Source: Malus domestica
Lineage: Eukaryota > Streptophyta > Magnoliopsida > Rosales > Rosaceae
Assembly (NCBI RefSeq): GCF_042453785.1
Contig: NC_091665.1
Coordinates: 24,829,501-24,893,500 of the forward strand
DNA length: 64,000 bases
Direction of reading: 5' to 3'
Shown here: in pieces, positions 1-64,000 of the stretch
How positions within the stretch are numbered: the stretch's first letter is position 1
Layout of the letters: each line of letters begins with the position of its first letter
The notes under the pieces: generated by a model
The model's database searches: none
Seen by the model: the letters and a program-made list of their open reading frames with translations, nothing else
What the model was told of the DNA's origin: nothing
Translations under genes and position numbers: made by a program

Positions 1-222
1 ATTTTTTCAGTTTGACCGTGCCACTGGGTGGTTGGATGTGTCATTATACAGGGTATATGTGTTAAAAAATTACAAAGTTAAAACATAAAAATCTCTATTA
101 CATATATAAAAAAAGAGTTAAAAAGTTAAAACATAAAATTCTTTATTACTTATATAAAAACACGTAGTGTACCTGTGTTCTGGTCATAATAAAAAGTTTA
201 TTGAAATTTTGGATATGATTAG
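1..222. other. AT-rich intergenic DNA
   Basis: No gene or clear repeat boundary is visible; the stretch is AT-rich and has no long open frame. Confidence 0.5.
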
Positions 223-392
223 GAGAAATTTTTAGTTGTGACAGGAACACCGATAGTACATCACATATTTTTATGTAAGTGATGATAAATTTTATTTTTT
301 AAATTATTAACCTTTTAACACACATATCCCACAATTTATATAGCAACACATGATGTACTACCTCGTATAACGATAACATTGAAAAATCTCTC
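223..392. mobile_element. candidate short MITE
   Basis: The ends are imperfect inverted repeats: GAGAAATTTTTAGTTGTGACAG on the left against GAGAGATTTTTCAATG read from the right. Inside them a second inverted pair is built around GTACATCA. The length of about 170 bp and lack of coding capacity fit a MITE. I could not fix a target-site duplication, so the superfamily is open. Confidence 0.4.
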
Positions 393-688
393 TAATTAGG
401 TGTTTGAGTAACGTCTGCATATGGTGGTCCAACCACCTGTCCTCACTTCAATTGGCCATCTCCCTCATTTTATTTTATTTTAATAAAATCAATATATTTG
501 TAAAAATTTACTCTTTACAAGAATGATAATTGGAGACTAAATTTTTAAAACAAATTTGCAAACTAAATAATGTGTCACCAATAACAAATAAGTACGTTAA
601 TTAAAACTTAAGTAATAGTCCAATAAAAAATCATCAACAATTACACCATTTATTTTATAAAATTTGGTTATCTAGCTTACCTAATAAG
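393..688. other. AT-rich intergenic DNA
   Basis: Nothing recognisable as a gene. This is the left flank of the chimeric retrotransposon insertion, which starts right after the TSD at 689-701. Confidence 0.5.
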
Positions 689-701
689 AATTAGCCACTA
701 C
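689..701. repeat. left target-site duplication of the chimeric LINE
   Basis: AATTAGCCACTAC is found here and again, perfectly, at 9685-9697. It lies directly before the (AAC)n tail of the LINE. Confidence 0.75.
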
Positions 702-1315
702 AACAACAACAACAACAACAAAGCCTTTTCCCACTAAGTGGGGTCGGCTATATGAATCCTAGAACGCCATTGCGCTTGGTTTTGTGTCATGTCCTCCGTT
801 AGATCCAAGTACTCAAGTCTTTTCCTAGGGTCTCTTCCAAAGTTTTCCTAGGTCTTCCTCTACCCCTTCGGCCCTGAACCTTTGTCTCGTAGTCACATTT
901 TCGAACCGGAGCGTTAGTAGGCCTTCTTTGCACATGTCCAAACCACCGGGACCAATTTTCTCTCATATTTCCTTCAATTTTGGCTACTCCTACTTTACCT
1001 CGGATATCCTCATTCCCAATCTTATCATTTCTCGTGTGCCCATACATCCCACGAAGCATCCTCATCTCCGCTACACCCATTTTGTGTACGTGTTGATGCT
1101 TCACCGCCCAACATTCTATGCCATACAACATCGCTGACCTTATTGCCGTCCTATAAAATTTTCCCTTGAGCTTCAGTGGCCTATGACGGTCACACAACAC
1201 GCCGGATGCACTTTTACACTTCATCCATCCAGCTTGTATTCTATGGTTGAGATCTCCATCTAAGTCTCCGTTCTCTTGCAAGATAGATCCTAGGTAGCGA
1301 AAACAATCACTTTTT
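702..1315 (-). pseudogene. RTE LINE 3' end fragment with (TTG)n tail
   Basis: The minus strand encodes the C-terminal part of an RTE-clade LINE polyprotein: the [12 protein letters not shown] segment, an [19 protein letters not shown] stretch, and the Arg/Gly-rich [17 protein letters not shown] end. The same residues form the C terminus of the longer LINE at 5359-8515, so this is a second copy of the 3' end. It stops abruptly near 1315, where the LTR-element segment begins. Its 3' end shows the usual conserved tail (GTGGGAAAAGGCTTTG followed by TTG repeats). Several substitutions show that it is not under selection. Confidence 0.85.
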
Positions 1316-2792
1316 GTGATCTTCCCTAGATTGCTCCGGTCATTAGTGTGGATAAGTATATAAATGGATAGAGATAGGAAAGCAAACACAAGATGTACGT
1401 GGTTCACCCAGATTGGCTACGTCCACGGAATAGAGGAGTTCTCATTAATTGTGAAGGGTTTACATAAGTACATAGGTTCAAGCTCTCCTTTAGTGGGTAA
1501 AAGTGAGTGATTTAGTACAAATGACATTATGAAATATTGTGGGAGAATGATCTCGTAACCACGAAACTTCTAAGTACCGGAGTATGGTATCGTCTTGACT
1601 TGCCTTATCTGTCTTATAGGTAGATGTGACATCTTCTCTGGAAGTACTCTTCCTCCATCAAGGGGTGGTATCTATAACTGGTGGAGATGCACAAGGTAAT
1701 GTATCAATTTCACTTGAAGCTTACTTGTAGTTTTAGGCTTGGTCAAGCGCGATACAAACCATGTAGTAGGAGTCCCCCAAGTCGCCGAGCTAGGGGATCT
1801 GTTGAAAGAGGTGACAGACAAGGTAAGCAATCAGAGCTCCGGCTGATTGTTCACATTCTCCCTATCTTGCAGGCAGCATGAAGGATAAAGAGAAGAAAAA
1901 TAAGAAGAGATGATATGGGATACTTTTTCGTTTGAAGAAGTAACTTTCCACAGGCTTATTCTTGAACTGGGCTGGAGGGTTTTCTGGTTTCCTCCAGAGT
2001 ATAAGGCCGACTGAAAAATTTGAGGGTCAAAACAAGTCCATCAAATCTAGAGTACGTTTGACCCTGCTGATATGAGATACTTTTGCTTTTGACAGAGTAG
2101 TGGATGTATCGGCACGTGTGCTGTTACGCTTGTCTCCACATGCTTCCTTGTATCCTTCTCACTTGCCCTATCTGTTCCTCAGGCAGATGCGGTATCTTCC
2201 CTAGAAGCATAAGATGTTGAAGATGAGTACTCGAGAGCAATGCCAGGTAAGTAATCAGGTAAGGGGTTCCAGGCAGTCAGTTCCTGGCTGGAAGCTTGAT
2301 TCCAAGTGCTGACTGATTGTTCTCTTTCTCCTTGTCTTGCAGGTAAGAACAAGGCCAAAGGAAAAGACAGGGAAAAAGCATGATATGGGATACTCTTGCT
2401 TTTAACCCTGATGATATGAGATATTCTTGCTCTAGTATAGCTTGTTTACAGAGGTGTTATCGGGGGGAAAGAAAGCTGAATATTTCGAAAGGCTTTGTTG
2501 GGAGTGCCCTCTCAGATAAGAGGAAGGGTTGAGCATTTTTGCAGGTCTGCCTGTCCGTTGGGGATGGATGTCGACATATATAGGAGTCTCCCTAACATCA
2601 AGTAATAATGCTATTCCTTTACCCTGCTTGGTCATAGCACGGTAGTGGGAGCTGCCAGCTTCACATGTTTTAACTCTGTCAGAGCACTTTGAAAAAATGG
2701 TCTGTGGTATCTGGAAAGCTGATGTTGCGTGTGAAGATTACAGACAAGCTTTATCCAAGGAGATCCAGCTCTTGAAGTTGGGAAAGTGGTGC

Positions 2793-3790
2793 CTCTTCGG
2801 TTTTCGAACAAGCAATCCTGTCGGGGATCTGGCTCTCGAGATTCGGAGAACGATGCCTCTTCGATTTTTGAGAAAGCAATCCTGCTGGGGGTCTGGCTCT
2901 CGAGATTCGGAGAGCGATGTCTTTTCGATTTTTGAGAAAGTAATCATGTTGGGGGTCTGGCTCTCGAGATTCGGAGGGCGGTGCCTCTTCGATTTTGGAG
3001 CAAGCAATCTTGTTGGGAGTGTTTTCTCGAATGTGAGTAAAGGTTGGGCCTGTTTGCTAGTCTACCTTGCCACGAAGCACAGAGGTTGACACACAGGGAC
3101 TTTCCAATTATCCAGCAGTGGTACTGTTCCTTTACCCTATCTTCGATTTTTGAGAAAGTAATCATGTTGGGAGTCTGGCTCTCGAGATTCGGAGGGCGGT
3201 GCCTCTTCGATTTTGGAGCAAGCAATCTTGTTAAGAGTGTTTTCTCGAATGTGAGTAAAGGTTGGGCATGTTTGCTAGTCTACCTTGCCACGAAGCACAG
3301 AGGTTAACACACAGGGACTTTCCAATTATCCAGCAGTGGTACTGTTCCTTTACCATCTCTTCGATTTTTGAGAAAGTAATCATGTTGGGAGTCTGGCTCT
3401 CGAGATTCGGAGGGCGGTGCCTCTTCGATTTTGGAGCAAGCAATCTTGTTGGGAGTGTTTTCTCGAATGTGAGTAAAGGTTGGGCATGTTTGCTAGTCTA
3501 CCTTGCCATGAAGCACAGAGGTTGACACACAGGGACTTTCCAATTATCCAGCAGTGATACTGTTCCTTTACCCTATCTTCGATTTTTGAGAAAGTAATCA
3601 TGTTGGGAGTCTGGCTCTCGAGATTCGGAGGGCGGTGCCTCTTCGATTTTGGAGCAAGCAATCTTGTTGGGAGTGTTTTCTCGAATGTGAGTAAAGGTTG
3701 GGCATGTTTGCTAGTCTACCTTGCCACGAAGCACAGAGGTTGACACACCGGGACTTTCAAATTATCTAGCAGTGGTACTGTTCCTTTACC
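2793..3790 (+). repeat. two-level tandem repeat, 71-bp subunits and 218-bp units
   Basis: The motif TCGATTTTTGAGAAAGTAAT recurs at 2925, 3143, 3361 and 3579, an exact 218-bp period. Each unit is built partly from shorter blocks of about 71 bp that begin CTCTTCGATTTT and end with GGCTCTCGAGATTCGGAG; these also precede the array. The many overlapping open frames here are a by-product of the repeat. Confidence 0.9.
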
Positions 3791-4108
3791 CTTGTGGGTA
3801 ATAATATGGTAGCTAGACCTTCAAATTTTATGTGTCTAAACTTTGTTAGTGTTGTTTCTTTGCTATTCTTTTACCCTTCTTGGTCAGAGCGATGTAGTGG
3901 GAGCTGCAAGCTTCACGTGTCTCAACTTTGTCAGAGAACTTTGGCAAAGTTATCTGTGGTACCCATGAGCTATTGTTGCGTGTGGGAAGTGGGTGATTGA
4001 ACAGTACGATTCATGTGCTTTCTACTTCGCCAGAAATCTTCGACAGAATGCCCATAATTTCCGTAAAGCTGAATGTGCGTGTGACAGGTGCTGACAAGGC
4101 TGGAAAAG

Positions 4109-4275
4109 TAGGTGCCTCTTCGATTTCTGAGATCGACCCTCGTGGTCTCTGAGCAGCCCAGCTTTTGAGAAAGCAAGCCTCTTCGATTTCTGAGATCGGC
4201 CTTCGTGGTTTTTGAGCAGCCCAGCTTTTGAGAAAGCAAACGCCTCTTCGATTTCTGAGCAGGTGCCTCTTCGAT
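4109..4275 (+). repeat. 63-bp tandem repeat upstream of the small ORF
   Basis: Blocks starting CCTCTTCGATTTCTGAGATC and ending with AGCTTTTGAGAAAGC repeat two to three times. Copy B has about four units in the matching place (41831-42060). Confidence 0.8.
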
Positions 4276-4297
4276 TTCTGAAGCTTTGTCGAGTGCA

Positions 4298-4306
4298 GAT
4301 TTTTAT
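4298..4306 (+). promoter_or_regulatory. possible TATA box of the element ORF
   Basis: TTTTTATAG lies about 115 bp before the ATG at 4421 and is kept in copy B (about 42089). A pyrimidine-rich leader follows. The promoter role is inferred from position only. Confidence 0.3.
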
Positions 4307-4420
4307 AGGGGCTGACATTAAGTTCCAAAGCACACTTGAATATCCACCAGTAGAAGCTCCATTCTTGCACTTCTAAGATCTTGATTTGTCCGACCTCTTC
4401 TCTCTTCAACATCTTTGAAA

Positions 4421-5095
4421 ATGTCTGGCCCCTCCGACCGTCATTTTGACTTGAACCTTGTTGAAGAGGCAGCCCCGCCTTCTCCAGACAACATATGACG
4501 CCCATCTTTCGTCTCCCCTACTGGTCCTCTTACCGTTGGGGATTCAATAATGAAGAATGATATGACCGCTGCGGTAGTGGCCAGGAACCTTCTCACTCCC
4601 AAAGATAACAGACTACTTTCCAAACGGTCTGATGAGTTGGCTGTTAAGGATTCTCTGGCTCTCAGTGTTCAGTTTGCAGGTTCTGTGTCTAATATGGCCC
4701 AACGCCTATTTGCTCGAACCCGCCAAGTTGAATCATTGGTGGCTGAAGTGATGAGTCTCAAACAGGAGATTAGAGGGCTCAAGCATGAGAATAAACAGTT
4801 GCACCGGCTCGCACATGACTATGCTACAAACATGAAGAGGAAGCTTGACCAGATGAAGGAATCTGATGGTTAGGTTTTACTTGATCATTAGAGATTTGTG
4901 GGTTTGTTCCAAAGGCATTTATTGCCTTCGTCTTTTAGGGCTGTACCGCTTAATGAAGCTCCAAATGATCAACCTCTGATGCCTCATTCTTCTAGGGTTC
5001 TGTCCAGTACTGAGGCTCCGAATGATCCCCCTCCGGTGCCTTCTCTTTCTGGGGCTCTATCGACTGCTGAGACTTCTCCTAAGTAACCTTTGTGA
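4421..5095 (+). pseudogene. decayed coiled-coil ORF of the LTR-element segment (copy A)
   Basis: This aligns codon for codon with the intact 224-residue ORF at 42210-42884. It is broken by a TGA at 4496 (codon 26, Trp in the other copy), TAG at 4871 and 4889 (both Gln in the other copy) and TAA at 5084 (Gln in the other copy). There is no frameshift. All four nonsense changes are C-to-T or G-to-A transitions, the pattern left by deamination of methylated cytosine. The remaining open stretch (from about 4550) covers the predicted coiled coil. The ORF lies on the strand opposite to the LTR sense strand. Confidence 0.8.
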
Positions 5096-5099
5096 AGGC

Positions 5100-5300
5100 T
5101 CCCTCTTGTTTGTTTATTTTGACTCAAGTATATGTACATATTTGTAACTTATCGGGGATATCAATAAATAAGCTTTTCTTTATTTCAACGTATTGTGTTA
5201 AATACACCAAAGCCTTCTTCGCTAAGTTCTTTGAATTTTCTTTTATTGAAACTTGTATGTTGAAGCTTTGTGAGTGGAGCATGTAGGTTGAGGTAATGTT
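5100..5300 (+). other. 3' flank of the element ORF with polyadenylation-like signal
   Basis: An AT-rich stretch after the ORF carries TCAATAAATAAG near 5160, an AATAAA-type signal on the ORF strand. The same lies at about 42950 in copy B. It supports the idea that the ORF has its own 3' end, but no transcript can be seen here. Confidence 0.35.
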
Positions 5301-5358
5301 CCCTTAATTTCTCGAGTGAGGAAAACTTCTCGGTTGGAGACTTGGAAAATCCAAGTCA

Positions 5359-8300
5359 CTGAGTGGGATCGGCTATATGAATCTTAGAACGCCATTGTGT
5401 TCTGTCCTGTGTCATGTCCTCCGTTAGATCCAAGTACTCTAAGTCTTTTCTTAGGGTCTCTTCCAAAGTTTTCCTAGGTCTTCCTCTACCCCTTCGGCCC
5501 TGAACCTCTGTCCCATAGTCGCATCTTCTAATCGGAGCGTCAGTAGGCCTTCTTTGCACATGTCCAAACCACCGTAACCGATTTTCTCTCATCTTTCCTT
5601 CAATTTCGGCTACTTCTACTTTACCCCGGATATCCTCATTCCTAATCTTATCCTTTCTTGTGTGCCCACACATCCAACGAAGCATCCTCATCTCCGCTAC
5701 ACCCATTTTGTGTATGTGTTGATGCTTCACCGCCCAACATTCTGTGCCATACAGCATCGCCGTGCTTATTGTCGTCCTATAAAATTTTCCCTTGAGTTTC
5801 AGTGGCATACGGCGGTCACACAACACGCCGGATGCACTCTTCCACTTCATCCATCCAGCTTGTATTCTATGGTTGAGATCTCCATCTAATTCTCCGTTCT
5901 TTTGCAAGACAGATCCTAGGTAACGAAAACGGTCACTCTTTGGTATTTCTTGATCTCCGATCCTCACCCCTAACTCGTTTTGGCCTCCATTTGCACTGAA
6001 CTTGCACTCCATATATTCTGTCTTTGATCGGCTTAGGCGAAGACCTTTAGATTCCAACACTTCTCTCCAAAGGTTAAGCTTTGCATTTACCCCTTCCTGA
6101 GTTTCATCTATCAACACTATATCGTCTGTGAAAAGCATACACCAAGGAATATCATCTTGAATATGTCCTGTTAACTCATCCATTACCAACGCAAAAAGGT
6201 AAGGACTTAAGGATGAGCCTTGATGTAATCCTACAGTTATGGGAAAGCTTTCGGTTTGTCCTTCATGAGTTCTTACGGCAGTCTTTGCTCCTTCATACAT
6301 ATCCTGTATAGCTTGGATATATGCTACTCGTACTCCTTTCTTCTCTAAAATCCTCCAAAGAATGTCTCTTGGGACCCTATCATACGCTTTTTCCAAATCT
6401 ATAAAGACCATGTGTAAATCCTTTTTTCCATCTCTATATCTTTCCATCAATCTTCGTAAGAGATAGATTGCCTCCATGGTTGAGCGCCCTGGCATGAACC
6501 CGAATTGGTTGTCCGAAACCCGTGTCTCTTGCCTCAATCTATGCTCAATGACGCTCTCCCAGAGCTTCATTGTATGACTCATTAGCTTAGTACCCCTATA
6601 GTTCATGCAATTTTGTACATCGCCTTTATTCTTGTAGATAGGCACCACAGTGCTCGTTCGCCACTCATTTGGCATCTTCTTTGTTTTCAAAATCCTATTG
6701 AAAAGGTCAGTGAGCCATGTTATACCTGTCTCTCCCAAAACTTTCCACACTTCGATTGGTATATCGTCTGGGCCTACTGCTTTTCTATGCTTCATCTTCT
6801 TCAAAGCTACAACCACTTCTTCCTTCCGGATTCTACGATAAAAAGAGTAGTTTCTACACTCTTCTGAGTTACTTAACTCCCCTAAAGAAACACCCCTTTC
6901 ATGTCCTTCATTGAAAAGATTATGAAAATAACCTTTCCATCTGTCTTTAACCGCGTTCTCTGTAGCAAGAACCTTTCCATCCTCATCCTTGATGCACCTC
7001 ACTTGGTTTAGGTCACTTGTCTTCTTTTCCCTTGCTCTAGCTAGTTTATAGATATCCAACTCTCCTTCTTTGGTATCTAGTCGCTTATACATATCGTCAT
7101 AAGCCGCTAACTTAGCTTCTCTCACAGCTTTCTTCGCATCTTGCTTCGCTTTTCTATACCTTTCACCATTTTCATCGGTCCTATCCTTGTATAAGGCTTT
7201 ACAACATTCCTTCTTAGCCTTCACCTTTGTTTGTACCTCCTCATTCCACCATCAAGATTCCTTTTGGTGTGGGGCAAAGCCCTTGGACTCTCCTAATACC
7301 TCTTTTGCTACTTTTCGGATACAACTAGCCATGGAATCCCACATTTGGTTAGTTTCCCCTTCTCTATCCCACACACACTGGGTGATTACTTTCTCTTTGA
7401 AAATGGCTTGTTTTTCTTCTTTTAGATTCCACCATCTAGTCCTTGGGCACTTCCAAGTCTTGTTCTTTTTTTCTCACTCTTTTGATATGTACATCCATCA
7501 CCAACAAGCGATGTTGATTAGCCACGTTCTCTCCTGGTATAACTTTGCAATCCTTACAAGTTATACGATCCCCTTTCCTCATTAGAAGAAAATCTATTTG
7601 TGTTTTTGACGACCCACTCTTGTATGTGATCACATGTTCTTATCTCTTCTTAAAGAAGGTGTTGGCTAAGAAGAGATCATATGCCATTGCAAAATCCAAG
7701 ATAGCTTCCCCATCCTTGTTTCTCTCCCCAAAACCATGGCCACCATGAAAACCTCCATAGTTGCCTGTCTCCCTGCCCACGTGTCCATTTAAATCTCCTC
7801 CTATAAATAACTTCTCCGTCTGAGCAATTCCTTGCACCAAGTCTCCAAGGTCTTCCCAAAATTTCTCCTTCGAACTCGTATCCAACCCTACTTGAGGTGC
7901 GTACGCACTAATCACATTGATAAGTTCTTGTCCTATTACAATCTTGATTGCCATGATTCTATCTCCTACCCTCTTGACATCTACAACATCTTGTGTCAAG
8001 GTCTTGTCCACGATGATGCCAACACCGTTTCTCGTTCTATTTGTGCCCGAATACCATAGTTTAAACCCTGAGTTTTCTAGATCCTTTTGCCTTACGACCA
8101 ACCCACTTAGTTTCTTGTAGGCATATAATATTTATCCTTCTCCTCACCATAACTTCTACTACTTCCATAGATTTTCCCGTCAAGGTTCCTATATTCCACG
8201 TTCCTAAACGCATTTTGCTCTCTTGAACTCTACCCTTCTGTCTTAGCTTCTTCACCCTTCCCCGTCTAATAGGATCAAAGTACTTCTTTTGTGTGTCCCG

Positions 8301-8515
8301 TGTAAAGTTGATAGGAGCATATGCTCCCAAACAACTTTGAGTGGAGTCGTTCGAAAAGAAGTTTCTATAGCCCCCTTGCTCATTTAACACTGCATCCGGG
8401 TGTCGATGGAGATACAGCGACCCTTGCTCACTTATCACTGTGCTCGGGCCACACAGCGCGCCACTTACGGGTGACGCCCTAGCTTTAGCGCAAATTCGTT
8501 CTGGATTCATTTTCA
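5359..8515 (-). pseudogene. RTE-clade LINE polyprotein (endonuclease and reverse transcriptase), inactivated
   Basis: Reading from 8515 down, the protein shows an APE-type endonuclease (GTWNIGTLTG, CLQETKW, SAYAPQ, GGDLNGHVGRE, and a TQIDFLL stretch followed by NQHRLLV). A reverse transcriptase follows ([58 protein letters not shown]) and then the RTE C-terminal region ending near 5359. This order is the RTE plan. Damage: a frameshift near 8085-8105, a TAA near 7636, a TGA near 7250 replacing the first Trp of a WWNEE motif, and an Ala-to-Thr change next to the catalytic Asp pair (FTDD near 6127; copy B keeps FADD). The last 622 codons (5356-7224) are open. There is no RNase H domain, as expected for RTE. 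Confidence 0.9.
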
Positions 8516-8559
8516 TAAGGATTCGACGTAATCATGGAGTGCCGGCCTATGCCCAAGCC

Positions 8560-9684
8560 TTGGGAGTGTTGGAGCGTTTCTAGGTGTTTTCTATCTTTGA
8601 TTTCAATGTTTAAATTAAGTTATCTTTGTGTAATTGCGAGTATGAGGAACTAAACCCCCCTTGGCTAGGGGGGGATTCAAAACCATGTTTATGCTTGCTA
8701 TATGATTTGATTACTTCCAATTGCGTTTCATGAATTGTGAATTTAATTTACTTATCTCTATGAATTAAAACTAATTTGTGTATGTTGGTTGAGAGTGCAC
8801 ACTTAATTTTCATGCATAAGTTTGATGCTAGGATATAAGGAAGTTTCACCTAATCGTTATGAACTTATATTCATAAGTAGTAAAGGTTGTTGATCACAAT
8901 CGTGTTAAGTAAATTCTTGGCATAAGTTTCATGCAATTCATAGTAACGAGTGCCTCGTCAATGCTTATGTTTTTCATAGAACTTAATGATTCTTGCGTGT
9001 ATCTCTATTATGCAATTCATGTAGGGAACGTGTAGGGAATGTTTTGGGTTGTCGTATGCAATCATCCAACCTAATAACTTGTGGAAAAACTGAGGGTTAA
9101 TTAGTGCAATTCACGGTTAATTTGGGGCGTTGAGTATTCATGGTTTGTCGAAGAGCAATTGGAAATCATTTTGTATGCAAGTATAACATGTGTGGAGAAG
9201 AACCCCTTAGCTAGCTTCTCATCCATTCAATTTGATCAATCTCGTTTTAAAACCTATTTTGTTTTACAAAGTTCTTGTTTTGTTTTCAAATTCGTCTAAA
9301 ATCAATCCCCCTTTATTTTGTTGAGTCATATTAGTTAGAAATCAATTTAGTTTGTGTTTTTAAGTGTCTTGAGTCAAGTTATAACATATTTTCGTTCAAA
9401 TTCTTCCTTAGTGTTCAAAACTGCCCAGATTGTGTTTTTAAGGCAGTTTTGAGTGTTTAGGTGCTGTTTTGAGTCTTTTGGTTTGTTTTAGTGTTTTAAA
9501 GTATAGTTTTGCATTCTTTGAGTCTAGTTTAGTGCTTTAAACTTTGATTTTATGTTTTCAAGTCAGTTTCCAAGTGATTTAGCAATCCCTCCTAATCCCT
9601 GGCCTAGAACGATTCCTACTTACATACTTTACTACAATTGATAAAAGAGGGTTTAATTTGTGTGCTTATATAATTCGGCATCAA
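8560..9684 (+). mobile_element. Athila-like LTR fragment forming the 5' end of the chimera
   Basis: Non-coding sequence with the traits of Athila-type gypsy LTRs: GAACTAAACCCCCCTTGGCT near 8647, AGAACCCCTTAGCTAGCTTC near 9200, long TTTTGAGT-rich blocks, and an end in GGCATCA directly at the TSD. Family placement rests on recall of such LTRs. Its own sense strand is +, opposite to the LINE. It is not separated from the LINE by any TSD, so it moved with it. Confidence 0.5.
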
Positions 9685-9697
9685 AATTAGCCACTAC
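9685..9697. repeat. right target-site duplication of the chimeric LINE
   Basis: A perfect second copy of AATTAGCCACTAC (first copy 689-701). Confidence 0.75.
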
Positions 9698-10236
9698 CGG
9701 AAAAAAAAAGAATTAGGCGAGTCTGATTACATATATAGTTTCTTTTTTTACTGCAATTACATATGTAGCTGAGGTATCAAACTAATGGGCAACCACGATT
9801 GTAGAGAACTATTCAACTAAATCTCCAATAAAATGTCACTCATTAACATCATTACGATCGTCAAATAATACATTCAGAAATGGTTACTGAATGTTAGGCT
9901 TTATCCCTTAGGCTTATACACTATTTATAGCTTTTAGTGACAAATTCCATTTGACCATGACTCTCGATTGAAATCGGTATATGAGGTTCTGAAAGAAAGT
10001 TAAATAAAGAATGCATGGTAAAGTATGACATAAAGAAAAAGGTTCTGAAAGAAAGTAACTTGACTGTGGGTTCTATCCTTTTAATCAAAATGATTGGGAT
10101 TCGCTTCATTGATTTTCGGCTTAAGAGGAAAGGCACTTTTGACGAACTAAAGAGGTCTCACATCCGACCAAACGATGAGCAACGTCATGAGCTTACTAAC
10201 ACACAAACAAAAAGTCAAACTCAACAACACTTTGAA
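9698..10236. other. intergenic DNA without recognised gene
   Basis: Two open frames of about 70-75 codons overlap here on opposite strands (about 9921-10242). Neither shows a known motif or gene-like context, so I see no gene. Confidence 0.5.
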
Positions 10237-10245
10237 TGGTAAAGT

Positions 10246-10661
10246 GAGAAAATTGTAGCAATGGTCCCTAACTAAAAATTTATGACCATTGGTTCCTTAA
10301 CTCATCAAAACGTGCAACTATGATCCTTTTCGTTAACTCTGTCAGAATTCCATCAAAATGACTCATGTTGGAAGAACCATTGCTACAATTGGGTTAAAGC
10401 TGATGGGTCATTTCTCTAATTGGGTTAAAGTTGTGGGACCATTGCTACAATTACGTTCATTTGGTTTTCCATATTTTCCATTTGATTCAGCCTCATATGC
10501 GTGGCACGTGACTTATTTTAATGGAAGTTCTAATGGAGTTGACAAAAAGGACCATAGTTGCATGTTTTTATGAGTTAAGAGACCAATAGTCATATATTTT
10601 TAGTTGATGGACTATTGCTCCAATTGGGTTAAAATTGATGGACCATTGCTACAATTTTCTC
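10246..10661. mobile_element. Mutator-type MITE
   Basis: Long inverted repeats of about 100 bp: both ends read GAGAAAATTGTAGCAATGGT inward. A 9-bp direct repeat flanks it (TGGTAAAGT at 10237-10245, TTGTAAAGT at 10662-10670, 8 of 9 matching). There is no coding capacity. TIR length and 9-bp TSD point to MULE. Confidence 0.8.
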
Positions 10662-10682
10662 TTGTAAAGTGTCACAAATGTC

Positions 10683-10801
10683 GTCACTTAGTACTACGGT
10701 CTAGTGGTATTCCTCTTCACTTGTAAGTGAGAGGTTTTAGGTTCGATTATCGCAAAAGGCGAATTTGAACCACATTATTGCTAGCCCATTATGAAGCTAA
10801 G
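10683..10801 (+). mobile_element. tRNA-derived SINE, 5' part
   Basis: A box-A-like GGTCTAGTGGTATTC and a box-B-like GGTTCGATTAT lie at the usual spacing for a Pol III SINE. The element breaks at CTAAG and resumes at 15757. An 11-bp TSD (TCACAAATGTC, 10672-10682 and 15813-15823) brackets both halves. Some Rosaceae SINEs have this sequence, from recall. Confidence 0.8.
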
Positions 10802-11579
10802 TGTCACGCCCCGATCCCGACCTACGTCCAGGATCGACACGTGACGTCACCAAGTATCCATATACTCAACATATCCCTCCTCCGGGATATGTTCGAAGCA
10901 TAACTCAAGAATCGAATCGCATAATAATTTTTCATATACTTTATGGCTGCATCTAACTTTCTCGTTAGACCGCCTACGTACCACCCTACATAGGGATCAA
11001 GCAATTCGTAGTTCATATCTCACAAAATCAGACATGTATCACATTGATTTCAAGCAGAAAAGCAAAGCATTCCTCAATCATTTATTAGAACTTAACCAAC
11101 GTAAAATTTCTGGACTCAGGGCTACATAGCAAACCCCCATGAAGAATCACGATTTCTCTTCCATCCAACAAATAAATCATTATGTCTCAACATGATATCG
11201 CAATTCACAACATATATCATATTAAAGAACTGACGAAGCACAAACCGTTCTCTAGCCACATTAATTAACCAATTCGATCAAAATACTAACAATCATTTCC
11301 ATATCTTCTAAATTCATACTTTATTAAATCATATCGAATCGTAGAAAATCCCGAAAGAGTCACCTAGACGTCCAACATCTTTTCTAACTCAATTCACAAG
11401 ATTCTCGAAACCATTGACACAAATATATATAAAACTAAGGCTAGAGTGATACAGTTAGGCCAAGCCTACTTTTCCAAATAATGGGATTTCAGACCACTTT
11501 ACGAAATCCAACAACCTCGGGTTCCGGACCACTCAACGAAACCAAATTGAATATGATCGCCTATCAAATGCACCAAGTA

Positions 11580-12010
11580 CAACTAATTATCATCACCTCT
11601 AGAATGCGTATGGTCCCCCATCGCGGATATACCAAGCAGAACCATAGGCATAATCTCGTCGTGCAAGCAATGATCACCCATTACGGGTACACCAAGCATG
11701 ATCACCCCTGAATACCTATGGTCCCCCATCGCGGATATACCAAGCAGGACTGTATCATATAGCTCTAGGTAGTGATCACCTCTAAGTGTGTGTGTATGGC
11801 CATACCAAGATATAAGGATCGCCTATCGCAGATTAATCAAGTAGAGTCACACCTACCGAACTGTTAGGTAGTGATCACCCATTGCGGATTAACCAAGTAT
11901 GATCACTCCTAAGTATGTATGGCCATAAGGATTGCCTATCACGGATTAACCAAGCACGATCCATAAATAATATGGTCCCCTATTGCGGATATACCAAGCA
12001 GGACCATCCA
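11580..12010. repeat. degenerate tandem repeats inside the solo LTR
   Basis: Motifs such as GGTCCCCCATCGCGGATATA and CATTGCGGATTAACCAAG recur many times at spacings of roughly 50-90 bp. They are non-coding. Confidence 0.75.
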
Positions 12011-12223
12011 TATACCTCTGCTACATGGTGCAATCAATTCAACACACAATCTACCCTTACTTCAAACCCTATGATTTACAATATAGGTACATGCTCAATC
12101 AACTTCTCATGGCCATTAGCATACATATCATGCAAGCATATAAATTCTATGGAATACTTCTAATAGGATTTTAGGATCACATGGTCATAACCTTTATCAT
12201 TCGTACTATCAAGAAAATAACTA

Positions 12224-12246
12224 AACACACACACACACACACACAC

Positions 12247-12299
<53 letters not shown>
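12224..12299. repeat. (CA)n and (TA)n microsatellite
   Basis: About ten CA repeats are followed by roughly 22 TA repeats, just left of the hAT insertion. Confidence 0.95.
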
Positions 12300-12302
<3 letters not shown>

Positions 12303-12317
12303 AATATGACTTCGCAT

Positions 12318-13805
12318 CAGTGTTCTAAAAATCGGCCTAGGCGGCCGCCTAGGCGCTGGACGGTGACCGACCACTTCGATTTAGGGGTGGGCACTTGAAA
12401 CCGAAAACCGCAATCGAAACACGAACCAAATCGAACCAAACCGAACGGTTTGGTTTTGCGGTTTCAAAACGGTTTCGGTTTGAAACCGAACCGAAACTGA
12501 AACCGCATACATTTATTAAATGTTAAATTTTAATTGGTTATTTTCATTGAGTCCATACATTTAGTATGGACTCAACCACATCATAACATGGCCACATAAC
12601 ATAACCTTTTATTTTCTTTCTTCTAGTCCTGTAGTTTGTGGACTAAGACTTTGCGTTCTCTTTCTCAAGTTTCTCAAGTTTATTCATCTTTCTCAAGTAC
12701 ATTTAGTATGGACTTTCTTTATGTTACACTTTCTGTGTGTTTGCAACTTTACTAAAACACATCTACCACCTTTTGTTATTAAAAAAATTTCGCATAGTTT
12801 GATTGGTAGGTTCTACCAAAACCAGAGTTATTACTTATTAGAATCTTTTTTATGCTTGGGTTTGCAGTACTGGCATTGGAGATTTGATGTGCTCTTAGTT
12901 GCCTCAAGTTGAATTATTTTGTTGTGGTCCTTGTGGATATGAATTTTATTGTCATCAATTAGGTAACCATAATAGTTTTTTCAAACAATGAAACCAAACC
13001 GAAACCGTTTGAAACCAAACCAAACCGAACCAAATGGTTTGGTTTCATTTCGGTTTTAGCCTCAAAACCGCACCAAACCAAACTGCAAAAACTTGCGGTT
13101 TTGGTTTTGGTTTCACTCAAAACCGCACCAAACCAAACCACGCCCACCCCTACTCCGATTAACTGTTAATCGGTAGCAAAATCAGAAAATGTATTGTGCG
13201 GACGCCTAGGTGGGATTAGATGGGTCTAGGCGGAGCTATACGGGTTTAGCGGGGTTGGGCGGAAGCTAGGAGGGCCTAGGCGGGCGTATGAGAAGACGCC
13301 GGGATCTGAAAATATAACTGGAAAAATAATGTTGCAGGTCGGGAGGAAGAAGATGAAGGGGATGGGGATGGGGATCACCATATTAATTTTTAACTTAAAG
13401 TTTAAAGTTTAAACTGATGGGTGGGGTGAATTTGTTATGGTCCTACCATGTCCTCTCTTTTGATTGCACGGGTCCTAGTCCCAATTAACTCTCTTTACCA
13501 ATTTTTTATTCTTTTATTTCTTTTAAGACCATCTACATAAACTGGTAAAAATCTATTATTTTATTATTCTTTTTTCTTTTAAGACCATTTACATTAGTAT
13601 GTATTTAAACCCTAACATCACATATATTATTCTTTTTTCTTTTATTATCTTATCCATGAATTATATACAAGTATAATTTTTTGTAAGTGTCAATATGCAC
13701 TCATTTACAAGATATACAATAAATTTACCTAAATCCGCCTAGGCCGCCTAGGAACTAGGCGCCAGCCTGTCGCCTGACTAGTGCCTAGCATTTTTTAGAA
13801 CCTTG
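12318..13805. mobile_element. hAT-like non-autonomous element
   Basis: The ends are CAGTGTTCTAAAAAT and, inverted, CAAGGTTCTAAAAAAT. The subterminal regions are rich in GCCTAGGCGG-type palindromes. A perfect 8-bp TSD, CTTCGCAT, lies at 12310-12317 and 13806-13813. It has no transposase. Another hAT-like element (12382-13152) sits inside. Confidence 0.85.
12382..13152. mobile_element. hAT-like MITE of the TAGGGGTGGG family, nested
   Basis: Inverted ends TAGGGGTGGGC; the arms are full of AACCGAAACC/GGTTTCGGTT motifs. The 8-bp TSD is CTTCGATT at 12374-12381 and CTCCGATT at 13153-13160 (7 of 8). It belongs with 17531-18456 and 56888-59150. Confidence 0.82.
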
Positions 13806-15283
13806 CTTCGCATACACGTAAACCGACGTATATATTATCCGGATAACTCACTAACCAACATAGGCCTACTAAGCCTTACATAGTCTCTAGTAATACTGAA
13901 TTTAATATTTAAAATCAACTCGTAGCATATTGACCAAAAGTAAGCAGTAATTAGATTAATACATATAAGGTTTCCCAAAACCCCCTACCTTGAATTCGAT
14001 TAATTTTGTTCCTTTGAAGAACCTAATTGGAACATTAAATTACAATCAAAAGTATAAATACCAGTAACACGCCTTAATAACCAAACTAAGTGTTTAAACA
14101 CAAAATTAATATTATCTAAAGAAAGTACACTGATTCTGAAATCTACCACTCAAATAATATCACTCAAATAGTAGTAAAGAAGATTAGAAAGGAATCTGGA
14201 AAAGAAGATAGGTGTGGCAAAAATAGTACTCTGCTTCTCCACAAAATCTGCAGAAAACAACACAATTGGACTAAGTTTAGACTCCCTTTGGAACATTCAA
14301 AACTAAACCAAATCGCGTAATATTATATGGGTTTTGAAGCTTGTGATTTGTACTTTAAAAGCATATAAAGTTTGTAGAAAACAGAGCTTTGAATTGTAAG
14401 TTATGCCAACAGTAAAATGGAGTCTTGAAATTGGAAACCCAGTTTTCTGCTGCTGTTTGGCAGCTCGTGACCCAAGTTTAAATAAGGTTTTGATCAACCA
14501 AAACTCAACGGAACTGAGTGAAAACAATGGGGTTACGATCATGAACATATGTACTTTCAATACACTAAAAATTTTTCTTCAAGGGAGCACATAAAGACCT
14601 AGAAATTAAGAGCCAAAGAAGGCTACTCGAAACTTGAGTTTTCTTTGTCAAGAAATCAATTTTTTGCAACTTACGTAACAGCCCATCTCAAATTCATATA
14701 ACAAATCCCAAAATAATTCCAGGTAGTCCGGAAGTCATGTATACAACATCCAAAACTAACATGACTCAAAATTAACAAGAAATTGACCTTCTGAACCAAA
14801 CCCTTAATCAAGAAATTTGATTAACACACCCAATCCGAATTACCCAACTCTAATTCATGTTCAGACTGGTTCATTGAATGGTAGAAAACCCTAAACAAAA
14901 CCAAGAACTCCAAATATATCATGGCAGTTTCAATTCAAATATATATGTAGCAAGCGTCGACAACACCGACCAAAACCATAAAAGAAATTGAAGTAAAAGA
15001 ACCTCATGCTCATTTATTGAATCTGATCAACAAACACCACACACAAACAAAGAACAACAGATATTGTAGGACATGTGGAATTAACCCATGGATTTCAAAA
15101 TTATAAAAATTAATCAACAAAACCAGAAAATATCAAACACATTTTAAAGCCTTCCGTCTGTTATGCTACTCACCATTTATATGTATAATCTCTTGGTAGT
15201 CTTGCAAATCTGAAGGACATCATAATGACTGGACCAACATGAAGTCCATCGAATCTGCATCGGCATCAATCGAAGGGTGAGAG

Positions 15284-15301
15284 AGTGTGTGTGTGTGTGT
15301 G
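15284..15301. repeat. (GT)n microsatellite
   Basis: About nine GT repeats within GAGAGTGAGAGAG-rich sequence, inside the solo LTR. Confidence 0.9.
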
Positions 15302-15756
15302 AGAGTGAGAGAGTCGGTGTAGTGTACCTTGGGAAAAGTGTGAGCCGAGAGAGACTCTTCCCCCCACCCCCTACTTCTCGATAGTTCTCCTTCTCTCTCA
15401 TTTTTCTCATTGGGCCTCCCCCCACAAAGTGGGAGTTATATTGAATTTATAATCTAAAATTTAGTAAAACGACTTCAAATGTCCGCAACTATACCGTCAT
15501 AATCCGGACTCGCAAACGGCTTTCGCCTATGTGCTCGTGGTTTCGAGATCTATTCGAAAACGTTACTTGTGACCTCGACAGGTCAACGAATTTTAAAGAT
15601 TCAATACGAAATTTCAAACCGATAACTATTCAATTTAATTTCTAAATTAACGGAATTAAAATTAACTAATGAAAATAGCGAAAACGTGTAATACGAATTT
15701 AAATAACGAGATACGTAATTAATAGTGAAATTCTAGGGACGAGATTTCACACTAAG

Positions 15757-15812
15757 CCCACCCATTCTCCTTTAGTATAGATAATATCGTTTGTTTAAAA
15801 AAAAATAAAATC
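15757..15812 (+). mobile_element. tRNA-derived SINE, 3' part
   Basis: It continues the SINE broken at 10801: a short tail region ending GTTTGTTTAAAAAAAAATAAAA, then the TSD TCACAAATGTC. Confidence 0.78.
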
Positions 15813-15845
15813 TCACAAATGTCTTTACTCCTTAATAACCTCCAA

Positions 15846-17507
15846 GGCCATCTCCAACCGAAGGAGGGCCAGAGGGCTCGTTTTAGCCCTCTGGCCCTCC
15901 AAGAAATTAATATTTTAATGAACAATGCTTGACCATATTTCTTATATCTCCAACCGAGGGCCAAAGGGTCATAGGGCCAAACATAGCCTTGTCACAAAAA
16001 ATCATCTCTAACCAAGGGCCAAAGGGCCATAGGGCAAAACATAATTTATTATTTAAATTAAAAACTACAATAACATCAATTTAAAAACTATAACAACTTA
16101 AATTTAAAAACTACAACTTATATTTAAAAACTACAACTAAAATCTAAAAACTACAACAACTTAAATTTGAAGTCCATAATCAACATCATCTTCATCATCC
16201 GCCTTTGTAGGAGCATAGTCGGAGGTAAACAACTGCCGCCGGGTCATTATTTCCCTCTTTTTCCTATCAAAATAGGCCTTACTCATTGGAGTGTAATCCG
16301 AAGCGTCCCCTTGCATATTCCTATCATCCATCTCTTATTGTATTTGTTTGGCTCGTTCTTCATGCCTACGGTTCATTTCTTCCGTGGCAAAGGCATTTTG
16401 CTCCACCATTAATCGTAATGAGGTCGCCACTTCATGTTGAGTGGCGTAATCATCCTTTGCCTTGCCCTTTTCCTTCAACCTTCGGGCCTTGTTTTGTCCC
16501 ATAGCCCTAGGTATGGAACCTTCACCCAAAGACGAATTTTCTACCCTTGTTTCTTGAATGGTAGGAGATCCATCTTCATCCCCAACTACAACTGAGGATT
16601 GAGTTCCGAACACCGGCGTATGACCTACTATATGTTGAGGTGGATCTTCACATAACACCTACCTTTTAGAAATTTCCCAACAACCGTGAAACTGAAAGGA
16701 CTTTGAGCTGTCCTCCATATACAATTCCTCCGCTTGACGTACCTAGAAAATATAATTACAAAAATTAAAGGAAATTAATTTATGAAATTAAATGTAATAT
16801 AAATAAATATTTAAAATAAATTGTGAAAATACTTACTTCGTCGTAGTAATTGGCAATGCTTTCATGCCTACTTGCGGTTGCTATCAGTGCTTGATGCCAT
16901 TTATTCAAACTTGGATGAAGATATTTATTCCATCTTAAAGAACAACTATTGTGGTTTTGGGTATTCGTGGAGTGGTACCTTTGTAGAACTCATAGTATTT
17001 TTGGACACATGAGTCCGTCCAAATACCTTCACTTGTTTGAGAAGTCCCCCTCACACTATCTTCCGAGACCCATCTATAAGCCCTGCAAAGAGTTTCATCT
17101 TCTTTTAGGGTCCAAGTCCTACCTTTCATTGTAGATGAGGCAATTTGAAAATTATTGAAAAAATTGAAGGAAAGATTATTGGAAGGGGTAAGAAAATATG
17201 AGAATTATAATGGTGAAAAATTTGTGACAAATGGTGTACGAATGACTTAGGTATTTATAGAAAAAAAATGAAAATTTAAAAAAAAAAATTTTGGCCCAAA
17301 AAAAAAAAAATATCAAATCCAACGATAACTCACGTCATCTAGCCATTGTGTTTAAATTATAGCTCGGCTCGGGGCCGAAAGGTTGGCCCTTTGGCCATTT
17401 TTTGTCTAGTGGGGCCCACGAGCCCTTTGACCTGACCCTCGGTTGGAGACAATTTTCGAACTCTTTTTGGTACCTTGATCATCTGGACCCTTCGGTTGAA
17501 TATGGCC
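15846..17507. mobile_element. PIF/Harbinger-like non-autonomous element
   Basis: The ends are inverted: GGCCATCTCCAACCGAAGG on the left and, read inward from the right, GGCCATATTCAACCGAAGG. Internal blocks of AGGGCCAAAGGGCCATAGGG type add further symmetry. The flanking triplets are CAA and TAA, near the 3-bp TWA-type TSD of this superfamily but not identical. The only coding remnant is ORF1 (16335-17129); no DDE transposase is present. Confidence 0.68.
16335..17129 (-). pseudogene. Myb/SANT-like ORF1 protein of a PIF/Harbinger transposon, broken
   Basis: PIF/Harbinger elements carry, besides the transposase, an ORF1 Myb-like protein that helps bind the element. Exon 1 begins at 17129 (MKGRTWTLKEDETLCRAY) and shows the SANT-like Trp pattern, then KYYEFYKGTTPRIP, the NLHPSLNKWHQAL-like segment and ANYYDE. 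It ends near 16837 at a GTAAGT donor. Exon 2 starts after AG at 16742 (VRQAEELYMEDSSKSFQF). A frameshift falls near 16955 in exon 1 and a TAG near 16660 in exon 2. After it the frame is open again to 16335, with a Lys/Arg-rich helical region (KARRLKEKGKAKDD). The exon structure is still legible, so the insertion is not very old. Confidence 0.7.
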
Positions 17508-17530
17508 TAATTTATTTGGTCAAGCAATAT

Positions 17531-18456
17531 TAGGGGTGGGTTCGGTTTAAATCGGTTCGGTTTTTTGCCAAAACCAAAACCAAACCGAAATTTCGGTTCA
17601 ATTCAATTTTTTTTCGGTTCGGTTTTTTCCGGTTCGATTTCGGTTTTTTGTTTTTATTTTTTTTCAAAAAATGAAAAACATTGAAATTTTAAATTTTAAC
17701 ATATCCAACACAATCATAACATAAACATTCTAACTAGAATCAAAGACAATGAAAATAAACATTTAAAGTTGAACTAAAATCATCAATCAAGTCTTCCAAA
17801 GTCCAAACTAACAACCTTACAACACAAAAATCACACAAAAATCGTACAAATGACTTAGAAAAGTTAAATTGTATGCTGTTGTTCAAAGATCAGGGTTGTT
17901 TGCTTGTAACTGCATGTTGACAACTTGATTAGTAAAGGTAATGCGTGGGTGGATTTATTTAGTGTGTGTTGGATTCTTTTCCATCACAAATTACCCAAGT
18001 AATCTACCTGAAATAAATGTTTAAGGATTATGTTACATGTTATATGAGAGTAGATTTGGAAAAGAAAGCTGGCGCAGAAGTAGACAGTGCTATGGAGATG
18101 GATGTAGGTACTTCAGGAAGAGGTTTGGTTCCGAAACCTTATATAGAGGAGAAATAATAGGTTAGGGTTTAGAGTTTTTATAGGCATTTTTTTTAATATT
18201 TTGAGCTTAAAGTTTGGCAACACATTGGGTTTAGCACATTTTAACTTACAAATTGGGTTTAGAAAATAATACCCAAAACAAATAATTAAATAAAAAAATT
18301 AATTTAATTAATTCGGTTCGGTTTGGTTTGGTTCGGTTTCTAGATCACTAAAACCGAACCGAACCAAAAGAATTTGGTTCGGTTTGGTTTTTTCGTTAGG
18401 TTCGGTTTTTTCGGTTTTGGTTCAGTTTGGTTTTCGGTTTTTTGAACCCACCCCTA
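17531..18456. mobile_element. hAT-like MITE of the TAGGGGTGGG family
   Basis: The left end is TAGGGGTGGGTTCGG; the right end, inverted, is TAGGGGTGGGTTC. A perfect 8-bp TSD AGCAATAT lies at 17523-17530 and 18457-18464. The arms hold many CGGTTCGGTTTT motifs and the core is AT-rich and non-coding. The core resembles the left core of the 56888-59150 element (AAAATAAACATTTAAAGT and TCAATCAAGT motifs in both). Confidence 0.88.
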
Positions 18457-18706
18457 AGCAATATGAGTTAAATTAGTTACCCAACACATTATGACTACAT
18501 CTTGACAACTCGAGTTCGAATCTCCTAGCATTAGGTTGGATTAGTTAAGAATCAACATTTTGCGCTGTAAAGAAAATAAAATGTTTGTGTCCAAAATCTT
18601 CTCGGTCAATGCATTTATTCACTATATTACCCCACCTGTACAACTTCAACACCCTTCACCACTTTCCTCCAACTCCCTCCTTCATCTCCGTCCCCTCCAA
18701 TCCTCA

Positions 18707-20944
18707 ATGGCATCCGTACAATTCCGTACGCTTCTCATCGTATCGGCGATACTGAGGGTGGTTTTAATCCTCTACGGAGAGTGGCAGGACGCCCACATGG
18801 AGGTGAGGTACACAGACATCGATTACATGGTATTCTCAGACGCAGCTTCTCTAATGGCGTCTGGCAAATCCCCATTTGAAAGATCCACTTACAGATATTC
18901 TCCTCTCCTCGCCTTTGTGCTCATCCCCAATTCGATTCTCCATCGCTCTTGGGGCAAATTCATCTTCTCAGCTGCAGGTACTTTACTTTTTGTATTTGGA
19001 AATATGCGCAAATAGAAGTGGTTACAAACTTTTTATCGAAAATATAATTGCGGATACTAAACAGACAATAACCCGTATATAAATCCTGGCTTTTATCTTG
19101 TAACCGGTTCTATTTGCAAGTATTTCTCCTTTTGTTTTATTATTTGTTTGAGTGGAGGAATTCAAGTGACATTGTTTTTGTGTTGTGCAAATTCTGTAGA
19201 TTTGCTTGTGGGTTTGTTTATAAGGATCATACTGAAGCTTCGTGGGGTGCCGGAGAAATTGAGCATGATTTCTGTGATTGTTTGGCTCTTTAATCCGTTT
19301 ACTTTTACGATTGGGACTCGAGGGAATTGTGAGCCAATTGTTTGTGCTTTGGTTCTTTGGGTCTTCATATGTCTTATGAACGGTGTAAGTTTCTTTCTTT
19401 GTCTAAAATTTATTTCCCTTTTGGCATTGAACTCATCAGAGAATAACTGCTACTAAATTACTCAGTAATGAATTTTTCTCGGTATTCAGTGAGAGTTATC
19501 TGTTGAATTATTAATCGAACTAGCTATATGCTTCTATCTCTTGAGTTTTCTGTAATGACGTTTAATCCTCTCATGATTTGTTCTCTTATGCGGCAACCGT
19601 GCTAGATACCAACAAACATGGCAGTACATTTGTTGTTTTCCATTTTCGATATTGGAATTATGATGTCGATATTCCCAATGTTCCTCGGATTCAGAAAGGT
19701 TCTTTGCATTTTGTGAGCATGATCTCTCTACGAAAGCCCAAGTTGGCATTGCATTCTGCTATAAGCCTATAAGTAGTGTTAGTCAAATTCTATTATTTTG
19801 AATGGTTGTTATGGCTTCTGCCCATAACTGTCTAACTCTCCGATTTTTTTCTTCATGACAGGACGTGTGTTACAAGCTGCATTTTGGTATGGGCTTGTTG
19901 TCCACTTCAGAATCTACCCCATTATCTATGCACTCCCAATCCTTGTGATTCTTGATCCGCATGTGTTTCAGCCTGGTCAGAAACCTAGACTTCAATATTG
20001 GAATCGTCGGCAAGAATCACCTCAAAGCAGTTCTGGTACAAGACTCGCTCAGCTTCTTTGCCCATGGTTTCTTTTGAAAAGTGCATTAACACGAGAAAGG
20101 ATACTTTTCTCCTTTATATCTGCGGTCGTATTCTTCCTTTTCACTGGTTTATTCTATCATCTGTATGGGTGGGATTTCCTCTACGAGGCTCTGCTGTATC
20201 ATCTTACCCGTACTGATCCAAGGCACAATTTTTCCATTTACTTTTATCATATCTACCTTCAGTACCACTGTAAACTTTCCATATTGGAGAAACTCGTCTC
20301 ATTTTTGCCTCAGTTGATAGTCCAGGTTGTTCTTGTCTTGAGTTTCGCCAAAGACCTTCCATTCTGCTGCTTAGTTCAGACAGTGGCATTCGTGGCATTC
20401 AACAAGGTTTTTCTCTTTATTACTATTTTCTCTTCTACAAATTGCCGGCTTAGTAAAATTTTTTACTTATATGATTGACTTTCGATGTTGGATTCCTAGT
20501 GGTTATTCCCATTGAAAACCTCTGCTTCAATACTGTACCATTTTTTTCGCTAGCGTGGAATACTGTACTTTCGACCTTGGAAAATTTTGATTTCCCGACT
20601 GAATCTAAATTACTTCTGTCCATTGTTGACAGGTAATGACTGCACAATACTTTGTGTGGTTCTTTTGCCTCTTGCCGCTGGTTCTCGCTTGGAGCAACAT
20701 GAAGCTTAAATGGAAGGGCCTATCGTGCATCGCATTGTGGGTAGGCGGTCAACTTCATTGGTTGTTGTGGGGTTATATGCTTGAGTTCAAGGGACAAAAT
20801 GTCTTTCTTCAACTCTGGACGGCAAGCATCATATTCTTAGCTGCAAACACGTACGTTTTAGTTTCTCTCATCCGCGATCACAGATTTTCTCCAGTTTTCG
20901 CACGGTTGGAGAAAACCGCCAAGGACTCGAAGAAACTCAAGTGA
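18707..20944 (+). CDS. PNT1: GPI mannosyltransferase 1 (PIG-M / PNT1), four exons
   Basis: The enzyme adds the first mannose to the GPI anchor precursor on the lumenal side of the endoplasmic reticulum, using dolichol-phosphate mannose (GT50 family). Exons from splice signals and frame: 18707-18977, 19200-19382, 19862-20406, 20633-20944; 1311 nt, 436 residues, close to the family's usual 420-450. All introns are GT-AG and phases agree. The lumenal DXD-type motif of the family is visible as YTDIDY (Asp 37 and 39), followed by VFSDAA and YRYSPLLA. Later landmarks are [45 protein letters not shown] and [14 protein letters not shown]. Many hydrophobic segments fit a polytopic membrane protein. 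I chose the ATG at 18707; an upstream in-frame start at a non-ATG codon (18560) has no family support. No disabling change is seen. Arabidopsis pnt1 is known to be needed for embryo and cell-wall integrity. Confidence 0.92.
18978..19199 (+). other. PNT1 intron 1
   Basis: GT at 18978, AG at 19198-19199; it splits the Asp codon after SAA (phase 1). Confidence 0.85.
19383..19861 (+). other. PNT1 intron 2
   Basis: GT at 19383-19384 with GTAAGT two bases on; AG at 19860-19861. Phase 1 joins LMN to a Gly then RVLQAAFW. The alternative donor at 19385 would break the frame. Confidence 0.8.
20407..20632 (+). other. PNT1 intron 3
   Basis: GT at 20407-20408, AG at 20631-20632; phase 0, joining FNK to VMTAQYF. 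Confidence 0.88.
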
Positions 20945-21264
20945 TAAAACATGTAGATCTGTTTTGGAGGTTTACGTATAAGTTGACAATTCTCAGTTTC
21001 TTCCCGCTGTTTTTGGTGATTAGATAAGCACATTTCGGCTGTTCGTTTATTGGTTTTGAAGCAATGTTTGGCTCCTTACATGCAAAAAAAATCATTACTC
21101 CTTTAATGACGATGGGACATCGCAGCAATCTTAATTTTTCTTTTCTTGAAAGCAACAGCAGGATATTTCATTGATTAAACAGATCCAGATACGTAGTAGG
21201 CCGGCAAGATACTGCCGCATTCAGTCGCAAGCAAATTTAGGATTAAGTCAGTAGGCTCCTCAAA
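20945..21264. other. PNT1 3' flank
   Basis: The first part is probably the 3' UTR of PNT1. I saw no canonical AATAAA. Nothing else is recognisable before the RNase H relic. Confidence 0.45.
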
Positions 21265-21640
21265 CTAGGAACAAGAGGCCGAATCCATGTGAAGAGCATG
21301 GCGAGCTAGACAATGCGCAATACCATTAGTTTCTTGACGAGTATGGGCAACCGAAGCTCCAGTGATCCAGAAAAGTATAGCCTTTGAGTCTTCCACAATA
21401 AGCCCCACTGCAGACATATTCGTTGAGCTCTCGTCCAACGCTTTGACGATCTGGAGTGAATCACATTCGATTAAAACAGGATTAAGACCCCTCTCCATCG
21501 CCAAAGTCACACCCACACCACCCAACCTCCTGTCTTCACTCCATGCACCATCGACATTAATCTATAAAATACCTGGCAGGGGTTTTGACCACCTAGCAAG
21601 AGGAGTGGTCTCTGCACTTGGTTGAGGAGTCTGCGAACTC
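21265..21640 (-). pseudogene. RNase H-like domain relic of a LINE
   Basis: The minus strand reads WSKPLPGIL, then a broken join to GGVGVTLAMERGLNPVLIEC, DSLQIVKALD, and VAHTRQETNGIAHCLARHAL. This is the plant RNase H-like (RVT_3) domain found at the C terminus of L1-type LINEs and in some cellular genes. The N-terminal Asp-containing strand is out of frame with the rest (frameshift near 21525). No reverse transcriptase lies next to it, so I read it as a 5'-truncated relic. Confidence 0.7.
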
Positions 21641-21644
21641 CTCT

Positions 21645-22067
21645 AAAGATCAACTTTAGGAAAATTCATTCAATTTTGAGAACGCTTAATAATTCGTACA
21701 AATAAAATAAATTGACGGTTCATTAGGAGAATAACATGTCATCATAACATTCAATTTGTTTGACACATAAAGGTGGCCAAACGGTTTTCAAATTGAATAT
21801 ATTTTTTTAGAAATGATTTTTAGATGATAAATCAAATGAAGAGTTTTGAATATGATGTTTGTACATTCAAAGGATATCACGTCGCCATTAAATAAAAGAA
21901 AAAAAAAATTAAGTACTATATTTCAGTTTGATGTGAAAGTGTAACAATGGATTTAGTGTCCTACTAATATCGCCCTTATCATATTTTATCCATAGATTGA
22001 CTCTGTTCGTATGAGATGAACCAAATCCTTGTTGAATTTTATTTTTCCATCAGAAGGCCTCATTGAA
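21645..22067. other. left edge of the segmental duplication
   Basis: The stretch 21790-21890 (TTTTTAGATGATAAAT, GAGTTTTGAATATGAT, TTTGTACATTCAAA) matches 37856-37965. It marks the left limit of a duplication that also contains the two methyltransferase copies. No gene is seen. Confidence 0.65.
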
Positions 22068-22076
22068 TTTTATTTT

Positions 22077-23081
22077 GGGCAATTTTATTTGAACCCATAC
22101 AACCTCTCTCTACACCCAAATTATTTTTAATTAAAGAATCAATATCTCTTTAAACCCAAATTTACTATCTAAACTACCCTTACAAACTCAATTCACTATA
22201 GAAAAATTCATCTTTACACCCATTTAGAAAAGAAAATCCCAAAAGTGTGAATGAAGAATTAAGAGTTTATCATGGCAACCAATTGTTATAGATGAATTGA
22301 TCAACATCATCAATTTGTTTTTTAAACTTTTGCGATGTCGGTTTGGAGTGCAAGGTTGTTAGGAAATGATCTTCGCCAAGCTCTTAATATAGTCCAATTA
22401 GCTAGCTTGAATGTGATTCGTGGAACTAAGTGGTGAATTTGTAATTCAAGGTTAAACAATTTAGTAGTTGCTAGGCAAGCAATTGAACTAGTACTTTTGG
22501 AATTTGAATTATGTAAAATTATGTGGACACCTTAGTGAAAGTAAATTTCAATAGAACTTCTCATCACGTATTCTTGAAGGATCATGGCAATAATTTTCAT
22601 TTGAGTGATATATGTTGTTTTTACAGGCATACATAGTTGAATTGGAAGCAGAACTAAACAAATAACAAGAAGAGAACTCACACTTTAGACATGCACTCGT
22701 AATGACATGGAAAACATTTCGATGTGTTGAAAGCTTTCTGACTCTTTTGTTTCTTGTGATGATATTGTTTGTAATTATTGCTCTTGCTAATCGAGTTAAC
22801 ATGAAGCTAGTGAGGAAACAAAAAGCAACCAGATTTAATTATTAGCTGATCGTAGGGCTTTGTGGCAGCTCTTCGGAATTTAGTTAAAATGAATGTAGGA
22901 TAAATGTTGTGTGATGGTGGAACTTGATTATTGAGTATGGGTTTATTGATAGATTTTAGTTTTATTCTTAATTTCATCTTGTACTTGATGGTAATTATGC
23001 AATATGATAAAATAGGCAATTCACATTTAGAATTTAAGTTGGGTGTAGAGAAAGGTTAGATGGGTTCAAATAAAATTTCCC
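22077..23081. mobile_element. Mutator-type MITE
   Basis: Inverted ends: GGGCAATTTTATTTGAACCC on the left and GGGAAATTTTATTTGAACCC read from the right, continuing into TCTCTACACCCAA. The 9-bp TSD is TTTTATTTT (22068-22076) and TTCTATTTT (23082-23090), 8 of 9. No transposase. It is missing from the duplicated locus at 37.9 kb. Confidence 0.78.
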
Positions 23082-23163
23082 TTCTATTTTCCATTAGAAA
23101 GGGCTCGTACATGTTTTGCACTACCCCTGAGAAATTACCCCTTACATATAAACTCATGTGCAC

Positions 23164-23293
23164 AAGTTGCTCTCAGTGGTAAAGAGGAGTATTGCCCTTG
23201 AATCACGGCATGCGTTCGAACCCCCTTGGCTGCCTAATCTAACATCTAATCTTACAAATCTATCATTTGACGAAAAAAAAGAAAGAAGAAAAC
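23164..23293 (+). mobile_element. tRNA-derived SINE
   Basis: Box-A-like TTGCTCTCAGTGGTAAAGAG and box-B-like CGTTCGAACCCCC, then an A-rich end. The TSD is CTCATGTGCAC (23153-23163) and CTCATATGCAC (23294-23304). The paralogous site near 38000 has CTCATATACGCC without the SINE. Confidence 0.75.
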
Positions 23294-23506
23294 CTCATAT
23301 GCACCAAATATTGTCTAATATATGCATTTAACGAGGAGCATTATAGAAGTGACACACCTAAATTAAAATTCTCTCCCAAATTAGAGAAAATTAATTAGAA
23401 TTTTATTTTATTAATGATGAAGAAAAATTGTTTGAACTAAATATTGTAGGGGCTACTTCGAAGAGTCGACCCTTCCAAAAATTCTCAAAGGCACAAGGCT
23501 GAATCC

Positions 23507-23766
23507 TGTTAAGCATTATACAAAAAAGAGAACAAAGAGATTGTAAAAGAAGAGGAAGGAAACAGAGAAGGCTTAGAGAGAGAAAGAGAATGAATTTGCA
23601 CTTGTATTTTCTGGATTGATTCCCTGGTTACAAGGATACAATTGCTATATATGTGAATACTCAGCTAACTGCCTTATTTGAATCTAACACTTAGCAACAA
23701 TCCTAACTAAATATTATAACAGCAACAATCCTAACTACCTTATCTATTTGGCTACATACTCTAACA
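23507..23766 (-). repeat. copia 3' LTR
   Basis: 260 bp, TG...CA. It gives the uninterrupted reference for the split 5' LTR. Confidence 0.88.
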
Positions 23767-23807
23767 TCCCCCCCACAAGCTCATGGTGGTCCAAGCATGA
23801 GATTGTT

Positions 23808-25560
23808 TCATTTGGAGAGTATCTGGCAATCTAAACTCTTTCTGGATAATATTCCTTGAAATTGGAGAGTGGAATATCTAGTCACTGCTGCACATATACT
23901 CTGCAAATAAGAAAACCTCCTAGCATATGGAGCTTGTATTTTACCATTATATCGTGTATACCATAGTACCCAAATCAGCATAAACTTGGTGCCCCCACCT
24001 TTATCAAAAATTCTCATATGGTAGCCTAACTGAATATCAAATATACTTCCACCTTTGCATAACCAAAGTACATAAAATCCTCGGAACTCATGTACAACAG
24101 TTTGAGTATGAACACCAATTTTCGCCTTGTTGTCAGAGTTAAGAACTGAAAATATCACTTGGATACACAATTGTAAACCCATTGAAATCGACTGAGAGTT
24201 TGCACTTTCCTTGTCCATACATTCAAAAACTTGTTTTTCAGCATCATCTAAACACATTTCATCTTCTGAAACAATGAAGTGAGAGAGAAAACCAGACTGG
24301 CGATCATAAGCTGTATGAATTTCAACATTATAATTGCTCTGTAAATGAGTTTCATGATTTTTGTGTTGTTTATGGGGTGCAGTGGGCTTTATGACAGTGA
24401 TGGTAGCCAACCCATTAGCTAAGTCAAATGAATTGAGGTCTTCCAGGACATGATCAAGCTCTGGCTCATCTTCACCTTCATCATCTACATAGTGTTCATT
24501 CTCAGAGGAGTCTGATTTATGCTGCTTAGATAAGTTGTTTCCCACATTTGGATATCCAACATATCCCACAACTACATTACTAGAAGCTGAGAGACAATCA
24601 ACACCAAAATGATCTTTTTGTGAACAAATTTGATGTGTAGTAATTTCAGGTGGCAGAGAACTAGGATATGGAGATGGAGGTGAGCTAAGAATTCCATTAT
24701 AACTATCAACATTATTATCATAGCTTGACCTAAAATTGGATTGAGCATGATAACCACCACTGAAGCCAACATGAAATTGAGAGCTAAAGAGAGGAAAGAA
24801 AGAACCTTTTGTCTCACATTCAACAAAAGCACAATCCACAATGGCTTCCTCAGCAAGCAATTGTGCATGAAAGTCCTTGAGTGAAATGATACTTTCACAC
24901 CCTATGAGTACACATTTAAATGTGTTGCATTTTGGAGGAAGTCCATTCAACGCAATGATCACAAAGTCTTCATCAGCAGGTGTGACACCAAGAATAGAAA
25001 GTCAGTCCCCTGTTTCTTTAATTTTTTGGAGATACTGGGAAATTGAATATGATCCCTTCTTAATGTTGTAAAGATTAGTCTGTAATTTAATTATACTGGT
25101 TTTTGTACTTGGTAAAAAAAAACTAGTTTTGAAGCATCTCTTGAGAACTCTTGCTACAAATTACATAGGAAATAGTGGATGAAGAAAGTGTGGTAATAAT
25201 TAACAACATCAAGGAATGATTATGCATTTTCTAGACTTTGTACTTATCGGTTTCAATTCTTGAAGATGAAGTACCAGATGTTACCTCTGAATCTCCTAAA
25301 GAAGTAGAAGGAAACTGAGCAAGACACAGATTAAATCCGTCAATGAACCCCATAATTCCATGGACTTCAAGCATCAACTGCATCTGAAAACGCCATTGTA
25401 GATAGTTGGTCACATCCAGTTTCACGGTAACATATGTGGAAACAAATGGAATCAATCCAGTGATCAGTGATTGCAAGATTTGAAGTTGATTCACAGTTAC
25501 CATTTCAAAAAATTGCAAAGAAATCTGTCTGAGGAAAAGGCTTAAACACTTGGCGTGCAC
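23808..25560 (-). pseudogene. copia gag-like polyprotein, frameshifted
   Basis: The N-terminal part (25560-25231) holds TVKLDVTNYLQWRFQMQLML and HGIMGFIDGF, the start of a plant copia gag domain in the UBN2/gag-polypeptide families. The middle and end (24962-23808) continue with NGLPPKCNTFKCVLIG and SLKDFHAQLLAEEA, then low-complexity sequence without a clear CCHC knuckle. The join between the two parts (about 25230-24963) contains stops and a frame change. After SEDEMCLDDAEKQVF the protein matches nothing I recognise and may be captured or non-gag. No protease, integrase, reverse transcriptase or RNase H follows. Confidence 0.7.
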
Positions 25561-25841
25561 AAATTTTCAAAGCGAAGAATGAAGAACTGGGTAATCTTGA
25601 TACACCCATAAGACAAAAGAAGAAATAATTTCGTGTAGCGGAAGCAAAAATAAAGGATCGAAGAAGCTGATCAAGCTTTAATGGCGACTGATACCATGTT
25701 AAGCATTATACAGAAAAGAGAACATAGAGATTGTAGAAGAAGAAGAATGAAACATAGAAGGCTTAGAGAGAGAAAGAGAATGAATTTGCACTTGTATTTT
25801 CTTGATTGATTCCCTGGTTACAAGGATACAATTGCTATATA

Positions 25842-27560
25842 TGTGGATGAAAATTTTCTCCTTCTCCTTTTGTTGACCCTAAAAACTACCAAGTCTACGT
25901 GGCGCGTAGGCCGAGTAATCTATAAGCTAACTACATCTTTTGGTTGAATGCGGAGCGTGCCAACTTGTCGGCCAAGCTCGGCTGAGGAGAAAAATTTATT
26001 GATGTTGCGTTGGGTGCGCGACTGACTTCTGCGTCTCGCGATTGCGATTGAGGAAGGAACACGTCTTGGCCTCTTGGGTTCTCGAACTTGAAGACAAGGC
26101 TACTATTCTTATGAAGTTCACAAATCATCACTGTCGGATTCGGTCACAGTGATGGTATTCGTCAGAGTAAACTCACTCTGAATCGACACCAAAGTGTAAG
26201 GGCACAAATACTCAAAGCGGATATATGTCTTAACAATAAACGTGGTTCGGTCGTTGGAATGCCAAACTCTAAATCCCACTTGAGAGTATCCAATCATAAA
26301 CTAACTCGGCATGCAATGTGCCGAGCCTAATAAACTGTAACACCTCACTTTGCCGAGAAGGCTAATGAGATGACCTCGATCAATAAGGATTCGGAAATCC
26401 TTCTCGACCGAGACTTGGATAGATAACCAGTCACCCTCGACACAGTGCTATCTATGTTGACTGAAGATGCTGCGAGACTGGCTGGTTCTATGGTGACAGT
26501 GCTATCTATGCCGACTGAAGATATCACCGATTGCCTTCATAGTGCTGTTTATCCAAACTGAAGGTGTGCTGGCGAAAAAAGAAAAGGAAAAAATCTCAAG
26601 GTTGTTGAGAGAATTTGCGCAGGGCAGTTGTGTGTTGAATTGGAGGGGGCTATTCCGTTGCACAACGCCTCTGTATTTATAGGGACGTGTTGCATTGATC
26701 CCTGAGCATATTTTGCGTGGATCAGATTCATAATGTAACTATCTAACCAATTTAAAAACCTCCATCATTATCTTCTTTTCTCCTTATTTTGTCCATCATT
26801 ATCTAAATATATGATAATCTCCATGTGCTGGAACCAAGGTGCAATTACGCACTTTTCAAAAAATTCAAACTTGATCCCATCTTTTCCATTTTTTCAAAGC
26901 CCACAAGTTCCAACTTGATGCAATTTGCTTGATCAAATTCTTGGCACCCTGCCAAGAATATTCGGTTATCCATGCACGCAAAACAACCCTCTGTCGTCTA
27001 GGTGAATTCCAAACTCATTTGTTTACTAATTATCATCATCATTTAAATGGATAATAATCAATTTGTAGCACGCCACTTGAATCTATCAGTCACCTAAACT
27101 GATCACACCCACACATCCACACGCCAAACATTCAGATTAACTTGAATTATTATCACCATCATTTAAATGGATAATAATCAATTTGTAGCACGCCACTTGA
27201 ATCTATCAGTCACCTAAACTGATCACACCCACACATCCACATGCCAAACATTCAGATTAACTTGAATTATGCTACTGTGTTTCCAGCTGGAATCTTTCAT
27301 AATAAATTATTATTAAAAGATAATTATGATAAAAATCATAACATTATCCCTTAATAATAACCAAAATGAATTATCTCAACTTTTCATCTGACGGTGTGAA
27401 GTTATGCTTTCTCAATGACCTTGATTGCATGGATCGACGGTGTAAATTTTGGTTGATTCTCCACTGCTTGCGTGTAAGAAACCCGGTGTGTCTTAGGGGT
27501 AACTTTGTCCTTTTTACCCAAAAATCCACGTGTCGCCTCTTGATTATTTTTGGCTCCACA
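25842..27560 (-). repeat. 3' LTR of the nested gypsy element
   Basis: 1719 bp. It holds a GAACCACGTTTATTGTTAAG-type stretch (minus strand, about 26225-26245) usual near R/U5 of gypsy LTRs, and a tandem duplication at 27029-27268. It matches the 5' LTR only at the two ends (about 45 bp and 120 bp). Confidence 0.75.
27029..27268. repeat. about 120-bp tandem duplication in the 3' LTR
   Basis: Two nearly identical units in a row contain ATTTAAATGGATAATAATCA and CACACCCACACATCCACA; they differ at only a few bases. Confidence 0.92.
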
Positions 27561-27576
27561 AGTGCCCCCACACCTG

Positions 27577-28327
27577 TTGGGCTGCTCGTAGGAAAGGGCA
27601 GTAGGTGTAGAGATCTTCTTGCTCTAGGAAACTTAGGACTGCTTTTTATTTTGATGTAGATTCTCTCTTTAATATGAAATTAGATCCTTCTAGGAAAGGG
27701 AAATAAATTTCTTTCAACGCCTTTTTAAGTCTACCTTAAGTGGGTTATTAAATCAACTTTGGAGAGTGATTCATTCTACCCTACAAGAGAGAGAGCTTAG
27801 AGGATATTTGTTCCCCCTCCTCTAGCAATCTTCTACATCTTGCTCGTGCAAAGGATCGTCTTTCTTTGCTTTCTTCGTCTTTTCTGGGCCACATCGATGC
27901 AAGAAAAACTTAATTCTTCTTGTCTTCTTCTTGGGTGGTGCTGCCACGGGGTAGTCGTCGAGGTGATGCGGCACGTCGACTGGCAGGGGCCAGAAGTCGG
28001 TTTGGCATGGGCCAAGGAAGTGGTTGACATTGGTCATTGCTTGCGTTGCTCAGCTTGATTAAAGCTAAAGGTTGGCTCGGCATGGGTCGAGGAAGTGGCC
28101 TAGCATGGGCAACGGTTTGGGCTGCCATGTCTGGACTGAGGAAACTGCTTGAGTTTGATTTCTTTGCTGCCGTAGATGGAGCAATCAAGGATAGGGCTGT
28201 CAAGATCGGAACTGCCGAAGATGAAGTGTTGGATAAGCGAACTATTAAGTGCAAAAAATGGTTGCTGCCTAGTTGATCTTCAAGCATTCGATCTTTTAAA
28301 CTATGTGACATTCTCACATTAAAGAGC
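27577..28327. other. internal non-coding region of the nested gypsy element
   Basis: Open frames on both strands (about 27822-28317) are compositional and lack any domain. The stretch is where pol would be expected, and pol is absent. Confidence 0.5.
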
Positions 28328-28890
28328 TTACCCAGGTGGGTGTCGGGAAATTAGTTTACCCTTTCGCACTGGAGAGCAATTAGTTTACCCTCTCACACTG
28401 GAGAGCAATTAGTTTAACCTATCGTACTGGAGAGCAGACCCTTTTGGGTGTCGGGGAATTGGTTTACCTTTCGCACTGGAGAGCAATTAGTTTAACCTCT
28501 CACATTGGAGAGTATACCCTTTTGGGTGTTGGGGAATTGGTTTACGCTCTCGCACTGGAGAGCAATTTGTTTAACCTATTGCACTGGAGAGCAGACCCTT
28601 TTGGGTGTCGGGGAATTGGTTTACCCTCTCGCACTGGAGATCAATTAGTTTACCCTCTCACACTGTAAAGCAATTAGTTTAACCTTTCGCACTGGAAAGC
28701 AGACCATTTTGGGTGTCGGGGAATTAGTTTACCCTATCGCACTTGAGAGCAATTAGTTTACCTTCTCACACTGGAGAGCAATTAGTTTAACTTCTCGCAC
28801 TGGAGAACAGACCCTTTTGGGTGTTGGGGAATTGGTTTACCATCTCGTACTGGAGAGCAATTAGTTTATCTTCTTGCACTGGAGAGCAAA
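28328..28890. repeat. minisatellite of the nested gypsy element
   Basis: Blocks of about 29-30 bp (GGAGAGCAATTAGTTTACCC plus TCTCGCACT) are punctuated by CCTTTTGGGTGTCGGGGAAT every 115-150 bp. Roughly 15 short blocks occur, in a higher-order pattern. Confidence 0.9.
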
Positions 28891-29211
28891 CCCAGAAAGG
28901 GTTTTGAGCAATTGTTGTGGATAGTAGTTGAGCTAGGCTTATGAATAACTTCTTGAATCTTCATTGAGAATAAAGAAATAAATCAACTGTGCTGGAAGGT
29001 AGAAACTGCATAACAAACTGGATATTCTTCGGCTTGTGAAGCCTTGTTCGTCAAGCTGCTTGAGTCTTCGAACTTATTTGGAAAAAAATCTAAACGTGGT
29101 TTAGGGGGTGATGGGAACTTCCTCTGCTTGTGTAGGCCGTTTTGTTGACCTGTCAAGATACTCATCGCATCGGCCCTCATTTTGTCAGCTTCTCAAGGTA
29201 CTGCTTCCACT

Positions 29212-31257
29212 TTAGGCATCCGTTGATAATGTGGCCTGGTCCTGATAGAATACACAATATTTTGTATGATCCAGCCTGGTAAGATCGCCTTTCATGGGTG
29301 GCGGCAGTTCGAACCAAGGTTCATTCTTGAGCTTGCGGAGAATTTGACCGATTGGAACTGTGAACTTGGTAAATGTTTCAAGCGCTGAGTCTTCTCTAGT
29401 CGGGGAACGTTCTATGTGCTTCTTTTCCGACTCATTTTTATTAGATTGCTTGGCCTCGTCCCATAATGCATGCTTTTCTGCCAAAACATACGAAGCTGTT
29501 AGGATTAATTCTTCTCCCATGATCAATTTTTCGAATAAAGGATGTTCGGTGGGAAGCCCATTTCTGAATGCTGCCATTGCTATGTCTTCGTTGCAGCCAA
29601 CAATCTTGGCCTTCTCCACCTTGAACCTCTTGACATAGTTGCGAATTGTCTCCCAAAGGTCTTTTACGATGCTGAAGAGATGGTCGGATGTCATTTTGAT
29701 TGAGTGGTTAAATGAATACTTCTTAGTGAAAACAAAGGAAAGTTCGTTAAAACTTCGGATCGACTGCGGTGGTAGAGTGTGAAACCAGTCTTGCACATTG
29801 CCTTGTAGAGTTGTGGCAAAAATTTTACACATAAACGCATCGTTGTTCCTGTAAAGGATCATGGTACTGCGATAATATTTGAGATGTTGATCCGGATCTT
29901 CGTCTCCCTTGTACGGAATGAAGTGAGGCATAGTGAACCCGCGAGGTGGATCTATCCACTCGATCTCATTCGTGAATGGTGACATGCTTATGTTGGTCAT
30001 GTCTCGTTGAAGCGTATCATTAGCAGCTTTGTTTCGTTGGAAATTACGTAGTCATTCAGTTAGGAGCCTATCAACTTCTTCTTGAATTTGCCTCTGCTGG
30101 GGCAATGGAATTTTCGATTGCCCCCGGTCGTAACCTATAGGTTTGGGCCATTCTTCCCTCTGCTCGACTTGTCTATGTCGCGGCTGCGGTGCATATGGCA
30201 TTTTCCTGGCAAGCGAACGGGTTGCTCGCAGTCTGCCGGTTGAACTTGAGTCGGATTGAGCGATTTCTTCTTTCCGTTTGCCATGCTGCCTCCTCCAATG
30301 TGAGGTGGAGAATACTCCTTGTGAGCTTGGTTGTGAATGATCATTTTGCTTGGAAAGTTGTCCATGTTGATAATCAAAATGTGACCTCAACCGTGAACGT
30401 ATGCTCGTCCATGAGCTTGATCGGGATTGCACGTTCCTCCACGCGCTAAGACGAGAGTATTCATTATCCCAAGGACCTAGGCAGGAGCGTAAACTACCAG
30501 AACGCCCGGACTGTGGCTGGTTGATAGGCTGCTTGCCGGGATGCTGGTGGAGAAGTTCATCTGCCCTTGTCCTACTTAGGGATACCTCGTCTAGGGAACG
30601 TTGGATCTCAGTGCATTTCAAGAGTTGATTCACCAAGGTTGTCTGTTGTGCAAGGGCGCTGGTCAACTCTATGACTTGTCGAGACAAATGTTGTTCGCCA
30701 TTTGGATTGGAAGAGCTTGGAATGAATGTGCTTCCTCGAGCAATGGAAGTGCAGTAGGCTCTGGGCACGAGATTTGAATTGAGAAATGTCAAATCCGCGG
30801 TGAAGTGTGGTGAAAATGCCCATGGCTCAATGGTTAGTCTGGATGGTTGAAATAGTCTTGGGCTGATTTGGGCTGCTTTGAGTGTTACAGAAGCAGGCTG
30901 GGCCGCGGGAGCTGACTGGGCCACGAGAGTGGGCTGCTCAGCGGGTGATGCTCGCGAATGCGAGGCTTGGGCTCAAATTGGCAACGCATTGGGCTTGCGT
31001 TAGGCATGAAGTGACATGGCTCGGGCCGTGGCTTTGGTGGCATGGGCCTTGGATAGCACCGCTTGGGCCGTAGTGGTGGAGCTATGGACCTCGCCGCGGG
31101 TGATTGCCGTGGTGGCCACCACAGTGGTTGCCATGGTGGAGCCTTGTGGTTGTGGTGCCGCTCCCCCTAAGATCACATTTAGTCTCGTGGATCGCCGCGA
31201 TCCCATTTCTTGAATATTGGAATTTTCACTTGTGGAATTTTCTAAATTTCTAGCCAT
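29212..31257 (-). pseudogene. gypsy gag polyprotein, in three frames
   Basis: The N terminus starts at 31257 (MARNLENSTSENSNIQEMGS). A middle part at 30924-30052 is rich in Ser, Arg and Gln. The capsid-like part at 30000-29212 shows the Retrotrans_gag core: FIPYKGDEDPDQHLKYYRST, FATTLQGNVQDWFHTLPPQSI, SFNELSFVFTKKYS, KDLWETIRNYVKRFKVEKA and AFRNGLPTEHPLFEKL. The parts are separated by stops and at least one frame change. Gag packages the element's RNA; with no pol, movement would need enzymes from a related element. Confidence 0.8.
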
Positions 31258-31419
31258 TGTATTTCTCTTTTACGTTTTATCAAAGAATCTTGGCAAATAA
31301 AAAATTCTAATAATAAGAACGTACGAAAAATACAAGTGGACTAGAAAATATAGAAAATAGAAAAAAAACCTTTTTGCGTGAGAGTCTTCTATGAATGTGA
31401 ATCTCAACTCTCAATGAAG

Positions 31420-31958
31420 TGGATGCAAATTTTCTCCTTCTCCTTCTTTGACAAAATTGCATCAATAAAACAATTAACACATTTGGTCAAGGCCAAGAGC
31501 CTTACGTGCCCACGATGAATGGGGGGGGGGCTTTGGCCGAAGAACCTCCGATGCCAAAGTTAGAAATTAGAGAGAAAAAGTGTTTAGAGAATTTTTGGGA
31601 GTTTTGCAAGAGTATGAACTTGGGTTTTTAGAGAGAATAGGGGCATATATATAGCACAAGGAGGTGGCCGGCCCTTGAGCTTTTTTGTGTGAAAAATTAG
31701 TGATTTAATTTGGTGATTTAATGGATTAATTGAGGATTAATCCATTAATTTGCCTAATTAATTTATATGGGAGGTTATAGAATAATTTCTTTGTAGAGGA
31801 TGTAGAGTAAAGATGGATGAGATAAATTTGAACTTGTTACCTATTTTTTGGTTGATTCTCCATTGCTTGCGTGTAGGAAACTCGGTGTATCTTAGGGGTA
31901 ACTTTGTCCTTTTTACCCAAAATCCACGTGTCGCCTCTTGATTATTTTTGGCTCCACA
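31420..31958 (-). repeat. 5' LTR of the nested gypsy element
   Basis: About 540 bp. The last part (31845-31958) matches 27445-27560 closely and the first bases match the other end of the 3' LTR, but the middle is unrelated. It has its own TATA-like CTATATATATG (minus strand, about 31650). Confidence 0.65.
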
Positions 31959-32059
31959 ATATATATGAATACTCAGCTAACTGCCTTATCTGAATCTAAC
32001 TGAATATTATAATAGCAACAATCCTAACTGCCATAATTATTTGGCTACATACTCTAACA

Positions 32060-32420
32060 AACCCAAGCCTAAGAGGGGATTTGGAAATAGTTTTCAACCA
32101 GCAATAGACGTGCCTCGGTTAGAACCTTATTAGCTGCGTCATTGCTCCAAGCGCAAAAATGACAACACGTTGTGGTTGGCTCCAGGCGTTTGCAACTCTG
32201 CATTCTTCACTTGATCGATGTGGGACAAAGTTTTTCTCTTAAATATGTCTCAAGACTCTTAACAATCTAACACATCACACAATTATATATTATTGTCAAA
32301 ACAATCCAAATATTACAAGCCAGACGACAAAGCAACAACACTAGAAAATTACTTTTGAAAACAAAAAAGCACTTGTTGAGAATACCAATCGACATCCTTA
32401 AGTTTAATTGTTGTGTAAAT
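32060..32420. other. downstream flank of the methyltransferase pseudogene
   Basis: It aligns with 44370-44737 downstream of the intact gene (GGAAATAGTTTTCAACCAGC, ACACATCACACAATTATATA in both). Confidence 0.8.
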
Positions 32421-33867
32421 TTATGGAAAAGCTTGAATCATTGATTGGACCGCATGAATAGGTGTGATTGTGTATCGGCTAAATCCAGCCTCTCCAAGAA
32501 CATATCCCCATTCCTTCAAGGTCCTTTCTTTGCCTGTGTTTGTATGGGCCAGCATCACCATGCCTAGCATCAATCTCACATCTGCTAGCTTGTTTTCTTC
32601 TTTTCCATCTTCGATCACAGCTTCTATGATTATAACTTTCCCTCTATCGTTCAGAATAGCTTCTCTGCACTTTTTAGGATACGAATACAGTCGTCGTCTC
32701 CCTAGTTGTGAAGAACCCACTCAATTCAAAAAAAGAGAATTAGATCATACTTTTCACATAACGCATCTTGTCTATCAAGCAAGAATAGAGGAACCCCATT
32801 TTTTCTCGATGGTAATAAGCAAATCACATGATGTGATGGTTGATATGTTTGTTAACTGACATCTTAATTATATTAAGTCATAAGTTGTGCTCCCTAGCTC
32901 TATTGAGGTTTCATTGGGGGATTAATATTAAACAAGACGACTGCTAGCTAGCAATTTTCAAGGCAATAATCTTCCTAAGTGGTTTAATTTTATTGGTTTC
33001 CTTAAACTATAAATATACTAACCATGATAAGTTCAACATCAGCCCACAAAAAAAAGTCACCTCCGACATTCTCAATCCGATCACACTCCTGAGCAACATA
33101 CACAACATAAGGAAGATCAAAGTTGATGCCTCGAATCCACGGACAAGTCTCGACCAACAAGCACAACGTAGTCCCATTACCACCACCCACACCTACTATT
33201 GTCTCGAGCCCTTTGAACACCTCTAAACAGCTTTCAATCACTGTAGGCACATCTACCCTTGCATCACAAGCCATTGCATCATTGATGAGCTTGCTGTGAT
33301 CAGGATTGGCGGCGGCAAAGCTCCATAAATCTTCTCCACGCACTACCTCAAATGACGGATTGCTATTTCCTCAAAGCCGGGCACTTAGGCCGTGCCATGA
33401 TGCCAGCATTACTGGGCTACTCTCGAGCAAAATGAACGCAGCCACGCTATTTTCTCCGGATTTTAATAGCCGTTTGGACAAAGGTTTTTGTGCATAACCT
33501 TTGGGGCCTAATTCCGTTGGTTTTTCTTTGAATATTTTGAGGTGGACTAGTACCCTCATGACGCGGTATAGGCGAGAAGGATCACAACTTAGAGCAGACG
33601 AGAGCTCTAAGAGTGTCATGGGGCTGCCATGGCTTTCAATTGCATCCGCTATCCCGAGTTCAATGGCGCATTTTACAACGCGATTTTAACAAATCCGAAC
33701 ACATATTTCCACACATCCACTTTCGCACGCTCTTCTTCTTCTTCCCAGGTTAACTCTCTTTTTGTATCTTCCGTTTTTTCTCTGCGTGTGCGTCTTGTTG
33801 TCGAAAGCTCAACAAAATGTGCAAGATCGTGAGTGGAAACAAACAATGACAAGGAAGAGATAAACAA
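32421..33867 (-). pseudogene. broken paralogue of the O-methyltransferase gene
   Basis: Exon 1 spans about 33867-33024 and exon 2 about 32727-32421. Damage relative to the gene at 44738-46472: a frame disruption after WKYVFGFVKIAL near 33680; a CGA-to-TGA stop at 33371-33373 (after SARL); loss of the SAM-site acid residues (VGVGGGNGT instead of VDVGGGDGT); a small deletion at the end of exon 1 (FFLWADVELIM); and in exon 2 HDWGDDD becomes HN-stop-GDDD (TAG at 32702-32704). The exon 2 C terminus (GKVIIIEAVIEDGKEENKLADV and on) is otherwise well kept, so the loss is recent compared with the duplication. Confidence 0.9.
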
Positions 33868-33889
33868 ACAATGAAACCAAGTAACACAC

Positions 33890-35150
33890 AGAAATAATGG
33901 GTTAGTTGGTCTCTTTTCACTCTATTTCATTGGCTCCGTAAGAAGCTCTTTATATTACAAACTATATAGCCAATATCTAAAACCATTAACTACATGTTCC
34001 CACCTCACTTGACAACATTTATTGCGAGTACTAGCTATTTGGGTTAATATTTGAACATTGGACTACAAGTATGTGGAAGCCCAATGATGCCGATTAAAAG
34101 AAAACTTGCCCGAAACCCATCATCGAGCCCATAGACAAGTTGGCACCTTCCCATTAATGCATAGGTCATGTGCCTATGATTTAAAATGTCAAGTGATGGG
34201 GACTAACTCACAATCGGCCAAAAACCACTTTTCAGTGGCAACACAAGTAAAAAGCTGATGACTCACTACCCTCCAAGTGTTTTCGGGCAAGAGCAAAGTC
34301 ACTATAGTCGGGCTAAACTGCCTATAAAAGGAGGAAGAGGCCCAAGAGACAAAGATACTCAACCAATCAATCAAACAAACAAACATACAAATTCTGGTCT
34401 CAAGCCAGATTTGCATCTAAAAGCTGTAATCAGCCCAGATCTCAATAATTTTAGGATCATTCCCTACAAAAGCCATCTTTTGTCTAGTTTAGAAGCTCTG
34501 CTATCACCCCTAGTGGCTTAGTATCGATTCCCTTGTGTAAACTTGTTTACCATCCATCCCTTTTTTAGCATATAAACCCTGTAAACTCAAAAGAGAAGTG
34601 ATTGCAAGAAGTTCAACCTTACCCGACAAGGTGAAATCTTGCTCAAAGCTCTTTGTTTGTTTTATAAGTTAATAGATCTACTACTTAATGTCTTCTCCAA
34701 CATGTTTTCAAGTCATTTCCATCAGTTTTCCCATTATAAGTGTTCCATTTGCATCCAGATCTGGTTAGTTTAATGGACATGCTATCATTAAAATCAATCA
34801 AGAACCAAGTAAATGACTTAAGGGGATCTGAACTCCCTCCATTCGAACATACAAGACTATGAACTAAAAGACCTTGTTCGCAAGGCAAGAAAAAGAACTT
34901 AATGTGGACTTAACCCATCCACGACAATCCTTTGATAACAAGAAGTTTGAGTAACTTGGGGCACAAGTAATTGACTAAACACAATCTTGTTCTACATTTG
35001 CTATACTGAGATAGTAGTGCACGCCTAGCACTTGGTTAGTTTTGATTGCGAGCCTCAATGCCTATACCTAAGTCCCCACAAAGGCACATTTCAAAACTAA
35101 CTCTATCCTTTTCTTGCAGCACATTAGCAAGCAAGAGTCTGACTACACAT
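33890..35150. other. unclassified intergenic DNA
   Basis: Open frames of 60-87 codons occur on both strands but show no motif. The composition suggests old repeat DNA, with no terminal structure that I could define. Confidence 0.45.
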
Positions 35151-35160
35151 CTAGACCCGG

Positions 35161-36709
35161 CAGTTTCTGACACGACACGGTGACACGACACGAAAATGAC
35201 ACGAAAATACCGAGTTTCGGGTCAACATGATAACTTATCGAGTGACCCGTTAAGAACCCGTTAATAACGGGTTCTTAACGGGTATACACGCGGGTAACAC
35301 GTGGGTAACCTGTTTCGACCCGTTAAGAAAAAAATTATTTTGATAATTTTAAAGTTTAATTACTAAAAGATTTATTATAAAATACAATAGCCATATTAAT
35401 ATATACAATATATTCTATATTAAATATATAGTTTTGTATTATTATTCTTTATAAGTTAAAAAAAAAGTTTTAGTCATTATTTATTTTTATTATGAGAGCT
35501 CCTTATTATCATTATCAGGATAAATATTACTTAACATATTGTTGTCCAAAATTAAAATAAACTAATATAGTATTTGTATAGGCAAGAACTAAGAAGACAC
35601 ACATACAAGTATGAAAAATGTGAAAGAATATATAAACACTCGTGATTCATCATTATTCCTCCACGAGTAGATAATGGTTACACTTACATTATCGTTTAGA
35701 TTTTTAAAATCCTCCAAACCTTCATGAATAATGTTTTTTATTTGAGGGAAAAATTAATAAAATTAATAATTATTATTGTATAAGTGTAAAAAATGTAAAA
35801 AAAAAAATATACAATCACTCATAGTGACAAACTTTACAACTTTCATGAAGGGGTTAGCTTCGAAATCCAGCACTATAATTCATAAACCTTAAATTTATAT
35901 TTAACCGTCGATTGCCATTTACGCTTTATTCTTCTTACTGAATTGCATTTTTAAAATTTTCTTTTTTGAAAACATGATCATTTGGCGGATGTAAGAAGAT
36001 AAACGGTTTAGATCTTTGATATCATGTTTCGATATTTATGTTTAATTGAAATATGAGTCGATGTCATATAGTTTGTAGAAACTTTATAAACATCAAGCAA
36101 TATTTTCACTAACCGTAAAACTCTGAATATAATATCAATGATCCAAACCGTTCATCTTCCTGCATCCTCTAATATATCAAGTTTTCAAAAAAGAAAATCT
36201 GAAAAAAAATAAAATTTGATGAGAACAATGAAGCGTAAATGTAAACAACAATCAACGGTTAAATTTTGATCTATGATTTATATGATTATAGTGGCGAATT
36301 TCAAAGTGAAGCTCTTCATGAAAGTTGTAAAACTTGTCATTACGAGCGTTTCTACATTTTTCTATATTTTTTTTACACTTCCACATTAATTAAAAAATTA
36401 TTAAAGACTTTAGGTAAGTGAAAATATACTTAAAAGAAAAATGTGTTTTTATGTTTTGGACGTGACAATATGGTATGTATATATTTATTTAGTATTATGT
36501 TTTTCATTTTATTATTTATAGGTTTAAAATATATTTTCCTTAACGGGTAATGGGTCGGATCATATTACCTGTTAATATTATCAAGTCAATTTGGAGTCGG
36601 GTCATTTTACCCGTTTATTTTAACGTGTGTTACACGACACGACCCGTTAAGATATCGGGTATGACACGAAAACGACACGAACACGAAAATCACGACACGA
36701 ATGCCAGGT
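35161..36709. mobile_element. hAT-like non-autonomous element with ACGACACG-rich arms
   Basis: The left end reads TAGACCCGGCAG and the inverted right end TAACCTGGCATTC. Both arms carry dense ACACGACACG/AACGGGT motifs, like the 49907-56209 element. The core is AT-rich and contains inverted blocks. Flanking octamers do not match, so the TSD is lost or the ends are misjudged. Confidence 0.6.
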
Positions 36710-36714
36710 TACCA

Positions 36715-37850
36715 ATTCCTTGGGGAGTTGTGTTGAGAGCCGATGAGCTCTCTCCGGAGAAATCTTCGCCTGAACACCAGCCATGTCCATGTTGACAGCT
36801 AGCTCTTATCAGTGTCATAACCAGAAATTCTGGTTTGCCCTGCTAAATTTTGAGGGGACAAAATTTTGTAAATTAACTTCTTCGTACCCGACAACTTCAC
36901 AGGTTCGTAGGGTTAGTAAAGTCAACATTTTAGGTTTACTAGAAAATCTTTTGAGATGGAACAATGTCGCAGGGTAAAAATAATTCCGTAGGGAAAAAAT
37001 TTGGCGGCAAAGGAAAAATTTGGGGCGCAATTAATGAGGTTTTATGGGGTTGATAGCTGTTCATCATGTAAATACAGTTTAACTGACGGATTAATTCATC
37101 GCGTAAGATTATGTGGTCGTCTACAAAAGCCTAGTTTATGACGTGTAAAAGAACAGGGAAACATGTACTTACGAGACGAGTAATTGAAATAGTGCGACGA
37201 CGGATTCCGTTGGGTAAGATGTGGTTCACCATTTTGCTCAGACTGCTGCCTTGTTCCCCCATTTACCCCTCACCCTTTTTCATTGTTGTGCTTTCTGCAG
37301 GCCCCATGCTGTCCCCCGTTGCATCTCTCTCCATCTCTTCCTCTTCGAAATATTTGAAGGTTAGTTTATTTTGAGTTTGTCATTATTTTTTCCTTTGAAT
37401 GTGTTATTTACGATTAATTTTTAGTGGTAAGCATTAACTTATTTAGTTGTGATATTTGTACATGTTGAATTGTGTAGGATGTGAAATTTGTAGTTGTTTT
37501 TGAAATATATGTGGAGTAGGGAAATTTAATTTGTGTAGCATTATTAGTGTAGGACTTCATGGTGTGAAAATTGGTAAAATTTCATTCTGTTTATATGAAT
37601 TTAATTATGTTGAATTAAATTCGTATAATAAAATCGAAAAAAACCTTAGATCCATTTGAGATTTTGTTGGAAACACGTGTAGATGTAGTATGCGGCTCCA
37701 CAATCTAACTTAATCTTGAATTGACCAGTTCGAACAATTTGGGAGTGCACTAGTATATGTGGGTTTGCAATGAATTTGGCTAAGTTTCGGTTGTGAAAAA
37801 TTCGGTTGTATCCTCCTATTATTCTTCGAGTGCCTAGTAGATATTTATCT
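36715..37850. other. unclassified intergenic DNA
   Basis: No gene or repeat end recognised. A short open frame near 37138-37374 has no known motif. Confidence 0.45.
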
Positions 37851-38070
37851 GTAATATCAAATTAAATATATTTTTCTAGAGATAATTTTCAGATGATAAA
37901 TAGAATAAAGAGTTTTGAATATGATATTTGTACGTTCAAAAGATATCCGTTTTGCCGTTGTTACATAGAGAGGCAATTATCACCATATTAACAAAAACAA
38001 CATTAACTCATATACGCCAAATATTGTCTCGTATATGCATGAAACGAGAAGAGCACTACAGAAGTGTTGT
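37851..38070. repeat. right copy of the segmental duplication, upstream part
   Basis: It matches 21790-21890 and 23285-23352 (CATATACGCCAAATATTGTC against CATATGCACCAAATATTGTC). The chimeric retrotransposon copy B interrupts it at about 38071, and the match resumes after 44240. Confidence 0.75.
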
Positions 38071-38680
38071 GCAAACAACAACAACAACAACAAAGCCTTT
38101 TCCCACTAAGTGGGGTCGGCTATATGAATCCTAGAACGCCATTGCGCTCGGTTTTGTGTCATGCCCTCCGTTAGATCCAAGTACTCTAAGTCTTTTCTTA
38201 GAGTCTCTTCCAAAGTTTTCCTAGGTCTTCCTCTACCCCTTCGGCCCTGAACCTCTGTCCCGTAGTCACATCTTCGAACCGGAGCGTCAGTCGGCCTTCT
38301 TTGCACATGTCCAAATCACCAGAGCCGATTTTCTCTCATCTTTCCTACAATTTCGGCTACTCCTACTTTACCTCGGATATCCTCATTCCCAATCTTATCC
38401 TTTCTCGTGTGCCCACACATCCCACGAAGCATCCTCATCTCCGCTACACCCATTTTGTGTACGTGTTGATGCTTCACCACCCAACATTCTCTGCCATACA
38501 ACATCGCTGGCCTTATTGCCGTCCTATAAAATTTTTCCTTGAGCTTCAGTGGCCTACGACGGTCACACAACACGCCGGATGCACTCTTTCCATCCAGCTC
38601 GTATTCTATGGTTGAGATCTCCATCTAATTCTCCGTTCTCTTGCAAGATAGATCCTAGGTAACGAAAACGGTCGCTTTTT
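38071..38680 (-). pseudogene. RTE LINE 3' end fragment (copy B)
   Basis: It equals 702-1315 in content: the C-terminal LINE segment with [20 protein letters not shown] and [17 protein letters not shown], and the conserved 3' tail. A short deletion near 38590 removes the Lys-rich stretch before KSASGVLCD and shifts the frame. Confidence 0.85.
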
Positions 38681-40170
38681 GTGATCTTCGCTAGATTGCT
38701 CCGGTCATTAGTGTGGATAAGTATATAAATGGATAGAGATAGGAAAGCAAACACAAGATGTACGTGGTTCACCCAGATTGGCTACGTCCACGGAATAGAA
38801 GAGTTCTCATTAATTGTGAAGGGTTTACACAAGTACATAGGTTCAAGCTCTCCTTTAGTGAGTACGAGTGAATGATTTAGTACAAATGACATTAGGAAAT
38901 ATTGTGGGAGAATGATCTCGTAATCACGAAACTTCTAAGTATCGGAGTGTGGTGTCGTCTTGACTTGCCTTATCTGTCTCATAGGTAGATGTGGCATCTT
39001 CTCTGGAAGTACTCTTCCTCCATCCAGGGGTGGTATCTTTAACTGGTGGAGATGCACAAGGTAATGTATCAATTTCACTTGAAGCTTACTTGTAGTTTCA
39101 GGCTTGGTCAAGCGCGATACAAACCATGTAGTAGGAGTCCCCCAAGTCGCCGAGCTAGGGGGTCTGCTGAAAGAGGTGACAGACAAGGTAAGCAATCAGA
39201 GCTCCGACTGATTGTTCACCTTCTCCCCATCTTGCAGCAGCATGAAGGATAAAGAGAAGAAAAATGAGAAGAGATGATATGAGATACTTTTGCTTTTGAA
39301 GAAGTAACTTTCCACAGGCTTATTCTTGAACTGAGCTGGAGGGTTTTCTGGTTTCCTCCAGAGTATAAGGCCGACTGAAGAATTTGAGGGTCAAAACAAG
39401 TCCATCAAATCTAGAGTACGTTCCACCCTGCTGATATGGGATACTTTTGCTTTTGACAGAGTAATGGATGTATCGGCACGTGTGCTGTTACGCTTGTCTC
39501 CACATGCTTCCTTGTATCCTTCGCACTTGCCCTATCTGTTCCTCAAGCAGATGCGGAATCTTCCCTGGAAACATAAGATGATGAAGATGAGTACTCGAGA
39601 GCAATGCCAGGTAAGTAATCAGGTAAGGGGTTCCAGGCAGTCAGTTCCTGGCTGGAAGCTTGATTCCAAGTGCTGACTGATTGCTCTCTTTCTCCTTGTC
39701 TTGCAGGTAAAAACAAGGCCAAAAGAAAAAACAGGGAAAAAGCATGATATGGGATACTCTTGCTTTTAACCCTGATGATATGAGATATTCTTGCTCTAGT
39801 ATAGCTTGTTTGCAGAGGTATTATCGGGGGGAAAGAAAGCTGAATATTTCGAAAGGCTTTGTTGGGAGTGCCCTCTCAGATATGATGAAGGGTTGAGCAT
39901 TTTTGCAGGTCTGCCTGTCCGTTGGGGATGGAGGTCGACATATATAGGAGTCTCCCTAACAACAAGTAGTAATGCTATTCCTTTACCCTGCTTGGTCATA
40001 GCACGGTAGTGGGAGCTGCCAGTTTCACATGTTTTAACTCTGTCAGAGCACTTTGAAAAAGTGGTCTGTGGTATCTGGCTCTCGAGATTCGGAGAACGAT
40101 GCCTCTTCGATTTTTGAGAAAGCAATCATGCTGGGGGTCTGACTCTCGAGATTCGGAGAGCAGTGTCTCT

Positions 40171-41997
40171 TCGATTTTTGAGGAAGTAATCATGTTGGGA
40201 GTCTGGCTCTCGAGATTCGGAAGGCGGTGCCTCTTCGATTTTGGAGCAAGCAATCTTGTTGGGAGTGTTGTCTCAAATGTGAGTAAAGGTTGGACATGTT
40301 TGCTAGTCTACCTTGCCACGAAGCACAAAGGTTGACACACAGGGACTTTCCAATTATCCAGCAATGGTACTGTTCCTTTACCCTCTCTTCGATTTTGAGA
40401 AAGTAGTCATGTTGGGAGTCTGGCTCTCGAGATTCGGAGGACGGTGCCTCTTCGATTTTGGAGCAAGCAATCTTGTTGGGACTGTTTTCTCGAATGTGAG
40501 TAAAGGTTGGGCATGTTTGCTAGTCTACCTTGCCACGAAGCACAGAGGTTGACACACAGGGACTTTCCAATTATCCAGCAGTGGTACTGTTCCTTTACCC
40601 TTGTGGGTAATAATATGGTAGCTAGACCTTCAAAATTTATGTGTCTAAACTTTGTTAGTGCTGTTTCTTTGCTATTCTTTTACCTTTCTTGGTCAGAGCG
40701 ATGTAGTGGGAGCTGCAAGCTTCACGTGCTCAACTTTGGCAGAGAACTTTGGCAAAGTGATCTGTGGTACCCATGAGTTATTGTTGCGTGTGGGAAGTGG
40801 GTGATTGAACATTAAGATTCATGTGCTTTCTACTTCACCAGAAGTCTTCGACAGAATGCCCATAATTTCTGCAAAGCTGAGTGTGCGTGTGACAGGTGCT
40901 GACAAGGCTAGAAAAGTAGATGCCTCTTCGATTTCTGAGATCGGCCCTCGTGGTCTCTGAGCAGCCCAGCTTTTGAGAAAGCGAGCGCCTCTTCGATTGA
41001 TTCGGAGAACGGTGCCTCACCGATTTTTGAGAAAGCAATCATGCTGGGGGTCTGGCTCTCGAGATTCGGGGAGCAGTGTCTCTTCGATTTTTGAGAAAGT
41101 AATCATGTTGGGAGAGTGGCTCTCGAGATTCGGAGGGCGGTGCCTCTTCGATTTTGGAGCAAGCAATCTTGTTGGGAGTGTTTTCTCGAATGTGAGTAAA
41201 GGTTGGGCATGTTTGCTAGTCTACCTTGCCACGAAGCACAGAGGTTGACACACAGGGACTTTCCAATTATCCAGCAATGGTACTGTTCCTTTACCCTCTC
41301 TTCGATTTTTAAGAAAGTAGTCATGTTGGGAGTCTGGCTCTTTAGATTCGGAGGACGGTGCCTCTTCGATTTTGGAGCAAGCAATCTTATTGGGAGTGTT
41401 TTCTCGAATGTGAGTAAAGGTTGGGCATGTTTGCTAGTCTACCTTGCCACGAAGCACAGAGGTTGACATACATGGACTTTCCAATTATCCAGCAGTGGTA
41501 CTGTTCCTTTACCCTTGTGGGTAATAATATGGTAGCTAGACCTTCAAAATTTATGGGTCTAAACTTTGTTAGTGCTGTTTCTTTGCTATTCTTTTACCCT
41601 TCTTGGTCAGAGCGATGTAGTGGGAGCTGCAAGCTTCACGTGCTCAACTTTGGCAGAGAACTTTGGCAAAGTTATCTGTGGTACCCATGAGCTATTGTTG
41701 CGTGTGGGAAGTGGGTGATTGAACAGTAAGATTCCTGTGTTTTCTACTTCCCCAGAAGTCTTTGACAGAATGCCCATAATTTCCGCAAAGCTGAGTGTGC
41801 GTGTGACAGGTGCTGACAAGGCTGGAAAAGTAGGTGCCTCTTCGATTTCTGAGATCGGCCCTCGTGGTCTCTAGGGAGCCCAGCTTTTGAGAAAGCGAGC
41901 GCCTCTTCGATTTCTGAGATCGGCCTTCGTGGTCTTTGAGCAGCCCAACTTTTGAGAAAGCAAACGGCTCTTCGATTTCTGAGATCAACCCTCGTGA
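40171..41997 (+). repeat. 913-bp tandem duplication with 218-bp units
   Basis: TCGATTTTTGAG-type unit starts lie at 40171, 40389, 41084 and 41302: 218 bp within each pair and 913 bp between pairs. The single-copy stretch starting TTGTGGGTAATAATATGG is likewise doubled (40601 and 41515). Copy A has four successive 218-bp units and only one such stretch. Confidence 0.85.
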
Positions 41998-42060
41998 TCT
42001 CTAAGCAGCCCAACTTTTGAGAAAGCAAACGCCTCTTCGATTTCTGAGCAGGCGCCTCTT
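41831..42060 (+). repeat. 63-bp tandem repeat upstream of the ORF (copy B)
   Basis: About four units beginning CTCTTCGATTTCTGAGATC; copy A has fewer. Confidence 0.82.
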
Positions 42061-42209
42061 TGATTTCTGAAGCTCCGTCGAGTGCAGATTTTTATAGAGG
42101 CTGGCATTAAGTTCCAAAGCACACTTGAATCTCCACCAGTAGAAGCTTCATTCTTGCACTTCTAAGATCTTGATTTGTCCGACCTCTTCTCTCTTCAACA
42201 CCTTTGAAA

Positions 42210-42884
42210 ATGTCTGGCCCCTCCGACCGTCGTTTTGACTTGAACCTTGTTGAAGAGGCAGCCCCGCCTTCTCCAGACAACATATGGCGCCCATCTTTCG
42301 TCTCCCCAACTGGTCCTCTTACCGTTGGGGATTCCGTGATGAAGAATGATATGACTGCTGCGGTGGTGGCCAGGAACCTTCTCACTCCCAAAGATAACAA
42401 ACTACTTTCCAAACGGTCTGATGAGTTAGCTGTTAAGGATTCGCTGGCTCTCAGTGTTCAGTGTGCAGGTTCTGTGTCTAATATGGCCCAACGCCTATTT
42501 GCTCGAACCCGCCAAGTTGAATCATTGGCGGCTGAAGTGATGAGTCTCAAACAGGAGATTAGAGGGCTCAAGCATGAGAATAAACAGTTGCACCGGCTCG
42601 CACATGACTATGCTACAAACATGAAGAGGAAGCTTGACCAGATGAAGGAAACTGATGGTCAGGTTTTACTTGATCATCAGAGATTTGTGGGTTTGTTCCA
42701 AAGGCATTTATTGCCTTCGTCTTCTGGGGCTGTACCGCGTAATGAAGCTTCAAATGATCAACCTCTGATGCCTCATCCTTCTAGGGTTCTGTCCAGTACT
42801 GAGGCTCCAAATGATCCCCCTCCGGTGCCTTCTCTTTCTGGGGCTCTACCGACTGCTGAGACTTCTCCTAAGCAACCTTTGTGA
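42210..42884 (+). CDS. intact coiled-coil ORF of the LTR-element segment (224 aa)
   Basis: I do not recognise a named domain. The ATG at 42210 is the first in frame; a track-like start at 42204 would be TTG. The N terminus has an acidic/aromatic stretch RRFDLNLVEEAAPPSPDNIW, whose DLNL resembles an EAR-type motif. Residues about 85-150 form a strongly heptad-patterned helix (VESLAAEVMSLKQEIRGLKH, then ENKQLHRLAHDYATNMKRKL). The C terminus is Pro/Ser-rich with two related NEASNDQPLMP / TEAPNDPPPVP segments. Upstream lie a TATA-like TTTTTATAG and the 63-bp repeat, downstream an AATAAA-type signal. The ORF is antisense to the LTR-defined RNA. It may be a captured host gene or an accessory element gene; I recall similar apple 'uncharacterized' proteins but cannot verify this. 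Confidence 0.65.
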   Translation: MSGPSDRRFDLNLVEEAAPPSPDNIWRPSFVSPTGPLTVGDSVMKNDMTAAVVARNLLTPKDNKLLSKRSDELAVKDSLALSVQCAGSVSNMAQRLFARTRQVESLAAEVMSLKQEIRGLKHENKQLHRLAHDYATNMKRKLDQMKETDGQVLLDHQRFVGLFQRHLLPSSSGAVPRNEASNDQPLMPHPSRVLSSTEAPNDPPPVPSLSGALPTAETSPKQPL

Positions 42885-43147
42885 AGGTTCCCTCTTGTGT
42901 GTTTATTTTGACTCATGTATATGTACATATTTGTAGCTTATCGGGGATATCAATAAATAAGCTTTCCTTCATTTCAACGTATTGTGTTAAATACACCAAA
43001 GCCTTCTTCGCTAAGTTCTTTGAATTTTCTTTTGTTGAAGCTTGTATGTTGAAGCTTTCTGAGTGGAGCATGTAGGTTGGGGTAGTGTTCCCTTAATTTC
43101 CCGAGTGAGGAAAACTTCTTGGTTGGAGACTTGGAAAATCCAAGTCA

Positions 43148-44240
43148 CTGAGTGGGATCGGCTATATGAATCTTAGAACGCCATTGTGCTCGATCCTGTG
43201 TCATGTCCTTCGTTAGATCCAAGTACTCTAAGTCTTTTCTTAGAGTCTCTTCCAAAGTTTTCCTAGGTCTTCCTCTACCCCTTCGGCCCTGAACCTCTGT
43301 CCCATAGTCGCATCTTATAATCGGAGCGTCAGTAGGCCTTCTTTGCACATGTCCAAACCACCGTAACCGATTTTCTCTCATCTTTCCTTCAATTTCGGCT
43401 ACTCCTACTTTACCCCGGATATCCTCATTCCTAATCTTATCCTTTCTCGTGTGCCCACACATCCAACGAAGCATCCTCATCTCCGCTACACCCATTTTGT
43501 GTACGTGTTGATGTTTCACCGCCCAAAATTCTGTGCCATACAGCATCGCTGGCCTTATTGCCGTCCTATAAAATTTTCCCTTGAGCTTCAATGGCATACG
43601 GCGGTCACACAACACGCCGGATGCACTCTTCCACTTCATCCATCCAGCTTGTATTCTATGGTTGAGATCTCCATCTAATTCTCCGTTCTTTTGTAAGATA
43701 GATCCTAGGTAACGAAAACGGTCGCTCTTTGGTATTTCTTGATCTCCGATCCTCACCCCTAACTCGTTTTGGCCTCCATTTGCACTGAACTTGCACTCCA
43801 TATATTCTGTCTTTGATCGGCTTAGGCGAAGACCTTTAGATTCCAACACTTCTCTCCAAAGGTTAAGCTTTGCATTTACCCCTTCCTGAGTTTCATCTAT
43901 CAACACTATATCGTCTGCGAAAAGCATACACCAAGGAATATCATCTTGAATATGTCCTGTTAACTCATCCATTACCAACGCAAAAAGGTAAGGACTTAAG
44001 GATGAGCCTTGATGTAATCCTACAGTTATGGGAAAGCTTTCGGTTTGTCCTTCATGAGTTCTTACGGCAGTCTTTGCTCCTTCATACATATCCTTTATAG
44101 CTTGGATATATGCTACTCGTACTCCTTTCTTCTCTAAAATCCTCCAAAGAATGTCTCTTGGGACCCTATCATACGCTTTTTCCAAATCTATAAAGACCAT
44201 GTGTAAATCCTTTTTCCCATCTCTATATCTTTCCATCAAT
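43148..44240 (-). pseudogene. RTE LINE reverse transcriptase, 5'-truncated (copy B)
   Basis: 364 residues remain open, from [20 protein letters not shown] through [20 protein letters not shown], the catalytic FADD and on to the C-terminal end. The endonuclease and the N-terminal palm are absent because the copy stops at 44240. It is collinear with 5359-6455 of copy A and differs by scattered substitutions. Confidence 0.88.
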
Positions 44241-44737
44241 CTTCTCTCGTAAATTTGAGGAAATTAATTAGAATCTAATATTGTTAATGATTAAAATAAA
44301 TTGTTTGAACTAAATATTGTAGAGACTCCTCCAAAGAGAGTTGACCTTTTCAAAAATTCTCAAAGGCACAAGACTAAACCCAAGCCTAAAATGGAGTTTG
44401 GAAATAGTTTTCAACCAGCTATAGACGCGCTTTGGTTAGAACCTCATTAGCTGCGTAATTGCCCCAAGCGCAAAGATGACAACACATTGTGGTTGGCTCC
44501 AGGCGTTTGCAACTCTACATTCTTCACTTGACCAATGTGGGACAAAGTTTTTCTCTTAAATATGTCTCAAGACTCTTAACAATCTAACACATCACACAAT
44601 TATATATTATTGTCAAAACAATCCAAATATTACAAGCCAGATGACAAAGCAACAACACTAGAAAATTACCTTTGAAAACAAAAAAGCACTTATTGAGAAT
44701 ACCAATCGACATCCTTAAGTTTAATTGCTGCATAAAT
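44241..44737. repeat. segmental duplication, part downstream of the methyltransferase gene
   Basis: It matches 23355-23501 and then, without a break, 32065-32420. The uninterrupted join near 44370 shows the state before the copia insertion. Confidence 0.82.
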
Positions 44738-46472
44738 TTATGGAAAAGCTTGAATCACTGATTGGACTGCATGAATAGGTGTGATTGTGTATCGGCTAAA
44801 TCCAGCCTCTCCAAGAACATATCCCCATTCCTTAAAGGTCCTCTCTTTGCCTGTGTTTGTATGGGCCAGCATCACCATGTCTAGCATCAATCTCACATCT
44901 GCTAGCTTGTTGTCTTCTTTTCCATCTTCTTCGATCACAGCTTCTATGATTATAACTTTCCCTTTATCGTTCGGAATAGCTTCTCTGCACTTCTTCAGGA
45001 TACGAATGCAGTCGTCGTCTCCCCAATCGTGAAGAACCCACTACAATTCACGAAAAGAGAATTAGATCTTACCTTTTATCATAACATGTGTTGTAAATCA
45101 AGCAAGAATAGAGGGACTCCATTTTTTTTTTCTTCATAATAATAGCAGACTACATGATGTGATAGCTGATATATTTATTAATCCTCATCTTAATATAATA
45201 AGTCATAAGTTGTGATCCCTAGCTCTATTGAGGTTTCATTCGGGATTTATATTAAAGAAGATGACTACTAGCAGGTAAAAGCAATAATCTTCCAAAGTAA
45301 GTGGTTTGTTTTTAAGTTTTAAAGCCAAAATGGTTTGTCCCCGAGATCAGTATAACTTATTAATTTGGTCATTCAAATTTGAAATCAATAGAAATGGTCC
45401 ATGATTTTGTCTACCATCAATCGTTTTGGTCATTCCGTATAAAATCTCTGTTAAATAAGAACAAAATGACATTTGACAAAAGTTGAGGGTATTTTGTCAT
45501 TTTAGTCCTTATTTAACGAAGATTTTTCACGTAAGAACCAAAATGATTGATAGTGGACAATCTCATATACCACTTCTATCAATTTTTAATCTAAGGGACC
45601 AAAGTAACTAGTTATATCAATCTCAAAGACCATTTTGGATTTAAAAAAAAACCCTAGTTTTATTGATTTCCTTATACAATAAATATACTGACCATGATAA
45701 TTGCAGCATCAGCCTTCGGAACACAATAAAAAAAGTCACCTCCGACATTCTCAATCCGATCACACTCATGAGCAACAGACACAACATGAGGACGATCAAA
45801 GTTGATGCCTCGAATCCACGGACAAGTCTCGACCAACAAGCGCAACGTAGTCCCATCACCACCACCCACATCTACTATTGTCTCAAGCCCTTTGAACACT
45901 TCTAAACAGCTTTCAATCACTGCAGGCACAGCCACCCTTGCATCACAAGCCATTGCATCATTGATGAGCTTGCTGTGATCAGGATTGGCGGCAGCAAAGC
46001 TCCATAAATCTTCTCCATGCACTGCCTCAAATGACGGATTGCTATTTCCTCGAAGTCGGGCACTTAGGCCGTGCCACGGTGCCAGCATTACTGGGCTACT
46101 CTCGAGCAAAATTAACGCAGCCATGCTATTTTCTCCGGATTTTAATAGCCGTTTGGACAATGGTGTTTGTGCATAACCTTTGGGGCCTAATTCCGTTGTT
46201 TTTTCTTTGAATATTTTGAGGTGGACTAGTACCCTCATGACGCGGTAAAGGTGAGAAGGATCACAACTTAGAGCAGACGAGAGCTCTAAGAGTGTCATGG
46301 GGCTGCCATGGATTTCAATTGCATCGGCTATCCCGAGTTCAATGGCACATTTTACCACCGCGATTTCAACAAACCCGAACACATATTTCCACATATCCAC
46401 TTTCGCACGCTCTTCTTCTTCTTCCGACGTTAACTCTCTTTTTGTATCTTCCGTTTCTCTCTGCGTGTCCAT
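44738..46472 (-). CDS. plant class II O-methyltransferase (COMT-like), two exons
   Basis: SAM-dependent cytosolic enzymes of this family methylate hydroxyl groups of phenolics, flavonoids or alkaloids. Exon 1 is 46472-45693, exon 2 is 45040-44738, giving 360 residues, the usual length. The N-terminal dimerisation domain runs to about residue 100 (ELGIADAIEIHG, LYRVMRVLVHLKIF). The SAM site is VDVGGGDGT (200-208), and the catalytic His is H264 in WVLHDWGDDD at the start of exon 2. The C terminus is EWGYVLGEAGFSRYTITPIH. The intron is GT-AG, phase 0. I start at the Met of MDTQRETEDT; 25 upstream in-frame codons look like leader. Odd: residue 260 just before WVLHDW is Met (ATG at the splice donor), where the family usually has Lys. 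Substrate cannot be told. A dead copy lies at 32421-33867. Confidence 0.88.
45041..45692 (-). other. intron of the O-methyltransferase gene
   Basis: GT at 45692-45691 and AG at 45042-45041. The middle (about 45300-45650) contains a short inverted-repeat-like block (AAATGGTCCATGATTTTG, AAAATGATTGATAGTGGAC) missing from the pseudogene's intron; it is probably a small MITE. Confidence 0.78.
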
Positions 46473-46559
46473 CTTGTTGTGCGAATGCTCAACAAAATGT
46501 GCAAGATCGTGAGTGGAAACAAACAATGACAAGCAAGAGATAAGCAAACAATGAAACCA

Positions 46560-47248
46560 AGTAACAAGTACTCAAAGATTTATGCTAGTTGTAAGTTTTG
46601 TAAACTGCAGGTTTAATATGAATAATTAGTAATCCAGTATGATTAAAGAGGAGCATATGGATATAGTGTTTAAACACTCAACATTTAGGATGCACAAGTG
46701 AAAGATGGAAAAAATATGAGATTCAACCGCAAAAGAGTGGATGTAATTAGCTAGTGTGTTTTTCTTGGGATTTCTAGCATCTACAAATATATGTTGAAAG
46801 CTTGGGATTTCTCACACACACATGTGTGTGTATATATAGACATAATGGCCTTTATGGAGAGGGAAAACTTTTTTTTTTCTTTCAAAAAATGGAGATTAGT
46901 TATGGGACCTATTCCACGTTGAACTTTAACAATCCAAGCTGTCTATTTTTTTTATCTCCCGATTCATAGATCATCCATGCAAAAATTCAATTCAGTTTGA
47001 AACCATTTACCTATTTAATTGTTATAATGAAATTTCAATGTTTCTTAGAACATTGTGTTTGTCAATTTCTTTGAACTTAACCAAATGACTCAATTTTTTC
47101 CAATTTGCCTAATATTTTGCAAGAATGATCGTGCACCTTGAAAAATAGATGGTTCGGATTATTGAAGTTCGATGTCGTGTGAGCCCTAAACAATCCCCAT
47201 TTAAAACAAAAGGATGTGGAGTCCTTCCCTTAAAGGCTTTGTGTGTGT
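46560..47248. other. upstream region of the O-methyltransferase gene
   Basis: AT-rich; the promoter should lie here, but I cannot point to a reliable TATA box. No other gene seen. Confidence 0.45.
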
Positions 47249-47257
47249 ATATATATA

Positions 47258-48248
47258 GGGATAGGATCAAGGGACAAAGATTTTGACGAAAATTTTTACA
47301 CTCTTTTGTAGCCTTTAGATCTTATAAGATCCAACAATCTTGATTCATAGTGATTTCGAGGATTTAAAAATTAAATGACATGGATGATAATGTAGATTAT
47401 AACTAATATGGAAAACGCTAATTTAATTTAAAAGGAATATCAAATAATAATAAAATTGAAATATAAATAATCAAACTTTGAAATATCTAATGTAAAAAAT
47501 AAAAATAAAAAAATAAAATGAAAATTCCATTTCCATCTTTGTCGAAGAGGTCTGCAACTTCTAGATGAAAAGTCTTTCTTTCCTTCAAACAAAGAACCCT
47601 AATTACATAAAAAACATGATACCATGCAGAAAGAATTTTACTTTGAGAATAATTTAGGGTTTTGTTTTGAGTTTAAGCACCCTAATCCTAGGCTAGCAAC
47701 TCAATCATTTTGCCACCTCCATAGCAAAACCCTATCGAGCCAAGCATTGAAAATTTCTGCAGCCACAAACTCATCAACCATTCATTGTGCATCATATTAA
47801 AAAAGAAAGTGAAATCCAGGAGTCAAGATTGAAGATTTAGAATTTAGGGTTTTGTTCTAAGAAGATTCAAGACACTGATAGCTTGATTTGTTGTAGTATG
47901 CATCAAAATTTCGTATCAATCGAATTAGAGTATCTCAAGTAATGAAGGTGCAAGAACATCGATTTGTCTCCTCACCTTTCTTGGGTATTCTTCACTGTGG
48001 GTTTCATATTCTTTTTTTTTATCAGTTCAAATGAAATTTTTACTTTTCAATTTTATTGTATTAGATATTTCTGTTTAATTTAAATTAATGTTTTTCTTAT
48101 TGGTTATTATCCACATAATTATCCAAGTCATTAATGTTTAAAAATCTCCACATCACTCTTAATCTAGACCATTGAATGGTATAAAATCTAAAAGCTATAA
48201 AGGAGTGTAAAAATGTTTGTCAAAATGTTTGTCCCTTGATCATATCCC
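47258..48248. mobile_element. Mutator-type MITE
   Basis: Long inverted repeats: GGGATAGGATCAAGGGACAA on the left and GGGATATGATCAAGGGACAA from the right, continuing through TTTTACACTC. The 9-bp TSD is ATATATATA (47249-47257) and ATATATATT (48249-48257). The core is AT-rich and non-coding. Confidence 0.78.
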
Positions 48249-48284
48249 ATATATATTACATCCAAAGGTTCAGGCTGAATTGAA

Positions 48285-48440
48285 TTTTTGCAAATATTTT
48301 TACACTCCTTTTTAACCATTAGATTTTATAACATCCAAAGGTCTTGATTAAATGTGATTAGAATGTTTTTAAACATTAAATGACATGAATTATAACTAAT
48401 TAAAAAATAAGAATGTTAAATGAATATCAAATAATTAAAA
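48285..48440. repeat. second partial arm of the same MITE family
   Basis: ATTTTTACACTCCTTTTTAACC and the following AAATGACATGAATTATAACT repeat, in the same orientation, the left-arm sequence of the element at 47258. It is probably a truncated neighbour copy. Confidence 0.6.
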
Positions 48441-48720
48441 TAATAAAACAATTAAAAATATCATCTAACTTAAGGTACTGGCCAAGAATGAGGTGAAAAA
48501 AAATTTTCAGCACCTTCAATAAATATTGTTCTCATTCGTTTGATACATAATTTCAAAAAAAATATTAAGTTATCGCTCGATCTCTTGAATTATTTGTTAG
48601 GTAAACAAAATGAAATTCTAGACCCTAAATCTTCACTCTTGGTATATTTGGGTGATAAATTAGGTTGTACAAAAATCCCAATTCATTACGTGGAGAAACA
48701 TGTATTAAATATTGTAGATT

Positions 48721-48946
48721 ATGTATACACATTATACGCATATAATACACGCATACGCACACATTACACATTATATGTTTGTGAACTGTGGGGTAGCTTT
48801 GGTTCATTGCATGGAGAAAATGTGTCAAATATACACATTAGATGTATATAATACACGCATACGCATACGCACACATTACACATTAATTATATGTTTGCGA
48901 ATTGGGGTAGCTTTGGTTCATTGCATGGAGAAAATGTGTCAAATAT
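48721..48946. repeat. about 113-bp tandem duplication
   Basis: Two successive units share ATAATACACGCATACGCA and GGTAGCTTTGGTTCATTGCA plus TGGAGAAAATGTGTCAAATA. The open frames over them are probably incidental. Confidence 0.85.
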
Positions 48947-48959
48947 TGTAGATTATCTG

Positions 48960-49898
48960 CCATATTCAATGGGATCTCTGCAAGATTCAACAACCCTAGA
49001 TGTACAATGTCAGACATCCATTTGCTGTTTGGTTGCAAGGATTTTGTCTTAATATCAGACGGGCTGGGCAAATGTGCAAACCCGATTAGCCGGGGTTGAT
49101 AGAAAAATCCGAATTCGGAAAGCGAGCCAAAATTAAAAATAAAATAATTAAAGAGAAGCTGAAAGTGAAGATAAATTCCTTTTATAGAAATAAATCATAA
49201 TTCTTTACAGAGTTAAAATAAATAAATAATTAAACTTCTAGTATCACATTTGATCCGATCTTATCTCGTCTATCATTTTGATTGTCTAGTTCGTAAATAT
49301 GCATAACAATAGAGGGCTGAATTTTTAACAGCTCAGTAAAAACATAACCTTATCATAATAAATTGACAATACTAAATTAAGTGTCATGACATCATACAAT
49401 CAGGTATCAAATCATCAGCGATAACAATGCATGAATACAATGCAAAACACCTTAACTATACTCGTTAATCTGTAAACCAAACACCCATAGCTCAGACGTC
49501 CCATTATGTACTTATACAAACTAACCTCACAACTCAATCATCCCAATTTCTCTTTTGTTAGTCGTCTTGCCTAAACTCTTTGTTGCTATTCCCGAATTAC
49601 CCTGAAAAAACTGTCATTATGGACTCGCTTGAGATCTGGCACGTGTTGAAATTTTAAGTGGTATTTCAAAACACAAATTCTCATCTCACACTACCTTTGT
49701 TGTTTATATTTGTTTTAATTCATAATTACATTTGACTCTTTAATTTAATTTCCTTTTGGTATTAATTCATTTATAATCTTTGTTGACCGTACCTTTAGAA
49801 ATAACTTTCTAGGTTGAATTCTTATACTACACATTCAATGCATTTGACATCAGATCTTTTATATGTTTGTTTTGATTCCAATCTTACTTAATTGGACC
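48960..49898. other. unclassified AT-rich DNA
   Basis: Nothing gene-like. It forms the left flank of the large hAT-like element. Confidence 0.45.
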
Positions 49899-50280
49899 GT
49901 TTGGACTAGGCCTGGTTGAATTCTTATAGGACATTACACGACACGAAATTAATAGATGTTTGGGTCGACGTGATAACGAATAGGGTCATTATCGGGTAAT
50001 CCGATAAGTACCTATTAAGATAACGGGTTGATTCGGGTATACACATGGATAACACGATACACAATAAGCAAAATATTAATTTTATAATTTTATAACCCTA
50101 AAAAATACTATAATTATATATATATATATATATTAAATTAACTATAATAATTGTAATAATTATACCCCCAAAATATTAACTATAATAATTATATATATAT
50201 ATATAATTTTAAATTAAATTTTATACCCCTAAAAACTATAATAATTATACGTACAAAATAAATAGATTTAAATCTACTTA

Positions 50281-50355
<75 letters not shown>

Positions 50356-52093
50356 ATTGAACTTGATGGGATACGAATTATATGAAACTAATTTCAACGA
50401 TTCAACCGTCAAATCACGATTTAACGGTTATTTTAACTTCTATTTTGATGATTTTTTACAGCTACACTCCTTGACCATATATGAATATAATGAATGAATT
50501 CGATCTTCAATTTAAAATATTTACACTAGTGGATACCACAAAATATTATATTATACTTAATGGAAGTATGAATAAACTCTTAAGTGTTAGTGATCTATTG
50601 TTTTGATGGGATACGCATTCTACGAAACTAGTTTCAACGATCCAACCGTCAAACATGTTTGTATATACTTCGAGATCGCATATGCCAAAAATTGAAAAAA
50701 ACAAACATTTAGAGATTAAGTAACCAAACAAAACTTTTCGACGGTTATAAAACGAAAAATCACGATTTAACGGTTATTTTAATTCCGATTTTCATGATTT
50801 TTTTACAGCTGCACTTTTTGACACTATATGAATACAATGAATGAATTCAATCTTCAATTTAAAATATTTACACTATTGGATACCACAAAATCTTATGTTA
50901 TACTTAATGAAAGTATGAATAAATTTGTAAGTGTTAGTGAATCTATTGTTTTGATGGGATACGCATTCTACGAAACTAGTTTCAACGATCCAACTGTCAA
51001 ACATGTTGGTATATACTTCGAGATCACATACACCAAAAATTGCAAAAAACAAACATATAGAGATCAAGTAACAGGACAAAACCATTTGACAGTTATAAAA
51101 AGAAAAATCACGATTTAACGGTTATTTTAACTCCGATTTTGATGATTTTTTACAACTACACTCCTTGACCCTATATGAATATAATGAATGAATTCGATCT
51201 TCAATTTAAAATATTTACACCAGTGGATACCACAAAATCTTATGTTATACTTAATGAAAGTATGAATAAACTCTTTAGTGTTAGTGAATCTATTGTTTTG
51301 ATGGGATACGCATTCTACAAAGCTAGTTTCAACGATCCAACCGTCAAACATGTTTGTATATTCTTCGAGATCGCATACACCAAAAATTGTAAAAAACAAA
51401 CATTCAGAGATCAAGTAACAGAACAAAACTTGTCGACGGTTATAAAAAGAAAAATCACGATTTAACGGTTATTTTAACTCCGATTTTGATGTTTCTTTAC
51501 AGTTACACTTCTTGACCCTATATGAATACAATGAATGAATTCGATCTTCAATTTAAAATATTTACACTAGTGGATACCACAAAATCTTATGTTATACTTA
51601 ATGAAATTATGAATAAACTCTTAAATGTTAGTAAATCTATTGTTTTGATGGGATACGCATTCTACGAAACTAGTTTCAACGATCCAACCGTCAAATATGT
51701 TTGTATATATTTCGAGATCACATACGCAAAAAATATCAAAAAACAAACATTCAGAAATCAAGTAACGGACAAAACGTTTCGACAGTTATAAAAAGAAAAA
51801 TCACGATTTAACGGTTATTTTAACTCCGATTTTGATGATTTTTTATAGCTACACTCCTTGACCCTATATGAATACAATGAATGAATTTGATCTTTAATTT
51901 AAAATATTTACACTAGTGGATACCACAAAATCTTATGTTATACTTAATGAAAGTATGAAAAACTCTCAAGTGTTAGTGAATTTATTGTTTTGATGGGATA
52001 CGCATTCTACAAAACTAGTTTCAGCGATCCAACTGTCAAACATGTTTGTATATACTTCGAGATCGCATACGCCAAAAATTGCAAAAAAAAAAA

Positions 52094-52450
52094 GGGTAAA
52101 AGACTGTTTACTACCCTTATGTTTCATGGTTTTCAACATTTAGTACATCAAGTTTTTTTCGTCTCAGAGTCATACCTAAAGTGTAAATTTTGGGACAATC
52201 TCATACATCCGTTAGTCAAACTGTTAAATTTGCCGTTAATTGTGACGTGGCGCCCATGTGGACAATGACTGGGCGCCACGTGTCAGCCACGTTTTTTTTT
52301 TCTTTCTTCTTTTCTTCTTCTTCTTCCACCCGACTGCAACATTTTTTTTTCCTTCCTCCTTCTCCTTCCTTCCCCTTCTTCTCCTTCTTCCTTCTCTTCC
52401 TCCGAATCTGGGGAAGTTTTTTTTTTCTTCCTCCTTCTTCCTCCTTCTTC

Positions 52451-52481
<31 letters not shown>

Positions 52482-53761
52482 CGAATCTACCCAGATTCGG
52501 TTTTTTTTTTTTCTTCTTCTTCCTCCGAATCTGCCCAGATTCGGTTTTTTTTTTTTTTTTTTTTTTTTTTTTGAGGAAGAGGAAGAAGAAGGAGGAAGAA
52601 GAAGAAGGAAGGAAGAAAAGAAAAGAAAAAAGTTGCAGTCGAAGGATATAGAAGAAGAAAGAAGAAGAAAGAAGAAAAAAAAAAAAGCCGAATCTGGGTA
52701 GATTCGGAGGAAGAAGAAGAAGAGGAAGGAAGAAGGAGGAAGGAGGAAGGAGAAGGAAGAAGGAGGAAGAAGGAGGAAGAAGAAGAAAAAAAAAAAAAAA
52801 AAAAAAAACTTCCCTAGATTCGGAGGAAGAAGAAGAAAAAGAAGAAGAAGAAGAAAAAGAAGGAGAAGGGGAAGGAAGAAGGGGAAGGAAGAAGGAAGAA
52901 GGAAGAAGGAAGAAGGAGGAAGAAGAAGAAAGAAGGAAAAAAAAAAAAAAACGAATCTGGGCAGATTCGGAGGAAGAAGAAGAAGGAATAAGGAGGAAGG
53001 AGAAGGAAGCAGGAAAAAAAAAATTCCCCAGATTCGGAGGAAGAAAAAGGAGAAGGAGAAGGAAGAAGAAGGAAGAAGGAGAAGAAGGGGAAGGAAGAAG
53101 GAGAAGGAGGAAGGAAAAAAAAAAGTTTGCAGTCGAGTGGAAGAAGAAGAAGAAGAAGAAAGAAGAAGAAGAAAGAGAAAAAAAAAATCCCCAGATTCGG
53201 AGGAAGAAAAAGGAGAAGGAGAAGGAGAAGGAAGAAGAAGGAAGAAGGAGAAGAAGGGGAATGAAGAAGGAGGAAGGAAGAAGGAGAAGGAGGAAGAAAA
53301 AAAAAAGTTTGCAGTCGGGTGGAAGAAGAAGAAGAAGAAGAAGAAGAAAGAAGAAAGAAGAAGAAGAAAGAGAAAAAAAAAAATCCCCAGATTCGGAGGA
53401 AGAAAAAGGAGAAGGAGAAGGAAGAAGAAGGAAGAAGGAGAAGAAGGGGAAGGAAGAAGGAGGAAGGAAGAAGGAGAAGGAGGAAGAAAAAAAAAAAAGT
53501 TTGCAGTCGGGTGGAAGAAGAAGAAGAAGAAGAAGAAGAAGAAAGAAAGAAAGAAAAAAAAAACGTGGCTGACACGTGGCGCCACGTCATTGTCCACATG
53601 GACGCCACGTCACAATTAACAGTAAATTTAACAGTTTGACTAACGGATGTATGAGACTGTCCCAAAATTTACACTTTAGGTATGACTCTGAGACGAAAAA
53701 AACTTGATGTACTAAATGTTGAAAACCATGAAACATGAGGGTAGTAAACAGTCTTTTACCC
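52094..53761. mobile_element. MULE-like element with giant homopurine/homopyrimidine arms
   Basis: Inverted ends of about 220 bp start GGGTAAAAGACTGTTTACTA on both sides and run through CACGTGTCAGCCACG. A 9-bp TSD of A residues (52085-52093 and 53762-53770) fits Mutator. The core, about 1.25 kb, has a TTC/TCC-rich part (about 52300-52560) and a long GAA/GGA-rich part (about 52565-53560), punctuated by AGATTCGGAGGAAGAAG and GCAGTCG motifs. Lys/Glu- or Phe/Ser-rich frames here are not genes. Confidence 0.88.
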
Positions 53762-54021
53762 AAAAAAAAACATATAAAGATCAAGTAACGGGACAAAACT
53801 TTCGACCGTTATAAAAAGAAAAATCACGATTTAACGGTTATTTTAACTTCGATTTTGATGATTTTTTACAGCTACACTCCTTGACCTTATATGAATACAA
53901 TGAATGAATTCGATCTTCAATTTAAAATATTTACATTTATGTTATACTTAATGAAATTATGAATAAACTTTTAAATGTTAGTGAATCTATTGTTTTGATG
54001 GGATACGCATTTTACGAAAGA

Positions 54022-55410
54022 GAGCAATCAGTCAGCACTTGGAATCAAGCTTCTAGTCAGGAACTGACTGCCTGGAACCCCTTGCCTGATTACTTACTTG
54101 GCATTGCTCTCGAGTACTCATCTTCAACATCTTATGCTTCCAGAGAAGATACCACATCTGCCTGAGGAACAGATAGGGCAAGTAAGAAGGATACAAGGAA
54201 GCATGTGGAGACAAGCGTAACATAACATGTGCCGATACATCCACTACTTTGTCAATACCAAAAGTATCCCATATCATCAGGGTCGAACGTACTCTAGATT
54301 TGATGGACTTGTTTTGACCCTCAAATTCTTGAGTCAGCCTTATACTCTGGAGGAAACCAGAAAACCCTCCAGCCCAGTTCAAAAATAAGCATGTGGAAAG
54401 TTACTTCTTCAAAAGAAAAAGTATCTCATATCATCTCTTCTCCATTTGCTTCTGCTTATCCTTGGTGTTATTTACGACACAAAGAGAAGGAGAACAATCA
54501 ACCGGAAGCCGAAGTCGAACCTTTGATCCAGGTTGCTTGCTTGGAAGTCTGATTGCTTACCTTGTCTGTTACCTCATTCAGCAAATCTCCTAGCTCGGCG
54601 ACTTGGGGGACTCTTACTATAGGGTTTGTATCGCACTTGACCAAGCTCGAAACTACAAGTAAGCTTCAAGTGAAATTGATACATTACCTTGTGCATCTTC
54701 ATCGGTTAAAGATACCATTCCTGGATGGAGGAAAAGTACTTCCAGAGAAGATGCCACATCTACATATGAGACAGATAAGGCAAGTGAAAATGATACCACA
54801 CTTCGGTACTTAGAAGTTTCGTGATTACTCAATGGCTTGGATCTTGCAAGTCCCCAACCGAGGAGTTTCCCTCACTCGAGAACTTAGGGGAGCACTGTTT
54901 GTACCATACTTGGCCAATCCCGAAACTATTGAGCATCGGTCAACGTTATACCGTCAAGGACTCAGAAGAGTTTCCTTCTAACCAGGAGGCCAATCACAGT
55001 GCGACACGTGTCGACATCAGAAGCCAATCATAACGCAACATGTGTTAACATCAGAAGCCAATCACAACACAACACGTGTCAATGTCAGAATAAAACTAGA
55101 AACTCTCTTCTATAAATAGAGATCATTCTCTCATAATATTTCCTAATGTCATTTGTACTAAATCATTCACTAGTACTCACTAAAGGATAGTTTGAACCCA
55201 TGTACTTGTGTAAACCCTTCACAATTAATGAGAACTCCTCTACTCCGTGGACGTAGCCAATCTGGGTGAACCACGTACATCTTGTGTTTGCTTCCTTGTC
55301 TCTATCCATTTGCATACTTATCTACACTAGTGACCGGAGCAATCTAGTGAAGGTCACAAACTTAACACTTTATGTTATACCAAAGTCCTCACTGATTTTG
55401 TGCATCAACA
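54022..55410 (+). mobile_element. 3' part of the LTR element, with complete LTR
   Basis: From 54022 the internal sequence runs as the reverse complement of about 1540-2320 of the copy A segment. It ends in a purine tract (TTAGGGGAG at about 54884) followed by an LTR, 54896-55410, TGTTTGTACC...TGCATCAACA. The LTR has a TATA box CTATAAATAG at about 55111 and the GTGAACCACGTACATC stretch at about 55270. It sits inside a unit of the 347-bp array. The 5' part is missing and no TSD is seen. It fixes the LTR orientation for the segments in copies A and B. Confidence 0.75.
54970..55090 (+). promoter_or_regulatory. triplicated CCAAT/ACGTG motif in LTR U3
   Basis: GCCAATCACA/GCCAATCATA followed by CACGTGTC or ACATGTGT occurs three times at about 33-bp spacing, directly before the TATA box. 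This is a plausible enhancer of the LTR promoter; the binding role is inferred from motif type. Confidence 0.5.
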
Positions 55411-55905
55411 CAATGAATGAATTCAATCTTCAATTTAAAATATTTACACTAATGGATACCACAAAATCTTATGTTATACTTAATGAAAGTGCGAATAAAC
55501 TCTTAAGTGTTAATGAATCTATTGTTTTGATGGGATACATTCTACGAAACTTGTTTCAACGATCCAACCGTCAAACATGTTTGTATATACTTCGAGATCG
55601 CATATGCCAAAAATTGTAAAAAACAAACATTCAGAGATCAAGTAACGAGACAAAACTTTTCGACGGTTATAAAACTAAAAATCAAGATTTAACGGTTATT
55701 TTAACTCTGATTTTGATGATTTTTTATAGCTACACTCCTTGACCCTATATGAATACAATGAATGAATTCGATCTTCAATTTAAAAAATTACACTAGTGGA
55801 TACCACAAAATTTATGTTATACTTAATGAAAGTATGAATAAACTATAATAATTATATATATTAATTTAACAATTTTATACCCCTAAAAACTAAAATAATT
55901 ATATA

Positions 55906-55954
<49 letters not shown>

Positions 55955-56217
55955 TTATGTGTTTTAATGTTTTGAAGTAATATTTATGTGGCAAAGTGTA
56001 GTATGTGCAAATTTAAGAAAAAATATATTTTTCTTAACGGGTCATAACGGATCATAACGGGTCAAGTCACTTTACTCGTTGGGTAAAGTGACCCGACCTG
56101 TTAAGGACCTGTTAAGATAACAGGTGTGACACGACACGACCCGTTAAGATAACAAGTGTTACACGAAAATAACACGAACACGACAGACACGACCCGTTTG
56201 CCAGGTCTAGTTTGGAC

Positions 56218-56879
56218 ATGGCATTAGAATTGGTTTTTACTTACTGTTATTTTCAAGTTAGATGAGAACAAAATCCTTCAGTTACATGAATTTGGTTTTA
56301 ACGTATTGGTTAACTGTGATTTGAATAAATAACGTTGCAATCATTTGATTTAATTTGTTTTCATTGCCATGATTGTACACAGGTTTTTGGGGCTCAGACT
56401 TTACTATATATGGGCAGCCGTGAGTCTTTTTTGGGATCATATATACAAGATCATCATCTCTATTACCTAATCGAATCCCTCTGTTTTCTAAGTGTGGCTA
56501 TATCATTCAATTGTTTTGTACCAATGGAAAAATTGAGTTATTTATTTGATTCAAGTGTGGCAAGTGTACGTTTACAATGATCATAGGTTGTTATATCTTG
56601 AAGAATAGGGTGCCATAACTTGTATTACACCGAGACATTGTCTCTGCGAGACGAAATCTACTCTTAGGGACAGTAAACTAACATGCCTCAACCTAAAATC
56701 TTGTTTTAATAACTATCTATGAAGAAAGATTTCTACATTACAAAAGATAAGTATTTTGTTGTTATTAGATTAGTTTGATCTATTTTATTATTTTGATGCG
56801 AAACAATATTTACTAATATATTTATCTTATATGATTTATTGTAGGAGAAGTAGCATTCAAATCACCTATATTTCCAACA
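56218..56879. other. unclassified AT-rich DNA
   Basis: An open frame at 56335-56580 has no known motif. I see nothing else between the two hAT-like elements. Confidence 0.45.
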
Positions 56880-57016
56880 ATCTTAAGTAGGGCTGGGTTT
56901 GGTTCTTATCGGTTCAGTTTTTTGCCAAAACCGAAACCAAACCGAAATTTCGGTTCAGTTCGGTTCGGCCCATATTTTTTTTGGTTCGGTTTTTTTTTCG
57001 GTTCGGGTTTTGTTTC

Positions 57017-57019
<3 letters not shown>

Positions 57020-57061
<42 letters not shown>
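57020..57061. repeat. poly(T) tract
   Basis: About 42 T residues in the left arm of the Pack-hAT element. Confidence 0.95.
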
Positions 57062-57592
57062 CCTCCAAAAAATGCAAAACAACCACAACATAAGATAGAA
57101 ATAGAAAATATGACATGTTTCCATCTCTCCAGGACGGTTTTTCAATATTCATGAGGGAAGTTACTACTTACTAATTAATCTAAAAACATAAAGTCTCATA
57201 AAACTAAAAGTCTTCAAAAAATGAAAATAAACATTTAAAGTCCAACTAGAAATAGAATCAATCATCAATCAAGTTTAAGTCTTCAAAAAGTCCAAATTAA
57301 ACATCAAAGTTTAAGTCTTCAAAAAGTCCAAATTTAAACATCACACAAGTCAAATAAACCTTCAAGGTTTCATCACTTCATGTTTTGCACAAATAAAATC
57401 TTCCAAGTCTTCAAGCTCAAGCTCAACGCATAGGCGGCTTAGGAGGCAACATAGCACCTTTCTTTGAGCTTTCCCTTGCCATTTCTACATACAAATAAAA
57501 AAAAAAAAAGAACATGATGTAAAGCAAGCGTGCAAAGAAGGAAACAAAGAATAAAGCTGGATATGAGCAAACTGTAAAATGCTATAACTTAC

Positions 57593-58860
57593 AGGACTAT
57601 ATCCATATGCCGAGGAGCATAATGTCCACCACCTAATCCAAGAAGAATTTTATTCTTATCCTTCTCCCTAGATCGCCAATAATATAGAAAATGAAGTTAG
57701 AGAAGCATCAAACTTTGGTTAAAATTGCAAACAAAGACATGAGCTTTTCAAGAAAATCAATATACCCGTTCCAGTTTCCAACAGCAGCTCCTCCTCCAAG
57801 CCCAAGTCCTTCCCAAACCAACTGCAAGAACAGAAATTGCCACCAATTTACTCTCATGAGTTGTTTATTCTATTATTTTTTTAAGATCAGGGAAAACTAG
57901 AAACATTACGAAGAGGAAAGTATTTATTCAACAATAGGACGTATCAATGACTCTTGCTCAAATGATTGAAATGGTTAACTGTGTACTTAACTAGAGCAAT
58001 AACTTGTGCTGCATCCTGCCTTTTCCAGTACTCATCTGTACTGCCTATATCAACCAGAAGGAACAAATAAAAAAAAACAAAGAAACCCTCAAGTGCATGG
58101 TAAAAAATACGAAAAACCATGTCATATGCCGAAACTTCAGACCGAGCAGTTACAACAATAGAAATAGCAGAAGCAGTAAACTTTACCCTTTGAACGAAAT
58201 AAATCAATTCTACGAACTGATCATCAAAAGGTATAAAAAAAATGTTCATAAGATTACTAAAAACGCATTGGAGGAAAGTAAAAATTCATGCCGCGCAATG
58301 GAAATATGTATAATTTTCCCTTCCAACAAAAAGAACAAATAGCATCATGCAATGTAATTCCAGAATGAAAAGCATAAGAGCAACGGGGTTCATCAAAAAC
58401 TCACCAATCTCTACGAACATAGTGGGCGTATTCGTTACCGGTCCATGATGCGTACCCTCCAATGTAATCCACATTCAAACATACACAACGGTATAAATTA
58501 TGAACACACAGACTCAGACTCACACACACACATTTACACACACATTTACACAAACATATGACGAGCATTAAAAACGGAGATCAAGAGAGTGAGAAGGAAA
58601 CCTCGAACTCAGGAACCATGTTGTGGGCTTGGGCAAGCTTCCTCAGGTGCCTGAGCCAGGGTCCAATGCTGGGGCTCGGCGGCGCAGCCCAACCCGGCTT
58701 CCCGCCTTGCGGCCCAGCCTCGCCTTCACTCAGATGAGGGATTCCGATCGGGTGTGCCGTCAGTGCCGGCCGGTTGGAGACGGCGGTGTGTTTGCTCAGG
58801 AATATCACTGGGAAGGAAGAAGACGAAGCGGAAGAGCGGCGGAGCTGGGAGGAGATGGTC
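57593..58860 (-). pseudogene. captured gene fragment, D-aminoacyl-tRNA deacylase (GEK1/DTD2 type)
   Basis: The intact enzyme, known in Arabidopsis as GEKO1, removes D-amino acids and aldehyde adducts from tRNA. Five exons are legible on the minus strand: up to 58602 (IFLSKHTAVSNRPALTAHPI ... LAQAHNMVPEFE), 58468-58405 (ITLEGTHHGPVTNTPTMFVEIG), 58044-57992 (STDEYWKRQDAAQVIAL), 57821-57766 (LVWEGLGLGGGAAVGNW) and 57667-57593 (GLGGGHYAPRHMDIV). The last contains the family's GGGHYAPRH motif. Phases fit across introns. The N terminus lacks an in-frame ATG (an in-frame TAG lies just upstream), the acceptor before the second exon reads TGTGG instead of AG, and the C-terminal third is absent. It therefore cannot give a working enzyme. 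Confidence 0.87.
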
Positions 58861-59158
58861 TAGAGTGAGAGTATAGAGGAGAGGGAGGCGTCGATAAGGG
58901 AAAGGGAAGGGAATCGATATGTTTAGGGTTTCAGTCTTTCAGACTGAAGTGAAGAGAGAGTGAACTGAAGCTGAACGACGTCGTTTTGCCTATTAATCGG
59001 TTCGGTCCGGTTTCCGAACCCCAGAAACTGAACCGAACTGAACCACATTCGGTTCGGTCCGGTTTTACACTTTCGATTCGGTTTTTTTCAGTCTCGGTTC
59101 GGGTTTCGGTTCGGTTTTTTTCGGTTTTCGGTTTTTTGAACCCACCCCTAATCTTAAG

Positions 59159-59274
59159 AGTAGATTTGGAAGCTACTTCTATGTCGCTTGATCTCCGCAC
59201 AACTATTATCTATGTCGGCAAGGAGGGGTGATGGTGATCTTGCTTGTCATTTCTCCAAAGTGTTTTTGGAGGTG

Positions 59275-59314
<40 letters not shown>

Positions 59315-59451
59315 CAAAGTATTTATCTTTCTTACCGTAACCACTAACATACATAACCAGTTGTCTGTTCCGAGTACAAGGTAAGGTAGGATGTTGTTTT
59401 ATAAAGTTACGTTGTAGAGCATATTGTCTTAATGATTTGATTATGATCAAG
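59159..59451. other. flank between two hAT-type elements
   Basis: Contains a poly(T) tract at about 59277-59306. No gene seen. Confidence 0.5.
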
Positions 59452-59989
59452 GACCAAAATATCGATAATATCGGCGAAATATCGTTGATATTATCGTTTT
59501 TGTGAGACACCGATATTTTCACACGTATCCACTGAAAAATTGTCCAAATATCGCGATATTACCGATAATATCACGATATTTGAGGCTGGTGCGAATCGGA
59601 GAAGAACGCCGGAGCTTCTACAGCTCCGGCCGACTGTAAAAGAGCACCCTAGACTCCGATCTAGGTATCAAAATGAAATAGAAGACAAAAGGAATATTTT
59701 TATAATTTCCGTTTGCCGTGAAACGGTCGGAGGTGTTCGGAAAGTTCCTCGACACTCACGGCCTTGCCGGAGAGTTCTTGGGTTCTAGTGTCCTAGCTGC
59801 ATGCACCGAGAGAAAGGGAGAGAAAGATGCGGTTTAGATGTTGATGATGATGCCGTTGACGGAGTACTACGATGGGGGTAGAGGGTGTAGAGGTCACGGG
59901 AGATGGAGACGGCGCCGACGAGGCGGAAGACGCGGACGAGGAGGAAGGCGAGGGAGGAGCAGAAGGCCATGTGGGAGAAGGATCGAGAG

Positions 59990-60240
59990 ACTGAGGTCTC
60001 TGTGCTTGTGTATGGGAAAAGGGGGAATAGAGAAGGATCGAGAGATCTGTGTGTGTGTGTGTGTGGGAGAAGGGAGAAGGGAGAAGAGAGAAGGATCCAG
60101 AGAGAGAGAGACTGAAGGGAGAAGAGAGAAGGATTGAGAGAGAGACTGAGGTCTCTGTGTGCGTGTGTGGTCTATGTGCATGTGGTGGCGTGTGATGTGA
60201 GAGTCTTTGACTCTCTCTGTTTGTGTGTGGTGGGTGGCGT
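59990..60240. repeat. simple-sequence region, GAGAAGGGA and GTGTGT types
   Basis: Repeated GGGAGAAGAGAGAAGGAT blocks and (GT)n runs; open frames in it are compositional. Confidence 0.8.
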
Positions 60241-61164
60241 GCATGTGAGAAAAAAGAGTATCCAAATAATTCAAAACCCTAACAACTTTTACAACTTGTA
60301 CAATTTTTGACAAGACAAAAATAATGGTGGTTTCATAAAGATTCAAAACTGTGTGCCACGCGTGATATTCTTTCACATTCTCAAAGGTGGAGTATCAAAT
60401 CATCACACATTTTTTGACCCTTCGAAAATTGAAAAACCTCTATTACACCTTTTCGTTTCTTCTTCTTCCCTTAGCCCTTTCAGAGCCATTCCAGATCCAT
60501 TCTAGAGCCATTTCAAAGCTTCAAATTGAATAAATGGATCTGCAGCTCGCGCCACTCCAAATTAAATGTTAATACCTTCTTTCTCTCTCATTTATTCACA
60601 GACAACAAGCTGCAGAGGATCGTCGAGGTTTTGCTGCTACGTACGACATCGAAAGTTCGAGATTTGTTACATTTGTGTAATTATTATTTTATTGTTGCTC
60701 CATGCAGATTCTATTTGGCCTTTACACAAAGGGTTCCATATTTAAGGTAAGTTTACAAACTTATATTTATATTATTGTAATTTATACAACAACAAAAAAT
60801 TTGTGTGGACCTGTGCATGTGATCTAAGAACCAAAAAATACTTGCATGTTAATTTTTTGAAGTAATTAAGTAATGTTGTATAATTATTCCCTAGAATAAT
60901 TTTAATATGTTTAATGTTATTTATTATTTTATTACCAAATTGGATTATTATTCATTATTATTAGGTTTTATTATTCCATATTATTTTTATAATTACTTAA
61001 ATTCTTATAATCATTTTCTTTACTTCCTATTTAATTCTTCTGTAGAATAATTTTACTTCCTATTTTCTTTACTTCATATTTAATATGTTTCCGTCACTAC
61101 TATATTTTTTGGCCAAAAAATAATTGCCTAATTTTCATGAAAAATAAATATAGGTACGTTTAAG

Positions 61165-63989
61165 ATGTCCAGTGGAGTTACTAAATGTGATCTAGCTTGG
61201 GAACATGGATACCCAATAGAGGGAAACAAACATGGCACAATTTGCAAATATTGTGGTCGGGTAATGAAGAGTGGCGGAGTGACACGACTTAAGTACCATC
61301 TTAGTGGATTAGATCCAGGAAATAATGTCCAACGATGCGATAATGTCCCCCTAGAAGTGAAGGCATTCATCACCACATTATTAAAAAATAAAAAACAACA
61401 TAAGGAAAAGATAACACATGGAATGGAAAATATTCGAGCTGGGCTACGAGGAGAAGTCATTGGCCAAGCGGTTGACAGTGATGATGATGACGATGAGGAC
61501 GAATGTGATGATGACATGGGACCTGAAGAACGACGCAGTTTCAAACAAGCATTATGTGCCTTCAAACAATCAGCATGGGAAAGAGAACACCTTCATAAAA
61601 TTCCTAATAGAGCACAAGGTTCCGGGACAAGTGGTGGTGCATAAATGAGACGGGGAGCAAGTGTTAGAGAATCACAACCAACACCACCAATAGCCCCAAG
61701 TTTATATAAGTCATCCAAAGCATGTCAAAAGAGTGTTTGGAGTTATTTCACTGAAGGTAATGTGAAGGAGGGAATGGGGCGTCTAATTAGCAAGTTCTTT
61801 ATCTATGAAAATGTCCCTGCTGAGAAGGTATCATCACATCATTTCAAAAATATGGTACTGGGATGTCAATAGGCCGGTGTTGGAGTACAACCTCCCACTC
61901 CCTATGAGGTAAGAAACAAATATTTGGAAATGGAGTATAAAGACATTGGCGAGTATGTTAACAAGTTGAGGTCAAAGTGGGAAAATAATGGTTGCACAAT
62001 CATGTGTGATGGATGGACTGGCCCGACCAGATTATCTATCATAAACTTCATGGTATACTTCAAGTGAAAGACAATTTTTTTGAAGTCTGTTGATGCTTCA
62101 GACCATATAAAGAACTATAAGTATATTTACAAATTATTGAGGGATGTAATCATGGAGGTGGGAGAGTATAATGTTGTCCAAATCGTGACCGACAATGGTT
62201 CTGCATTTGTCAAAGCTGGAAAAAAGTTAATGAAGCATCATAATGTGTTTTGGACATCATGTGCAGCACATTGTATTGATCTCATATTTGAGGCAATGAG
62301 GAAGAGAGAATATTGCTACTATCGTAAAAAGAGCTAGAACAATCACAAATTATATTTACAATCACGGTTGGTTGTTGGCAAAGATGCGTGAATTTTGCAA
62401 AGGATAAATTATTCGTCCAGCTACCACTCGATTCGCCACCAACTATATTGCATTCGACAACCTATTTAAGAAGAAACCAGGGTTGAAGCAATTATTCACT
62501 AGTGACGTTGGGCCAACCACAATTTAAGCCGCTCAAATGTAGGTCGTATGGTGGAAAGTATAGTGCTTGATCATGCTTTTTAGACTTAATCAGAACATGT
62601 GTGCCAAGTGTTTGAATCTCTTTACAAAGTTTTATGGATCATTGACACAGAAGTGTATCCTACTATGGGGGCAATATATGAGTTGATGCGTGTAGTGAAG
62701 GATGACTTGGAAAGAAAACATGGTGCAAGGTGGGTCATAAAGATAATTGATGACCGATGGTATAAAACATTATACCACGATTTGCATGCAGCAGGTATAA
62801 ATTATGTCATAATTTGCAATTCATTTCTTTAGTTGCATAAGTATTATTTCTCTTATTAGAGTATGTGTTTCTTTGAACATCATATTATTTGAATCCTCGA
62901 TACCAATACAGACCCGGTGTTGGAGATGATGGTAGCCTTATACGTGTTGTACATAATGTATACTCTAAATTAGACCCTGCATCACTAACAGTTGGCCAAT
63001 TTGGAAATGAGGTACAAAATTACTTAAATTATAATAATTACATTGTTGGATTAAACTAACACGATTTATTGAATTCAGCTAACATGGTTTAAAGATGGAA
63101 GAAGAACTTTTGGAGAACCAACATCAGTTTTTGCTCTAACAAAAATGTCTCCTAGTGAGTGTAAACATATTTCACTATCAATTTATAATAGAATTTGTTG
63201 GAGTTATTAGGCTTATCAACATTGTTTTTCATTATAGCTGAATGGTGGATCATGTATGGGACTGATGCACCAATTGTGAGAAAGTTAGCAATCAAAGTAT
63301 TATCACAAACAGCTTCCTTATCTGCTTGTGAAAGAAATTGGAGTACATTTGCACTCATACACATAAAGCAAAGAAATAGGTTGGCTCATAGTAGGTTGGA
63401 AAAATTAGTTTATTGCTACTACAACATGAAGCTTCAAATTCGAGATAAGGAAGCAGAAATAGATCATGTCGACCGTGGTGACCTATTAGATGTGTTTGAT
63501 ATTGTTGCTGAAGATGATGATACAGAGGGTAACCAACTTTATCAATGGATTAGACCTTTTCATTTAGATGATGATGAGGACAACCCAACTCCCAGAGTTG
63601 CTGAAGAAGCACGTAATGAAAGGATAAATGTAGAAAGAGTATTAGAAGAGGAGGTGGGATCTAGCAGCGCTGACTCTTTGGAAGAACTTTTGCGCCAAAG
63701 ACCACGAAACACTGGAATTCCACCTTCTTCCAATCCTACACAACCACAAGATCATGCTGATACTAATGATAGCTCTACTACAAGATCAGGAGACTCACCT
63801 ACCACGAGAGGTGGAGCTGGAGGTAGTGGTGAAGGATATAGTGGAGGTGGAGGTAGTGGTGGATATAGAAATTATGTTGGACCGCCTCCCGGATTTATGA
63901 GCCCCTTCACTGGTGAGGCAAACTTCACACATGCAACACAGGATGAGGACCATGGCAGTAGGCGGGCAGGACCAGGAATTGGTGCATAG
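61165..63989 (+). pseudogene. hAT transposase (BED finger, DUF659, dimerisation domain), inactivated
   Basis: Cut-and-paste transposase of the hAT superfamily. Exon 1 starts MSSGVTKCDLAWEHGYP and has a BED-type zinc finger (CKYCGRVMKSGGVTRLKYHL) and an acidic SDDDDDEDECDDDMG stretch. From 61750 a DUF659 region follows: RLISKFFIYENVPAEKV, GCTIMCDGWTGPTRLSIINF, VVQIVTDNGSAFVKAGKKLM, FWTSCAAHCIDLIFEAM. The C-terminal hAT dimerisation segment holds AEWWIMYGTDAPIVRKLAIK and SACERNWSTFALIH. A Gly/Ser-rich tail ends at 63989. Damage: stops at 61642 (TAA, perhaps a missed splice), 61870 (TAG) and 62065 (TGA), a frameshift near 62305, and further stops near 62404 and 62525. Introns probably lie near 62795-62880 and 63012-63078. 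Confidence 0.85.
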
Positions 63990-64000
63990 GGAAGGACTAT

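What the first reader, a model, noticed from the sequence alone, without database searches (positions are those of the whole stretch)
689..9697. A 9 kb LINE-LTR chimera inserted as one unit with a 13-bp TSD
The perfect repeat AATTAGCCACTAC lies at the outer ends of a block that joins an Athila-like LTR fragment, an RTE LINE, a segment of a different LTR element, and a second LINE 3' end with (TTG)n tail. TSD and tail are what RTE-type target-primed insertion leaves. The simplest reading is a read-through RNA, ending at the second LINE 3' end, that was reverse transcribed in full. LINE transduction of a 4 kb LTR-element segment, with the tail supplied by a duplicated 3' end, is unusual.
Basis: partly seen in the sequence, partly recalled or inferred. 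Interest (0 to 1): 0.8.

Follow-up and report, generated by a model that had tools for sequence, protein, structure and literature searches.

The report
Abundant LINE carrying LTR-element segment
The block is one copy of a common jumping element of this plant genome: an RTE-type LINE that once took up 4 kb of an unrelated retrotransposon and has since spread, as one unit, to well over a thousand places; only a 1.1-kb extra piece at one end is peculiar to this copy.

Summary
The 13-bp duplication and the four-part block are real. But the RTE-LTR-RTE chimera did not arise in this insertion. In the window's own genome (651 Mb) the junction near 5358 occurs 1,822 times exactly and the one near 1316 at least 683 times. 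I read 26 other loci: flanks are unrelated, junctions shared, and 9 of 10 full-length copies have 10-20 bp target-site duplications. Two of the 7 full-length copies checked have an uninterrupted endonuclease-RT frame of 1,057 codons. So this is an established, probably autonomous LINE family whose long 3' region is an antisense LTR-element segment followed by a second RTE 3' end. On contig C1, 66 of 68 hits of one RTE pattern are chimeric and one is a plain RTE, though that pattern comes from the chimera itself. Both junctions lie inside a native LTR element and show microhomology (TTTG; CACTRAGTGG), which fits template switching during target-primed reverse transcription. Only the Athila-like piece (8547-9684) is private to copy A: its junction occurs once genome-wide, and it ends at an Athila LTR terminus beside the duplication. 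Rating: new variant of a known kind (composite LINE); repeat libraries could not be searched.

The parts
689..701 (.). left target-site duplication AATTAGCCACTAC
   Evidence: exact match to 9685-9697; a null search for boundary matches reached at most 8 bp in 1,100 draws
702..1316 (-). external RTE 3' end ('E' piece) with (TTG)n tail, written (AAC)n on the + strand from 702
   Evidence: present in 22 of 22 copies compared, and distinct from the internal RTE end
1313..1316 (.). junction 1: TTTG microhomology between RTE and LTR element
   Evidence: exact 19-mer 683 times in the genome
1317..5356 (+). segment of another LTR retrotransposon (called LTR#2), sense on +, so antisense within the LINE; starts about 53 nt after the point where native copies begin to match; holds 64/218-bp tandem repeats
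   Evidence: the native copy in L023 continues past both junctions, copy C past junction 1
4499..4873 (+). remnant of the LTR#2 236-codon frame (open in copy B at 42174-42884); no Pfam match, no sign of selection
5357..5366 (.). junction 2: CACT(G/A)AGTGG microhomology (9 of 10)
   Evidence: exact 22-mer 1,822 times in the genome
5356..8546 (-). main RTE part: frames for endonuclease and RT, interrupted in copy A; its stop codon (5356-5358) lies at junction 2
   Evidence: uninterrupted 1,057-codon frame in 2 of 7 full-length copies checked
8547..9684 (+). Athila-like LTR 3' portion, antisense to the LINE, ending at the LTR terminus CATCA plus AA; private to copy A
   Evidence: junction 23-mer found once genome-wide; LTR-end motif 3,105 times; terminus followed by TGGCGCCGTTGCC in two of three other copies read
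9685..9697 (.). right target-site duplication
38074..44244 (-). copy B of the family, 5' truncated inside the RT region
54016..55360 (-). copy C: native LTR#2 fragment without any RTE part

Best explanation
Block A is an insertion of an established composite LINE family. Element, 5' to 3': RTE 5' region and single endonuclease-RT frame; stop codon at junction 2; a 4-kb antisense segment of LTR retrotransposon LTR#2 acting as a giant 3' UTR; a second 0.6-kb RTE 3' end with (TTG)n tail. How it works: the RTE protein recognises the terminal RTE 3' end, nicks the target, primes on the tail and copies the whole chimeric RNA, giving TSDs or 5' truncation. [Shown: anatomy, copy number, shared junctions, TSDs, open frames. 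Inferred: activity and 3'-end recognition.] Origin, once: while copying an RTE RNA the RT switched after about 0.6 kb at TTTG to an antisense LTR#2 RNA, then at CACTRAGTGG to a second RTE RNA, about 5% different, 12-22 nt from its 3' end. [Inferred from microhomology; about 0.55.] Copy A adds a private step: its cDNA stopped 82 nt short of the 5' end and was joined to an Athila-like LTR fragment that ends at the LTR terminus, before the TSD was closed. [Junction shown; mechanism inferred: capture of Athila DNA or a template switch.]
For: Junction 2 22-mer 1,822 and junction 1 19-mer 683 exact hits, reversed-pattern control 0. Four junction-2 hits without exact junction 1 nearby: all 4 carry the block across it, variant bases read in 3. 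19 of 20 loci start at A 702-706, one at 825; 6 more have the tail. No flank match among 28 insertions. Boundary TSD of 10 bp or more in 9 of 10 full-length loci. Junction 1 at the same place in 22 of 22 copies, junction 2 in 18 of 18 that reach it, with base substitutions. External and internal RTE ends separate, 27 of 573 sites fixed. Frame with PF03372 and PF00078 in two copies. Native LTR#2 runs past both junctions and has 1,805 exact 26-mer hits. A plain RTE with canonical tail exists: L059. Athila junction unique; LTR terminus checked in 3 copies.
Against: The microhomologies (4 nt; 9 of 10) also fit DNA end joining or insertion into LTR#2. An antisense LTR#2 RNA is assumed, not seen. 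Only 2 of 16 truncated loci have a boundary TSD, one full-length locus has none, and copy B has none. The 26 loci are part of 39 best-scoring hits (13 unread), hence biased to young, intact copies. The count of plain against chimeric RTEs used patterns from the chimera, so diverged plain RTEs are missed. No transcript or assay shows activity.
Confidence: 0.85

Rival explanations
1. Nested-locus origin: a truncated and a full-length RTE inserted into one LTR#2 copy in the same direction, the second by internal priming on CACTRAGTGG; a read-through RNA from one RTE to the tail of the other founded the family.
For: LTR#2 is common (1,805 exact hits). The junction-2 microhomology could pair the nicked LTR#2 strand with RTE RNA CCACUUAGUG with one G-U pair, which would explain the lost 12-22 nt and tail.
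Against: Needs two insertions into one copy. Patterns for RTE 5' end followed by LTR#2, and for LTR#2 followed by the tail, gave 0 hits each; these were exact patterns, so an old, diverged source could be missed.
Confidence: 0.3
2. DNA-level rearrangement (microhomology end joining) fused RTE and LTR#2 pieces in the chromosome, and the fused locus was then transcribed.
For: Both junctions have short homology.
Against: Needs two rearrangements that leave RTE parts in the same direction at both ends; nothing specific supports it.
Confidence: 0.12
3. A and B are parts of one segmental duplication.
For: They share 5.7-6.2 kb at roughly 92-95% identity.
Against: Similarity stops at the tail and at B's truncation. 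Flanks (up to 300 nt left, 900 nt right) show no match between A, B and the 26 other loci.
Confidence: 0.01
4. The Athila-like piece at A is a later LTR insertion into the LINE, or a 5' transduction from a source locus.
For: The piece ends at an LTR terminus.
Against: A later insertion would leave the missing 82 nt of the LINE 5' end beyond the LTR; instead AA and the TSD follow directly. A transduction source should carry the same junction, but the 23-mer occurs once (exact match only).
Confidence: 0.12

Closest known systems
SVA (hominid composite retroelement; PMC13174262, passages seen)
   Same: an LTR sequence, tandem repeats and another element fused into one mobile unit (passage); moved by LINE machinery (recalled)
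   Different: SVA encodes no enzyme (recalled); here the composite keeps a full endonuclease-RT frame and ends in its own RTE 3' end
MINE chimeras, Magnaporthe grisea (PMC2104539, passages seen)
   Same: LINE fused to an unrelated transcript, flanked by 10-20 bp repeats, ascribed to template switching; a tripartite case is reported
   Different: in MINEs the foreign part lies 5' of truncated LINEs (31 elements); here it sits between coding region and 3' end, with one fixed junction pair in over a thousand copies
LINE-1 chimeras with diverse RNAs (PMC13174262, passages seen)
   Same: template switching or RNA ligation during target-primed reverse transcription
   Different: described there as chimeric insertions; here the chimera itself became a replicating family
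RTE-clade LINEs of plants (recalled)
   Same: single frame with endonuclease and RT, short 3' UTR, simple-repeat tail, 5' truncation
   Different: 4-kb LTR-derived segment and duplicated 3' end

Membership tests
RTE-clade LINE | single frame with AP-like endonuclease and RT | tested here: met
   PF03372 and PF00078 in the 1,057-codon frame of two copies
RTE-clade LINE | simple-repeat 3' tail, TSDs, 5' truncation | tested here: met
   (AAC)n tail and variable 5' ends; TSD in 9 of 10 full-length loci, but only 2 of 16 truncated
RTE-clade LINE | RT phylogeny places it in the RTE clade | not tested
   clade name rests on recall of motifs and tail type
LTR retrotransposon | terminal repeats with short TSD bounding the unit | tested here: not met
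   the 586-bp repeats enclose only the LTR#2 segment; TSDs lie outside the whole LINE
MINE-type recurrent template-switch chimera | copies arise by separate switches with differing junctions (my understanding, partly recalled) | tested here: not met
   same junction places in 22 of 22 and 18 of 18 copies; only A's Athila junction is of that kind
SVA-like composite | fused parts move together as one replicating unit | tested here: met
SVA-like composite | non-autonomous (recalled) | tested here: not met
   uninterrupted enzyme frame in 2 of 7 full-length copies checked; enzyme activity untested
Segmental duplication | shared flanks | tested here: not met
   no flank match among 28 insertions

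The most novel reading that the evidence does not exclude
The captured antisense LTR segment gave the LINE an advantage, for example by separating the coding region from the 3' end, damping small-RNA silencing or altering transcript ends, so that the chimera replaced its plain RTE parent: a LINE improved by swallowing part of another retrotransposon.
Probability: 0.15. Interest if true: 0.8.

Novelty: new variant of a known kind. Interest (0 to 1): 0.52.

Why it matters
It suggests that a LINE can tolerate 4 kb of foreign antisense sequence between its gene and its 3' end, provided a terminal RTE 3' end follows, and still spread to well over a thousand copies. That makes the 3'-end recognition rule of RTE elements testable. 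The 586-bp direct repeats around the LTR segment could also mislead LTR-finding software: one survey reports a LINE clade among LTR retrotransposon sequences of apple (PMC11197308, passages seen; the link is my inference).

Tried and rejected
LTR#2 inserting as an LTR element into the RTE: rejected, because native LTR#2 runs on past both junctions (L023; copy C past junction 1) and the RTE is duplicated, not split. I first took TGTGATC at 1317 for the LTR start; the match between C and L023 begins about 53 nt earlier, at TGTTGATG.

Selection on the antisense 236-codon frame: pN/pS 0.68 against 0.52 and 0.71 in the other frames of that strand, 20 of 22 copies; no support. 16 of the 20 lack stop codons.

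Plain RTE by long-gap pattern: not accepted by the tool; replaced by two short patterns. The first RTE-continuous pattern fitted A's variant only (23 hits); a better one gave 1,643.

Viral contigs scan with the RTE 3' end: 0. For the TGTT/AACA LTR families (PMC5659011, abstract and passages) I had no sequence to compare.

Literature: eight searches listed no paper whose title or abstract start describes this chimera; most subscription papers and all repeat libraries were out of reach.
Full report
Observation. The 13-bp repeat AATTAGCCACTAC occurs exactly twice in the window, at 689 and 9685; 0.0013 are expected by composition. The block between them, read on the minus strand, is an Athila-like LTR piece (9684-8547), an RTE LINE (8546-5357), a 4-kb segment of another LTR element (5356-1317, here LTR#2), and a second RTE 3' end with (TTG)n tail (1316-702). 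The RTE frames match reverse transcriptase (well above cut-off) and, in the broken copy A, endonuclease below its cut-off. Copy B at 38074-44244 has both internal junctions.

A family, not a one-off. The window lies in a held genome of 651 Mb in 19 contigs (from size and content I recall apple or a near relative, no call names it). A 200-base query across junction 1 gave 863 candidates; the 40 that were scored, the window included, matched over the full length at 98-100%. Exact patterns counted junction 1 683 times, junction 2 1,822 times and the RTE 3' end with tail 2,899 times, with no hit for the reversed controls. The junction 1 count is low at least partly because of variant bases: four junction-2 hits without exact junction 1 nearby carry the block, with variant junction bases seen in three and an alignment running through in the fourth. 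On the first 23.6 Mb of contig C1, 51 of 65 junction-2 hits have an exact tail 4.0-5.1 kb away, and 51 of 100 tails have an exact junction 2.

Independent insertions. I read 26 of the other 39 scored loci (20, 6). Of the first 20, 19 begin at A's base 702-706 and one at 825. Their 5' ends vary; 10 of 26 reach within 11 nt of a common 5' end, 82 nt beyond the point where A's RTE stops. Nine of those ten have TSDs of 10-20 bp. The copy used as reference is 7.85 kb; others are shorter or longer, in part through the tandem repeats. Left flanks (up to 300 nt) and right flanks (900 nt) show no match between A, B and the 26 loci. In 22 copies (A, B and 20 loci) junction 1 is at the same place in 22, and junction 2 in all 18 that reach it, with substitutions. 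The sample is the best-scoring end of the list, so it favours young copies.

Anatomy. Two of the 7 full-length copies checked have one uninterrupted 1,057-codon frame with endonuclease and RT domains, both above cut-off. In copy A the last RTE frame ends at junction 2. The LTR#2 segment is antisense to it and holds an opposite-strand frame of 236 codons without sign of selection. External and internal RTE 3' ends differ at 27 of 573 fixed sites; mean differences are 2.4% within external, 1.9% within internal and 6.6% between. So the chimera most likely formed once, from two RTE sources, and the two ends did not homogenise.

Donors. LTR#2 exists on its own: copy C in the window, a longer copy in locus L023, and 1,805 exact hits across its native 5' sequence, some listed as same-strand pairs 7-8 kb apart, as LTR pairs would be. 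L023 continues beyond both junctions, C beyond junction 1. The junctions show TTTG and CACT(G/A)AGTGG shared between LTR#2 and RTE. A plain RTE is rare in this sequence class: on C1, 56 of 68 hits of an RTE pattern have exact junction 2; of the other 12, ten are chimeric with changed junctions, one is a plain RTE with canonical tail (L059) and one is unclear. The pattern was taken from the chimera's internal RTE, so diverged plain RTEs would be missed. Of 20 internal-RTE hits sampled from the 39 others listed, 16 showed junction 2, none a plain tail, and four did not show junction 2 in the 261 bases fetched.

Copy A's own oddity. The junction of RTE with Athila-like sequence at 8546/8547 occurs once in the genome by exact match. 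The Athila-like LTR family is common (3,105 hits with up to one mismatch, many of the listed ones clustered on C1). In two of three other copies read its end CATCA is followed by TGGCGCCGTTGCC, which I recall as a primer-site sequence, and in one by other flank. In A the piece ends at that terminus plus AA, then comes the TSD. A later LTR insertion would have left the last 82 nt of the LINE beyond it, and they are absent. A 5' capture during insertion fits best. Locus L023 may be a second case: an 18-bp repeat lies 448 bp beyond its truncation, but that sequence is locally repeated.

Mechanism. The best reading for the founding event is two template switches during target-primed reverse transcription. 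A nested insertion with read-through is the main rival; patterns for its source locus gave no hit, which is weak evidence because they were exact.

Known parallels. SVA and MINE are composites tied to LINE activity (PMC13174262 and PMC2104539, passages; in part recalled). This family differs by keeping an enzyme frame and by holding the foreign part between gene and 3' end. Eight searches listed no description of it, but a repeat-library consensus may exist.

Noticed in passing
26 fetched loci L009-L034: Boundary TSDs in 9 of 10 full-length but only 2 of 16 5'-truncated copies (Fisher p 1.6e-4): truncated copies may close by another route, with target loss or captured sequence.
   Followed up: partly
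window 44244; L010 and L028: Three truncated copies (B, L010, L028) end within 4 nt of each other in the RT region (A 6451-6455) with different flanks: a possible RT stop site.
   Followed up: no
window 38027-38074 and 44245: Copy B: TCTCGTA lies at its right boundary and again about 40 nt left of its tail, perhaps a TSD plus a short 3' extra piece.
   Followed up: no
window 50270-55789: A 347-bp repeat surrounds LTR#2 copy C; related sequence lies on both sides of it.
   Followed up: no
window 52094-53761: GA-rich, low-complexity stretch with long inverted-repeat arms, 233 nt at 96%.
   Followed up: no
window 32059-33886 and 44376-46566: Duplicated pieces, 90-93% alike; one frame reads like a plant O-methyltransferase (recalled). 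Copy B ends about 130 bp from the second.
   Followed up: no
window 61141-63989: Frames that look like a BED-finger and a hAT-type dimerisation region (recalled), perhaps a hAT transposon.
   Followed up: no
L062 and L064: Composite copies with deletions at junction 2 that look like slips between short repeats, so junction variants still arise.
   Followed up: no
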